Part shown: positions 1 through 64,000 of the stretch, in pieces
Layout: each line of letters begins with the position of its first letter
Position numbering within the stretch: the first letter of the stretch is position 1
Source of the DNA: Apostichopus japonicus
Taxonomy: Eukaryota; Echinodermata; Holothuroidea; Aspidochirotida; Stichopodidae
Length of the DNA: 64,000 nt
Direction of reading: 5' to 3'
Assembly: GCF_037975245.1 (NCBI RefSeq)
Contig: NC_092567.1
Coordinates: 16,299,876 to 16,363,875 of the forward strand
Notes under the pieces: generated by a model
Told to the model about the DNA's origin: nothing
Database searches by the model: none
Seen by the model: only the letters and a program-made list of their open reading frames with translations
Translations under genes and position numbers: made by a program

Positions 1-386
1 AAGAGCAAAAGCTACTGAAGATATATTTTACAGAGTGGTTTAGGAGAGTATAGCAATGCAGTCTTATGAGTTAATGGGTATACAGTAATTAGTCAAAAGG
101 GGATAGACGGGAAAATGCGAGTGTGGATAAAGATGGAGGATAATGGGTTAGATAGTCCTTACTTGGATAGTGAGACTATGTTTGATTGAATGGTGCGAAG
201 AATTATCAAATATCCTTTCCCTGCTAAGGCAAACTGTGTCAGGACGGTTAGGTGAAAATTCCATTACTACTGGTACAACCATGTGAGACAGTGTGATTTT
301 GGAAGTTTAAGTTATCGCCCAAGTATTATATTGGCAGCAACAGGTTCTATAGACTAGACTACATAATAATGCCACATTCATCTTAC

Positions 387-3300
387 CTGAACGTAGTCTG
401 CCTCGCAGCCGTTTTCTTCAGATTTCTCAACCGAGAACGAGCCAAATGTGATTTGTATTATTTCTGTGAAGTCAGCGTGGATTAGAATCCAACATTGTAT
501 ATTTGAGGGATAAAACGCAGGGTATGATGGAGATGTGAATGTAGCGGCAGGTGCCTTCAGGAAGTTACTACACGCTATGAGAAGAAAGATGCAGAAGAAA
601 TATGTATCGGTCCGTTGACTTATTGGAGTCAGATATGACGACAGATCTTACAATATTGTGATATCCATATAAGTATATTGGATGCATTATATAATATGAT
701 AATCTGTAAATATCTGTAAATATCTATATACCACCTATCTATATACCATATATCTATATACCATATATCTATATACCATCTATCTATACATTATCTATCT
801 ATACACCATATTTCTATACACCATCTATCTACACACCATCTATCTATACATCATCTATCTACACACCATCTATCTACACACCATATATCTATACACCATA
901 TATATACACCATATATATCTATACACCATATATATATATATATATATATATATCTATACACCATATATATATATATATATATATATAGTCAGCTATCTAT
1001 CTATAATATATGTATATATCTATCTACTATCTATCTATCTACTATCTGTATATATATATCTAATAACTATCTATCTATCTACTATATATCCACTTTCTAT
1101 CTACTTTCTATCTACTATCTATATATCTACTATCTATATATCTACCTTCTCATATACTATATATATTCTGTCTATACTGTATCTATATACTATCTATCTA
1201 TCTATTATATACTATATATCTATCTATAAACTATTTATATATAACTTATGTACTATAAAATATCTTGTCCATATGTATAAACATTGATGTGATGTGTTGA
1301 TATATTTTGTATATATTCGATGTTTATCACAGTGTTCAATATTCTAACAAAAGAAGATTACGACGAACCTCTTCTTAAACACTTACTAGGAAATGTTGAC
1401 TCCTCCAAGGTGAAGGCCTCGTATTCTAAGGCAAGGTCAAGGGTCGAATCTTGACTGAACTGTATGATAATTTCATTTCCGGTTGATGTCAACGACACGG
1501 TTTCGTAATACGTACAACCTGCTGTAGATTGCCCAGTCAGTGGATCGAGTATCTTGAAAGGACATTCAAATATAATATTTGTAATTCCAAATGATGCTTT
1601 GCATATATTATCACAGTTAATTATTTGGAGAAAAAAATCATTTGTCTGTAGAACATGAACTTACCAGCAAGGGTTCATCACAAAGAACTTCAATTGTTTC
1701 GAAAGAAATTGATAATCTATGCGCAGGCGTAGTATGAAACAGAAGGGTACATAAAGATCTATCCACCGTCTCTGCGTTGTCGTCATTTGAGTTGATGGTG
1801 TCGTTACTGGTTGGATTGGAAAATGAGTACATTCCAAACGCTTGATGAAACGATTCACCACAGGCTGAAATATTGAAGAAGAAAAAAGTTTTTTTTTTCC
1901 CTGTGATAAGTTTAATTACCATTATGATCATAGTATTGAACGTAGGTTTTCATATGACATAAAGGTAAAATGTTTGTTATTGCCTCAGATATAATTAAAC
2001 ATTGCGTGAAAATCCTAAGCGTGTCGATTATCTCGATTGTGGTGTCAGCAGTGGGAAATAGTCTATAATTGTGCAATTATGGGATGTCGTTTCGGCCATA
2101 TACGATATCATAGGCCTACGTTTTGAAGTATGATCACTAAATTGGAACCATGTTCCATCATCTTATTTATTCATCGACGAAATTTAGGCGATTGTTTGTT
2201 GATTGTAATAATATCGCCTTGGGACTTGGGTAGCTGGACTAACCTTGGAGCATTAGTTTGACCTGACGCCCTTTATGGCTTTGTTTGAGATAATCTTTTC
2301 TTAGTTGGTAAATATTATATTATAAATATTATAAATATTATATTTGTTTGCTTTGCATGGTAAAACGATGTCTTAATTGCATTCACGTTTGTTATTTACT
2401 AAACACAAAAATCGTAACCATACAGCTGCAAATAAAGTTTTATAAATTGGAACATTTTCATAACAAAATGTTTATCTGTTTGTAAATTTAACCTACTTAT
2501 GTACTTTTGCTATTATTTAGCAATTAATAGCTACGTTAGTTGTCACTTGAGTTTTTCCTTGTATATTCAGACCACAGAAATAAAACACTGATAAAATACT
2601 GGTGAACAGAAACGGAACAAGATCTTAAGTTTAAGTTTGTATATACTACATCTCCTTCCTCCCATACACTGTACACTGGCCAGTATAGTGGTCTGTGGAC
2701 CGAGGCTGTACACGATCAATATTTCCACTTTTCCTGAATTGTATTCTATTAAATAATTACGGTTATAATGTGACAGCTTGTCGATTACGAAAAATTTTAA
2801 AGAAGGAAAAGACACAATATCGTACCGTGCTTTTCTGTCGCAGTATACGTTGCTTGAAATAAATGAAAATCAGTTTCAGCTTCTGCTTGGAATTTTATCA
2901 AGAGTCTGTTCCCATCACTGGTCCAAACAAAGCCCTTATAACTTCCACAGATGACTTCCGTTCGGTTGTAGTTCACGTCTGTTATCTGTTAAGGAATAAT
3001 AAATATACATTTTCAAGATAATTTGACGAATAATGATCTAGGTTGGTTGACGAAGTCAATATATGCATATACAAGTTTGTTTGCCCAACAAGAAATCCCT
3101 GTTTAAGCAATTGATGCGAAATTGCTGAAACTGCCAATGATTCCTACACATGCATAAGGCATGAATAGTGCATCTCAAAAACAGTGACTTGAGAGAAAGT
3201 GGGGTGGGGAAGGGGGTAAGATTCAGTCGGGAGTCGGGCAAGGAAAAGACCACTCCTCTCAGTCCATCCTCAGGAAGGAAATGATGGAGATGGAAGGCTG

Positions 3301-5462
3301 CTCACTCCCTTTACAACAGCACGCAAACAAATATCAAGGTTTTAATTATCACAACCTTACACATTTCGATCTGTTCGGAACTGGTTAATTTTCTAATTTA
3401 AAATTCAGTCTACAAATAATGAAAATGCGTTGAATAATAGGGCCTACTTAATATAACTCTGCTTACTATGCAGGTAGATTCTAAAGGTATCCATTATTTC
3501 CTATCTGTGATTTACCTTTCTGTACTTATAACTCTGCCCCACCAAACACATCAAATGTTACACATGCAACGAAAGAGATCACAATAAACCGTATTTTAAT
3601 ACCCTAAGCTACTCGTATAACCGATCAAATAGGTTTCCTATTTCCTATTTAGTAATTCTAGTACGTAAGCTAGTAGATGCGCATATTCAAGATTTTTCCA
3701 AGCAACCGAAGCATTATCAATTCTATTACTTACGGTATAATACCTCGTAACTATGTTTTTGAAAGACAACTTCATCCCTTTCATAACTCCTATTCCTCCC
3801 AGCTTGCCATATACGTTACCCCACCCCTCCCTCCCGCCAGCCTTCTCCCCTCCCTGAGCCGCAATCCCTTCCCCCTATATTCGACATACCTGCACGTAAT
3901 TATTTCCCATGCAAGTTCCGTTTCCGATGAGAAGGAATTCTTTGAATATCAACTGTATCCTACGAGTTCCCTCGACGATAATTTCAAAGTCACATTTCAA
4001 GAATTTGGTGAATTTTCTTGGCCAGTTTGGTGACGTAATCATCCCCGTGTCATCTCTGAGAGTACGAGAGCATCCTCTCTCGTCTGTTAGCCATCTCAAC
4101 TCATCTTCGATATTATGGACTGCGTTGCCTTTCTTGGAAATGTCTGTTGAACAGTTTTAATTATGGAAAGAATATCAGTAAATGTATACAATATTTTATG
4201 GGACTTTTAGCCAATTGTACATTTAGTCAAATATACGTTACGTCAACAGTTCCTGTTATTGTCTTCCATTACAGCACAATTCTATATACAAAGTGAAGGG
4301 GAAATGCACAAGGAAATAAGTATAATCACAAAATATACATTTTATGCCAACTATGTTTGGCAGAAAATTGAAATTTCAAGAATGGTACAGTTTAAAATCG
4401 TCTTTATCGAAATAACATTGTTTGAAGATAGTGTTTGTATGTGGTTGTACCCTGGGTCTGGAGTGGGGGTGGGTTGGTGGTGGAAATGAAGTTTGATGGT
4501 AGGTATAACGTGAACTAACAGGACGTTAAACGTACATGGTGCCGAATAGTAACTTCATTTGTAACTGTTGGTTGAGAGAGGGAGTGGTGGTACTGAGAAA
4601 GGTCTGAAACTACCCGCGTGTCACGTATATCTCGGCTCGTATACGCTCTACTTTAAATATTTATCGACCAGAGCGTAGTCACCGTGCAAATCCACTTGGT
4701 TGAGCTTATTTTTTGACAAACCGACAAACGTGGAACTTCGAATCGTAATAACGCAAATGTACACATGAAATAACCGTCTGATATCCATACGAAGACGGGT
4801 TTGGCATTGGCTATCACCCCAAGAAAAAGCCCAACTTAAGCATACAAATTGACCAACAGTACCACGTGTGAAAGTACAGTTTATACTATACAGTGACGAA
4901 TATGACGTAACATACATCAAACCTGGGGAACCATTAAAGTATAACTTAACTCATTTATGGGCTTAAATTTCCTTAACAAAGATATGAAATCAAAGTGTAT
5001 TTTCATTAAATAATCAACTTACCTTTTGCACAATCTCCTTGCAAGCAAGGCGGGTTACCATCGGGAACACCAACGGAAGTCGTATGGGTAATACTTATCT
5101 GGATGGAGAAAATATAACCACATTGCGTTTATCGTCAACAGTCTTGAAGAAAATTTCACCTCAATTTTGTATGTCAGATTTACGCAAGGAAGAACTTGCA
5201 TTACAATGTTTGGCAAGAAAGTATTAGTTATTTGCTTCATAACTTGATATATCAATTAAACAGTGCCTCTGACGGGCTGTGGTAAAACGCATGTAGCCTA
5301 AGTTAAAACTGTGTGCGGAAAAGTGAATAGGTTATGCACGGTTTTGGCAGAAAATGCAAGCACGCTATACTGTATATATTCTCAATATTAACACACATTT
5401 CTACTTACCTGAAGCTGACAGAGACATACCGTTATTAAGAAAACAAACCATATGTGCCCCAT
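387..5462 (-). CDS. Secreted multi-CUB-domain protein, 5' part (continues past left edge)
   Basis: Exons on the minus strand, 5' to 3': 5462-5409, 5098-5023, 4922-about 4683, 4143-3890, 2985-2826, 1864-1665, 1645-1387, 574-387. About 477 residues are visible. Exon 1 encodes an 18-residue signal peptide (MGHIWFVFLITVCLCQLQ). Exons 2-3 carry a Cys-rich segment (NPPCLQGDC) I cannot assign. CUB1 (about residues 148-258) shows GMITSPNWP, CDFEI, a C-M-G-NNYVQ border and SDGNRLLIKF. CUB2 (263-408) begins ACGESFHQAFGMYSFSNP. CUB3 begins TCSNFLKAPAATFTSPSYP and ends at the window exon in GCEADYVQ; its C-terminal half must lie off the left edge. Every junction agrees in phase except that the exon 3 donor is uncertain (best site gives low border 4683), and exons 6 and 7 are separated by only 19 nt. 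CUB domains are extracellular binding modules; membrane attachment or protease domains cannot be judged because the 3' end is missing. Confidence 0.8.
690..1245. repeat. ATCT/TATA microsatellite tract
   Basis: About 550 bp of imperfect ATCT, ATCTATAC and TA repeats with recurring CTATACACCAT blocks. It lies in the CUB gene intron between exons 1645-1387 and 574-387. Confidence 0.95.
5409..5462 (-). CDS. Signal-peptide exon of the CUB gene
   Basis: The ATG at 5462-5460 opens 18 codons, MGHIWFVFLITVCLCQLQ, with a hydrophobic core and small polar end, followed by a consensus GTAAGT donor at 5408. It splices in phase 0 to the exon at 5098-5023. It is too short to appear as an open reading frame and was found from the donor and the leader pattern. 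The 5' UTR is not defined. Confidence 0.65.
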
Positions 5463-6620
5463 CTTCACGCAAGAGAAATACTCGTTTTTTTTCCCTATCT
5501 GGACAAGATTATAACTTAATCCTAATTTCCACTTTATCTATTGGAGTAGCTGCAATTAGTACAACTTCACAGTGTTGTAAGTAAGAGAGAGTGTACTGTA
5601 AAAAGTAGCAAGGATAAAATTCATTTGTTCTGCGGTATCTTCCTCCCTTTTGTCTTGAAGCAGGTTAAGCATTCATCCAAAACAATGACTTCATTGTGAG
5701 CGTAATTGTGTCAAAGTCAGTGAAATGTATTGAACGAAATGTAGGCATGAATTGACTGACTTCGGTAGTAGGAAGAATGTCTGGTATGTTTTTGCTGTGT
5801 TTTAAATTAGAACCACTTACAAATCGACGACGGGTCGGGGACAAGGACGTAGTTCTGACAATTTGCAATTAATTGGGTTATTTGAAGTTACGTGGGATCC
5901 GCTAAGCCACATTTTATTTCTAAAGATGGCAAGCAAAACTGATTTCAAAGAAAACACACTGTTCTCACTGAAAAAAAAGTGTGTGAAATTAGTGACTGTT
6001 TAATCACGTGATTGGAAGACACCAGACTCAAAAAACGCAACCAAACAACTTAATCCACTTATCAGCCCAGTCCCTTTAAATCGAAACTGGAATAGCCACC
6101 CTCCATATTGTTTGCAAGCATTCTGGAAATGTGCGACGTATCTGTCAGGGAAATTCTTTCAAGATGGCAGTAAAGTGAAATAGTTTTAGAATCGAAACGA
6201 CCATTATTGGATTTCCTATAGCATTAGAGATGGAGCATGGAGGCGCTGCCCTATACACCAAGATGAATAAAGCAGCCATTTTTAAATTGTTTCTGTTAAA
6301 TAAGAGTTGGATGTTACTGAACATCTAGTAAACCATAGTAAACCTATATAGAAGAACGCCCTTCCGCCCCTGCTGAGCAGAGCCGTCTAAATATACGGCT
6401 CTGCTGCTGAGAAAATTAGTGCGCCCTGTAATTATTGGCTCGACACTAACAGGCAAACGTACGGTGGCACACTCCAATTAGAGTCAATATCAGTCCGTCC
6501 GGATGTTCTCCTATCTCAGGAAAAGTGCTAAAACGCAGCAGGATAACATTTATACTAATATGTTATCAATCAGGATCTGGGTTTTTGTGGCTTTCATGTT
6601 GAAGAGCATGAATGGAAATA
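5463..6620. other. Upstream flank of the CUB gene, no gene seen
   Basis: Non-coding sequence with short chance frames only. It holds a perfect 11-bp-stem hairpin at 6376-6405 (AGCAGAGCCGT, 8-nt loop, complement). No clear TATA or CCAAT box was recognised next to the CUB start. Confidence 0.5.
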
Positions 6621-6623
6621 CAT

Positions 6624-7230
6624 GTGATGCAAAAATTCCGTAAATTAAGGCAAATTTAGACCACTTTAGGCCTCCTAGGAGCAGCGTACGAAAGTTGTTA
6701 ACTACTGAGTAAAGAGGTTGGTTTACAAGTGACGAAAACTTCAGGCTCTCATAGCAAAATCAGAGCAGGCTATGATTCGGAAAATGTCAACTTGTCGGCT
6801 ATTCAGTGATGGGTAGGGTTTAGCTAGTCAGAACTTCTATCTAGACTTACTTGTATGATTTAGTGTGTAAGTAAACGTGGCTTTTAATAGAAGTGTGTTA
6901 CCGTAAGACACCTAAGGGCCTATACAGCATACTCCTTTTAATTTTCCCATCGACTAACACACTAATCCTTCAAAGTAATGTGGTATCTAAAACCTTGTAG
7001 CTCACTAGGTAAACGTCCCTACCCATCATTGGTTAGCTAACTCGTTGTCCATTCATGGCAAGTGTCCGTAACATGACCATGACTTGTTTGCTACGAGAGC
7101 CTGCATTTCTCATCACTTGTAAAGAAACCTCTTTAGTCAGAAGTGAACAATTTTCGAGTGAGCAATGCTCCAGGGAGGTCTAAAGTGGTATAAAATGGCC
7201 CTAATTGACGCAATTCCGCCACAAGTACTA
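6624..7230. mobile_element. Diverged fold-back (inverted-repeat) element
   Basis: Arms of about 250-280 bp (6624-6870 and 6950-7230) are inverted copies. Shared blocks include GTTTACAAGTGA / TCACTTGTAAA, GATGGGTAGGG / CCCTACCCATC and ACCACTTTAGGCCTCC / GGAGGTCTAAAGTGGT. Divergence is substantial, so it is an old MITE-like fold-back. No coding capacity was seen. Confidence 0.6.
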
Positions 7231-7769
7231 AAATTCGAGTAGTCTGACACCTAAACTACAACAAAACAAGACCCTGTTTGATAGCATATCGAGAAAAAAA
7301 AGTTTTCCTGTTGCTTCCCTACACTGACGGAGAACACTCGAGCGGTTTTATATACTATATAAGGTGTATGCCACCAAATAGAGAAGCGCGCCCACAATTT
7401 ACGAATTGCCAAAGAAACCGTATCACCGCTCGATCAAGTCATGCCGCGTAAGCTCGGATCACGCATGACGTCAACATCGAGGTTATAATCATATATTTAA
7501 TCATTTCTAATGCCCTGGTATACTGGGGAATATCATCACTACACGTTAGTGATGTCATGCTCGGGTTACGGGCTGGTGTGTCGTTAGTACAATATATAGC
7601 AACAAACTAGCTGCCTTATGCAACACCTTAGCCTCGGTTAGTGATGGAGAGGGTGAAAGTACGGTAAGTGATGGAGAGGGTGTGGTACAAACGTTTTTAG
7701 GGCAACCATCCCAGCACGACGTTTACATTTCATATTTGAGGTCACTAAAATAACATCATATAAGTATAT

Positions 7770-7835
7770 AAATAAAGGCAACCATGGCTAGACCTGTAAT
7801 CCAGAGGTCACTGGTTCGAATCCCATTCATTTCCT
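7770..7835 (+). repeat. tRNA-like SINE fragment
   Basis: A near-consensus RNA polymerase III B box (GGTTCGAATCC) follows a possible degenerate A-box region (ATGGCTAGACC). No full tRNA cloverleaf is apparent, so I read it as the head of a SINE and not a tRNA gene. Confidence 0.35.
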
Positions 7836-9221
7836 TGCTCTTTTCCCATTGACTTAATAAATAACATCACAGGGCACATATCAATACATAATTGACAAAC
7901 TTCTCTTTGTGTAAAAAAGTGTATATTTCTTGTCCGTATATAGAGAGCAAAGTATATACAATACTGGCTACGTTGAGTAGACTGCAGATATCATGGAAAT
8001 AAAAACCCAACATTATTAAACCTATATGCACAACATGAACATAAAAAATACTGGGTTTTATTTTAATGCCGTTGATGAGATGAATTTATCATCACATCTT
8101 TGACACAACACAAGCACCAGGGGTTATGTCGGAAAGGAAAGGAATTACCAAGAAAAAAGAACGCATTTTCTCTCGATTGTATCTTCCCAAACAAGAACAA
8201 TTTCCTACGGATTATTGCGATCGACGGTGTGAAAAATTGGGTTCTTCAGACTGAAATAACACAATTTCATCAAAAATTATGCTTAGACAATCATGAATAT
8301 GCAAATCTATGCTAACAAAATACATGAATATGCAAATCTATGCTAACAAAATACATGAATATGCAAATAAATGCTTTTCTAAACTTGACTTATTTTCAGA
8401 GTCAAGACTGATTGTTAAGATATTTCCTACACAAAAGTTTACCTCCATTGAGTTTACCTCCAAGTTTACCTCCAAGTTTACCTCCAAATGACACAAATCT
8501 GAAGATGCTGCCGACCAAGGATCAACAACAAAACGTCAGAATTTAGAATTGTGTATTCTGAAATAGACCGAATACGATTATACCACCAAATTTTATTATT
8601 AAATTATCTGTTATGTTATTTTAAATATGCTGTCGTACATTAATTCTATCATTCTTTATTAGTAATTATTAGTTTTCTTTCATTAACTAACCCCTTATTC
8701 AAGCTATGAGAACAACATCTATACATCTCTGATGTTTTTCTTCCTTTTTCATGAATTCTAGAAACTGTCAGTAATTCTTTTTAACTTCTGTTAATCTTTC
8801 TTATGGAGTACTCTATTTCTCGAATGAATAATTCATAAATATACCATCATATGGATTATTCACTAGGTCTCTTACAAATTTAGGACAAGCGTTTTCACTG
8901 ATAAAAAAAATGGAAATTTAGTTGTTTTTCTCTCGCATGCTTTCAATTTTTTTTTTCGTCTGGACTTTCTTTCAAGAAGGGCAGTGTAAAGACACAACTT
9001 ATTAATTATTACAATTGGCAATAATAAAATAAGTCAGATGAAACCACATTATGTCCTGCATTTGCTACAATTCAACACCATGATAAGTTTGGAAAAGGCA
9101 GATATAACTATAAGTTGGTGAAATTGATCTTCCACATTACCTTATAAAAAACTATACTAAAATATAATGTGTTGTTGCTGTAAGACATTTCCTTATCCTT
9201 TTAATAAAATCGAATACATCT
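7836..9221. repeat. Non-coding stretch with two small tandem arrays
   Basis: Contains about three copies of a 31-bp unit (CATGAATATGCAAATCTATG...) at 8292-8372 and about four copies of the 12-mer GTTTACCTCCAA at 8437-8487. The rest is AT-rich with no supported gene. Confidence 0.7.
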
Positions 9222-9562
9222 TAAAGGCATTGGAGACTCGCCCCAAACCGCGTGCCGCGCTCTGAAAAAGTTAACTTTCCGTTCCTTGCAAATGAAGTTT
9301 TCTTCTTGTCGCTACAAAATGCAGACAGTAATGAAACGTGATACCTTGTTATCTTTTATCTAGACCTGAGATGTCCACGCTGCTATGTACACTGTGTTGT
9401 GGGTATTGACCGTAGCTGTATGTATTGACTGTACAGTAGTGTCTAATTACCGACGGTAGCAAGCTGTGTATTTTCTGGGATCGATGGTGGTGTCTAATAC
9501 TTCTGTTACACCTATTTTGAAACTAGGTCAGATATTCGGCATGGGACGTTTCTTTGTGCGCG
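9222..9562 (+). mobile_element. MITE-like element, copy 1
   Basis: Terminal inverted repeats TTAAAGGCATTGGAGAC... and ...GTCTTCAATGCCTTTAA bound about 340 bp. A second, inverted copy of the same family lies at about 63401-63708. No ORF. Confidence 0.7.
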
Positions 9563-12117
9563 TGTCTTCAATGCCTTTAAAGCAAAGGCATGATTCCTGG
9601 AAAGACCTGTTTACAAAATTCATTTAAATACTTTTTATTATTATCTGTCAGTCTGGCAATTCGTATAAAAGACACCCTGGAGCTTTTAATGCTATAAATC
9701 TGAAAGACAAAGATTTATATTTATAAAAATATGAATTCTATGACCAGAATGACACAAAGAACATGTTAATCTTTTTTAAAGACACAATCTGCTAGCCAAG
9801 CATAGGCAAATACTCGTAGTTGTCACCAATGTGATATGTAGTAAAGACATCACCGTTCCGTAAAAATATAAACCACTTTAATAATAAACTACAGACCTCT
9901 TCTTGCGGAACGAAACATCATAACGATTTATCCGTGAAGGATGAAAAAAACCTCACGTTGCACTCAGCTTGTGCACAAACAAATTTCAGGCCAACTACTA
10001 CAACCATAGATAAACTTACTCTGTGCTGAAAACATGAAAGAATGACTTTTTGAAACAATAACTTTCTTAACATAGAATACAACTTTCCTTTTTTTTCCAA
10101 TTTTGTTTTCAGTGTATTTACAAAAACAAATCTCTATGTAAAATTGAGAGTAAAAATGTCAGCTTTTGTTTAATTTTCATAAGATATAAAATTGTCAATA
10201 GATATACTGTAGGTAAACAATATGGCAGATAATGCTCATTATAATTATCGCAATAACTAGAAAATAGTTGCCTTTCTTAGGGGGTTCTTTCTAAAATACT
10301 TTCTTTCTTAACTTTCATTAAAATACAAAACTACAAACTTGCATAATTCACTGCCTGACTGCATCAATAACAATATTGTATGACAATCAAAAGATGTGGT
10401 ATCTTTATGTTTGCTGATCCTGTTGGCGATATCATTTTATTTATTTACTTATTTGTTTGTTTTCTTATTCTTATTTTTTTTTTTTTTTAGTGAATGGACA
10501 GATTTTGGCTATAATGACATTAATTAATCAGCTCACATCTTTCTCAAAGGAACATTCTACTCTGAAATGTTTCTTTAATTTTTTCTCAATTTTTGTCCAT
10601 TATTAATTCATAGAAGGGTGGATATTATAGGGTTAGACTATCACCTAATTGGCTGTAACAATACTTTTGGTTGCTTTACCGTTTCTATTCACAAACATGT
10701 GTGGAAGGTTTTGTAACTTGTATCTACAATGATATAAGGAAAGACTGATTGTAAAACATGATTCTGGTAAAATGACATTCAGACATATTTGAAATTGATC
10801 AATTATTAAAAGGTTTTCGATCAATTTAAGCTGAGATTTTTGACGATCTACTGAAGTTTTTAGTGAGTTTATCATCAGCATACCGATTGACAAACTTTAC
10901 AGAAACTGTAAGCCACTTTATTTAACTTTGGTCATGAATCAGTTATTTCTTTCATGCAATCATACAAAGATTTCCGACAACATAGAGAACCTAACAAACA
11001 GAGCAAAACTCACAAACTTTCTTGATATTCTTAGAAGATGACAAATACAGCTTGGTCTGGATGGTTTTATACAGGCATGAGCTTTTTCTGCTATATATAT
11101 CCGTGATTTCTTTTCTACCTCGGGGGACAAAAACTATTATCCTAACACACTGTAGCATACCCAAACTGGAGCCTGTACCGCAATTTTTGCAAAGTTCCAT
11201 GATTTTTTTTTTTTACCCCAGGCTCATCCCTGTTTATATGTGACAATATCACAAAAAAAAAAAAAAAAAAAAATTGGAAACTATGGAAACTATGTAATGC
11301 CAGGGTGAAGATAAATAAAACTACAGCAATGTCAATATAGATGACAGAACAGGGACACTGTGAGTACCAGAGAACGAGAGAGAAATTTTTTCAGTGCAGT
11401 CAGACCTCTTATGTAACAGACCCCTTATGAGGCCCCCACAGGCACTATGGTTCCTTGCTTAGTAGAAAATATAGGCCTACAAGTACCGGCTTTTAACCAA
11501 TGACTGTATACCAAGTTTGGTTACAGTTATTGCAATGTAAAGACTTTTACGTTTTATCCCATAACCTCATTAATATTCATGAGGTCGGTGCCAGAAATGC
11601 ATGGGGCACACCTTCTCACTATAATACATCTACGTAGCAAGTATGCAAATATCCATCACCCCTTTGTTGAGTTTGTTGCGGACCCAAGCAAGTGTCACAG
11701 AGGAATATGTTCCATTGCCTCTAGCAAGGAACCAAAGATGCGATATAGTATAAGAAGGAGGTGAAATTCTCACACTGTTTCTAAAATAATAACAAACTAT
11801 ACACTTTTCACTCTAATGCATGAATTCAAAAGCTGGCAAGGAAAGGCAATGAAGTTTGCTTAGCACCTCAAAACTCCTGAGTGACTCTGTTTGTAGTTAA
11901 TCAGTCTATAACAGTCTTTGGTCAAGACTTAATTAAGCCCAAATTCGTGGTTTATCATCCTTGATACATGGCATGTACTTCTTCTTGTAAAGGTTAGTCC
12001 AAGCATTCCCACATATTAGTTAGTAAGCAGGCTGGTTATAACATGCCATAATACTGATAAAAAATTTAGATGTTCATTACAAACTACTGTATTCGATAAA
12101 ATTAAACTTAATCCGAA
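9563..12117. other. Gene-free stretch downstream of the TIR-HEAT gene
   Basis: AT-rich sequence with homopolymers (T run near 10477, A run at 11252-11273) and only short chance frames. The 3' UTR of the TIR-HEAT gene must start at 12117 going down, but I cannot fix its polyadenylation site. Confidence 0.5.
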
Positions 12118-15100
12118 TTACGCATCTCCCTGTCCGAGGGACTTGATCTCGGCAGCCAAGACATTTGTGATGTGAACGGCCTTCTTGGCTTCCTCTCCTC
12201 CGATGTTCTTCAGCGCGATTTCAGCTGCCTCTCTCACCGTTGAGATGAAATCATTCCTCCTGCGAATGACAAAATAAGGACCGCTTGCGAATGACAAAGA
12301 TTCAAAACCACTTCAAAAATAATGCAGAAAATTATCTTAAAATGTCTTTTTAAAGTTTTTTAAAATACATTTAAAACTACATAATTTTTCTCTAAGATTT
12401 CTTAAAGGTAAACCAATCAAAGGTAACCAAAGGTAAACCAATCAATTGGCCCCAAATTTTTAGAAATTTTAAACTTTTAAACTTTTCACAACACTTTTTC
12501 CTGGAAGTTCTGACCATCAGAGTGGTTCTCCAACATTAAAAAGTGTTAAATTAGATTCGCAAATGTCGCAAAGTGTGAAGATGTGTGACCATTATTTGAT
12601 TATCTAGCTCATCTGGGGATAATATATATATATGCCCTTAAAAACTGGCTTGACTTAATATATATACATGACTAGGTGACCATTTAACAATCTACAGTAC
12701 TAATTCTTCTGCTTACATCGACAAAGTCATTTAGCCAAACTTACCAGGTTTATTTAATCGAAAGTGGTAGAATCCATTCGACTCCTAACATTTTGATGCC
12801 CCGAGACATGCTCAACGACGTATTATTTTCTCACTAAATGGGAGTCGACTAAAACTTCACCTTTCAATCTTAGGAAACATCATGGCCTAACGATGCCTAG
12901 TGGTGTAGCTAATACTTACCAGATGTTGACCAGTTTATCTACGGCGGCTGTCGCTTTCATATGTCCCAGGGCTAGGCATCCACTTTGTCGGACCAGCCGG
13001 TCTCTATCCGATAACAGGTTCATCAGGACTTTTATCACTCTCTTGTTATTCTGATCGTCGACAGATCTGGCCAACGAGATGGCAGCCACGGCTCTCACGT
13101 TTGCCTCCGTATCGACGCAGAGATCGAGAAGGGCTTCGATGACCGAGGAACTCTTGAATTTACCTGATGGTCGAAAGATTCAAGGAACAAGTTTGAGAGA
13201 TGTCATTAAAGGCACATCCGGATAACCCTTGAAATTCACCTGATGGTGAAAGGACCAACTGAGTTCCTTAATGTCAAGCACAGCCAACAGATTGCTACTG
13301 AATAGAGGGATATGTAAAAGATAGGGGGCCTGACATTCTGCATCAGCTTTCCAAAATCAGCGAAACAGAACTTCGGTCCGTCAAACTATGTCTAGTTTTT
13401 TGGTCTTTGAGGTACACTCACAGATGGGCTATTTAGGTCAAATGAGCAAATGTTGAGGCAAAACTCACTTATGAATCATCCAAGTCCTACATCCATGACT
13501 AATAGTTATTAAAGCTTCACTTATTTGCCCTACCCACACAAACAGTCCCGCAACTCTGTGTGAGAAATATCAAAGCTTAACATATATCCATGTGACACTT
13601 ACTCGAGTCCAACATGCCTAAGTTGTGATGCTCACACGAGTCCTACAACTTGAAGGAAAAGTATCCAAGCTCAACATACGCCTATGTTATATTCATTCAA
13701 GTTATACCTGTATGCAACTATGTCCAAGCTTAACATACCTATGTTATATTCACTCAATTTAGTCACCGCTTTAGAGACAACTATCAAGCTAATAACTGAT
13801 CTGTGTTATGCTCACTTAAGTCCCACAACTGTGAGTTGCAAACTGTATTCAAGTTTAAGATATCTATGTTAAACTCACTCAAGTCCTACAACTCATGTGT
13901 TACAAGTATCCAAGCTTAGCATATCTTTGTTATAGTCACTCAATTCCTACACCTCATGAGTAACAAGTATCCAAGCTTAGCATATCTTTGTTATTCTCAC
14001 TCAATTCCCCCTTTCCTAAGTTTTACTTACTCAGGTTTTCAATGGCATCCAGTCTGACGGTAGATTCCATGTTAAAAACTTTATGCATCGTGTAAGTCTC
14101 CAATGCTTGTTCCTGCACTCTAACTTTAAAATCAACCTTCTCTCCATCTATGGTTACAAACTCTGTTGATTAAAGAAACAAAATATAGAGATTGACATGT
14201 ATTTCTGTGTAAAGCTTCTTCAATCTCTGTAGTGTAAAGACTATTCTCTACAATGATCTAGTATGCTATGACCTCACTATGTGTAAGACAGATTGTAATG
14301 ACCTCAGTCAGTCATCTCTGCAGTGTAAAGACTCAGTACCATATATAGTCTGCTAAGCATGTCTTCTTGGGACATAGTTTACAAATAATAAATGGTTATG
14401 AGTGCAATAGTGCAAATATTTCATGAGTTGAAAGTTGGAATGTTCCATTCAACTCGGCTGTGCCTCGTTGAATGGAACAAATTACATCTTTCAACGCATG
14501 AAATATTTGCACTATTGCACGAATGGAAACCATTCATTATTTGTTTTATACAACACCTTCAAATTTGGATATAATTGGATGTAAAATGCACTCATGCAAT
14601 AGATTGTTTTGAACAGACAGGTTTCTCTGCTCTCTTACCATTGAAAAAAGTGCTATCAAAAAAGTATAACACATGGTTCTATTTCATAGAGTGCAGTAGA
14701 GCGGATTTTGCACGCAATCGACGAGCAATTGACCAATCAAATGGCCAGAATATAATTAGGTGTTGTATAATATGCTATGACCTCACTATGTGTAAGACAG
14801 ATTGTTATGACCTCAGTACGCCTGTCAGGCTGTCACTTTCAGAGTGTGTATACTTTCAGTGCATAATGATTTTAATTAATGTCTAATTAATTGCATGGTG
14901 AATCAGACCTCAGTTACTATACAGCAGAATGCAATGCACACAATGCAAATTGGAATCAAAGTCGCACAAAAATGCTCACAAGCACGCATACAGGCGGAAT
15001 AATCTTGCAGAGTGTCACTGGCTAATTAACTAGGAGCTCAGGATTCTACTTGCAGCTAGGCCAAACTCAAAAATTGCTTTAGAAAATACGCGCAAAAGTG

Positions 15101-18100
15101 TCTTGAAACAATGAATTTGTCCTTCTTGAAACTTCTAAAATCATGTTTTCTCTTCTTCAACAATAATGAACGGCGTTATATACAGCTAGGGATAAAAATC
15201 ACTGTGCAGTTATAGTCTGCGGTGTCTGTTTCAAGTTTCACAGAACTAGATGACTGATCTGATAGTCCCCTTACTGTTGATTTTGGGCATTGCTGGAGGC
15301 CCCCATTACTTCAACATGCCTATCTATCTTACCTATTCATGAGAATTTTACATGACCTCTGTGACCTCTTAGAGCACCAGTGTTATCTCAGCATTACCAT
15401 GACAGCAATCAGAGCTGTTATAATTAGAATTTTAGGTTTACAGTCTTGCTCCAGGCCAAGAGCCTCTCACATGACTTTACAACTTAACCCTGGTAATTGG
15501 TAACTTGTCACACCTACACACTAAAGTGTGCACAATTCAATCAATCTCTCCTGGGGCACCACAGTGCACTACAACCACGTGTCCTCCGGGGAATTCCCAT
15601 AGGGTGCAGTCACAAACCGGCGCAAACAACTATATTTACAAGTTACCTCGCAAGTCCCCATTTATACACCTGGGTGAAGAGAGGCAATGGAGATAAAGCG
15701 CCTTGCCCAAGGACACAATGCAATGATCTGGCAAGGGCTCGATGTTTGAAACTATATCTCACCTAAGAAGGTCTTCCTATCCACTACTTGAGTTCCCTCC
15801 TCATCAACCTCCTGTGCTAGTATTGAGAGAATCCACTCTTGAGGCAGGTCCAGGTCCTTGAACTCTTCGTTGACAAACTTCTGGAAGCTCTCTCTGAATC
15901 TGTTTGATTTAGAAGAGAAAATAAATTTCAGCTGCCCACAAAGGACTCCAAACAAACTTAGAGGCTGAGCTTCCATTTACTTCAACATCAGAATGTTAAA
16001 TGTATTAAACAGTCATGCCATCACTGGGATGTCAGCTCAGCGGTTAAAGCCGGTGCCTTTCAACCATAAGGTCCCCGGTTGAGTCACTCTCAGATTAATG
16101 TATATTATCCAGTTACAGAGTTGTTGACAATTAACAATTCATAATCATGGACGTAAAATATGAATGTAAGAGACTGACTTCAGTCAGCTTGCAGCTTTAA
16201 TAAGCTAATGAGGCTTCTTTGCGAGTTCCTGCTTGCAGGAGGATCTCATATATACATACATCACATTCAAAACGTCTGCTGCTATTGATACAAGCAACAA
16301 AATATAAACATAGAAAACATGATGCACTGCTCCCAATGTTCTCATCCTATCTCATTATTCCGACAATGGCTACGAAAGCCAAAATCAGACGAAATGAAAG
16401 TGCCGATAAGATGGACGGAAAACATAAATATATATATTACAAGATTCAACTACCTTGATTTTCATCATGTCAAGCTAAGGTGAATCACACTCACAGTGTA
16501 GATGTGGGTGTGTATGTGTGGATGTAGGTGTTTTCAAACAGAATTTGGAGTCACTTCTTGACCGAACTCTAGCAGACCTGTGGGTACAGGTCATGGTGTT
16601 TTCTAACTGACAAAGTTTTGATTTTTGATTGTGATTGAGATAAAACACCATCATTTACTTTCACATTGAATTTATCTTTAACTGTCTTGTTTTAGGGGGG
16701 GAGGGGGGGGGGAGGATAATACTTACTCATTCCAAGGGACTTCGTTTCTGTCTCCAAACTGTCTCTCCCAGTAATCCTGATTCTCTTCCGTGATGGAGAC
16801 TTGTCTGTGGTGAGCATTGATGCGAGTACGCAGTGTGCTCTGGCGACTGACACCTGGACAAAACAGAGAGTAAATGATAATGAAATGAAATTAAGAGATG
16901 TTCAAGGATGATAGAGTAAAGGGAAACCTCAAGGTATGATATATATCCACTAAGAAGGAAGGATTTAGCATCCCTATAAACAGATGGAGTAGCCCAACCT
17001 ATGCGGGTCCATGTGAGCTTTACTGTCCACTCACAGTGTTGCACCCATTAATATTCAAAGGGTCACAGCTTTCCACAAACACACAGGTTTGGTAGAGGTA
17101 CAAGCTGATTGAAGGTATCATGTTCTTTTCTCCTTGGTGATTGCTGTAATAATAAACCTATGCAGGTCCAAGTGAGCTTGTCTGTCCACTCACAGTGTTG
17201 CACCATTAATACATGTTCAAAGGGTCACAGCTTTCCACAAACACGCTGGTTTTAGTAGAGGTACAACGTTGGTTGAAGGTAATTACGTTCTTTTCTCCTC
17301 TGTGATTGCTGTAATAATAAAGGTTTCCAACATTTACCAGACAATGGCACTGCTGTCAGTATAAACAGTTTTGCTTATACACTTTCACTACGAAAAATGT
17401 GACATGAAGGATCAAAGCTAAGGACTAAGTGATTTTGACTCTTGGGGGCACAATGATATCACTCACTGAAAACATGACAGCCTCTTGACATGACTCGAGA
17501 ATGATTATTATATCCCGCAGCGACAACACAATATTTAGTCGTGTCAGTGGGAGGCATCAGTAACTACCATATCTATCACAGCAAAAAAACAGTCCATGGT
17601 TAGGTTTGCTTTCATTTTCATAAACGTGTCCTTCAAGCAGAGAATTCACTCCAGTGACTTCCATTTGTCTGTTGTCTACAACCACTGTCTACATTGCGAT
17701 GTTCAATTCTTTGATAATTGATCAGCTTGAGGTGTTGTTGTACCTCCATTCATTCAAAATGTCACTTCCATACCTCCAAGCTTTGACTACTAATGTTTTG
17801 TTTTCCTTTAAAATTTATGTCTAATTTTACACTCCACAATTGGATGCATCCATAATGTGAATGTACCATAGGTACAGTATTGGTTATTTTATAAACTTCA
17901 CATCTCCTTTAGACAAACTAGTAACCCTATGTAGATGACAATTGGGTTGTCATGGCTATGTCATACATAGAGTACAACCTTAACACATGGCATGGCTTAA
18001 ATTTTGCCTGTGACATGGCCTGTTCAAGCATGTTGCATTTTGCAAAGTTGCTTATATCGTTTATCTACATATGAAGTGCGCACTCTAGTTGGATCGACAG

Positions 18101-21100
18101 GTCCAACAAGGATATCCGACAAAAAAAATTTTTTCCCCAAGAAATGATAAGGTGAGGGGGGGGGAAGCTTGCAATGGAGCGGACACCAGAGTAGGACATT
18201 GTGTAAAGGTGACAACAGATCACGCGAGACAATGAAGACTGAGAGTGCATAAGTCGTGAGAAGACATGTAAGTGAGGAAACAAAGTAAATAACTCTATGT
18301 TCACAGCCCCCGGTATTTACCTTTTTGTACAGTCGGTTGATTCAACTGTGAGAGTTTGTATTTCAAACTGCCAATGAGTTCACTGAAGGCATCATCGAAT
18401 GTTCGATCGTCTGTGAACATGATCCACTGGAGAGGTGCGAGCTGAAGACGCCTTTACGAAAAACAGAGAATGAAATAACACGTTTACAGTCAAGTGTCAA
18501 GCAAGATACGACGCACCACTGGAATTCTACCAGTCACAAACAGAAGTTCTTCAAAGTCTCAATCCAACCCTGCACTGCCATTCAACACACCCTCTAACAA
18601 AATATATACAGGAAGTTGGTTTATAGTAATGTCTGTTCACTATCATTGCACTTACAGTAATGAAAATTGTCCTAAGTTTGCATAGCTTCTTAGCTAATTA
18701 AATATAAGATACCATATGATGGATACAATCCACTTGAGAGGAAGTACATTTATAGTAATGACTGGTCACTATCGCTGCACTTAATGAAAATTGTCCTAAG
18801 TTTGCCTATTCTTAGCTAATTAAATATAAGATACCATATGGTAGATACTATCCCTTTGACATGAAGTTTGTTTATAATATGACTGTTCACTATCACTGCA
18901 CTTAATGAAAATTGTCCGAAGTTTGCATATTCTTAGCTAATTAAATCTAAGATACCATGTGGTGGATACAATCCCTTTGACATGAAGTTTGTTTATAGTA
19001 ATGACTGTTCACTTTCACTGTACTAAATGAAAATTGTCCCAAGGTTGCATAATCTTCGCTAATTTGCTCTTAGGAGTTTTTCTTCACAAAGATCTGTCGT
19101 GCAAGATATTTTGAGATGACAGTTGGGGTCGTGGCTTCTCTGACGATCTAAACTTGGCTCTACTGCATCAAAAGTACTATCATAGATGCTATTTATTTAT
19201 CATCCAAAATTATCCTCACGCAATAAGAGGACAGATTAGTCATGATGCAATCGAGACAAGTCGACTGGGTAAAATGCTCTCTGCAATTTTAGCACAAATC
19301 AATATGTTTCAATTTCTTTCTTTTTCTGGAATATTTAAAGTCAACTCTAGTGTTTCTCTAAAGTATGATGACATAGTTGATACGCTAACTGTACATAAAA
19401 TTGTACCAGAGAATGTGATCATAGTATACAGTACCCGGAGCAAGATTAAAGTCCCACGGTGCATTTAATCTCAACAGTCCTACAACTTTTTCTTTCAGTA
19501 ATATTGGTAGTAAATAATCACCCAACCACATCCATGTACTTTTTGGCCAAAAAGTTTGGCCCATTCGCAGAGATTGAACGAGTGAAAAGTTAAAACCTAA
19601 ATGAAAGGTGTCCCGTTTGTTGTAATCATTTTGGTTGAGAAGTAAGCATGCATCAGATTTAATGGGTCAATCCATGCCAAATCAACAGTGGCCTCCACGT
19701 CGACCCTCTCAGAATCGCCTGAAATTGATATGGTGTCTTGCCATATGTCTCAAAGGATGAAATTGGGCAAAAAAAAAATTTAAAAAATTTTCGTTGCTAG
19801 GATACGGCCCCGCCGAGCAACCAAATCCAGATTGCATTTTAAGAGCCCTTAATTTGTGTCAAGTTTGGAGGCATTTTTTGCATAAATGTAAAGTATTTTA
19901 TGTCTGATATTGCAGATATTGTGGAAGACATGTGGCCAGTCTTCGAATTTAGCTAATTTTGAGGAAAATTTACGGTCTCAATTTTTCGTAACAAGTAATT
20001 AAAATGGCAGAAAATGAGATAGGGGTCTTTTCTGGCCCTACTTTGAGTGTGCTCTATATTCACAAGCAGAGGCATGTTTGAGTTTTAATTTCCATAGGAT
20101 CCTTGTCCAGTGGTAATTGTACGGGAAAAGTGCCAAAAAAAAGTCAAGCGGGTCGTACGTTTTACGAACAGCGCCCTCAAACTTAAGAAATCTCACTTCT
20201 GGCCCTAATTGGGGGTCCATTTTGGGCCTGTGGGTATTTTTTTATTTTTTTTTAAATAGCATTTTTCAGGAGCGTATTGACCCTATTTTTAAAAACTCAA
20301 GTCAAAAAGTTGTGTATTTTGTGTTATCTACTCAAATTTGCGACTCGAATATTGCGAAAATCACTTCGTTCATATGTATGAAAATGCTTGCACAAGCCGA
20401 TTTGAGTAATTCAAATGACAACAACTTCTTAGCATTAGCATACAGGTGCTTAACAATTAGGAGGGTGGTCCACTAGCATAAGGACTACAAATAAACTGCA
20501 TTTTCAGGGTCATATGCCCAACGATGCCTGTGAACAGCGCCCTCAAACATCACATTTTACCAATATTTTGGGCTATTTTGGGCATTTCAAGGTCAAATTT
20601 GGTCACAATTGAAAGTTTTATTTTCGGTTTTTAATACAAAATTAGTAAGATATGTATAGTTATGATGCACAGAATGAGCTAAAACATCTTTTATATTAGT
20701 TATTAATGCTCTGATGAGCAGCTTAAAGTGGCGTATATGAGAGTTACATCAGCTCTACAGAAACATGCTTGCGAGGGCAAACAGTGGTAACATTGTATAT
20801 TCATTCAAAGAGATGTTAAACAATATTAAAAATTATTGAAATGTATTTATTAGAAGTGTTCTGTCTAGTACTCTTTGACTCCCTCTCACCCCCACCCCCC
20901 CCCCCCCCGAACACCCTCCCCATAGTGCACTATGCAGATTTGTATACATACAGTATGTGACTGACTTTTACTGCATAGAGACTGCATAAACATGCATATA
21001 CTGAATGTTTTGGTATGGTAATCTTCTGCTTAAAATTGTCTGTATGCATGTAACCCACCCCTCCCACCCACATCCTCTACCCAACCCTATATCAGAATAG

Positions 21101-24100
21101 AAAATGAATGTGAACCAGTGCGTACAGTGTGCACTATATATGTGTGTACATGTTCTGTACAGTGTTATTTTACACCAAGTACTATTTAAATACACACTGT
21201 CCAAAATCATGTACAGTATACACACTGTACATGTATGTACTGGTTAAAAATTCCTTTTAAAATATTAATTTAGTGAATAAGCAAATGCATACACTTCATT
21301 GCAAATATTTAAAAAGACATTGAAATATGCACAGTATGCACTATGCACTATATATGTGTGTACATGTTCAGTACAGTGTTATTTTTCACAAAGCACTTTT
21401 AAATAAACACTGTCCAAAATCATGTACAGTATACACACTGCACATTTATGTACTGGTTAAACATTCCTTATAAATTATTGAAAGTCTTTTAATTTATTGA
21501 ATTAGCAAAAGCATACACTACTGTACATTTCAAATATTTAAAATGACATTGATATATGCACAGTATTGAATGGAATGACCAGTACACAGTGTGCACTGTA
21601 CATTTAAAATGACATTGATATATGCACAGTATTGAATGGAATGACCAGTACACAGTGTGCACTGTACATTTAAAATGACATTGATATATGCACAGTATTG
21701 AATGGAATGACCAGTACACAGTGTGTACTGTACATGATTGTGGACAGTGTGTATTTATTTGCTTGGTGTAAAATAACACTGTACTGAACATGTACACACA
21801 TATATAGTGCACACTGTACGCACTGGTTCACAATATAGGGTTGGGTTGAGGATGTGGGTGGGAGGGGTGGGTTACATGCATACAGACAATTTGAAGCAGA
21901 AGATTACCATACCAAATAATTCAGTATACGTTGAATGCATGTTTATGCAGTCTCTATGCAGTAAAAGTCAGTCACATACTGTGTGTATACAAATCTGCAC
22001 AGTGCACTATGGGGAGGGTGTTGGGGGGGGGTGGGGGTGAGAGGGAGTCAAAGAGTATTAGACAGAACACTTTTAATAAATACATTTCAATAGTTTCTAA
22101 TGTTGTTTAACATCTCCTTGAATGAAGATACATGTTACCACTGTTTGCACTCGCAAGCATGTTTCTGTAGAGCTGATGTTTCTCATACGCTACTTTAAGC
22201 TGCTCATCAGAGCATTAATAACTAATATAAAAGATGTTTTAGCTCATTCTTTGCATCATAACTATACATATCTTACTAGTTTTGTATTAAAAACCGAAAA
22301 AAAACCTTTTAATTGTGACCAAATTTGACCTTGAAATGCCCAAAATAGCCCAAAATATTGGTAAAATGTGATGTTTGAGGGCGCTGTTCACAGGCATCGT
22401 TGGGCATATGACCCTGAAAATGCAGTTTATTTGTAGTCCTTATGCTAGTGGACCACCCTCCTAATTGTTAAGCACCTGTATGCTAATGCTAAGAAGTTGT
22501 TGTCATTTGAATTACTCAAATCGGCTTGTGCAAGCATTTTCATACATATGAACGAAGTGATTTTCGCAATATTCGAGTCGCAAATTTGAGTAGATAACAC
22601 AAAATACACAACTTTTTGACTTGAGTTTTTAAAAATAGGGTCAATACGCTCCTGAAAAATGCTATTTAAAAAAAAATAAAAAAATACCCACAGGCCCAAA
22701 ATGGACCCCCAATTAGGGCCAGAAGTGAGATTTCTTAAGTTTGAGGGCGCTGTTCGTAAAACGTACGACCCGCTTGACTTTGTTTTGGCACTTTTCCCGT
22801 ACAACTACCACTGGACAAGGATCCTATGGAAATTAAAACTCAAACATGCCTCTGCTTGTGAATATAGAGCACATTCAAAGTAGGGCCAGAAAAGACCCCT
22901 ATCTCATTTTCTGCCATTTTAATTACTTGTTACGAAAAATTGAGACCGTAAATTTTCCTCAAAATTAGCTAAATTCGAAGACTGGCCACATGTCTTCCAC
23001 AATATCTGCAATATCAGACATAAAATACTTTACATTTATGCAAAAAATGCCTCCAAACTTGACACAAATTAAGGGCTCTTAAAATGCAATCTGGATTTGG
23101 TTGCTAGGCGGGGCCGTATCCTAGCAACGAAAATTTTTAAAATTTTTTTTTTGCCCAATTTCATCCTTTGAGACATATGGCAAGACACCATATCAATTTC
23201 AGGCGATTCTGAGAGGGTCGACGTGGAATCGACCCAAAAATCTGTTGATTTGGCATGGATTGACCCTAATGTTCTCCTCCGGAACAAAGCAATTTCAAAG
23301 AAAGGGACTCCTTTGTTTTGGACTGAATTTTTCATTCACTCATCTCCTGAGAATGGGCCAAATTTGGACAAGTGCATTGTCATGACTTTTTGATGATTTA
23401 CTATACAATAGAAGCCTATACCAGAAATGGTTGAAGCGTGAAGGATGGGATAAGCTTGCATTGATAATGGAATACTAAGAGGGGCTTTTTTTATAGCAAG
23501 AGCCTCTTAGTGATATTCTACTCACATGCCAAAATCCATCCCGGAACTGAGCTCGTCAAATGGTTTTAGACCGCAGGGAAATATTGGCTTACTGGAGACA
23601 TACGCCAGGGCGAGTTCATCCTTACAGTACCTCGAAGCAAGAGAAGTTGGACTCAAAATGGCCAGGAAGAGCTAATGGGATGAATCGAGAGATATTAAAG
23701 AAAATGAATTTATAACTGTCAATCAATTTTCTGTGATTCCGAAATATTTTTTAAATGCTATTTATTTACCATCATTCCATAAATCTACAGAAAATTAAGA
23801 TTCATTTCAAATAGGAAAGAAACAATTTTAGAAAGTTTTGAAAAATTCAAAATGTCTGTCTGACTGATCACCTAATGGAATTGATTAATATAACAATTAA
23901 AGCCCCCAAATTAACATTTACTTTGAGTGTCTAAATTTGGTTTAAATACATTTTGCATTCTTATTTTGGTGTATAAACTGTAATACTTGGCAAGTTTTGT
24001 AAAAAGTTTTGACCAACAGCAAAACAGCTCTTCTTCAACATTTACATTTTTAACTACCATACTGTAAATTACCTCAGAAAAGGAAAAAAAGATAAATTGG

Positions 24101-27100
24101 TATTGACATGAAATCATCACTTCGGGAGATACTCATGTAATGAAAACAAATCTTTTGGCATACAGTATATTGTAAATGCAGTAGGTCAATGGTCCACCCA
24201 AACAGGAGTTTTTATAGGCCTAAATTAGCTCTTCTTCTATTCTACTCATCTCTCCTATATAATACAAGTTAATATACTTTATTGATGCTGTTTTCCTTCA
24301 GTTTTTTCTTATTTAGTTTGCTACATATTTTTGGACAATCTAATGGGGACTTGTAGCCAAACTGTAAGACCTAATTGTTTTGAGGGATGTCCAGGAAACC
24401 CCCCTCTACCCCCCCCCCCAAAAAAAGCCCCTTGTAGGCATACTATACCTTTGCATCGATAATAGCCTGTCCAATCTTACTGAGGAATTCTGCTCCAGCT
24501 GACAAATCAGACTCGTCCACCCAGACGGTAACCCCAGTATCTTCTAGAGCAGCTGGAAGATTTAGAAAAGATCAGTTTAATACACACACAGTACACTACA
24601 CTGTATGTCTCAATAGGAGAAGATGCATGCTAATCTTAATGTACATTTCATGTTTCATTTCATTTCATTTATTTGTTTCTCCTTGTTACAGGGTATGACA
24701 GGTTTAACAGTTAATGGTCACTAACATGAATGTAATTACAATGTGGAAGGTAACCCCGATATCTTCTAGTGCAGCTGGAAGATGTGCCCAGAGAAAAGAT
24801 CAGTTTAATACACACACACACACACACACAGAGAGTACACTACACTGTACAGTATGTCTTAATAGGAGAAGATGCATGCTAATCTTAATGTACATTTCAT
24901 TTATCAATTCATTTCATTTATTGGTCATCCTTGTTAACAGTAAATAGTTTACTAACATTAATGTAATTACAAGAAGGAAGGAAGTGGGCTAGAAACCCTT
25001 GCCAGGCTTAACGAGTAGTGCCACACCTCCATGCAAAGGAAAATATATCACAAGCCAAAACAAAAACCAAACGCTCCCCCAACCTTACACTCCCTCCAGA
25101 GGGGAAAAAAATTATCGTAATATACAGTACTGTATTGAGGAAAAAAGGAAAAAAGTCAACAGAAATGAGGCACCTATCTAACAGCAGAGAACATTGAAAG
25201 GAGTACTGTAGTCCTAAAAGCAATTACTGTACTTAAATAGAATGAGCTGAGATTCTTTAAAGTGAATGTGCTGGAACAATATTTTTCAGAGTACTAGGCA
25301 AAGAATTACAACAAGTTATAGCAATATACAGTAGCATGATAAGGTAAACTACAGTATATGGGCAATTCCACGGTTACTCACGTTACATTTTTGAAGACTT
25401 TGGCTTACAAATGGTCTGATAGCTCCACCATTCATTAATTTGAATGACTGCTCTCTATGCATTGATTGGGTAACAAATTTACCTGAACATTGGTAAAAAC
25501 ACAATTTGATTATCTTGTTTCTTGTAGGATATAGGTACATGAAAGTGTCGGTTACTCACGTTACATTTGAAAATCACCCTGACGCCAAAAATAAACTTCA
25601 TTCAAAAAGTGTCCTCATACTGGATATATTTGAAGAAAATGAATTCATGTTTTTTGGACCTTAGGTGATGATACAAATACTGAACACAATCAAAATCACA
25701 TCTGGTTTCCTGTCTCGGTGAAAATGAGGCATTCACCGGTTACTCACGTTACGGTTACTCACGTTACAGTTTGTCCACCTATACAATACATAGGGAATCA
25801 AGAGTCTGTGAGGAACTTGCTGCTAGGAAACACCCATATATCAGTGGAATTGACATTTTGAACATCTTCTCCAGTGTAATTCAATAATATTACAATCTAA
25901 AAGAGATATATACCATGTCCTTTTGAGATAATGCATGAATCATATCTTCACAAATCGGCAGCAAATTCTGGACATTGTAGTTAAGTTTTATTTGAGGACT
26001 AGCAGTGTGTCAAACTTTAATGTACCCAGATATAATACTCAGGGAACTAAATGTTTCTGGGGAAGTAACAGGCCAACTGAACAAGAACCATGAATCAATA
26101 AGAAATTGGTAACATATGATATGGTATATATAGGAAGAGGCTTTCTCTTCGAGAGCTGATTCATTCAGTCTTCAAAAGGCGACAGAAAATTTGAAGTGCC
26201 TACGGTTATTGGCCAAGGTTGGTGCATCAAGTTTGGTGATGAGTTTCTCCTGGGATAGAATATCTTGTCCCTTGGGTTTGGCCATTTCCAATTGGGCACA
26301 GCTGGCTGCATCACTGACACTTGTACGTCATTCTGGTCCCCATTTGCTTCTATTACACCGGGGTACAATACCCCTTCTTATTCACGGCATACCAGTCTAT
26401 ACCGAGTTCTTTACCAGCATTGCCACTCCCTGAGCAGGTTGCATTTTTCTGTGGCCTCCCTATCTCCTGAGGGGGGGGTATTCCTTTCAGCAGAGCTGTT
26501 GCCATAATCTGTAATGGTGAAGGAGATGACATCCTTGTTCTGTACCTGGCAAGTGATGTTTACTGGCCATTCCAACGATTTGCTTGGTATTCTCAAATAC
26601 AGATTTAAGACCGAGGTCGCTGTTTCTCGCCTCAATTTCAGCTTGCAGAAATTCTGGAGAAGCATTGTGTAAACTATTTACAGCATACATAAAGTTCTCA
26701 TGATATCTGCACATGCATACGTTATGTGGTAGCTTGTTGCTTAACAGGACATGTTTTGGTTGCAATTCGGCAAATTTGCTCTTGCCGACCTTGATGTTGG
26801 GATAGTCCTCCCGGAATAGGACGAAAGTTTCCATGATGGATGACGTCAAATGTCTCATTTGCTTCTTTATTGTGCCCCCTTATTTTGGCCAGATGTTGAC
26901 CACATCCTTCCTGCCTGGCGCCTGCCGACTGATGTCATCTCACTGTTAAAACTGCTGGATAACTTCAACAGTTTCATCATGGCGTAGCAGCAGTTGTTAG
27001 TTGATGGGTGAATGTAGTCGCCTAGCTCAGACCTGCAGAGATTAAGACAAACAGCTTTCCGGCAATGTGGTGTTTTGGGCAATCTGTCGCGTACTCTTGC

Positions 27101-30100
27101 TGTTGCTTTTGCATATGCTTGTGCACTGCTGAAAGGCAACTTCTTCATGGCCTCCTTCGTCTTCCTCTTCTCCCAGTAGGATGAAACTCGTCTTCTAGAG
27201 GCCACCCTCCTAGCTTCTTGCTGAATCTTCTTCATGGGTGATGGGAGAGTACTCTCCAGGTTTCTTGCTAACCCTAACCCTAACCCCTACTGCCCTCTCT
27301 TATTAAGCAATTATTTACAAGACAATATAGGCATTTCCTGCATTGTTTCAGTGCATTAGCTTGGTTACTCACGTTACACATTGGTTACTCACGTTACACA
27401 TTGGTTACTCACGTTACAGATTTCAGTGATCTATCACTCACACATGATGGGTCTCTCCTCATTAGTGATCTTGTTTCCACACTTGGGACTATGAGTACTA
27501 ACGAAATTATGGTTATCAGATTTCCACTTGTTAAAGAAATGTCACATATAGAAAAAGTTGTTTTTTCGGTTACTCACATTACATCAGTGATTGAGGTCTG
27601 AAAAATGTCTGTTCTGAAGTTGTCATGAAGAAATTTTGAAATGTTTTTCTGTCATAACACAGTCAACAGGAGTATCTATCAAAACGCATAATAAAACTAC
27701 TAGATACTATCTGATGAGTATCATATAGGATGGAATAGAATGTATGATACATTTTCAGGATTATTTTGAGTTCTCATCCTCCTTGATTATCTGAGCCATG
27801 TATTCAAAATTTGAGTGTTCGAGAAAAATTGCTTACCTATTCCACAAACTTAGATATGTATACTACAACATTAGACTGATAGCAGGTTGAAAACTGACAC
27901 TTCTTATTTTTAGGCCATGTCCCCTCCATCATGGAATTGCCCATATATGTTTTGGAATGTTAGTCCTAGGACCAGTTGGAGTGGGCTTGCGCATGTTGTT
28001 GGCCTGTCTCGTATTGTGCATGTGTCATTATTTGTTGCAAGTAATTAAATCTTTGAAGACAGACCTGAATTAAGGTTCTTTATATAATGTTATAAGCAAA
28101 AGTGGCTAAATGAACAAATTGTTTAAATCAGGCAATTTGAGAATATTGGCTATTCAAAGCAAATAGCTTGTTAGTGTGATAATTGTAGTTAGCAGACACT
28201 ATAAGGCAAATTGTTTTTTTCTGGAGAGTGACCTTTGACACAGTCACCATACTGTAGGTTCTGTAAGTAAGGTGATTATGGTTTCTATGTAGCTAAGAAG
28301 TCTATTGTTATTTTTGTGCATTGTACAATGTGTATTGTCTAAGCATTTACATGGTTCTAGTACACAAAAGGGACTTTGTTACAGTCATAAAGGTAATTTG
28401 CAACAGTTGGGTAGTGCTAATGCAAATAGAGGTGTTGTCTTGGACTCTTGGTTGACACCTTGATATTTTCTACAGAGCCTCAGGAGTGTTTTCAGTTACC
28501 AAATCACAAGCTTACAATCAAGCAGGAGGGTTTTGTCGAGAAAGAGCTTAAAAACCACTTGCATTCTGGGGCTATTGAAATCTGTGACACCAAACCAAAA
28601 TGTATTTCACCACGGGGGGTGTGTTCCCAAAAAATACACATCAAACATGAAATTGGTGTGACTTTCCCTTCTCGAGATATTGTGTTAATTACAAGGTTTT
28701 CAAAATTTGACCCAGGGCTAATAACCCCAAATGACCTTTGATGTCCACCAAAAAACAATAGGCTTCTTGTAATCATTTGGTACTTACATCAAACATGAAA
28801 TTGGTCTGACCTTCCCTTCTTGTGATAACGTGTTTACAAGGTTTTCAAATTTGACCCCTGGTGACCCCAAATGACCTTTGACCTCCACCAAAAATAATAG
28901 GCTTCTTGTACTCAATGTGGTACTTCCACACACCAAATAAGAAATTTGTCTGACCTACCCTGCTTGAGATATCTTCTTTACTGTACAAGCTGGGAGTCAC
29001 AAACGCACGAACACACACACGAACACATGGATACACAAATATGCCATCATGAATGTAAAGGTTACGATTATCATCGAAACCAAAAAGAGAGGGAAAAAAT
29101 TGTTATGCCTACGTGCATTGGCGACCAGTTCACTTTACAGTAGAGTGTCTGGTAACTAATTGTCCCCTGTACACTGATTTTTTTTATTTTTTTGGCAACA
29201 CGTACTGTACTGTACGGTGTGTGAGAGCGTGGTGGCCAATTGGCTAAGGCCTTGGACTTGTCATCTGGACAAGGATTGCTGAATTGATTCCTGCCTACTG
29301 TACATACAGGTAGTTCATTTACGGTGTGTCCTTGGGCAACATGCTTTATCAAATTGCCTCTCTCCACCCAGGGCTTAATGGGTACCTGTCAGGGTTGTTG
29401 ATTTTTTTGATTTTTTTAAAAAAATAAAAAAAATCGGATTTTTTTGATTTAAATCAGATTTTTTTGATTTAAATCGGATTTTTTTGATTTTTTTAAAACC
29501 ACATTTCAGTTGGACCCCATTGTTGCCTACATTATCACATATATGCACCCATATCCACCCAGATCATTATATCCCCACATTGGGGATATTATGGTGTTGA
29601 TCACTTTCAATTTGACCACATGTGACCCACTGCAGTGGCCATTTAATTCATCCAATTTGAACAAAACAAATGAGAGCAACGTATGGTGGTACCAAAAGTT
29701 GGTGGTGATCTCATATAGTTCCTGATATTCTCCCATTTGGCTTTTAAACACACTGTGATTGCTATGATGTGGGGATATACGTTGGCGGTTTAACGCCAGC
29801 TGATGTCTAGTTTTAATATATAAGCCTTATAGGCCTATAATATATTCAGAATACTTTGCAGGCTAATTAAACCTGGGCCCTGGGCCTCAATCAATTTCCC
29901 ATTGAACACACATGACCTAAGGCTACTGCAAGTCTAAGAATACCAATTCCAGTCATTCACTTGGGGAGCTTGTTTGTGCAAGCACTGTGGGCCTAACACT
30001 TCATAGTTTATCCATCAATATACATAGGAAATACATTCTGGTCCACTCCACTAGTGATAATTGGAGATTACACTAACACCTATTGTATTCTGGGGTGTTG

Positions 30101-33100
30101 TTTGAGCACTTGACTTATGAATTGAAGTGTCATGACTCATGCCTAAGACACCTTGTCCATTGGGCCTATTGATTGTGCCATGGATGGAGGTACCTCCATA
30201 ATTGTACACAGATCACATAGTGACCACTAGTCATCCAGTGAGCTCATTGCACTATATCATAATCACATGGACATACAGTAGCAGAACATTGCCAAGCCTT
30301 AGTCTTATCATATCTCAGCTAGAACACACCTAAATACAGTATGTCTGGTAGGAAACAGGATGCCATTTGGCATCATTTCAAGAAAATACCATCCAATACC
30401 ATGACTGGGTGCCGTGCGAAGTGTAACAACTGTGGGCATGAATTGCAAGGTCTTGTGAAGAGGATGAAAATTCACTACAACAAGTGCTCAGGGAAGGAAG
30501 ATGAAGGTGGTGCAAGTACTTCAACGCCTGCTCATGGGGATACAACTGGATACAATGAAAGGAATGGTCACCTCCTGTCTATCACCACTGAGTTGTGCCG
30601 CAACAAAACCAACCATGCAATACATCACTCAATATATCATATGCATGCATACAACTTTCATGGCATCAAAATATAGCAAACTACATTCCTGATTTTGTAG
30701 GGTTTAGCTACAAATTCCAGCGTAATGAGTATGGAAATTTAGTGTGTGAACGAACTACAGTGTACAGTATGTCTGGTTCAAGTAATCTAGGCCTAGTAAT
30801 TCTGGTACCACAGAGACTGGAAATAATGAGGGGGGTAGCCTGAATGTCTTACAATAAATTATTGTGTGTACTCTAATATAGAATTGGTGATTTGCAATGA
30901 TTTCAAGCAACTATTCACATAAAAAATGGAAAAGTAGTAAAAGTGATTTAAATCAGTGATTTTTTTGAAAAAAATCATCTGATTTAAATCGCGATTTAAA
31001 TCAGTGATTTTAATCAAGGTGATTTAAATCAAACAACCCTGGTACCTGTAAGGTAACTTGTCATTGGGTGCAGTATATAACTGCAGCCACCCGGAGGAAT
31101 TGTCTCTGGGACCTGTGGGTTGACCAGGGGTAATATAACGTCTACACAGCACTTTGAAACCTATCGCTGGTATAAAGCCGTACATGTACTGTATATAAAT
31201 TGAATATTATTATTATTCCTTTCAGTATAGGAAGATCTAGGTCTGTAGAGCTCTACAGAGCTCTGTCTTTGCAGTATTATTGCAAGTAGTTCTCTTTTGA
31301 CATCTGCAGGTATGAAAGTATTATTCATTGTAGGACTTAAACATTTGTATACATATATACTGTACATAATGCATCTTTGTGTCTGATAAATTAGCAACAT
31401 ACTGTACTGTATATGGAGCATGCTGTACACACAGGAAATAATTTTAGTGGTCAGATTTTGTGTAGAATTTGGAAAGCTCTGCATTTTCTTTTCTCTCTAT
31501 GAATACTCTATAGTTCCTGTGTAGAAAACTGCACACTTCATATGTTCTGTACATCTTTACACCGTTTGCATGGCAAACTTGACCAGGTTTATACTATTTT
31601 GGGATGTGAAAACTGAATAAATTATTTGTTACGCGTGCATGTACAGCATAGTGCATACAGTAATTACTATGTAATTACTGTACTGTACAGAGCAGCTGTG
31701 ATGACATCTATTTTAGAAGGTACAGTAAGTGATTAATCACTGAAAGAAACTCTCACCTTAAGAGAAAGCACTACTAGCAACAATAGGCCTTTATCGTTGA
31801 AGGTGGCTGGAGTGTTGAACACCAACCACACCATCTGGAGCAATCAATGACTGCAATGTAGCCTACTATCTATGTATTGCACTACATTGATGCATACTGC
31901 AATAGACTACAGTGCTAAATCCATACAGTACAGTACTGTAAGTCTGTTGCTAGCATGAGCAGTACAGTAAATAAGCAGTAAATAGTTAAACATCCTTTGT
32001 ACTGTAGAGGTACTCCCCCACCCCCCCCCCTCACTAGCCAATATGGGAGTACTGTACATGTATCAGTGGCGTAGCCAGCTTTCTATTGTTAGTCGGGCAA
32101 GATTTTTCTTAAGCAGGGGGGCAACCCTGTGATGGTTGATGGTAGGAATTACCAAGAAATATATATGGGAATATGGGCACCTAATGTGTAATATCATGTA
32201 ATATCTCGGTCTGATACCAAGTTCTGACCTTATATGAAGTGTGAACATGAGCCCTGAGGTATGAATACTTGTGATTAGAAAAAATGTAAAAAAAGAAGTA
32301 TTTTTAATTCATCACTTCATTTCATTTGGGGTGGGGGCAAGACTAGCACAAAGCAAATTTTTTTTTGGGGGGGGGATTGCCCCCATGGCTACACCAATGC
32401 TGTATATGCAAACTCTCAACTTATTCAGTCAAAATTGCTTCAGAGTATAATTGAAGTCCAGCTGTTTCAGCAATGTATGGCTACTATACCCAATGGACAC
32501 TTGAGAGATATATTTCTGTGTTTATCCATGGAGATAAAACTGTTTTACCTCCATGGTTTATCGTACTGTACCAGCCTTTACTTTATTGTAGACAAAACTC
32601 TAGTCTGCCCCCATATCCGATTGTTATTATAACCTCTCAATTCTACTGTGCACTGTACAGCCCATGGTCATACAAAGGAAAGTGTCACACAAAATGCCTT
32701 GTCATGCCCTTAAATCCTGTTATCTAAGGCCCTTTCATTTGTACCAGACACTAATAGTAATCTTGTGAACAATTGCCTCTGAATCTACTATATATACATG
32801 CTGTACAGTAAGCCTATAGTACAATACTACAGTGCATCAATTACAATTACAGTAGGCCTGCCTTACATGAACACGCTGCCTAACAGCCTAACAACCTGCA
32901 TCACATGCATGCACACCCTTATGAATAATATATGTTCAACTTACCAGTTGTCAATATAAATTGAAAGGAGAGTACAGTACTTAAAATTGATGGATATTGG
33001 ACAATATTATAGGACTTAATAATTAGTATATGATATACATGTACAATTGAAATATGATAGACTCCAATAAGGTAGCAATATTGTTACACAACGGACTGGA

Positions 33101-33541
33101 AATTGCACTATAAACAATAATATTGCCCCTCCCCCCCCCACCAATAAAAAAAAATCCTTCATTTTAGTAATAAAATGACAGTAACTTACATTTAATTTTC
33201 CTCATAAAGTCTTTATCTTGATGGCTGTAGGATATCATTACATCTTTGGGTTCCATGCTGTTTGTCCTGTGGGAGTCTGCTAAGACTAATCCGTGGGTAG
33301 CCTGATGGGTTGCCGAGGCAGACCCTGTACTTGCCTTCCTATCAGTGCCTCCTATCTGTGGGACCAGTTGTCCACCTTCTCCCGACTGGTTCTCACCAGA
33401 TTTCCGTCTCCTGTAGTGCTCTGGTGAGTGTCCAGGGGTGTGACGAGGGGATTGTCGAGGGGAACGTGACTTTGAAGTCGATTTGGACTTCTTGCTCTGA
33501 TATTTATTTTTATTTTTCTGGCTGCTACTACCGTTACCCAT
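12118..33541 (-). CDS. TIR-domain / HEAT-repeat protein with N-terminal myristoylation-type motif (complete, 9 exons)
   Basis: Coding exons, 5' to 3': 33541-33190, 24552-24449, 23671-23526, 18451-18321, 16853-16727, 15899-15763, 14162-14031, 13163-12920, 12259-12118 (TAA). All have AG/GT borders and all eight phases match, giving about 504 residues. Residues 1-50 start MGNGSSSQ (MGxxxS) and are rich in Lys, Arg and Ser. The TIR domain (about 98-235) shows DVMISYSHQDKDF (strand A), VTVWVDESDLSAG (strand B and BB loop), LFLAILSPTS (strand C), YCKDELALAY with E171 at the position of the catalytic Glu of TIR NADases, KPIFP (strand D) and LAPLQWIMF. A middle module (about 270-345) contains YWERQFGDRNEVPWNEF. 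Residues 365-495 form about three HEAT units (NVRAVAAISLARS, RLVRQSGCLALGHM, TVREAAEIALKNIG). The exact ortholog is not recognised. NADase or scaffold function is inferred from the family only. Confidence 0.88.
13490..14015. repeat. Minisatellite in a TIR-HEAT intron
   Basis: About eight imperfect copies of a 60-70-bp unit built on TATCCAAGCTTAACATA, CTATGTTATATTCACTCAA and GTCCTACAACT. It sits directly beside exon 7 (14162-14031). Confidence 0.8.
14380..14771. mobile_element. Two adjacent inverted-repeat (MITE-like) elements
   Basis: An inverted repeat at 14380-14544 pairs ACAAATAATAAATGGTT with AACCATTCATTATTTGT and GTGCAAATATTTCATG with its complement. Next to it, TTATACAACACCT (14547-14559) and AGGTGTTGTATAA (14759-14771) bound a second unit of about 225 bp. 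Confidence 0.65.
15640..15755. repeat. SINE-like repeat abutting exon 6
   Basis: The block with TTTATACACCTG, AATGGAGATAAA, GCCTTGCCCAA and ATGATCTGGC recurs at about 36228-36330. It ends within about 10 bp of the exon 6 donor (15762) of the TIR-HEAT gene. Confidence 0.7.
16025..16245 (+). repeat. tRNA-derived SINE, copy 1
   Basis: An A-box-like TCAGCTCAGCGGTTAAAG and a B-box-like GGTCCCCGGTTGAGTC start a body ending near CCTGCTTGCAGGAGGATC. The same body occurs inverted at about 36505-36725. It lies in a TIR-HEAT intron. Confidence 0.75.
16990..17325. repeat. Tandem duplication, about 170-bp unit
   Basis: Two copies share GTCCACTCACAGTGTTGCACC, CAAAGGGTCACAGCTTTCC and TGATTGCTGTAATAATAAA. 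The duplication lies in the intron upstream of exon 5 of the TIR-HEAT gene. Confidence 0.8.
18610..19060. repeat. Satellite-like array, about 120-bp unit, four copies
   Basis: The units share CTTAGCTAATTAAATATAAG, ATACCATATGGT, GACTGTTCACTATCACTGCA and AATGAAAATTGTCC. The array is just upstream of exon 4 of the TIR-HEAT gene. Confidence 0.85.
19545..23385. mobile_element. Large palindromic (fold-back) element in the TIR intron
   Basis: Two arms of about 1.55 kb, 19664-21240 and about 21715-23266, are near-identical inverted copies bounded by GGGTCAATCCATGCCAAATC and its complement. More diverged arms extend to about 19545 and 23385. The centre (21240-21715) holds a duplicated 200-bp block and three direct copies of a 66-bp unit (21529-21735). 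The open frames of 119 codons in the arms are mirror images of each other and match no protein I know. It lies between TIR exons 3 and 4. Confidence 0.9.
23526..24552 (-). CDS. TIR core exons 2 and 3 of the TIR-HEAT gene
   Basis: Exon 2 (24552-24449) encodes ALEDTGVTVWVDESDL through IGQAIIDAK. Exon 3 (23671-23526) encodes LFLAILSPTS, YCKDELALAYVSSKPIFP and GMDFG. Neither is obvious as a long open frame; both were found by following phase (1 then 0 then 2). Exon 3 holds the candidate catalytic Glu and lies only about 140 bp from the outer edge of the large inverted repeat that fills the next intron. Confidence 0.85.
24750..24975 (-). repeat. Partial tandem duplication of TIR exon 2 and its upstream intron
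   Basis: The block GGTAACCCCGATATCTTCTAGTGCAGCTGGAAGAT and the following CACACA and TTAATGTACATTTCAT sequence repeats 24525-24720, which includes the exon 2 acceptor and its first codons. The copy keeps the acceptor and about eight codons (one change gives Ile for Thr at one site), then breaks off, so it is an exon relic. Confidence 0.65.
25355..27948 (-). mobile_element. Decayed DNA transposon with terminal inverted repeats and repeated 15-mers
   Basis: TATATGGGCAATTCCA (25355-25370) and TGGAATTGCCCATATAT (27932-27948) are inverted termini. Seven perfect direct copies of GGTTACTCACGTTAC occur at 25372, 25550, 25738, 25753, 27363, 27383 and 27403, and one variant at 27568. The minus strand carries frameshifted fragments of one protein between 27235 and 26165. 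The element sits in intron 1 of the TIR-HEAT gene. The superfamily was not identified. Confidence 0.75.
26165..27235 (-). pseudogene. Broken transposon-encoded protein
   Basis: Three or four minus-strand fragments in different frames follow one another: 27235-26867 (basic, RRVASRRRVSSYWEKR, then a Cys/His stretch), 26858-26487 (KVGKSKFAELQPKHVLL, NVCMCRYHENF), 26665-26411 and 26368-26165 (NWKWPNPRDKIFYP). The KVGKSKFAELRPKHVLL / CxCxYHxN pattern is one I know from uncharacterised transposon-encoded proteins of invertebrates. The central catalytic part is missing. No native function can remain. Confidence 0.6.
28440..28995. repeat. Interspersed repeat of about 140-bp units with a perfect DR1 motif
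   Basis: Three diverged units share CATGAAATTGGT, ACAAGGTTTTCAAA, CCCCAAATGACCTTTGA and CTCCACCAAAAA..AATAGGC. In the second unit TGACCTTTGACCT (28872-28884) is, on the minus strand, AGGTCAAAGGTCA. Confidence 0.75.
29390..31041 (+). mobile_element. hAT-family element, non-autonomous, with BED-finger remnant
   Basis: It starts CAGGGTTGTTGATTTTTTT and ends AATCAAACAACCCTG, and is flanked by perfect 8-bp repeats GTACCTGT (29382-29389 and 31042-31049), the hAT signature. Subterminal DNA is built from GATTTAAATC. Inside, a frame at 30341-30676 encodes a BED-type zinc finger, but no RNase-H-like core follows. Confidence 0.9.
30341..30676 (+). pseudogene. BED zinc-finger fragment of a hAT transposase
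   Basis: Reads MSGRKQDAIWHHFKKIP then CRAKCNNCGHELQG and MKIHYNKCSG: the aromatic start and Cys-x2-Cys ... His ... Cys ligand set of a BED finger. The frame becomes non-family sequence after about residue 55 and stops at 111. Full transposases run several hundred residues, so this is a DNA-binding remnant, possibly a first exon. Confidence 0.75.
31216..33189. other. Remainder of TIR-HEAT intron 1
   Basis: Non-coding, with many TACTGTACAGTA-like strings (for example near 31672-31690 and 31925-31940). It includes the element at 32064-32399. Confidence 0.5.
32064..32399. mobile_element. hAT-like MITE, decayed
   Basis: The ends CAGTGGCGTAGCCAG and GGCTACACCAATG are inverted copies of the termini of the element at 48195-48588. 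Flanking target repeats are no longer exact. Confidence 0.5.
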
Positions 33542-33654
33542 AACCAGTTCGCTAAACACTTCTCAGTGACTGCACATATTGTGAAATTCTTTACTGCACT
33601 GAATGGGACTTTGAACACTAACAGTTATTCCTCACAGCTCTTCCAACCAGCAAG

Positions 33655-33780
33655 TCTCTGATTGGCTACCACTGTGGTTCTATTGATCCCTCCTTGAGCT
33701 GCAGTGAAATACTACTGATGTGGAACACAGGTCGGCAATATTAATTAAATTATGAAAGAGGGCGGGAACTTCCAGTGGCT
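33655..33780 (-). promoter_or_regulatory. Likely proximal promoter of the TIR-HEAT gene
   Basis: Reading toward the gene on the minus strand, the block holds GGGAACTTCC (33764-33773), which fits the kappaB consensus GGGRNNYYCC. It overlaps the E2F-like and GC-box string GGCGGGAA (33761-33768). An inverted CCAAT box (GATTGGCT on the plus strand, about 33660-33667) is nearer the gene. These are 120-230 bp upstream of the ATG at 33541. Function is inferred from motifs; a non-coding upstream exon cannot be excluded. Confidence 0.4.
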
Positions 33781-35084
33781 AAGTTTTTGACGGTTTATTT
33801 ACAGTGTAACTTGTCAGTGAGATTGAACTTCTAGTGTGTGTCCTGATTGGCACTGTTAGTAAGATATTTAGCTCTGAAATTTAACAAATCTGTGAAGCTG
33901 CCTGTGAGTGTATGTACACAACCTGCGAAAAATAAGAGAAAATAATTACAACAGAAACGGATAATTACTGTGAGGCCAATTTGCAACTTTCTGAAGATAT
34001 AAACATGCATTATGTTGTCTAATACATGTATACATGCAATACTTACATTTAAACAGTAACAATATAGTATTACACACTACAGGTACTGTACATTAAATCT
34101 ATAGTACGGTATATACAGTATATATACTTAATTAATATGCAGAACTTAACAATTAAAGCAGAATTTGTGTCAGACCGTCTACCACTTTGGCAAGATCAGC
34201 AGAGATTAAAAAACTCACTTACAGTATACGGCATATATATTCTACAGTACTTAGCCTGGTACTTACTGAACAGGTACAGTTTGTCAATGGATATACAGTA
34301 ACTCCAAAACTTACTGGTTTGGATATTTACGAGTGACGAGCTTACCTGTCTCCCCCCAACCTATGCACCTCATTCTACCGCGCCTAGAATGTCCTGGTAA
34401 CCTTTTAACACTGTGCACCCTCTGTGACCCGGCTTCACGGGTCACCAACCTTCCTTCTCATGAGACCAAAGCCCCTCCAAAGTGGTCTCTGCCTTGGAGT
34501 CGAGTAGTAGTCCTTCCCGACAGATGGGAGGGCTACCCCCTCGACTCCTAGTCTAACATCGAATTTCTGACGCTTCCAACGGGAGGGGTAGTACTCCCCT
34601 TCCTGTGGGGGGGGGGCTACCCTGTACGACCCCATCAGCCTGTACCCCTTAGGTCTAAAAAAGGTAGCAGAAGGTACTCTACAAGTTAGGCCCAAGGCCC
34701 TGAGCACCGTAGTGTTTAATGGAGAAAGACGAAGGAAAAAGAGTATCAACATTATAAAGGAAATATATATATAACGCTTCTCCATATATATATAAAACAC
34801 TTTAAGACACTCTTCCTTAAGTCACTCATAGTGGCCCTAAGTTACTACGAGATACTACAAGTTACTACCGATTACTACAAGTTGCTACCGGTTACTACCG
34901 GTCAAGATAAAACTTTGCAACAAACTCGCTGGTAACAATAGGTGATGGTACGGGGGCTCGTACGGTAGTGGAACCTCCTTTCCTCAGGTCTCTTGGCCTG
35001 TGCTAGAAGGTGTTTTGTTAAGTCAATGAGACCGCTCCTCCGTGCGGCTGTGTTCCACCCCCCTCGGGGGAGGGAGGCGGGAAT

Positions 35085-35183
35085 GGAGACAGGTAAGCTC
35101 GTCACTCGTAAATATCCAAACCAGTAAGTTTTGGAGTATTTACTTCGTTCCTCGCTTACCTGTCTCCCCCCAACCTATGCACC
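35085..35183. repeat. Internal complementary region of the DIRS element
   Basis: Its left half is the reverse complement of 34301-34358 and its right half the reverse complement of the right terminus (to 41029). The junction falls in TTTTGGAG / TATTTACTTC. Confidence 0.85.
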
Positions 35184-36117
35184 GAGTGGCACTGCCCGAT
35201 GGTGGGAGGCCCGAGGGGTGGGACCTAGTACCCGCCGGATCTCGCATCACCACGCTACGTAATGTCGCCTCAGCCTGTAATGAGTCTGAAAGGTAACAGG
35301 CGACGAACGTCGTTGGTGTCCGCCAAGCTGCTGCCTTAAGGATGACCTCTATTGGGACTCCTGCAAAAAGAGCTGTCGAGGCCGCTTTTCCTCTAATGTC
35401 ATGGGCTCTCGTTAAAGTTGTGCCAACTGCGAAGGGGCGAATAATCTCCGTCAGCCACCGAGAGAGGGTGTCCTTAGACACCGTTGAAAAAGGTGCTCTG
35501 GGTAGTATGAACAAGGACATGGTTGTTCGTCTCAGGGGTTGAGTCTTGTTTAAGTACCATTTGAGAGCCCTGACTGGGCCCCACAGTATATCCTCTGCGA
35601 CTGAGGAAAGCGTCTTTATTACAGGGATAAAGATGTCCCCCGGCAGGAAGGAAAGGACCTGGTTCTTGGGTATGAAGGACGGATCGGGGACCATTCTCCC
35701 ATAGTTCTCAAACCTAATATGGTTCTGCTTTGTAGGCAGAGCGTGGAAACAGCTCCTTCTTCTTGCTGACGCGAGGGTGATCAGGAAAAGGGTTTTCTTT
35801 CTAAGGGCTGCCAGCGAGGCTGAAGCCAGTGGTTCGTATGGTGATTTAGTGAGTGCCTGCAGTGCTGCTGATGGACTCCACGAGGGGGCGAGCCGTCTGG
35901 TCCGAGGACGCCTGTTTGCCATCCCCCTGATGGGCTGGGTGATGTCCCCATTGTTGACCGGGGTGGACCCATCTGGAAAGCCGCGGTGGATCGTGGTAAT
36001 TGCCAACCTGTAGTTCTTGATGGTTGACACTTGCTTTCCCTCCTCGAAGAGGGAGTGAGGAAGTCTACCACTTGTGCCAGAGAGGTCTCGGCTGGCAGTG
36101 CCTGTCTGTTCTGGCAC
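35140..36117 (-). CDS. DIRS tyrosine recombinase
   Basis: One uninterrupted frame of 325 codons. Residues 33-45 (IKNYRLAITTIHR) fit the N-terminal helical region. Catalytic-type residues are Arg119-121 (LASARRRS), His239 and Arg242 (AHDIRG), Trp265 in the second-His position (AAAWRTPTTF) and Tyr275 (VACYLSD). Members of this family integrate circular cDNA by site-specific recombination without making target duplications. The 3' end of the frame overlaps the internal complementary region, which is usual in DIRS elements. The true start may lie further upstream, where the sequence has been disrupted. Lack of stops suggests recent activity. Confidence 0.85.
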   Translation of the reverse strand: MPEQTGTASRDLSGTSGRLPHSLFEEGKQVSTIKNYRLAITTIHRGFPDGSTPVNNGDITQPIRGMANRRPRTRRLAPSWSPSAALQALTKSPYEPLASASLAALRKKTLFLITLASARRRSCFHALPTKQNHIRFENYGRMVPDPSFIPKNQVLSFLPGDIFIPVIKTLSSVAEDILWGPVRALKWYLNKTQPLRRTTMSLFILPRAPFSTVSKDTLSRWLTEIIRPFAVGTTLTRAHDIRGKAASTALFAGVPIEVILKAAAWRTPTTFVACYLSDSLQAEATLRSVVMRDPAGTRSHPSGLPPSGSATRCIGWGETGKRGTK

Positions 36118-36227
36118 TATTCCCCGCCTAACAAAATAACCCTGATCAGCGATAACCTGTCAAACATAGAGACAGATCCCTCCTCATTGCGGTAGCCAAA
36201 AAGCCCCCGACTGACAGTTTATCTAAA

Positions 36228-36725
36228 GGTCCCCCTTTATACACCTGAATGGAAAGACGTAATGGAGATAAAATGCCTTGCCCAAAGACACAACGGGATG
36301 ATCTGGCCAGGACTCAAAACTGCAAGTCTTAGATCACCAGTCCACTGCCTTCACCATTTGACCACAGTGCTCTCGAAAATTGAGTACTGAATGGATAGTT
36401 TGCTTCATCAGAATCTTGGTCAATGCTACAACTGTTATACTGTATGTGACTACTAAAACTATATATGTATTTATGTATTTTAGTATAATGTATTATATGT
36501 ATTTTGGATCATCCTGCAAGCAGGAACTTGTGAAGAAACCTCGTAGACCTATCAAGGCCGCAAGTTGACCGAATTCAGTCTCTTACATTCGTATTTAATT
36601 TCCATGATAATGAATTGTCAACAACTCTGTGACTGGACGACATACATTAATCTTGGAGTGACCCCAACTCGGGACCTTATAATTGCAAGGCACCGGCCTT
36701 AACCACTGAGCTACAGTAACTGGGC
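36228..36725. repeat. Two SINE copies inside the DIRS element
   Basis: 36228-36370 repeats the family at 15640-15755. 36505-36725 is an inverted copy of the SINE at 16025-16245 (CCTGCAAGCAGGAAC, AATTGTCAACAACTCTG, GGCCTTAACCACTGAGCT). Confidence 0.75.
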
Positions 36726-37399
36726 TATAGGTCTACTCATCAGAAACAAACTCCCAACAGGGACCGTGAAGTTGGTGAGAGGGTGGGTTTGTAGAAATTC
36801 CACCTCATACATCCCTGGCTGCTTTAACCGAGCCCGGGGAGTTACTCATCACGCACAAACGCGTTATTAAACGCTTCGTCTTTTGTTATGATAACGTTAT
36901 TTGCGGTGTAAAAAAATATGTCACCGAAACGTTTTCAGGCTAGTAAATCCACACAAATTTCGTAAGGACATGAATATGACATTAATATAACATTAAAATC
37001 TCATAGAACGTTATGTCGACGTTTCAACAACACCACATTTGATGTTATAAAACGTATTAAATGTTATGCTAACGTACCTGTTACTTCTCAAGTCTCTTCA
37101 TGTCGAGATGAGAAATTGTATCACTATCGTAGTACAGTGAAGGTTTCCAACTTCCTATTGAAACCAGCTAGCGCATGGTCACGGCCAGCCTATCAGGTGC
37201 TACGAAGTGCAACTCTGCTTAAAGTTTTGGAACATCGAACAAGTTATTCATGGAGCGTATCCCGTATGTTCGGAGCGTGATAGCCCTTGTAGCTTTCATG
37301 GGGTTCTATCCTACCCCTTATTCAACTTACTCACGCGTATGTCTTGGTAATTCTCCAGAGAAATAGAAAGGCTTATACCATAGGATCGCTCACATAGTC

Positions 37400-40300
37400 G
37401 ACAGCTCGTTGCAGCAAACGTTGAGCTCACACGTGGCAAGCCAGGTGACTGCCTGGCCCCGCCTCCTCTCTTAACAAATGTACCGCGTTATACACATTGC
37501 TGGCAGTTTGCCAAGGCTTAAGAAGTTTTCGTTTTTCTGGCACGTTGCCAATGTTTGAGATAGTCCTCTTTTTGGCAGTTTGCCAAGATATTAAAGCATC
37601 GTTTGAAACCATTCAGTCTTGCGCATTTTAGCATATTCGGCTTGCGCATTTTAACATGTTCTGAGAGTGGGTTCCACAAGTGTTTTAGAACACAAGTGAG
37701 GTTTTAAACCTAGATATATGGCGATGAATTATTATTATTAGAGAGGAGTATAATTAGCGAGGACGATCTGACCCATGAATGCCCAGGAAAACTATGTCAT
37801 GTCCTGGTTTCTGCTGGTACTGTACTTGTTAAACACATTTGGGATGTGTAGCGATTAAAGGTGTAGCGGTTGCGGTGTTTTTCTGCAATTGATTCGAACC
37901 TGTCGTCGCAGCCCAAGCTGCTAGTTTCGGGGGGCAACGATCCCCCCGATGTAGAAGGCTTTCCTCCTCTGGGAAGCGGGAGTAACCGTCCTCTGTAACC
38001 CCGAAATCTAGGGGTCGACCTCGTCGTCTAGGCCGGACAGGTTGACCGACGTTCTGCAAACCAGAAGTTCCTCACCGGGGGACAAATCAGGTTGCATTCT
38101 TTGGTCTGGGATTGATCGTGGTGTCGCGGCCGGGTGTTCAGTGCCCGTATTTGTCCTTCCCTCTCTGAGGCTGGGGATAAGTATATGTCCCTTCGCCGTG
38201 GGAACCTCGTTCGGGGCCGGCTCTCTTTTCGGATTGGGCGCTCTGGGGGCCCAGCAGTTGTTACTCTCGTCGGCCCCCGGCCTCGGGATCGGCCGCGGCT
38301 CCAGCTAGGAGGTCTGCGGACCGGGTTTGTGCCCCTGCTTCCCCGTTCTGGGGGCCCAGCAGTCGTCGATCTCATCGGTTCCCGGCTCCGGGACCGGCTC
38401 TGGGTCCGTAGTGGGGCTTTGGTTTCGGGCTCCCTATGGAGTCTCGTCGGACCCGGGCCCTCCGAAGCCCATCTCTCGGGACCCAGCAGTCGATTGTAGC
38501 TCCGGTTCCCGGCTTCGAGGCCGGTCTCGGATCCGGAGTGGAACCTCGGTTCTTCACTCCCTCTGGGGTCTCGCCGGACCCGGGCTCCCGGAGCCCCTCT
38601 CTGTGTGTACCACGCCGAGTACCACTCTCCTCGACCCGGACATTTTGTCCGTTCCGGTCGGAATTTCTAATGGGCTTTACATTGGCCTTTAGCCTTGCCC
38701 TTGCCTCCCCCTTGGTCATACAATCCGGACGTCGCCGGGACCTTGGGTTCTGGTCGGAATTTCTAATGGGCTTTACATTGGCCTAGGCCTTGCCCTTGCC
38801 TGCCCCCTTGGTCATACAATCCGGACGTCGCCGGGACCTTGGGGGGGCAAAAACTCTTTCTTCTCTCTCTCTATCTCTCTCCTCCGGAAGGGGAGTCTCG
38901 TACATCAGCTAGTACAGTGCGCCAAGCCATTGGGCCACTCTATGTGTTCTTGGCCACTCCCCATTCTATCTCTTAACGACTCTTTGGCTTCTTCCTCACC
39001 TCCAGTCTCTCCTACAATTCCCTCCCCTCTCGGAGAGCCGTTGGGGGTACGGGATGGTGTCCAGTTTGTCCCGGAGCTAGCTAGCTAGCCAGCCAAGTGT
39101 ATAATTCTTGCCAAGGAGCTGGCGTAAACAAGATTTAGACCAACAAGGGTCTCTGGGCTACAGGTCCTGCCTCTGGGGCAAGGATCCTGGCCAATCCCCG
39201 CCCGATCCGGGCGGAACATCAAAACAATTGACATAATTCAAGTGGCTCCGAGTACATGATTGAAAAACTCACGTTAGGAAGGCTAGGAAAGGTAGTCTAT
39301 CGTAAGAACGTAAACTAACCAAGGGAGTGGAAGGAGCGGGGTGGGGAGACTAGAATTGCCTTTGCGGTTTTTGATCGCGATAACTTTCGTGGAAAATTTG
39401 TAGAACTTCGTTGACAACCGTGCCCGCAGTGGTCTAAATTTTGTCAACGAACTTATTCGTTTTCAACTTTTTTTTTTTTTTTTTTTTTGATTTTCAACGT
39501 TTGTTATCGATCGTTGGTTTTTTTTTTTTTTTTTTTTTTCCACGGGAGTTAAGCGAAACAGTACTGTACGCTACAAGAGTGAAAACCAACACTTAGAAAA
39601 GCGACCAAGTAACGAAGTACATGAAACGAGCAAACATCTTATAAGAAAAATAACAGATAAAAACATGTACAGATAAGAACATGTAAACAATGCGAGAACC
39701 GCCCATTCGCGCTAATGCGAAAGGGGGGTCGTGGTTACAAGGTACGCTACAAAAGTGAAAACCCAACACTTAAAGCGAACAAGTAACGAAAGCATGGAAG
39801 GCAAAAAAATTTTCTCTTGGCCGGAGCCTGGCCCTTCTCTTTCTCTGTCCACACTCTCTTCCTCGGCCCCCTCTCACCACCTCTCCTTCCTCTTCCTCTC
39901 CTATCTGTACTAGGTCTCCCACTACTAGGGAGCCGCTGGGGTTGGGGAGCAAGTCTAGTATGTTCTGTAGCTACAATCTAAGTCCTGCTAGCCAGGTAAT
40001 GATAATTAGCCAAGGAATGGGGGTGAACTGGGAACGCACCAGACACGGAACCCTCCTGGAAAAGTACGGCACTAGGGACAAGGGCAAGTTCATCCCCGGC
40101 CCTCACTGGCCGGAACATGGAGCAGTCAATGCATTTCAGCTGATTCCTAGACATGACTGAATGACCCCTAGCTAAGGGAACAACTTCTTAACAATATGAT
40201 AGGAGAAGCCCCCCTTCTTTGGGGAGGAAAACAGCTAACAAGGAAGAGATAGGTATAATGTAAACATTTACAAACAAATGTAATTATAAATATGATATAC

Positions 40301-40890
40301 CCATGTAGTATAAATTAATATACACATGTGGTATAAGGATAATAAAATATACACACATGGTAAGGGCAATGCGATACTACCTTAACACCGTGCCTCGGCT
40401 AGAGGCCCGCGGCTTACAAGGTAACAGAATAGGCATAAGGCCAGCCCACAAAAAGGTGGGGAAAAAGCCAGGAACGAGCCTGGGAGCAAGGAAGGGACAA
40501 GTAATATAGATATATAACGTATAAAGCAGCGATAATACAAGAGAAGTAGAGTAGTTAACAACTAAACAACGGGTGAGGGAAAGAACTAACGCAATAGCGT
40601 GTGTAGCCAAAAAAGGCGGGAACTAGCGTAACTACGGTAAACAATTCGCGGAACTGCTACCAGTACTAGAGTTCTGCACAGAAAAAAAGCGGAGCGAACG
40701 CCGCTCCCGAAAAACAGCCCTAAAAACCTCTCTAAAAAAAGAAAAGGATACTTATCGGGCTGCAAAGACTTCAAATACTTCCAAAAACAGTGGATGGGAA
40801 AAAATTTCCGATCCTAGGAACCAAAAGTGGACGAAATTCGGTGGAAAATATCCGCTCGAAAAAATACGAAGTAGACGCTTTGGTTGGTAG
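37400..40890 (-). other. Degenerate 5' part of the DIRS element, possible gag remnant
   Basis: 38028-38719 is GC-rich. Its minus-strand frames encode Arg/Pro-rich repetitive peptide (AGPPERG, RGRSRGRG) that could be a gag remnant. About 95 bp around CGGAATTTCTAATGGGCTTT is duplicated in tandem at 38655-38845. The remainder (39100-40890) holds short chance frames and two related blocks (GTGAAAACCAACACTT near 39579 and 39756). No polymerase motif was found in either direction. Confidence 0.4.
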
Positions 40891-41029
40891 AATGAGAAGG
40901 AAGGTTGGTGACCCGTGAAGCCGGGTCACAGAGGGTGCACAGTGTTAAAAGGTTACCAGGACATTCTAGGCGCGGTAGAATGAGGTGCATAGGTTGGGGG
41001 GAGACAGGTAAGCGAGGAACGAAGTAAAT

Positions 41030-44000
41030 CTAGTATAATTTCGAAACTGGAACTTTGAAGCTAGAAAGTATCTGGCATATTAATAGCATGTGAGAATCCT
41101 CCCTTTAGTAAGACTGCCTTTCCCCACTGGCCTCTTATTCACCTTTCAAGATTGTTAGTGTGGAACAATTATCATGTGTATTACGTAATCATTCCCCAAG
41201 CCTAGCAAAGGGACCCAGCTGAGCGTGAAAGAGTCACTTCCTCAGCGCAAATTTCCCCTGAACTAGTGTAGAGAGCCTATTAACATGCCTACGTAAAGCA
41301 GGTAAACTGTTGGGCTGCATTTTCAAATGCCTGGATTTCATATAACTATCAAAGTGCTTGAAACTTAAGAGACTGAAAAGATTAACTCTGCTCATATTAA
41401 AAGTGTAATGTGAAGCAATTACACAAGCTTTTTGACATTGATAAGTTCATGTTTAAATTATTCAAAGCTAAAATATACCTAACATGCACAGCTACTTCAG
41501 TCAATCTGTGTGAGTTTGAAGTCGAACTATGAATAAATTACTCAATTTATGCTTTTGACATTTTTAAACTGTATGTGATCAACACTATGTAATTTTACGT
41601 GCAGTTTTTTTTTTAATATATGTTTTTATAAATATTTTCTTTGATTCTAAAGTTATTGTTCATCATATTTTCCACCCTGGGAAGTAACTCCTACTGTAGA
41701 TTGCATTTTTCAAACTCCCAAGCCCTTTCAAGATTTAACCTGCATGGATGAACATGTACATGAAACGACCTTGACCAAACACTGGTCAACTGGTGTATAA
41801 TCATTCAAACTGTTTTGTGGAGTACTATTGTTTACTGACCTACATACTGTACATATAAGCAGAGCTCGTTAGTTAACACTAAATGACAAAATAATCAGAC
41901 AATGATGGTGACCTGAATATCTAAACAACTGCATCTGAGGTAAAATATATAACTTATAAAACTCCGGACTGGACTGATCAATGCAGACTGGTATTTAGCA
42001 GCCAAATTTTTTTTTTTAAATTCTACAGAATAAGAAGACCTATATATACTGTTGTACATCAATATTACCTTGACTATAGATGTTCTAGGCTAAAGTCACA
42101 TTTTAATTTATAAACTCAACTAGATTCAAGATCAACATTTTGAATGTTCTAAGATTTTACTCTTCCAACCACCCCACTGTACCATGCTACTGAGATGACA
42201 ATTAATCTCCATTTTCACAGAATAATTACAGAAACATAGAACTCTGTAAAACCTTGTGACAGTCAGACTGCCATTCGCACTGACCATTAAACATGAAACA
42301 TATGTATATGCTGAGCGTACATTAATTATTCCCAAGAAATATCATACTGTATGTACATGTATACGTTTCAATTCAGCACCTTGTTTAAAAATTGATGATT
42401 GGTGATAATGTCTGGTTTTTGTACCCCACCCCAGTCTGTCCCAAACTTCCCAACCCCCACCCCAAATAAATGCAAATGGATATAACTGCAACATGAATCA
42501 GTGGGTTTGATTATTATATTTGGTGGACATAAATGAATGTTTAGCATGGAAACAAAACCAACTATTTTACTGAACAGAAATATGTAAACTGCACACAGTC
42601 TTTGTTAGTGCTCAAATCATGTGTATACTGTTTGTATGTAATATTGTACACAAACCTAAACTTGTGTCTATTGATGACAATTAAAAATATAAGTACTGTA
42701 TATATATATAAGTAACAAGTTGCAAGAACAAATAAACCAGACCCAGACACTCAGTACTGGTAGTTACTAGTTAGTACGTTGTTTGCCAGTTGGAGCACTG
42801 CCGATGCCCTGGCCTCCATTTTTCATCAATTTCTCTTCATTGTTAAGCTCATTTTTCTACCAATTTTCTACAAAACAGTATTTTTATTTTTTACTTTTAT
42901 TTTACCGTTTTCCTCTTCCTTAAATGTGTCTTACTACTGTAACTTAAAGGTACAGTATGCTGCATTGGCCCCAAATATGCCAGATATTCAAATATGGTCA
43001 CCGTTGGTCAAGTTCTGTATTTATTACCACCCTGCATGAAATTGACCTCACTAGGACACTCAGTCATCTTGTGTGTTCATTTAGAACTTCTGAAAACAGT
43101 TTGGAGAGTAAAGACCTCCAGGAATTTTTTTTTTTAAAAACTTAATTAAAAAACTATAATTTACGGCCTATACTGACTTATATAACAACGTCATCATCAT
43201 TTTCTTTTTGTGCATGTGTGTGTGTGTGTGTGAGTTGTAAAATGTTTACTCTAGTCTTTAACACCTATAGACGAGGATATTAAAAGAGAATAAAACTGGA
43301 ACTGAGCTTGAAGCTACAGTACAGTACCTGTAGTTATTTAATTATTGAATGTGATTTCCGAAAGTCCTGTATCAAAAGTTCCTGTAACATTTACAATACA
43401 TAAAAAAAAACTATAAAAAAAAAACAACAACAAAAAACAAACAATACAGTTAAAATCCAAATTTAACCATAACATAACTGAAATTTATGCCAATATCTAC
43501 TAGTCTGTACTACAATGGTGACCTTGTGAACTAAATGCCAAGCATCACTTGTACATAACAATTGGCTATAGATACTGTACGTAAACAATGTCTACTTAAG
43601 TAAACAATGTCTACTTAAGTTTGAAGTTTGAGTTGTGCAAGTGAGTTTGGCCTCAAGTGTTCACATTTAAGAACGCAAAGGCGATTAATGATATTAGTCG
43701 TAAACTGACCATGGCTAATCAACCACAAGTTGACAACAATTGTGCAAGACTTTGGATTCGATTTCTTCACTTTTAACGTTTAATAATGAGGAGAATATTA
43801 CCAAAATCAATACAGCTGCTTTTAAGGTCTACGGACACCCGAACAACATTGTTCTAAACACTCATAAAAATAGCTCCAACTCCCATCAAAAGATTGATTA
43901 TTTTTCAAGTCTTTTCTAGTTTTCTTAATTTGAGTTTTTAATAAACATTAGCAAGTTATGTACATTAATGTGAAGGGGGTGACTGCCTAATAATTCTGTT

Positions 44001-44113
44001 ATGTTGATCTCCATTGGTTTTACAACCTCCATTTCTAGGACACAGGTTTGTGGCATTCAAGGCAATTATTTTTTTTAAATTATTTTATTGTCTTCTTTGA
44101 AAAGAGGACCATC
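41030..44113. other. Gene-free AT-rich stretch
   Basis: No frame or exon with family features on either strand. Contains a (TG)n run near 43216 and poly-A-rich DNA near 43405-43445. Confidence 0.5.
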
Positions 44114-45487
44114 CAGGGTGGGAATTTTACGGTACGCCGGTACGCTAGCGTACTGGAATGAAAATATGGCTAACCAAAATAAGAAAATCAAATGGGCCTA
44201 GTACTACACACCCTTGTAATGAGCGTACCAAAATTCTGACCGTAAGTGACTGCATCAGACTGTAGTAGGCTATATCTGCAATCTGCTTCTAATTAGTTAC
44301 GGAGGATTAATTTGTCGCGCAGCTACCAAAAAACACCAACGAACAGGCCGCACACAGCTGGCTGCTAGCTCAGCGATCGTGCCTGGACCGTCACATACCT
44401 ACGACTAACTGTGTATGCATCGCAATTTATTCCAACTTCACACATGAACTACGCAATTGCCGACCGCAATTGCGTAGTTCATACTGTACATGTGCTCAGA
44501 ATTTTCCCAGGTACCCTGCCAAACAACTGTGCGCTCATCCCCTGTCTAACACCTGTTTGTTAACATTTTTGGCACGTTTCCAAGAAACGTTTCATGGAGT
44601 ATTCCCCATGATACACGAGGCACAGTTCATACACGCAGCACAAGATATTAAGCTATGGCCATCTTTATGAAAGTAAACCTAATGTAATAAAATATGTTTT
44701 AGGCCACACGGCATGATTAACCAATGCTTAAAATTATTTCTATGTTCTTGTAGAAAACGTCAAGTTCGCAAAATACAATTAGTTGTGTTTTTGTAGTTAC
44801 GTGAGATCCGTAACAGACGAGGTGGTTAGGCTATTTGCCATACACTTAACTATGGTAGGACATTATTTTTTCCGTATTTTTGGAAATTCTAGAAAATACT
44901 TTCTTTTCCCCCCGCTTAACACCAGATGTGGTCTTACGGTTTATTCATAAATGGGTGTACTAGAGCCTTGTTTACATGACATTAGTTGCATGTAGCACGA
45001 TATGCCAGTTTTGCGTGAATTTTTCGAAAGTGTTTTGCTGGATCTTTCGTAAAATTTGAAAGGACCGAACTTACTTTTCGTACACAATTGGTAATTTCTC
45101 TACTGATTTTCAGAGTTTTTTTACGATCTCCAGTCGATACATTTCCTATGATCATGTATTTGAATAACTAATACCAAGTCGAGTATTCGACCCGGTATTG
45201 TCTGGTCGGAGAGTTCAACGTGATGGAGAGGGATTGCAATTATTTCGATCGAACATGCATTGACTGGATTATCTGCGCCGCCGCTGTCGGCTCGATATAA
45301 AGTACACTTGTGCTGCGAATCAGGAAGTTTTCACAAAAGGATAACAGCGTTCAGGTCATTGTGCTGTGCTTACCGATTCATGAATTGTGCTTGTACCAAC
45401 TGAGAAATCTTGGCTCATGTTGGTAAGAACATTTCATCAAAAAATGAAAAAATGCTTACCAACTTTTTTTGCCAAATTCCCACCCTG
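44114..45487. mobile_element. hAT-like non-autonomous element
   Basis: Starts CAGGGTGGGAATTT and ends AAATTCCCACCCTG, with perfect 8-bp duplications GGACCATC at 44106-44113 and 45488-45495. It contains a perfect hairpin, ATGAACTACGCAATTGC (44444-44460) and its complement (44466-44482), with a 5-nt loop. No transposase frame was seen. Confidence 0.9.
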
Positions 45488-46034
45488 GGACCATCACATT
45501 ATTCCAAAGAGATATGTGGGCTTAACTGTGATTAGGAGTAAACTTTTTCAAGGGCTACAAGATGAAATCTTGATGAGCGCAATACTCCACGTCATAGCGT
45601 GCACAATGAGCTTTTCAGATTTATGAAAATTTGTGTATATCTTGGAAATGAAAAGAGGTTTCCGAAAAATTGCAATTAATTATCACACACAACAAAAGGA
45701 ACTTGAATACTGCTACAGTATGTACAGTAGTTGTCCGTAGTATACAGAGTACGGTACTGCACAGTGTCAAAATTAACCTACTGTACTGTACAACTTTAGT
45801 AGTAAATACTTTAAAAGTCAAAAGTCGAAAAATGTCTCCAGTATGCAACTATGTTTGTACAGCATTTTGAATAATGAATCTGATGCTGTGTTCATTCAGT
45901 GTCCAATGCTGTGCAGTAATTGTTTACTTTCGTGTGAAAGTAAACATCTAGGCTACTGTACATACATATACAGTATGTTCACATGTGTACAGTACAATTA
46001 CCAGTCTTTAACTTTGCATACATGTACAGTATAG

Positions 46035-46632
46035 TAAATGCTTCATAACTGATGCACCCCCGTAATTGACGCACCTTCAGTTATTACTAGCAACGATACA
46101 GCAGGCCACCTAAACTTTTTGCAGTCAGGCAGAATTACATATTTCATGAGTTTGAATCCATTTGAGCTATTTGCTGACCAAATTGTGGTATTTTCTTAGC
46201 TTTTAATTCCCTCTCCCCAGTTTTGCACGTTTTTTGGGCATTTGGAAATCTTACACCCTATAAATACCCAACATTACCTCAATATGATAAAACTACTCTC
46301 TGTGACCTCACCTGTCTGAGCTTAGAGGCTCAGAGCATAGCAAACAGCATCCAAAGTCAATGGATGTATACTTATGCCTACACTACAGTTAGCTTATCGA
46401 CGAATGTGTCAATTTAGGGGTATGAAAGAACTTGACACGGCAGACATTTTGTGGTCAAATTCTGCTCAATTGTACGGTGCATAAGCACAGAACCTTAAAT
46501 ATTTTGAGATCAGAACATTTCTGAGGAACTACACATATGAAAACCACATACAGTTGAGTGTTTTGGATTTTTCCTTGATAGATATCGTTGATCAAATCCT
46601 TAAGTGCGTCAATTATGAGCCCACCATGCTAC
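46035..46632. repeat. Interspersed repeat, copy 1 (about 590 bp)
   Basis: Matches 55352-55952 in the same orientation along its whole length (shared AATTGACGCACCTTCA, TAGCAACGATACAGCAGGCC, AGCATAGCAAACAGCATCC, AAGTGCGTCAATTATGAGCC). The ends are inverted: CTTCATAACTGATGCACC and TGCGTCAATTATGAG. MITE-like, non-coding. Confidence 0.85.
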
Positions 46633-46660
46633 ATGAGCATATCTTGAGAGTATAGCGTAT

Positions 46661-46740
46661 ATTGCTTTTTGGCCTTTTGGCTAAGATTATGTGTAGTATT
46701 ATGTTGCCCTTCAGTTCTAGGGGAATCGTGATACACACCT
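46661..46740 (+). pseudogene. U2 snRNA-like sequence (5' third only)
   Basis: ATTGCTTTTTGGCCTTTTGG followed by CTAAGATTATGTGTAGTAT matches the start of U2 snRNA: stem-loop I and the branch-point recognition region GTGTAGTAT, with few changes. Similarity fades after about 45-70 nt and the Sm site and 3' stem-loops are not recognisable. It lies about 30 bp from the end of the repeat at 46035-46632. Likely a retrocopy or a U2-derived SINE head. Confidence 0.55.
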
Positions 46741-47908
46741 GACCTGAGATTACACAGAATGCAAGGTGTCTGGGGTTGAGAGCAGATCTGTCCTTCGATA
46801 GTTCTTTGGTTTTACGTACAGGCATGTGATCTTACTCAGTCTTAGCCTATACTGCCGGTCATCCAATGTGGTTAAATTTCTTAGATCTAAAGTTAACAAC
46901 GTATTACTGTAAATTTAGATCTAGTTAACCTAGTAAAGTAACTTAGATCTTCAGTAGTTAAACCTAGATAAATAAATCCTCACTACAAATGCATTCAATC
47001 TTGACTGTCTTAATCAATAATATCTTTTTTTGATACTTTTGTGTAGCAAATGATCACACATGTTCAAGCATGTCCTGGATTCATTCTTAGGAACGCTGGG
47101 AGGAATGGCGGAAGTTGTTACTGTAGACCAGCAAGGAATGATCCTGTGTATTTTGTAGTGTCTTATTGCGTGTCCTACTCTGTAGAATAGCCTAACAAGT
47201 AACAGTAACATTTAGGCCTAGGCCTAGCCCAGACTAAATAAATTACAGTAACGCGTCGTTGGTTAATTTAGTCTGCATGTTATTCCTTCTACAGTACACG
47301 CGTTTACACGGCCTTTGTCATTTTAGGCTTGTCCTGAAAGAACCTACCTGATGTTTGATTTCTCTGCGTTATAATTGTAGCTATTTTCTCACTTCTGATT
47401 GTTTCCAAGCTTTGAGTTCGTTGTTATGATAAGCGTATTTATAACGCGGCGCTCTGCTGCTACTGTTCGTCGGCGTACACATAAATCGAATGTAATGTGT
47501 AGTGATCATAGAGCATAATAAAAGAACAGTGATGCATGTTTAGCGACTATATGAGTATGACACTGCACTATTATTATATCATATCACTGATTGCAAACAA
47601 TTTTGTTTGGTTAAAAATTTCCATGGAATTCCTCAGGATGTTGGCATTTTACACCGCAACAAAGAATAAGAATTTCAACAAAGAAATGTACGGCACCGTA
47701 TGCTTAAATTGTAATTGTTTAATGATGTGAATCACTTTTCTTTTTTCAAAGTTGGAAACTTCCAATGATTGTAACAAATTATCATATCGTGCGTACAATT
47801 GTCAACGGAATAAAAACCTCAGACTTCCGCCAATTTCCCGTCAGACACAAAAATAGCCAGTGTCGTCATCAAAGTCCAACAGCGAAACATAAATGGTCGG
47901 GGCTTGAT
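46741..47908. other. Gene-free stretch
   Basis: AT-rich; includes clustered TTAGATCTA-like strings at 46890-46970. No supported gene. Confidence 0.45.
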
Positions 47909-49039
47909 CATAGGCGTAGGAGCCTCATTTGATTTGGGGGGGCTGTAACGACTTGCCCGAAAAATATAACCAAAATTTTTCGCGCGCTCCGCGCGCGTTC
48001 CACATGTCAATGTGCATATCATATAGGCATTCATCGCTTATTACATCACATGCCGATAACATTAAACCGTTCGTGTTATTACCCTTCCATATTGGTAATA
48101 TAATTATTGGGGAAGTCGTTAAAACAATAATGATAATAATATAAGTTTAACTATTGAAAAACACATTGTAAATTCTTCTTCTATCAGTAGGTGCCAGTGG
48201 CGTAGCTAGGGGTATTGGTCAGGGGGGAGAGAATGCTCTGTAGGGGCGCTTTCGACACTATCTAAGCGGAGCGCCACCACCAGTTGGCGCGGAGCGTACA
48301 AAATTTTTTGGAGTAAAGATACTCCCTAGATCGCTGGAAATGACCCTTCCCAGGCCTACCTAATTTGCAGATAAACGAAGATTAAATAGGTGTCATCGCC
48401 ATTTGTCAGAAAATTACACCAACAAAATGTGACAAATGTCAATAGGTATTTGAGAGCGCAATAAAAAAAGTCAATAATCGCGAATAAGTAGAAAGTGGTA
48501 AAAAGCTGAAAAGGGCGCCAGCAGTCCATTTGAGTCCGTCAGGGGGGGTTCATCGGCCCCCTCTGACTGTATGGACGCTCCGCCACTGGTAGGTGCCCGA
48601 AAAATTCTCAGTATATTGCCCAAATTTTCACCAAAAAAATTGAAAAACACACTGCAAATTATTATTCTTTCAGTAGGTGCCCGAAAAAAATTCTCAGCAT
48701 ATATTGCCCGAATTTTCACCAAAAAATTGAAAAACACATTGCAAATTCTTCTTCTTTCAGTAGGTGCTCGAAAAATTCTCAGTATATTGCCCAAATTTTC
48801 AACAAAAAATTGAAAAGCACATTGCAAATTATTATTCTTTCAGTAGATGCCCGAAAAATTCTCTGCATATTGCCGAAGTTTCACCAAAAAAGAAAAAAAA
48901 ACACACTGCAAATTATTCTTCTTCAACTTCCAGTAGGTACCCGAAAAATTCTCAGCATATTGCCCGAATTTTCACAAAAATAATTGGTTGTGGGGCTGCA
49001 GCCCCCCCCCCCCCCAGCCCCCCGCCTCCTACGCCTATG
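47909..49039. mobile_element. hAT-like element (outer) with internal 85-bp tandem repeats
   Basis: Ends CATAGGCGTAGGAG and CTCCTACGCCTATG are exact inverted repeats, flanked by perfect 8-bp duplications GGCTTGAT (47901-47908 and 49040-49047). Inside are about six copies of an 83-90-bp unit (CAGTAGGTGCCCGAAAAATTC...TTTTCACC...TTGAAAAACACA), starting near 48185, 48587, 48671, 48758, 48841 and 48931. A second element is nested in the first unit. Confidence 0.9.
48195..48588. mobile_element. hAT-like MITE nested in the outer element
   Basis: Starts CAGTGGCGTAGCTAGG and ends GCTCCGCCACTG. It is flanked by the 8-bp duplication GTAGGTGC (48187-48194 and 48589-48596), which is part of the host's tandem unit, so it inserted after that array existed. 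Confidence 0.9.
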
Positions 49040-49047
49040 GGCTTGAT

Positions 49048-51024
49048 CGGGGTGGGTGAGACACTGTGGTTTCTAGTTAGTTGGGGCCCAGTGTCTTTTT
49101 CTTGACAGCATACTCCTGGTAAAATAGTCTGAACTCGACATGTTTTGTACAAAAAAGTGACCTTGAAGCATAAGTGTGATGAAACACTTAGTGTTACCAC
49201 GTACATTAAGGCTATAAAATTCCACTTTCTGGCACATCATGACATGTGCTGCCGTTTCTATGAAAATACAAGAAATATCTCAAAATCCTTTAACGTCTGG
49301 GGACCTTGTCCCCTTAATCTCGCACAATAGGGCCCTGAGAAACTCTCCAGAGAAATGCCAAGTGAATAATTCCCCTTAATATCTGACATGTATTTTGGCG
49401 ATGCAAAATCACAACAAAAAGGCGTAGGCCGGCCTACTATAAAGTCTCCCCTGCCCCTGACCCCAGCTCTAGACGGGTCTAGGGGAGCGGAAGTTGATGC
49501 CGGCTTATACCAATCAGGTTTTATGATTGTTTACGCGAGGACGAAAAGTAAATTACAAGAATTTAAATATGCGACAATATGCGTACATTTTTCGACCCGA
49601 TGTATTATATGCTATTTAATTCGTGTAGGCCTATATAGGATTGGGAATTTTAACAGTAGAAAGATAAAGTTCACGAATTTATCCGGCGCAAAATTTTGGT
49701 GCATATATGCTCGATTTATTTTCTAGACGTTTCCCCGAAATGTTTAACGTCACACATATATGTATAATTATATGTTATATCAAATCTGTTTCAGTTTTTC
49801 CATTGCTTTTCACTTGGTGAAACCTCTGCACATATAATTATGTCAATATCAGGTCATTGGGTCGATCATATATACCTGCCTATATATAACTACTATCATT
49901 CGCAAATACTTTTGATTTTTCCTAAAGAATAAATTCATGACAACCAATTAATAGTAACAAACGAATAATTGTCGAGTGGCACTAATGGGCGTATCTAATT
50001 ACGATCATATCTGAACAATATGAAAAAAGGCATCCTGTGAAACAGTTGAAATTTACTCTCCATTTCGCTTTAGAAGCATGTATGATGCGTTAACTTGCAA
50101 GTCTCAAGATTCCCAGCAAGAATGAAACTTTTCAAGTGTCAATCATCTGTTGATCAGTGACATCGCCAGACTTCTCAATTTTTTTTTTTTTTTTGGGGGG
50201 GGGGGGCAAATAACAGTGGTTAGGGGGCACAATGTTTGTTTGTGGATGCCATCCTGGGGGAGGGGTCTAAGGGGAGGGGATTTTTTTTTTATTAATTAAG
50301 GGTCCTTAGATGCAATCTGGTACTATATTTTGCAACTTTTCGGGCTAGTCTCTCCGCGGTAGTTGTTTTTTGAGGCAGATGCTTGAGTATTTTTGTTAAC
50401 AATATAAACCGCATCTGAAGGGAGGCACGATTTTTTTTTTAGGAGGGCACCTGCCCCCTCCCTCCCCAAGGCCATCCCTTGGCGACGCACTTGCTGTTGA
50501 TGAGATGCGGGTCGTACATACATACATTCATATATTCCGAGAACTCAACTTACCTCTGGAAACAACGAAAAATTACCAAGTGAAGTGAGGGCGCACTTTG
50601 GAAAATGTTAGGCGGAGACAACAACAACAACAGCTCAAAATGTCATATGACAACACTGAAGATATATGTAACTTTTATTGAAATAGACTCTGCAATCATG
50701 GTTTTACTCTTAAAAGAAGAAATAACACATTTATAACATTAAGATACAAGACAAGAGTATTTGCTTTCAGCTAAAAGAAATAGTAATGCATCTGAAGCTT
50801 AGATATATTTACATATCTTATTTTCTTAAATTTTATTAACACATAATTGCAATGCTGGAATGAAAATGTCAGAAATAAGCTGAGAATGGGTTGGGTTCAC
50901 AGATTGGCAGTGTAGCGAATGAAGGAAGAGAGTGTGAACAACAAATGTGTGTGGTATTGGATATTTCTTTAACAAATCAACAGATTTTGGAGAAGTTTGT
51001 TGTTTAACCTTCTCTAAAACTTAC
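49048..51024. other. Gene-free stretch with one decayed inserted element
   Basis: About 50153-50495 has T and G homopolymers and weakly inverted ends (CAGTGACATCGCCAG; TTGGCGACGCACTTG), suggesting an old MITE. Nothing else recognised. Confidence 0.4.
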
Positions 51025-51119
51025 CACCCTCCTTGCATGATTCGAGCACCATGAAATAAGGGTAGTAGTCTTTGGAGAGAGTCGAGCAACGGCCATCTGT
51101 GTTTTCACACGGAATGACC
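51025..51119 (-). CDS. Isolated Cys-rich exon of an unidentified gene
   Basis: A 95-nt block with acceptor (TTGCTTAATAG) and donor (GTAAGT) encodes VIPCENTDGRCSTLSKD and YYPYFMVLESCKEG with one open frame. Cys spacing (x6, x16) and the YYP string recall secreted cystine-knot or other disulfide-rich domains, but the length is too small to assign. No partner exons were found nearby: the next frame upstream, the 795-codon gene, has its own stop, and nothing clear lies downstream. It may belong to a gene with very long introns or be a relic. Confidence 0.4.
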
Positions 51120-52250
51120 CTATTAAGCAAGTTAAATTGGCAAATGAAAAGAGCAAAAATATTATCTTCATTGAATATGATTTTTACACCAACTGAAATG
51201 CTTTCTGTTTCTTATAAAACAATCCATTTTCCAATACAATACTCTTGAATACTGTAGCTAGTCATGTGATTAATGTAACTGCTCCTTCACCTTTCTAATG
51301 CGATGTTTGCTATAAACCAATAATCTTTGATTGTCGATTTTCTTCTTCATGTACAAAAAACCCCCAAAAAACACAATGAATGAATTAAAAAATAAGTAAA
51401 AGCTATTGGCAAGGAGAGAGAAGTCCTTTAATCAAAGAGTATCGGATATTAAGTTAACCTGGGGTGTAAGTTCATTGGAACAGCCTGGCATTACAGGTGA
51501 TTTGGAAGAGCAAACCTGATTCATACATGACATATAAGAATGTATTAACATAGTTGTAAAAGTCTACACTTTAAAGGCATTGTATTCCAAGATGCTATGC
51601 TGGATGATTTTGCACTGTCTAAATTAGTTCTCTGTGATTTTTGATTAGGATACATGTTTTAACATTTAAAAATGCAATTTCAAACCTTTTGATGTTTACT
51701 TCATTCTTTGAAACAAAAGTTGGCTATTCAAGCTACCGTGATGACCACAGTTGCTGCAGTTTTGTGAGTTCAGTAAGTAATGGCATGTCAAACATAAATC
51801 CAAATGAACTTAAAAAGGGCAAATGTGATCATTCTCCAGGCCACAGGTACAGTCGTCGAATTTAGAAAAGCATTTCAGATATTTTATACAGCATTTAATT
51901 AAGGCTAATAAAATTATTTACATTATAGTTATGTGAATAATATTACATATATATGTTGTGTTGTAGTCTGAAAGATAACTTGTTGCCATGCACATGTACA
52001 GTATACTTCATTGAGAGCAACTCAATAGGATTCTATGACTAAAAATGCATGATTGTCTTTAAAATAAAGGGTGTGATACATACATGTTCTCGAATACCTC
52101 TTTTTTACAGGTCAAAAGGGCTGAATACAAACTTTCTTTTCTTACAACTGGATGCCCTCTGTGCTCTATCAACTGAACTATTTGCAAATGCATCTCTGCA
52201 TTTACAGAGATGATGTCTTGCAAAGGAAAGCAACCATAGTCAGTCCTACC
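51120..52250. other. Stretch downstream of the coiled-coil gene
   Basis: AT-rich, no exon recognised. It should contain the 3' UTR of the gene ending at 52251. Confidence 0.4.
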
Positions 52251-54638
52251 TCACACAGAGTCTGTCAAAAAAATGCCTTCGTCTTTGTCGGCCTTGCTGT
52301 CAGTCAAGTTGCCATGACAACCTTGAGTGCTGTGATCGCTGTTTAAAGTCTCGCATCCACTATCCTGGACTAGACCATCATTACCTTCCCAGGCATACCT
52401 TTGATTCTGGTTGCTACCCTGGGCTACACTCCTAGAAGTTATCACCTGTTTCTCCGTTACCGGACTGCCTTTCCTGGGGTTTTCTTTTCCCACCCCTTTG
52501 ATGGTGGTTTGTGATGGTTTCCTTGCAGAAACAGGTCTTTTTGGTTTGCTACCAAGAGATTTAATCCAGCCATCACCGTCTCCACCAGGCAGCTTAAATG
52601 GATTCTCGTACTGTTGGTCCGATTCGGGGAGATCTGATTGGTCCGATTCGGGGAGATCCGATTGGTCCAATTCCTCTCTCTTCTCATCTACAGCTTGTAA
52701 CCTTCTCCCACGTACTCTGGTAGCTCTCTTAATCCTTTCTTTTCCAAGAGATGGGATGATTTGATCCAAATCCGGATCACTGGCTAAGCTTTCTTGCTTC
52801 AGTCTTAACTTTTTGGCATCAGTCCTCTTTCTGCTCAGCCATTCATCATAACTGACTCTCTTCTGATGATTCACAATCTGCACATTATTCTCAACATTCT
52901 CCTCTACCTTTCCGGGGTGAACCTTAGACTTTTTGATTTTCTTTCGTTTAACTTTTTTCTTACCTGCGACTTGAGATTTATCTCCACTACTCCCATGAAT
53001 CGGGCTCCTATTTTCTGTCCTTAAATCTTTTTCATTATTAACTCTCTTCCTTTCCTCTTCTTGTTTCTTCATAGCTTTTCTCATTTTCTTCTCCATTTTC
53101 AATCTCTCTTTTGCCTCTTTCTTCTTATTCTCCTTCCACTCTGCTACTGTTTCCTCAGATTTCAAAAGTTTTTCAACCTTTTCTTCCCTCTGTTTCTGTT
53201 CTGCAATCTCTTCGTTTTTCTCCTTTCGTCTTTCTGCTCTCTTCTGCTTCCTGATCAATTTATTCTTCCGTCTGAGCCAGAGTCTGATGGCCGGATTGTC
53301 CGTGCGTTCCAGTTTACAGTCTGAGACCCTTGGACTATTTTGACTGTTTTCCAATGATTCTTTCGTTTCAGTACTGTCTGTAGATTTATTAACTCCATCA
53401 TCTTCATTTTTTGTCTTTCTTTTCACCTGTCTCTTCTTCTTTCTATTATGGGATACCTTAGCCTCTTTTTTATCATTACAGCTCTTCTGATAGAGTCCCG
53501 GTCTAGGACTCAGCAAAAGCTCATTCAAGATTTCATTTTCCAAAACAACATGAAGAGATGAAAGGTCTCCTTTCGGATTTCTTGCTCCAAAGTTGTCTTT
53601 CTCTATTTCTGTATCGTCTCTTCTGCTGCTCATCATTTCCTCGTCAGAATTTTCACAGAAAGACACTCTTTTCTTTGATTTACCAATAGGGATTCCTGTT
53701 TCACTATGATGGAATTGTCTACTTTCAATAGGATCTTGATTATCTTCAGTAATATCACATATTTTGGCTTTCTCTGTCTTAGTTGGGGACTGATATGTTA
53801 CAGTTTCTGTGAGTTCAACTTCTCCTTCAATCACAAACAAAGGTTCATTTGTTCTCCTCTCTTCAAACAGTAATTCTTCATTTTCGGAGACGGAATCAAA
53901 AATAACGTCCTCACCTTCAAAGTTGTGATGCTCCTCAAACTGGATGATACCATTCTTGTCAATGTATCTAGGGGAGGTGTGATATCTTCCAGAGGCAGAA
54001 AGATCACTGTCCTCTCCATTACTGTACTCACGAGATGGAAAGGATCCAAATGAGGAAGAATTATCTAACAAATGTTCTGACTGATCCGTAGTGTATTTTG
54101 TTTTATGGGAAGACCTAGTCGACCTGCGGTCACTTTGAGATGGTTTTGCTCTTCCAGACTTTGGTCTTAATTTCGATGATCTAACTGGCGGACTTAATCT
54201 TTCCTCTACCAAAGTTTCTTCATCAATCACTTGGGGAATCCTGACAAACATGTAACCAGGTGTTTGGATGTGTTCATCTTCAACTGTTCGTTTCCTACTT
54301 GCAGAAGATTTATTTTTTAATTTCTTGGATGACCTAGCAGACCCTTGTGACGATGATTTACTTATCTTGTGTCGTGATTTTCTGGACGATGCCAAGTGAA
54401 CGTCCAAACTTCCTACAGATGAGAGAACATTTTGTTCGAGATGCTGGAGTGCCAGTAATCTTCCAAGTTCTTCATATTTCTTCTTCAGGGTATCTGTATG
54501 GCCAGAGGCCTGTGTAGTAAGATCCCTTCGAGGAGTAGTCTCATATTGATGGGAGGATGATCCATCACCTCTTGCAGGGGATGCTGTGAGTTTCTTGAGC
54601 AGTCTCCGTGCATCAAGTTGAGCCCGAAAGTCAGCCAT
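52251..54638 (-). CDS. Basic coiled-coil protein with PP1-docking motif (possibly CCDC181-like)
   Basis: One 2388-bp exon encodes 795 residues starting MADFRAQLDARRLLKKL. Residues 80-180 are Ser/Lys-rich. Residues 321-327 (SKKRVSF) fit the RVxF docking motif for protein phosphatase 1. Residues 450-540 are highly charged and helical (AIRLWLRRKNKLIRKQKR, then KMEKKMRKAMKKQEEERK). At 594-604 KRVSYDEWLSRK is a second Trp-Leu-x-Lys/Arg-Lys unit. Such units (xxWLxxK) recur in CCDC181 and MAP9, microtubule- and cilium-linked proteins, which is my best but weak guess. A repeat QSDLPESD occurs twice at 659-673. The 5' UTR has an acceptor at about 54693 and a 5-codon upstream frame ending directly at the start codon. 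It is divergent from the gene at 58201. Confidence 0.85.
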   Translation of the reverse strand: MADFRAQLDARRLLKKLTASPARGDGSSSHQYETTPRRDLTTQASGHTDTLKKKYEELGRLLALQHLEQNVLSSVGSLDVHLASSRKSRHKISKSSSQGSARSSKKLKNKSSASRKRTVEDEHIQTPGYMFVRIPQVIDEETLVEERLSPPVRSSKLRPKSGRAKPSQSDRRSTRSSHKTKYTTDQSEHLLDNSSSFGSFPSREYSNGEDSDLSASGRYHTSPRYIDKNGIIQFEEHHNFEGEDVIFDSVSENEELLFEERRTNEPLFVIEGEVELTETVTYQSPTKTEKAKICDITEDNQDPIESRQFHHSETGIPIGKSKKRVSFCENSDEEMMSSRRDDTEIEKDNFGARNPKGDLSSLHVVLENEILNELLLSPRPGLYQKSCNDKKEAKVSHNRKKKRQVKRKTKNEDDGVNKSTDSTETKESLENSQNSPRVSDCKLERTDNPAIRLWLRRKNKLIRKQKRAERRKEKNEEIAEQKQREEKVEKLLKSEETVAEWKENKKKEAKERLKMEKKMRKAMKKQEEERKRVNNEKDLRTENRSPIHGSSGDKSQVAGKKKVKRKKIKKSKVHPGKVEENVENNVQIVNHQKRVSYDEWLSRKRTDAKKLRLKQESLASDPDLDQIIPSLGKERIKRATRVRGRRLQAVDEKREELDQSDLPESDQSDLPESDQQYENPFKLPGGDGDGWIKSLGSKPKRPVSARKPSQTTIKGVGKENPRKGSPVTEKQVITSRSVAQGSNQNQRYAWEGNDGLVQDSGCETLNSDHSTQGCHGNLTDSKADKDEGIFLTDSV

Positions 54639-55351
54639 TCACACACTGTATTCCATTGCACCACAGTAACAGAAGGTTGATATCTGATTCAGAATCCTAG
54701 AGCACCAAAAAGGAAGAAATTTACCAGTAAATATAGAGCAGTTTGAAAAAGCAACTTAAGAAATTAAATTTAAAGGCCAGTGGCTGTAAAGTAACAAACC
54801 TACAGTATCATTTCAAAGATTGTGGGTTTGATCCTTAGCAGGCTTAAGTTTTGTGGGCTTTTCATTTCAGGCTACAGTAAGTACAGGTTTCCCATCTAAA
54901 ATGGTCTTCTAAAGAAATCCAAAATGAGTTAAAAGTGTCAACTTGATAGCAACCTGACATGAAGCCTTACAGGACTTTGATCACTTTGCTTTGCTATACT
55001 GGTTAAAGTATCACCTGTTAACATTACAAAATATCTGCCTTCTAGGCTTATATTATATTTATAGTGATGATTCTATTCATGATTAAGCTGTAAACATAAG
55101 TTTCACATGAAGTTTGAGTCAAAGAAAGTTATTACTTCTTCCATATTTTCATAATGATACAGGTGAGAAAACTGGCAAAAACTTTCTGACCACTGAAGTA
55201 AAGGCTGCAGAAAGGAATAATTGAGAATGAGAATGCGTAGTTAGCTTTTCGATGTACCTTTGTAAATGCTGTCTTATGAAAGGTGTGATCAGTTTTTGTT
55301 TGCTTATGACCTTGTCCTAGGCTACAGAATACAAACGTTACTAATAGTATA

Positions 55352-55952
55352 GTCAAGGCTTCATAATTGACTCACCCCCATAATTGACGCACCTTCAATT
55401 ATTACTAGCAACGATACAGCAGGCCACCTTAACTTTTTGCAGTCATGCAGAATTACATATCTCATGAGTTTGTATCCATTTCAGCTATTTGCTGACTAAA
55501 TTGTGGTATTTTTTAAGCTTTGAACACCCTCCCCCAGTTTTGCACATTTTTTGGGCATTTGGAAATCTTACACCCTAAAAATAATTACCAACATTACCTC
55601 GATATAATAACACTACTCTCTGGGACCAAACCTGTCTGAGCTTAGAGGTTCAGAGCATAGCAAACAGCATCCTAAGTCAATGGATGTATACTAAGGCCTA
55701 CACTACAGTTAGCTTATATCGACAAATGTGTCAATTTAGGGGTATGAAAGAACTTGACACAGCAGACATTTTGTGGTCAAATTCTGCTCAATTGTACGGT
55801 GCATAAGCACAGAACCTTAAATATTTTGAGATCATAACATTTCTGAGGAACTACACATATGAAAAACACATACAGTTGAGTGATTTGGATTTTTCCATGA
55901 TAGACATCGTTGATCAAATCCTTAAGTGCGTCAATTATGAGCCCACCATGCT
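55352..55952. repeat. Interspersed repeat, copy 2
   Basis: Same family and orientation as 46035-46632, with inverted ends near CTTCATAATTGACTCACC and TGCGTCAATTATGAG. It lies in the intergenic or 5'-intron region of the divergent gene pair. Confidence 0.85.
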
Positions 55953-56455
55953 ACTATTCAGCTATACTTAGTGTAGGCCCAATGTCTACTCGATTATCGA
56001 TAGGTCTTACTTAGCCTACAGATTAATATGTACACTACGTAGATGTTTGCGAAGATTTTCATGCGAAATGTCAATAGTCAAACAAAGTCCCCCCTCTCCA
56101 CCAATAATATGTTACAATAGAAATGTCAGAAAACTAACAATTACTAGGCTAGTTGAGGCCTACGTTCAACTGTCATGGCCTAACCCGGCTGCACTACGCT
56201 ACATTACACTACAGTTGTCAGTTTTCATATACGAATAACGTAAAATACCTGAAGAGTTTATTCATACACACCTTACTACTCGACCATACATTCCCTTCGT
56301 CGAAATCGGTTATCTCTACACAAAAGCCGCTGGTATTTGAATTTTTCTACGAAAATTTGTCCGCTATGATGATAGTACTAATAATTATTGATCGCGGTAT
56401 AGTAGTATTAGTAGTAAGTACGTCGCGCGCCCGTAGACTTTAATATAATTAATTG

Positions 56456-56468
56456 GTTGCTAAGCAAC
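56456..56468. promoter_or_regulatory. Perfect RFX X-box palindrome between divergent genes
   Basis: GTTGCTAAGCAAC has two inverted half-sites (GTTGCT / AGCAAC) with a 1-nt spacer, as bound by RFX factors that drive ciliary genes. It is preceded by a CpG-rich CGTCGCGCGCCCG (56421-56433). It lies between the starts of the minus-strand gene at 54638 and the plus-strand gene at 58201, both of which have acceptor sites before their ATG, so their first exons could flank this site. Confidence 0.5.
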
Positions 56469-57022
56469 AACATTGGGAGAGACGATTTCAATGCCGTAAA
56501 CTGATCGTGAAACTGAAGTATTTAAAAGCGTTAATTGGTACTAAAATACCTGTTTGTCAACCATGTAGCTTAAAATTGAAGTGAAAACTCATTTATTTTA
56601 CAGTATTACACTCATTTTGTATTTTAGCAAACTTTTACTAGTGAGCAAAATTTATTTATTTTTATGAACTCCTGTTTTGAAATAGTCCAGTCAACCCCTA
56701 GACTTGCGTAAAGCATCATATTTACCAACACATCAGGTGCATTGCTACCCCTATACCGTTCGGAGTGTGGTAAGGAAGAATAAGAACCAATACTTCGAGA
56801 GAAGGAAATACATGGAAATACAGGTTGTGATTATGTTGTTCAACGTACTGTGTGTTAACGTACCCAAGAACCTGTCCTCCGAGCCTAGAATAAATTCCGC
56901 TTAAAATTGACGATTCGTAAGTATAGACAGTTGCTCCGTGATTTCATTGACATTCGAACAGATAATGAGAGTATGAACGGCTCACTAACCTGTAGGTTGT
57001 AGTGCATACAGTACCACATCAA

Positions 57023-57711
57023 GTTGTTTTCCGCATACGTTACTTTCCGCTAATTACTTTCCGCTGAAAAAATTCTTCTGCGGAAAACACCTTTTTTTCA
57101 CCTTCCTGTATACTATATTTTTCGCATATTTTAGGATACCAAATTCAGGCAGGATGATTAAAATAACATGAGAAAGTATCAAAGAACGTCGATAAAGGAT
57201 GTCTAGACTGAGTTCATGTCAGAAAAGTTAAGCTGCTTATAATACAGAGGAGGCTTGGGGGTGTGTAATTAGGGATTATTAAAGAAGTATGTGGTGGTCG
57301 GCCGATAAAAGGGCAAAGGGACACCCGCGTTATGAAGGATTGACTATCTAATAAAGTATTAAAACTGCGGTCCGCGTAATGATAGTTTAAAAAAAAAAAG
57401 TTGTAAAAGGCGGTATCTTTGATTTTCGCTGGAAATGGCTGTATAAGTAAGGGTAAGTCGAACACGCATTTTGCACCACCTTTCTTACGAGTTACATCTA
57501 AAATCATGGCCGATTTATCCTGTTACAGTTAACAATCTTTTCCACCTTCCTAAATCATTCCATGTGCCTAATCAATTCAGCAAGTTATTCTGTCCCTTCA
57601 AAAAAAAAAAACGTTACTTTCCGCTGAAAAAAACGTTGTTTTCCGCTGACAAATTTGTTTGCGGAAAACACCGTTTTGTTTCAGCGGAAAGTAACGTGTG
57701 CGGAAAACAAC
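57023..57711. mobile_element. MITE-like element with repeated TTTCCGC motifs
   Basis: The ends GTTGTTTTCCGCATACGTTA and its near-complement at 57683-57711 (AGCGGAAAGTAACGTGTGCG...) are inverted repeats of about 29 bp. Subterminal sequence has further copies of TTACTTTCCGCT and TTTTCCGC in both orientations. No transposase frame. Confidence 0.75.
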
Positions 57712-58200
57712 GGTACCCAAGTACAGTAGTTTGTAGCTGTTTAGCACGTAACGTGCGGATATAAAATATAAACATTAGTTTTAACATACAGAACAAAGCC
57801 TCGTAAGGCAAATTTTATGAAGGGTGATATAGTTGCATCAATCTCATACACAGACATGATACAGAAGAAAACTTGATCACACAGACATTTTTACCCATAG
57901 GTAGAGAAAATAACAACTGCATTTTGCGTAGTGAGTATACTGGACCTATGCAATATTTTTTTTTTTCATGTGTACATATGTTTTATTTCTTTCATGAAAT
58001 ATCGTGCTTCAATTGATCAGAGATGAAATAGACCTACAGTAGTTAAAGTTAACTTCTAAGATTACTGCTTGATTTTGTGAATATTTCAGCATGCTATGAG
58101 TGCTATTTTGTTATAAACTTCACTGAACTTTCAAGGTTACTGATATATTCCTTCCACGAATTCTTTCCTTAGATCTTTCTGCATTGATTATCGCTGCAAT

Positions 58201-59064
58201 ATGGCACTAGCAGTACCCTTCCATAGAAGTTACTATGACGACAACTCTGTACCTATGACAGCCCATGAGAGGGACTACCTAGATGGCTCCAATCGACCAT
58301 ATCATACAGCCTTCCGACCAAGACCACAACAAAGCAGATCCTCCAGAAAACTTCCTCATTCTGCATTGGATATGGACATATCTCATCGGATGAGAACATT
58401 TGTTCCAGAATCGGTGAAACCACAGCCTTCGTCTCCTTTCAGATTGTGGATTGAGCTTGGATGCCGGGCTCCTCCTTTCCCTCCCAAGTGGGATGAAGGT
58501 TACAACAGTAACGTGTGGAGGAACTTTAGCCACGGCGAGGGATATAGGATTAATTCACCGGGACGTCGGATGAACGAGACCATTGCCATTAGCTACCCCT
58601 TACAGATTCCACCGCCATCAGAAATGACTAATAGTACGTTAAGTAAATATCTGTCAGAATCCAAGAAAGTCATCAAAGATCGGAAGAGAAAGGAAATAGC
58701 CGTTGCAAAGTCACAGAGAGAACTCAAAGAGTTTAAACTATTGAAGCTTCGAAGCCAAATGAGAGTACCGGCCATGGACAGCGACGGAAATATCCTACCT
58801 CCACAGAGTATGAAACGTTATGACCACCCTGAAGTCAAGTTACCGGATACCCAAACTGTTTCCTACAGGCTAAAAGAAGAACACGAGAGGGACATTGAAC
58901 GACATATGCTGGGAACACACCGCACCAGTCCTGCTAGGTTATGGAAATTATCCTTCAAAGATAACAACCCAGAATTTATCAATGTGCAGAAAGAGCAAGT
59001 AACTAGATCTTCCCTTACAAAGAGTAGAGAGAGGGTAAGGCCTGTTGAAATATTCTTTAAATAA
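58201..59064 (+). CDS. Uncharacterised 287-residue protein, possibly ciliary
   Basis: A single open exon: ATG in good context (CAATATGG) 28 nt after an acceptor (TTCTTTCCTTAG), so a non-coding first exon is likely. The protein is hydrophilic, without signal peptide or membrane segment. Visible features: FRPRPQQSRSSRKLPHS (35-55), a Pro/aromatic stretch ELGCRAPPFPPKWDEGYNSN (88-108) and VWRNFSHGEGY. A basic helix follows at 150-185 (KKVIKDRKRKEIAVAKSQRE), then SDGNILPPQSMKRY. The mix of Pro/aromatic and Arg-rich motifs without a globular domain recalls axonemal microtubule inner proteins, but I do not recognise the family. The X-box 1.7 kb upstream supports a ciliary role. The stop codon lies within the polyadenylation signal. 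Confidence 0.85.
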   Translation: MALAVPFHRSYYDDNSVPMTAHERDYLDGSNRPYHTAFRPRPQQSRSSRKLPHSALDMDISHRMRTFVPESVKPQPSSPFRLWIELGCRAPPFPPKWDEGYNSNVWRNFSHGEGYRINSPGRRMNETIAISYPLQIPPPSEMTNSTLSKYLSESKKVIKDRKRKEIAVAKSQRELKEFKLLKLRSQMRVPAMDSDGNILPPQSMKRYDHPEVKLPDTQTVSYRLKEEHERDIERHMLGTHRTSPARLWKLSFKDNNPEFINVQKEQVTRSSLTKSRERVRPVEIFFK

Positions 59065-59065
59065 A
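59060..59065 (+). terminator. Polyadenylation signal overlapping the stop codon
   Basis: AATAAA at 59060-59065 contains the TAA stop (59062-59064) of the gene at 58201. Confidence 0.6.
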
Positions 59066-61020
59066 GCTCAATTATATTGCTATACATGTATATCTTCTGC
59101 AGAACCAATATAATTAATCCAAAAGTGAATTTTTTATAGGCATGTTTAGACATGAGATTGCTGTCCTGTACAGTATGTCCATTGTTGTTCACCTCGTTCT
59201 TTCACCATAGCAATGATTTTTCTATTTTTAGAACAATGAACTATGACATTTTGCTATCGGTCCATTTGGTGAAAAATAGATGTTTCTGCATAGAAATTTC
59301 ATAGACCACAAAAGTGTACAGTACAGCAGCATACCGAACTGTCTCAGATCTGTTAAAGGTTAAAGTGGGGTTATTTGCTTTATACTTTAAATTTTAATTT
59401 ACTTTACATGAATCTCAAGACACGCCTAACTTTAACTGCTAAGTGAGACAAAGGCTGTTTTTGTGTTAGTGCTACCTGTATCATGACAAGATATTATTGA
59501 TTGAACAACATCAGCTTCAGGTTAGAAGGATCTGCAAAAGAAGATGTCAGTACGTACTACGTTCAGGTCTGTGTTCTCCACAATGTATCAATTCGTCACT
59601 TGAAGTATTATGCTGTTTTAGTGTAGCAATAACCTAACAATACATCTCCATTAATGTACAGCGGTAATTGCTCTCAATTATTTTAGAAAAGTGTCACAAG
59701 TTTGTTAATACTGCCACCTTCAAAAGCATTTTTCTGAAAGTTAGCTCATCTTTATTGTCCAATAAAATTCTCAGTTAGGCTTTTGTTTATGGTTTAAATA
59801 TCAATGTTTACACAGTACCCTATCAACAGTAGTATGTTTGGTTACTCACATTTGAATCAAGCCAGCTTGACAAGTTGTCAAAGTACTACTAATTATACTT
59901 CTACTGCAACAGATTGCAATATGATTAGTTACATTCTATGGTACTGTACACTGCTCCACAGTAAAACGATATAATAGTGTACACAGGTGTCGATGACAAA
60001 CAGACTTAGTGCTTAAGGTTCAGCAAGATCCACCTCTTTGATAGATCTATCATAAAACAAAACACAAACAGCACTAATTTTACCCTGCTTTACAAGATAA
60101 AATATCTCTGTGTATTCAACACAGCTTTACTAAATTTATTGATAACATGGCAACAGTATCTACAGCAAAGCATGATGGAAATTTGGGCCATAATTCTGAG
60201 ATATTCAGAAACTTGTCAGAAATGAACTTTTGGAACAATTGAGGAAATTGAAGAAAATAGGGATACCTACTAAGTTTTATTCACATCCTACTGTTCTGTT
60301 TGCAATTTTATATATGTATGGCAGAACAGGTTGTGATAGTCTTGCAATCTGCATTTGAATCTAATGCAATAAAACTGCCCGTGTTAATATTATTTTTTGT
60401 AACTATATCATGAGACACAGAAATAAATTGAAAGTACATCTTTAAAGCTGAGTGACTGCTTCTTTCTGTATTCTATGATTTAAGGTCAAATTTGAGGAAA
60501 TATAAAATGTAAATTTCAAATGTGTACAGTACTAGCTGACTAAATTTTTCCCCAGAGAGATAATAGTGACTTGAGTCAATGACTTCACTAGAGTCAGGAA
60601 AAAATCACTGGTAATGAATTGACTCGATGTTCATTGATGTGACTCCTTTACGACTCTGCTACACAATTCAGAAAAACAAAGCATGATGAAATGGTAACTT
60701 TGTATTCGTCCTTACTTTTTGTACACTGTGTTATGCCTGGTCACCTTGGTCAGGATAATAGGGGTATTACATAGCGTTATTATAATCTACATGCTCTGAT
60801 ACTCGAATAGACACTGAATTTCACTGCTACTCTTTCATTCAATTATAGTGTAAACAATCTTAATAACGCAAAGAGGTAAACTTCATACAGAGAAACAAAG
60901 ATAACAATTTGAGGCACCCTCACAAAATATTTCATCAATTGACACAAATTTAAACAGTAAGTTAACTATAAGAAAAGGCTGGCTTTAGAGAGAATTTTCC
61001 TTGCTTATTGCATTTGTACT
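59065..61020. other. Gene-free stretch
   Basis: AT-rich, with several ACAGTACAG / CTGTACAGT strings. No exon recognised. Confidence 0.45.
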
Positions 61021-61127
61021 CTAGACCTTTATCAATATATTTTGTCTCTCTGTTGGAGTCTGATTGAGCAAGTCACCAAATCGCATTGTTGAAGGCATTG
61101 GTGAGGAAGAAATGCAAGACACCTCTA
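61021..61127 (-). CDS. Possible 3'-terminal exon of an unidentified minus-strand gene
   Basis: After an acceptor (CATTTTGTTACAG) the frame reads VEVSCISSSPMPSTMRFGD then LLNQTPTERQNILIKV and stops at TAG (61023-61021). The composition looks protein-like (STMRFGDLLNQTPTERQ), but it is too short to assign. It may be an alternative end of the gene whose last exon is at 63311-63209. Confidence 0.35.
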
Positions 61128-63208
61128 CTGTAACAAAATGCTGGTAGACATTGTACAGTATACTTCTGATAAAAGTCCACTGGAATAACATACATGCACC
61201 TTCAAAATGTGAAAAGAACGAAAAATCTATAATTACAAATAATTGCATGAAACGGAAAAAAAGAAATCAAGCATGTCCCTTAATATCTCGGGAGTACTGT
61301 AATTCAATAAAACTATATCAAACTTTTCAAAGAAACGAATTTATAATTTATATTGAAAAATCTTAAAATTTGACTCATCACAAACCAATTGTAAAATGAT
61401 GAATATTCATTTTGCATTAATTAGTTCATTACATCGGTGAGAAGGAAGGAAGAATGATCATATCAGATGTCTATTAATAGTGAGGACATAGAACAAATTG
61501 ATATTCTCTATGCCTCTAATTAGAATAAGGCTCACTGACATGCTGGATGCAATATGAACATAATATGTTGTAACACATAAATTCACCACATGCAGTCCTA
61601 GACAATCATTCAAAATATGTGCAATTTACAAAACAAATTAAGAACATTACATGAATAATATAGCATATATTATGATAGCATAAGAACAGTTATTGTCTAG
61701 ACCTCTTAGCATCAGACTGAATCAAACTTTTACATGGAAAAAGATTATGTAATTCCAAAATCATATCTTGAAACACCATGATCGACATTCACCTCATGAA
61801 AGTCCTAGAATGTCAAACATTTCCAAAGTATAAATTGAAATAAGAAGAAGAAAAATATACTGTAAATCAAATGTCAAAGGCAAGTAACATGTAAAGCTAG
61901 TGAGATTAGACGGAAGGAAGGAAGAATGGTGATAACAGCTGATTTTTTATTGCGGATGAGCCATGATGATGCATTCCAAGTAAATCATGTTAATTCAAAC
62001 CTTAAAACAAAACACACACTTACGAATCAAGCACCGATGTGCAGGCAAACAGTCACACTTTGTGTGCATGCTGCTGCATTAAAAATCATGTTGTCATAAA
62101 GAAGTGGGACCTAACCTGTTGTGAAAATTTATTATTTAGCATTATTTAACGTCAGATCCCGTCAACATTTACCCATCATGTAAAAATAATTATATAAAAG
62201 GAAATTAAAGCAAACTAAAAAAACCAATCTTCATTACTAAACAGCATGATAGAAATTATTTATGGTGAACAAATCTCTCAACCAACAAATAATTCGAGTT
62301 TGGAAGACAAGATCGTTTCGCCAACGGCAAGAGTGAATTGATCTGGGTCCTGATCGCATAGATCTTGTATTAAAACATTTCTTGTTTTTCATTGTCAATG
62401 TTTTTGGCTGATTTCAGAGGTGACATATCTGTAAATGTAAGTTCTTTAATAGTACTAATTTATCGACATATTAACCTTATACCATGCACTCAGGTTACAC
62501 TCGGTAGCGACTTCCTAGAGGCACTATGACATCACATGTAAAGAAGTTGACATTTTCACATGCTATAGTTTTAAATATTTATGAATATTTATGAGTTAGT
62601 CTGTACAGTACTTTGCAGTAATTATTTCCATCACATTTCTTTGACTGTCAATTGAATTAGTGTTTCACCTGTTTTTGTACCTAGAGAGTCGATCTTGTGT
62701 TGATCCTCGAGCCCTTCACACCTACTGTAAGTTCAACATTCCGATACTGCGAGCCTTAATTTGTCAATATTCTGCTGGCAGGTCATTAAATTAATTAAAC
62801 TTCCTGAGATTAACTTCCCCACATGTCTTCATGTTTTTCCTTTGGATTGCAGACTTACAATAGGACAAACTGATAGCCCAATGACTTAACATTTAAGATT
62901 TGAAACTTCCTAGAGGAAGTGGGGGGGTGATTTGGGAGAGGAATTGTTCATCATAAGTGTCTTTATAACTTACAGTAGTAAAGATGAGGGTTTAATCGCC
63001 TTAGAATGATCACGAATTTGTTTTGTTTTTATAGTACCTTCACTGTTTGATCATAAACATTTCTTAACAAGATTTGAATTATTTGGCAAAGAAACACACA
63101 AAGCTTAAAGGCAATCATGCATCCTATTCATTCATTCATTTTGATCTGATCAATTTCTTGGATAGTGTGCAATTGCTTTTGACTGACACCAAAGGAGAAG
63201 AGGTGACT
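61128..63208. other. Mostly non-coding stretch between two terminal exons
   Basis: Contains GGAAGGAAGAATG twice (about 61443 and 61914) and AT-rich DNA. Two very short exon-like blocks (62273-62370 minus; 62683-62724 plus) lack full splice support. Confidence 0.35.
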
Positions 63209-63311
63209 TTATGAGGGCGCTACTTCTTCTCCTTTTGGTACCTCAGCTGGATCAAGTCCAAACTGCTTCATCTTGATCGCCGTCTCAAATAAGTAGTCGT
63301 AACTCTCGCAT
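63209..63311 (-). CDS. 3'-terminal exon of an unidentified gene entering from the right
   Basis: Acceptor TCTCTCTATGACAG is followed by an open frame CESYDYLFETAIKMKQFG then LDPAEVPKGEEVAPS and TAA (63211-63209). The acidic, soluble C-terminus looks genuine. Upstream exons must lie beyond 63311, probably outside the window. Family not recognised. Confidence 0.6.
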
Positions 63312-63400
63312 CTGTCATAGAGAGAAAGAGAGAGACAAGAATGAGATGATGAATGCTGAGAATTAACTTTTCTTTAGCTTATGTGTTTAGCTGTATGTTT

Positions 63401-63708
63401 AAAGGGTGTGAAGACTCGCACTAAAAGAAACGTCTAATGCCGGAAATTCGACCTAGTTTCGAAAGAGGTGTAACAGAAGTGTTAAACACCACCATTGATC
63501 CCAGAAAATACACACACAGCTTGCTGCCGTCGGTAATTAGACACTAGTGTATACAGTCTGTACATACAACTGCGGTCAATTTCATTTTCATTACTGTACT
63601 TTCTGCATTTTGTAGCGACACTAACAAAACGTCACTTGCAAGCAACAGAAAATAAACTTTTTCAGATGGCCGCACGCGGTTTGGGGCGAGTCTTCAATGC
63701 CTTTAAGA
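63401..63708 (-). mobile_element. MITE-like element, copy 2
   Basis: Inverted copy of 9222-9562 (shared CCGTCGGTAATTAGACACTA, TTTGGGGCGAGTC and the terminus GTCTTCAATGCCTTTAA). Its left terminus is degraded. Confidence 0.7.
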
Positions 63709-63939
63709 ATGTGTTTTAGCTATCGGGTCTAGCTATGTGTTTAGCTCTGTCTTAGCAACGTATTCATGTTAGCTATACGTTTTCAGCTGTGTCAGCTAAC
63801 TGTGAATCTACGTGTTAGCTTTGTGTTTGGATATGTGTTAGGTCATGTGTTAGCTAGATGATTATCTAACATGAACTACATTACTGCATAATGTGCCCAG
63901 CATCCTTCAATGACTTCACTTGTTTTGTTTCATTACAGG

Positions 63940-64000
63940 TCTCGCACCATACGAACAGTAGCTGCCGCACATGATGAAAGACACATGATTAAAGATATAT
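63940..64000 (+). CDS. Possible exon start at the right edge
   Basis: The pyrimidine-rich acceptor TTGTTTTGTTTCATTACAG is followed by an open frame SRTIRTVAAAHDERHMIKDI to the window end. The peptide looks coding, but only 20 codons are visible and strand is not certain. Confidence 0.35.

What the first reader, a model, noticed from the sequence alone, without database searches (positions are those of the whole stretch)
12118..33541. A TIR-HEAT protein with an apparently intact NADase-type active site and domain order opposite to SARM1
Nine exons with matching phases encode a full TIR domain, including the Cys-Lys-Asp-Glu-Leu block (E171) that aligns with the catalytic Glu of TIR NADases, followed by a middle module and HEAT repeats. 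In SARM1, an ARM solenoid before the TIR domain restrains it. Here a HEAT solenoid follows the TIR domain. I know no described vertebrate protein with this layout. It could be a second animal design of solenoid-controlled TIR enzyme, acting in innate immunity or cell death.
Basis: partly seen in the sequence, partly recalled or inferred. Interest (0 to 1): 0.82.

Follow-up and report, generated by a model that had tools for sequence, protein, structure and literature searches.

The report
Echinoderm TIR–Cbl-EF–HEAT protein gene
A real nine-exon gene in an echinoderm genome encodes a protein that joins a TIR domain, of the type that in some relatives destroys the fuel molecule NAD+, to a short HEAT scaffold; whether it is really an enzyme is a good, directly testable question.

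Summary
Nine minus-strand exons (33541-12118) with GT-AG borders and matching phases give one 504-residue protein: basic N-terminus starting MGNGSSS, TIR (101-227), Cbl-type EF-hand-like half motif (267-299), about four HEAT repeats (364-504). A diverged paralog on another contig has the same order and shares five introns in position and phase, so TIR and HEAT very probably belong to one gene. The host is not a vertebrate: its mitochondrial COX1 reads best with the echinoderm code. SARM1-like TIR exons lie elsewhere in the genome.

The glutamate (E171) is in nearly every TIR I aligned, Toll-like receptors included. A stricter test helps: of five residues needed for NADase activity in both AbTIR and TcpC, four are kept (S104, R114, D130, E171); Val became Ala, and the WxxxE Trp became Tyr. 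The beta-B aspartate is shared with SARM1, AbTIR and Cat1; four Toll-like rows have His. TIR-plus-Armadillo-fold proteins of unknown function are already reported in marine invertebrates; this architecture I did not find in print. Best reading: a probably membrane-tethered TIR NADase assembled by its Cbl-EF/HEAT tail (about 0.5); a non-enzymatic adaptor is the close rival.

The parts
33190..33541 (-). Exon 1: start codon, MGNGSSS plus basic N-terminal region, then betaA/alphaA of the TIR (S104 codon 33232-33230, R114 codon 33202-33200)
   Evidence: residues mapped; in-frame stop upstream of the ATG
33437..33541 (-). N-terminal 35 residues: myristoylation-type start (MGNGSSS; motif recalled) and K/R-rich stretch; absent from the paralog model
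   Evidence: motif matches; 14 basic against 2 acidic residues in 8-50; given an MG start, 22% of 10000 shuffles match, so the motif alone is weak
24449..24552 (-). Exon 2: TIR betaB and BB loop, with D130 (codon 24517-24515)
23526..23671 (-). Exon 3: TIR betaC to betaD, with Y167 (23629-23627) and E171 (23617-23615)
18321..18451 (-). Exon 4: C-terminal part of the TIR
   Evidence: aligned with the paralog
16727..16853 (-). Exon 5: linker and start of the Cbl-type EF-hand-like module (DYWERQFGDRNEVPW)
15763..15899 (-). Exon 6: rest of the EF-hand-like module
14031..14162 (-). Exon 7: end of the middle module and start of the first HEAT repeat (residue 364 on)
   Evidence: repeat borders placed by eye
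12920..13163 (-). Exon 8: HEAT repeats 1 (end) to 3
   Evidence: (HEAT_2 E 4.2e-14 on the open frame around this exon)
12118..12259 (-). Exon 9: last HEAT repeat and stop codon
19694..23227 (.). Fold-back repeat inside intron 3 (arms 19694-20736 and 22185-23227, 99% complementary); not part of the protein

Best explanation
One gene encodes a cytosolic protein with a myristoylation-type N-terminus, a TIR domain of the NADase type, a Cbl-type EF-hand-like half motif and a HEAT tail of about four repeats. Most likely it works as a TIR NAD+-consuming enzyme: the N-terminus tethers it to a membrane, the Cbl-EF/HEAT tail binds a partner or a second copy, and the clustering this causes brings TIR domains together so that they cleave NAD+ in stress or immune signalling. 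Shown here: gene model, domain order, paralog, aligned pocket residues, placement apart from SARM1 and from the Toll-like receptors of this genome. Inferred: membrane tether, clustering by the tail, NAD+ cleavage, immune role. The paralog probably lost catalysis and may act as partner or regulator.
For: Gene model. Paralog with the same order, five shared introns in the same phase, TIR 46 of 136, middle 34 of 107 and HEAT 54 of 126 identical. Solved structures nearest to the two-sequence TIR profile: 7uwg 7.7e-8 (labelled 'Molecular chaperone Tir'; same sequence as 7uxu, which PMC11374754 calls AbTir), AbTIR 8g83 3e-7, bacterial TIR 7uxr 2.4e-6, Cat1 1.1e-5, SARM1 1.8e-5; TLR 1.5e-4, MyD88 0.083. 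Residues: S104, R114, D130 and E171 match AbTIR S140, R151, D167 and E208, needed in both AbTIR and TcpC (PMC11374754 section 13). The beta-B Asp is in SARM1 (recalled letters), AbTIR, Cat1 (its NADase activity recalled) and 7uxr (activity not stated), and is His in 4 of 4 LRR-TIR/TLR rows (LRRs checked for the three own-genome rows). Window-SARM1 global score 68 against a mean of 11, sd 5, maximum 34 in 500 shuffles. The tree keeps window and paralog together (100/81), apart from own LRR-TIRs and from SARM1 (no AU test was run).
Against: Trp-204 of AbTIR is Tyr (Y167) and Val-193 is Ala (A156); V193A inhibited AbTIR and the matching V229 mutant TcpC, though Cat1 has Ala there too. AbTIR also needs R215 and Y238, which I did not map. 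SARM1 and Cat1 lack the R151 match, and only 4 of 73 bacterial rows have S, R, D and E together (36 have S, D and E), so the set is not a signature of all NADases. The Asp is also in a C13 TIR of this genome of unknown activity. With the window sequence alone a TLR chain (4e-4) ranks above SARM1 (0.0034). The paralog keeps Glu but not Ser or Arg, and probably not Asp (a gap makes that place unsure), so the family does not need a full pocket. A myristoyl-type, basic N-terminus also fits an adaptor such as TRAM (recalled). No structure model, transcript or assay.
Confidence: 0.5

Rival explanations
1. A non-enzymatic TIR adaptor or scaffold: the TIR binds other TIR domains (for example of LRR-TIR receptors), the HEAT and Cbl-EF parts recruit downstream proteins, and the N-terminus holds it at the membrane.
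For: The genome has LRR-TIR genes: seven like frames on C9 and one each on C8 and C19 are listed, and LRRs were confirmed in the three checked (C9, C8, C19). The paralog keeps the architecture but lost most pocket residues. Glu is kept also in Toll-like receptor TIRs (PMC7075850 passages). PMC6321704 (passage) reports that ecTIR-DC proteins have been proposed as adaptors or regulators.
Against: With the two-sequence profile the TIR lies nearer to NADase TIRs than to TLR or MyD88 TIRs, and it keeps the beta-B Asp that the LRR-TIR rows lack.
Confidence: 0.4
2. A second SARM1-type design: the HEAT tail is an autoinhibitory lock that senses a metabolite and releases the TIR. This overlaps with the best explanation (both are enzymes), so the odds need not sum to one.
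For: A helical-repeat domain and a NADase-type TIR lie in one protein.
Against: No SAM match at E 1 or less; the solenoid has about four repeats, matched as HEAT_2, while Arm stays under its cut-off (0.23 on exon 8; 0.091 on the paralog); the order is reversed; no evidence of inhibition or of a ligand site.
Confidence: 0.15
3. Two neighbouring genes, or a pseudogene, misread as one.
For: Introns are long (the first 8.6 kb) and one holds a mobile repeat; there is no RNA evidence.
Against: All phases match with no stop over 504 codons; the paralog has the same fusion and five shared introns.
Confidence: 0.03

Closest known systems
SARM1 (ARM-SAM-TIR NADase)
   Same: NADase-type TIR and a helical-repeat domain in one cytosolic protein; Ser, beta-B Asp and Glu align (SARM1 letters recalled)
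   Different: Reverse order; HEAT not ARM; no SAM match; Cbl-type module instead; Tyr for Trp; SARM1-like TIR exons (66% and 47% identical to the recalled human TIR) lie elsewhere, on C15; not one clade in the tree
Invertebrate ARM-TIR / ecTIR-DC proteins (PMC9334734, PMC4346834, PMC6836662, PMC6321704; passages read; Gerdol 2017 itself not read)
   Same: Animal proteins with a TIR and an Armadillo-type fold, function unknown or only proposed
   Different: The one ARM-bearing architecture described in a passage I read (ecTIR-DC family 6: ARM-like repeats, Death, two TIRs) differs; none of the passages shown names HEAT after a TIR or a Cbl-type module
Bacterial TIR NADases AbTIR and Cat1
   Same: Among the nearest solved TIR sequences; key residues shared
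   Different: None of the 74 bacterial TIR frames fetched here matches a two-sequence profile of this HEAT region better than E 0.66
CBL / CBL-B tyrosine-kinase-binding domain, EF-hand-like part
   Same: FW...F.....PW..F motif; the profile of both genes finds CBL-type ubiquitin ligases in 32 of 33 solved sequences listed, 31 of them at E 0.014 or less
   Different: About 27 residues align; no CBL SH2 or RING match; the calcium loop is not conserved between the two genes (by eye)
TRAM (TICAM2), a myristoylated TIR adaptor (recalled)
   Same: MG... start and membrane-type N-terminus before a TIR
   Different: No HEAT or Cbl-type part (recalled, not tested)

Membership tests
TIR domain superfamily | Full TIR profile match | tested here: met
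   TIR_2 positions 1-122 of 122, E 4.5e-25
TIR NADase | Catalytic Glu at the alphaC position | tested here: met
   E171 aligns with E208 of AbTIR and with the SARM1 Glu; not discriminating, since the LRR-TIR rows have it too
TIR NADase | Further residues needed in both AbTIR and TcpC (Ser, Arg, beta-B Asp, Val) | tested here: inconclusive
   S104, R114 and D130 kept, Val is Ala (table)
TIR NADase | Trp of the WxxxE motif | tested here: not met
   Y167; needed in AbTIR but not in TcpC
TIR NADase | Cleaves NAD+ | not testable with these tools
   Needs an assay
SARM1 | ARM-SAM-TIR order with C-terminal TIR | tested here: not met
   TIR at 101-227, HEAT at 364-504, no SAM match
SARM1 | One clade with SARM1 TIR | tested here: not met
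   Tree: placed apart, but many forks are weak and no AU test was run; SARM1-like TIR exons found elsewhere on C15 (their ARM and SAM parts not checked)
Toll-like receptor TIR class | Groups with LRR-TIR receptors of the same genome | tested here: not met
   the beta-B Asp place differs
ecTIR-DC / ARM-TIR proteins of invertebrates | Cytosolic TIR with Armadillo-type fold | tested here: inconclusive
   HEAT_2 match, but the source paper's family definitions were not readable here and no animal ortholog could be fetched
CBL EF-hand-like module (PF02761) | Match over the curated cut-off | tested here: met
   24.6 bits for the isolated module, 22.8 in the whole protein, cut-off 22; the paralog is under it at 19

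The most novel reading that the evidence does not exclude
An animal NADase outside SARM1: a membrane-tethered TIR enzyme driven by a Cbl-type EF/HEAT tail, with a naturally pocket-poor paralog in the same genome that acts as its partner or brake. It could belong to the uncharacterised eukaryotic TIR clades of PMC13142454 (section 5), which I could not test.
Probability: 0.3. Interest if true: 0.8.

Novelty: new variant of a known kind. Interest (0 to 1): 0.48.

Why it matters
PMC7075850 (2020; passage) states that among animal TIRs only SARM1 had known NADase activity, and PMC13142454 (2026 preprint; section 5) states that several eukaryotic TIR clades are uncharacterised. This gene is a concrete candidate with a built-in control: two genes with the same architecture, one with most of the tested pocket residues and one without. 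A yes would give animals a second, differently built NADase; a no would show that a near-complete pocket in an animal TIR does not mean enzyme activity.

Tried and rejected
Two separate genes: rejected because the paralog has the same fusion and shared intron phases.

SARM1 ortholog or fragment: rejected; SARM1-like TIR exons are elsewhere, and order and tree place differ.

Recent transfer of the whole protein from bacteria: not supported; none of the 74 bacterial TIR frames fetched matched the HEAT profile better than E 0.66 (the profile has two sequences, and its only control was those same two proteins). One cyanobacterial TIR (L006) joins the pair at 96/81 on long branches, which I do not read as origin, since the bacterial rows were chosen by patterns from this very TIR. 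The table shows 25 of 109 families, so other repeats in those proteins could be hidden.

Viral collection: six pattern hits, no relative. PADLOC: 22 models, most of them TIR-bearing (SAVED-TIR, Argonaute-associated TIR, ThsB, RT-TIR), the best one (PDC-S66) without description, also a SEFIR model and, at 0.052, a CARF model; expected for any TIR.

My own early label 'TLR' for the C18 row was wrong: it is TIR with TPR repeats. The tree and the residue table still print it as own_TLR_C18; I count four LRR-TIR/TLR rows (C9, C8, C19 and the solved chain 7ylf) and leave C18 out (Arg at the Asp place). In the tree, row L075 was left out (too short), own SARM1 was one exon only, and 146 of 228 columns were used. 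Glu counts differ by alignment: 72 of 74 (L075 a gap, one Ala) and 70 of 73 (L075 dropped).

Ortholog search in other animals: no animal collection was available beyond the window's genome.

Paper searches. In 'TIR-HEAT', 'HEAT-TIR' and 'TIR and HEAT' had no occurrence in the 20 of 22 papers listed. Passages of PMC8635717, PMC10022894, PMC8195603, PMC13093298 and PMC12521104 were seen and did not name this architecture. The library lacks most subscription journals, so this is not proof of absence.

Full report
What is there. The nine minus-strand exons join without a stop into 504 codons, with GT-AG borders and matching phases at all eight introns. HEAT-type helices begin near residues 364, 395, 430 and 463 (placed by eye, numbered), so the solenoid has about four repeats. 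The protein starts MGNGSSS, followed by a basic stretch; this looks like a myristoylation site, but given an MG start 22% of shuffles match the motif, so it is a lead, not a finding.

Which organism. The window lies on contig C7 of a 671.6 Mb assembly. Its mitochondrial COX1 gives the expected residues at conserved places if AAA is Asn and ATA is Ile, which is the echinoderm code (flatworms share this code, and the likeness of the sequence to echinoderm COX1 is recalled). So the frame 'no described vertebrate protein' does not apply. The species was not identified.

Is it one gene. The own-genome search with residues 96-504 finds this locus and one other place with all parts, C15:28463765-28469482; otherwise only weak matches with E 0.14 or more, most of them to the TIR part on C13 and C16. 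At C15 I could build a complete 437-residue model with seven exons (one search had an error that one search corrects). It has the same order, TIR, Cbl-EF, HEAT, and five introns at the same place and phase as here; the window gene has three more and the paralog one more. Identity is 46 of 136 in the TIR, 34 of 107 in the middle and 54 of 126 in HEAT. The paralog model lacks the long N-terminus, and its Cbl_N2 match is under the cut-off at 19 bits. A profile of both middle modules finds CBL-type ubiquitin ligases in 32 of the 33 solved sequences listed, 31 of them at E 0.014 or less. In the genome PF02761 lists three places: two on C12 (one strong, 5.8e-28, taken to be CBL) and the C15 paralog under the cut-off; the window module, split by an intron, is not listed.

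Is the pocket intact. The Glu argument does not carry. In one search, 72 of 74 bacterial relatives have Glu at this place (one gap, one Ala), 70 of 73, and so do all four LRR-TIR/TLR rows. PMC7075850 says the same from a much larger set (passages). I therefore used mutational data (PMC11374754, section 13 and passages). Needed in both AbTIR and TcpC: S140, R151, D167, V193 and E208 (AbTIR numbers). Needed in AbTIR only: W204 and Y238; R215 was needed in AbTIR and not tested in TcpC. I mapped the first five and W204; the AbTIR letters I had end before R215 and Y238. The window has S104, R114, D130, A156, Y167 and E171; the paralog has C, N, N, V, S, E, with a gap near the Asp place. The Asp is informative: it is present in SARM1 (recalled letters), AbTIR, Cat1 and 7uxr (activity of 7uxr not stated in any call), and is His in the three LRR-TIR genes checked here and in the solved TLR chain 7ylf (LRRs). 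It is also present in a C13 TIR of this genome and absent from a C16 one. Among 73 bacterial rows it is Asp in 39 and Ala in 34. Against my reading: A156 is a change that inhibited AbTIR, and V229 mutation inhibited TcpC, although Cat1 has Ala there naturally; R114 is not general (SARM1 has Ser and Cat1 Leu); the Trp is lost. The Trp is said to go with cyclic products and was dispensable in TcpC (passage), so a Tyr enzyme making plain ADP-ribose is possible; that is inference.

Where the TIR belongs. With the two-sequence profile, the nearest solved TIRs are AbTIR entries, 7uxr, Cat1 and SARM1 (1.8e-5), ahead of a TLR chain (1.5e-4) and MyD88 (0.083). With the window sequence alone the order is Cat1, 7uxr, AbTIR, then the TLR chain (4e-4), and SARM1 only at 0.0034. 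The tree of 85 rows puts window and paralog together (100/81), outside the group of own LRR-TIRs and away from SARM1, but it has 146 columns and many weak forks, and I ran no AU test. SARM1-like TIR exons are on C15:10298405-10299483; their ARM and SAM parts were not checked.

How it most likely works. I commit to a TIR NADase at about 0.5: tether, partner-binding tail, induced clustering, NAD+ cleavage. The adaptor reading is nearly as likely, since the paralog keeps the architecture without the pocket, the genome has TIR receptors, and the N-terminus also suits an adaptor. The SARM1-style lock has no direct evidence.

Novelty. TIR proteins with an Armadillo-type fold are already reported from Aplysia (10 with unknown function) and oyster, and 'evolutionary conserved' TIR families from invertebrates (PMC9334734, PMC4346834, PMC6321704, PMC6836662, PMC5549309; passages only). 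The defining paper (Gerdol 2017) could not be read. An amphioxus survey counts 28 TIR domain combinations there and about six in sea urchin (PMC2575513, passages; 12 of 25 places shown); the passages shown name no TIR-HEAT gene apart from SARM. My searches listed no paper that I recognised as describing TIR with a Cbl-type module and HEAT. Orthologs may well be in public databases as uncharacterised proteins; I could not look. Hence 'new variant of a known kind'.

Noticed in passing
window 19694-20736 and 22185-23227 (intron 3): Fold-back repeat: two 1043-nt arms, 99% complementary, 1448 nt apart, so the pre-mRNA could form a 1-kb hairpin. One search scored 40 of 350 candidates and lists 40 full-length arms (these two included) at 96-100% identity, many as facing pairs: a young mobile family.
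   Followed up: partly
L001:1-1308 (3' end of the C15 paralog): A 166-bp tandem array, 7.8 copies at 95% match, repeats the 3' end of the paralog's last coding exon (by eye).
   Followed up: partly
L089 (G000:C18:299916-300215): A long-frame gene with TPR-type repeats before a TIR, not a Toll-like receptor as I first labelled it; Arg stands at the beta-B Asp place.
   Followed up: partly
G000 C13, C16 and C22 (for example C13:25587450-25678071): Short TIR exons in local clusters; one row from each forms a tree group of its own with long branches. The C13 and C16 rows keep Glu, and the C13 row also the beta-B Asp.
   Followed up: partly
G000:C29:14745-31219: Pieces of mitochondrial COX1 with TGA codons on contig C29 besides the mitochondrial contig C35: nuclear copies or a second, broken mitochondrial contig.
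   Followed up: no
window 378-647 and 3875-4156 (-): Frames with CUB domains, probably exons of a neighbouring gene.
   Followed up: partly
window 58144-59064 (+): 306-codon frame matching DUF4532 (E 2.6e-23).
   Followed up: no
window 52251-54638 (-): Open frame of 795 codons, rich in charged residues, without a Pfam match at 0.01.
   Followed up: no
window 35140-36159 (-): 339-codon frame that reads like a recombinase of a DIRS-type mobile element (by eye); no Pfam match at 0.01.
   Followed up: no
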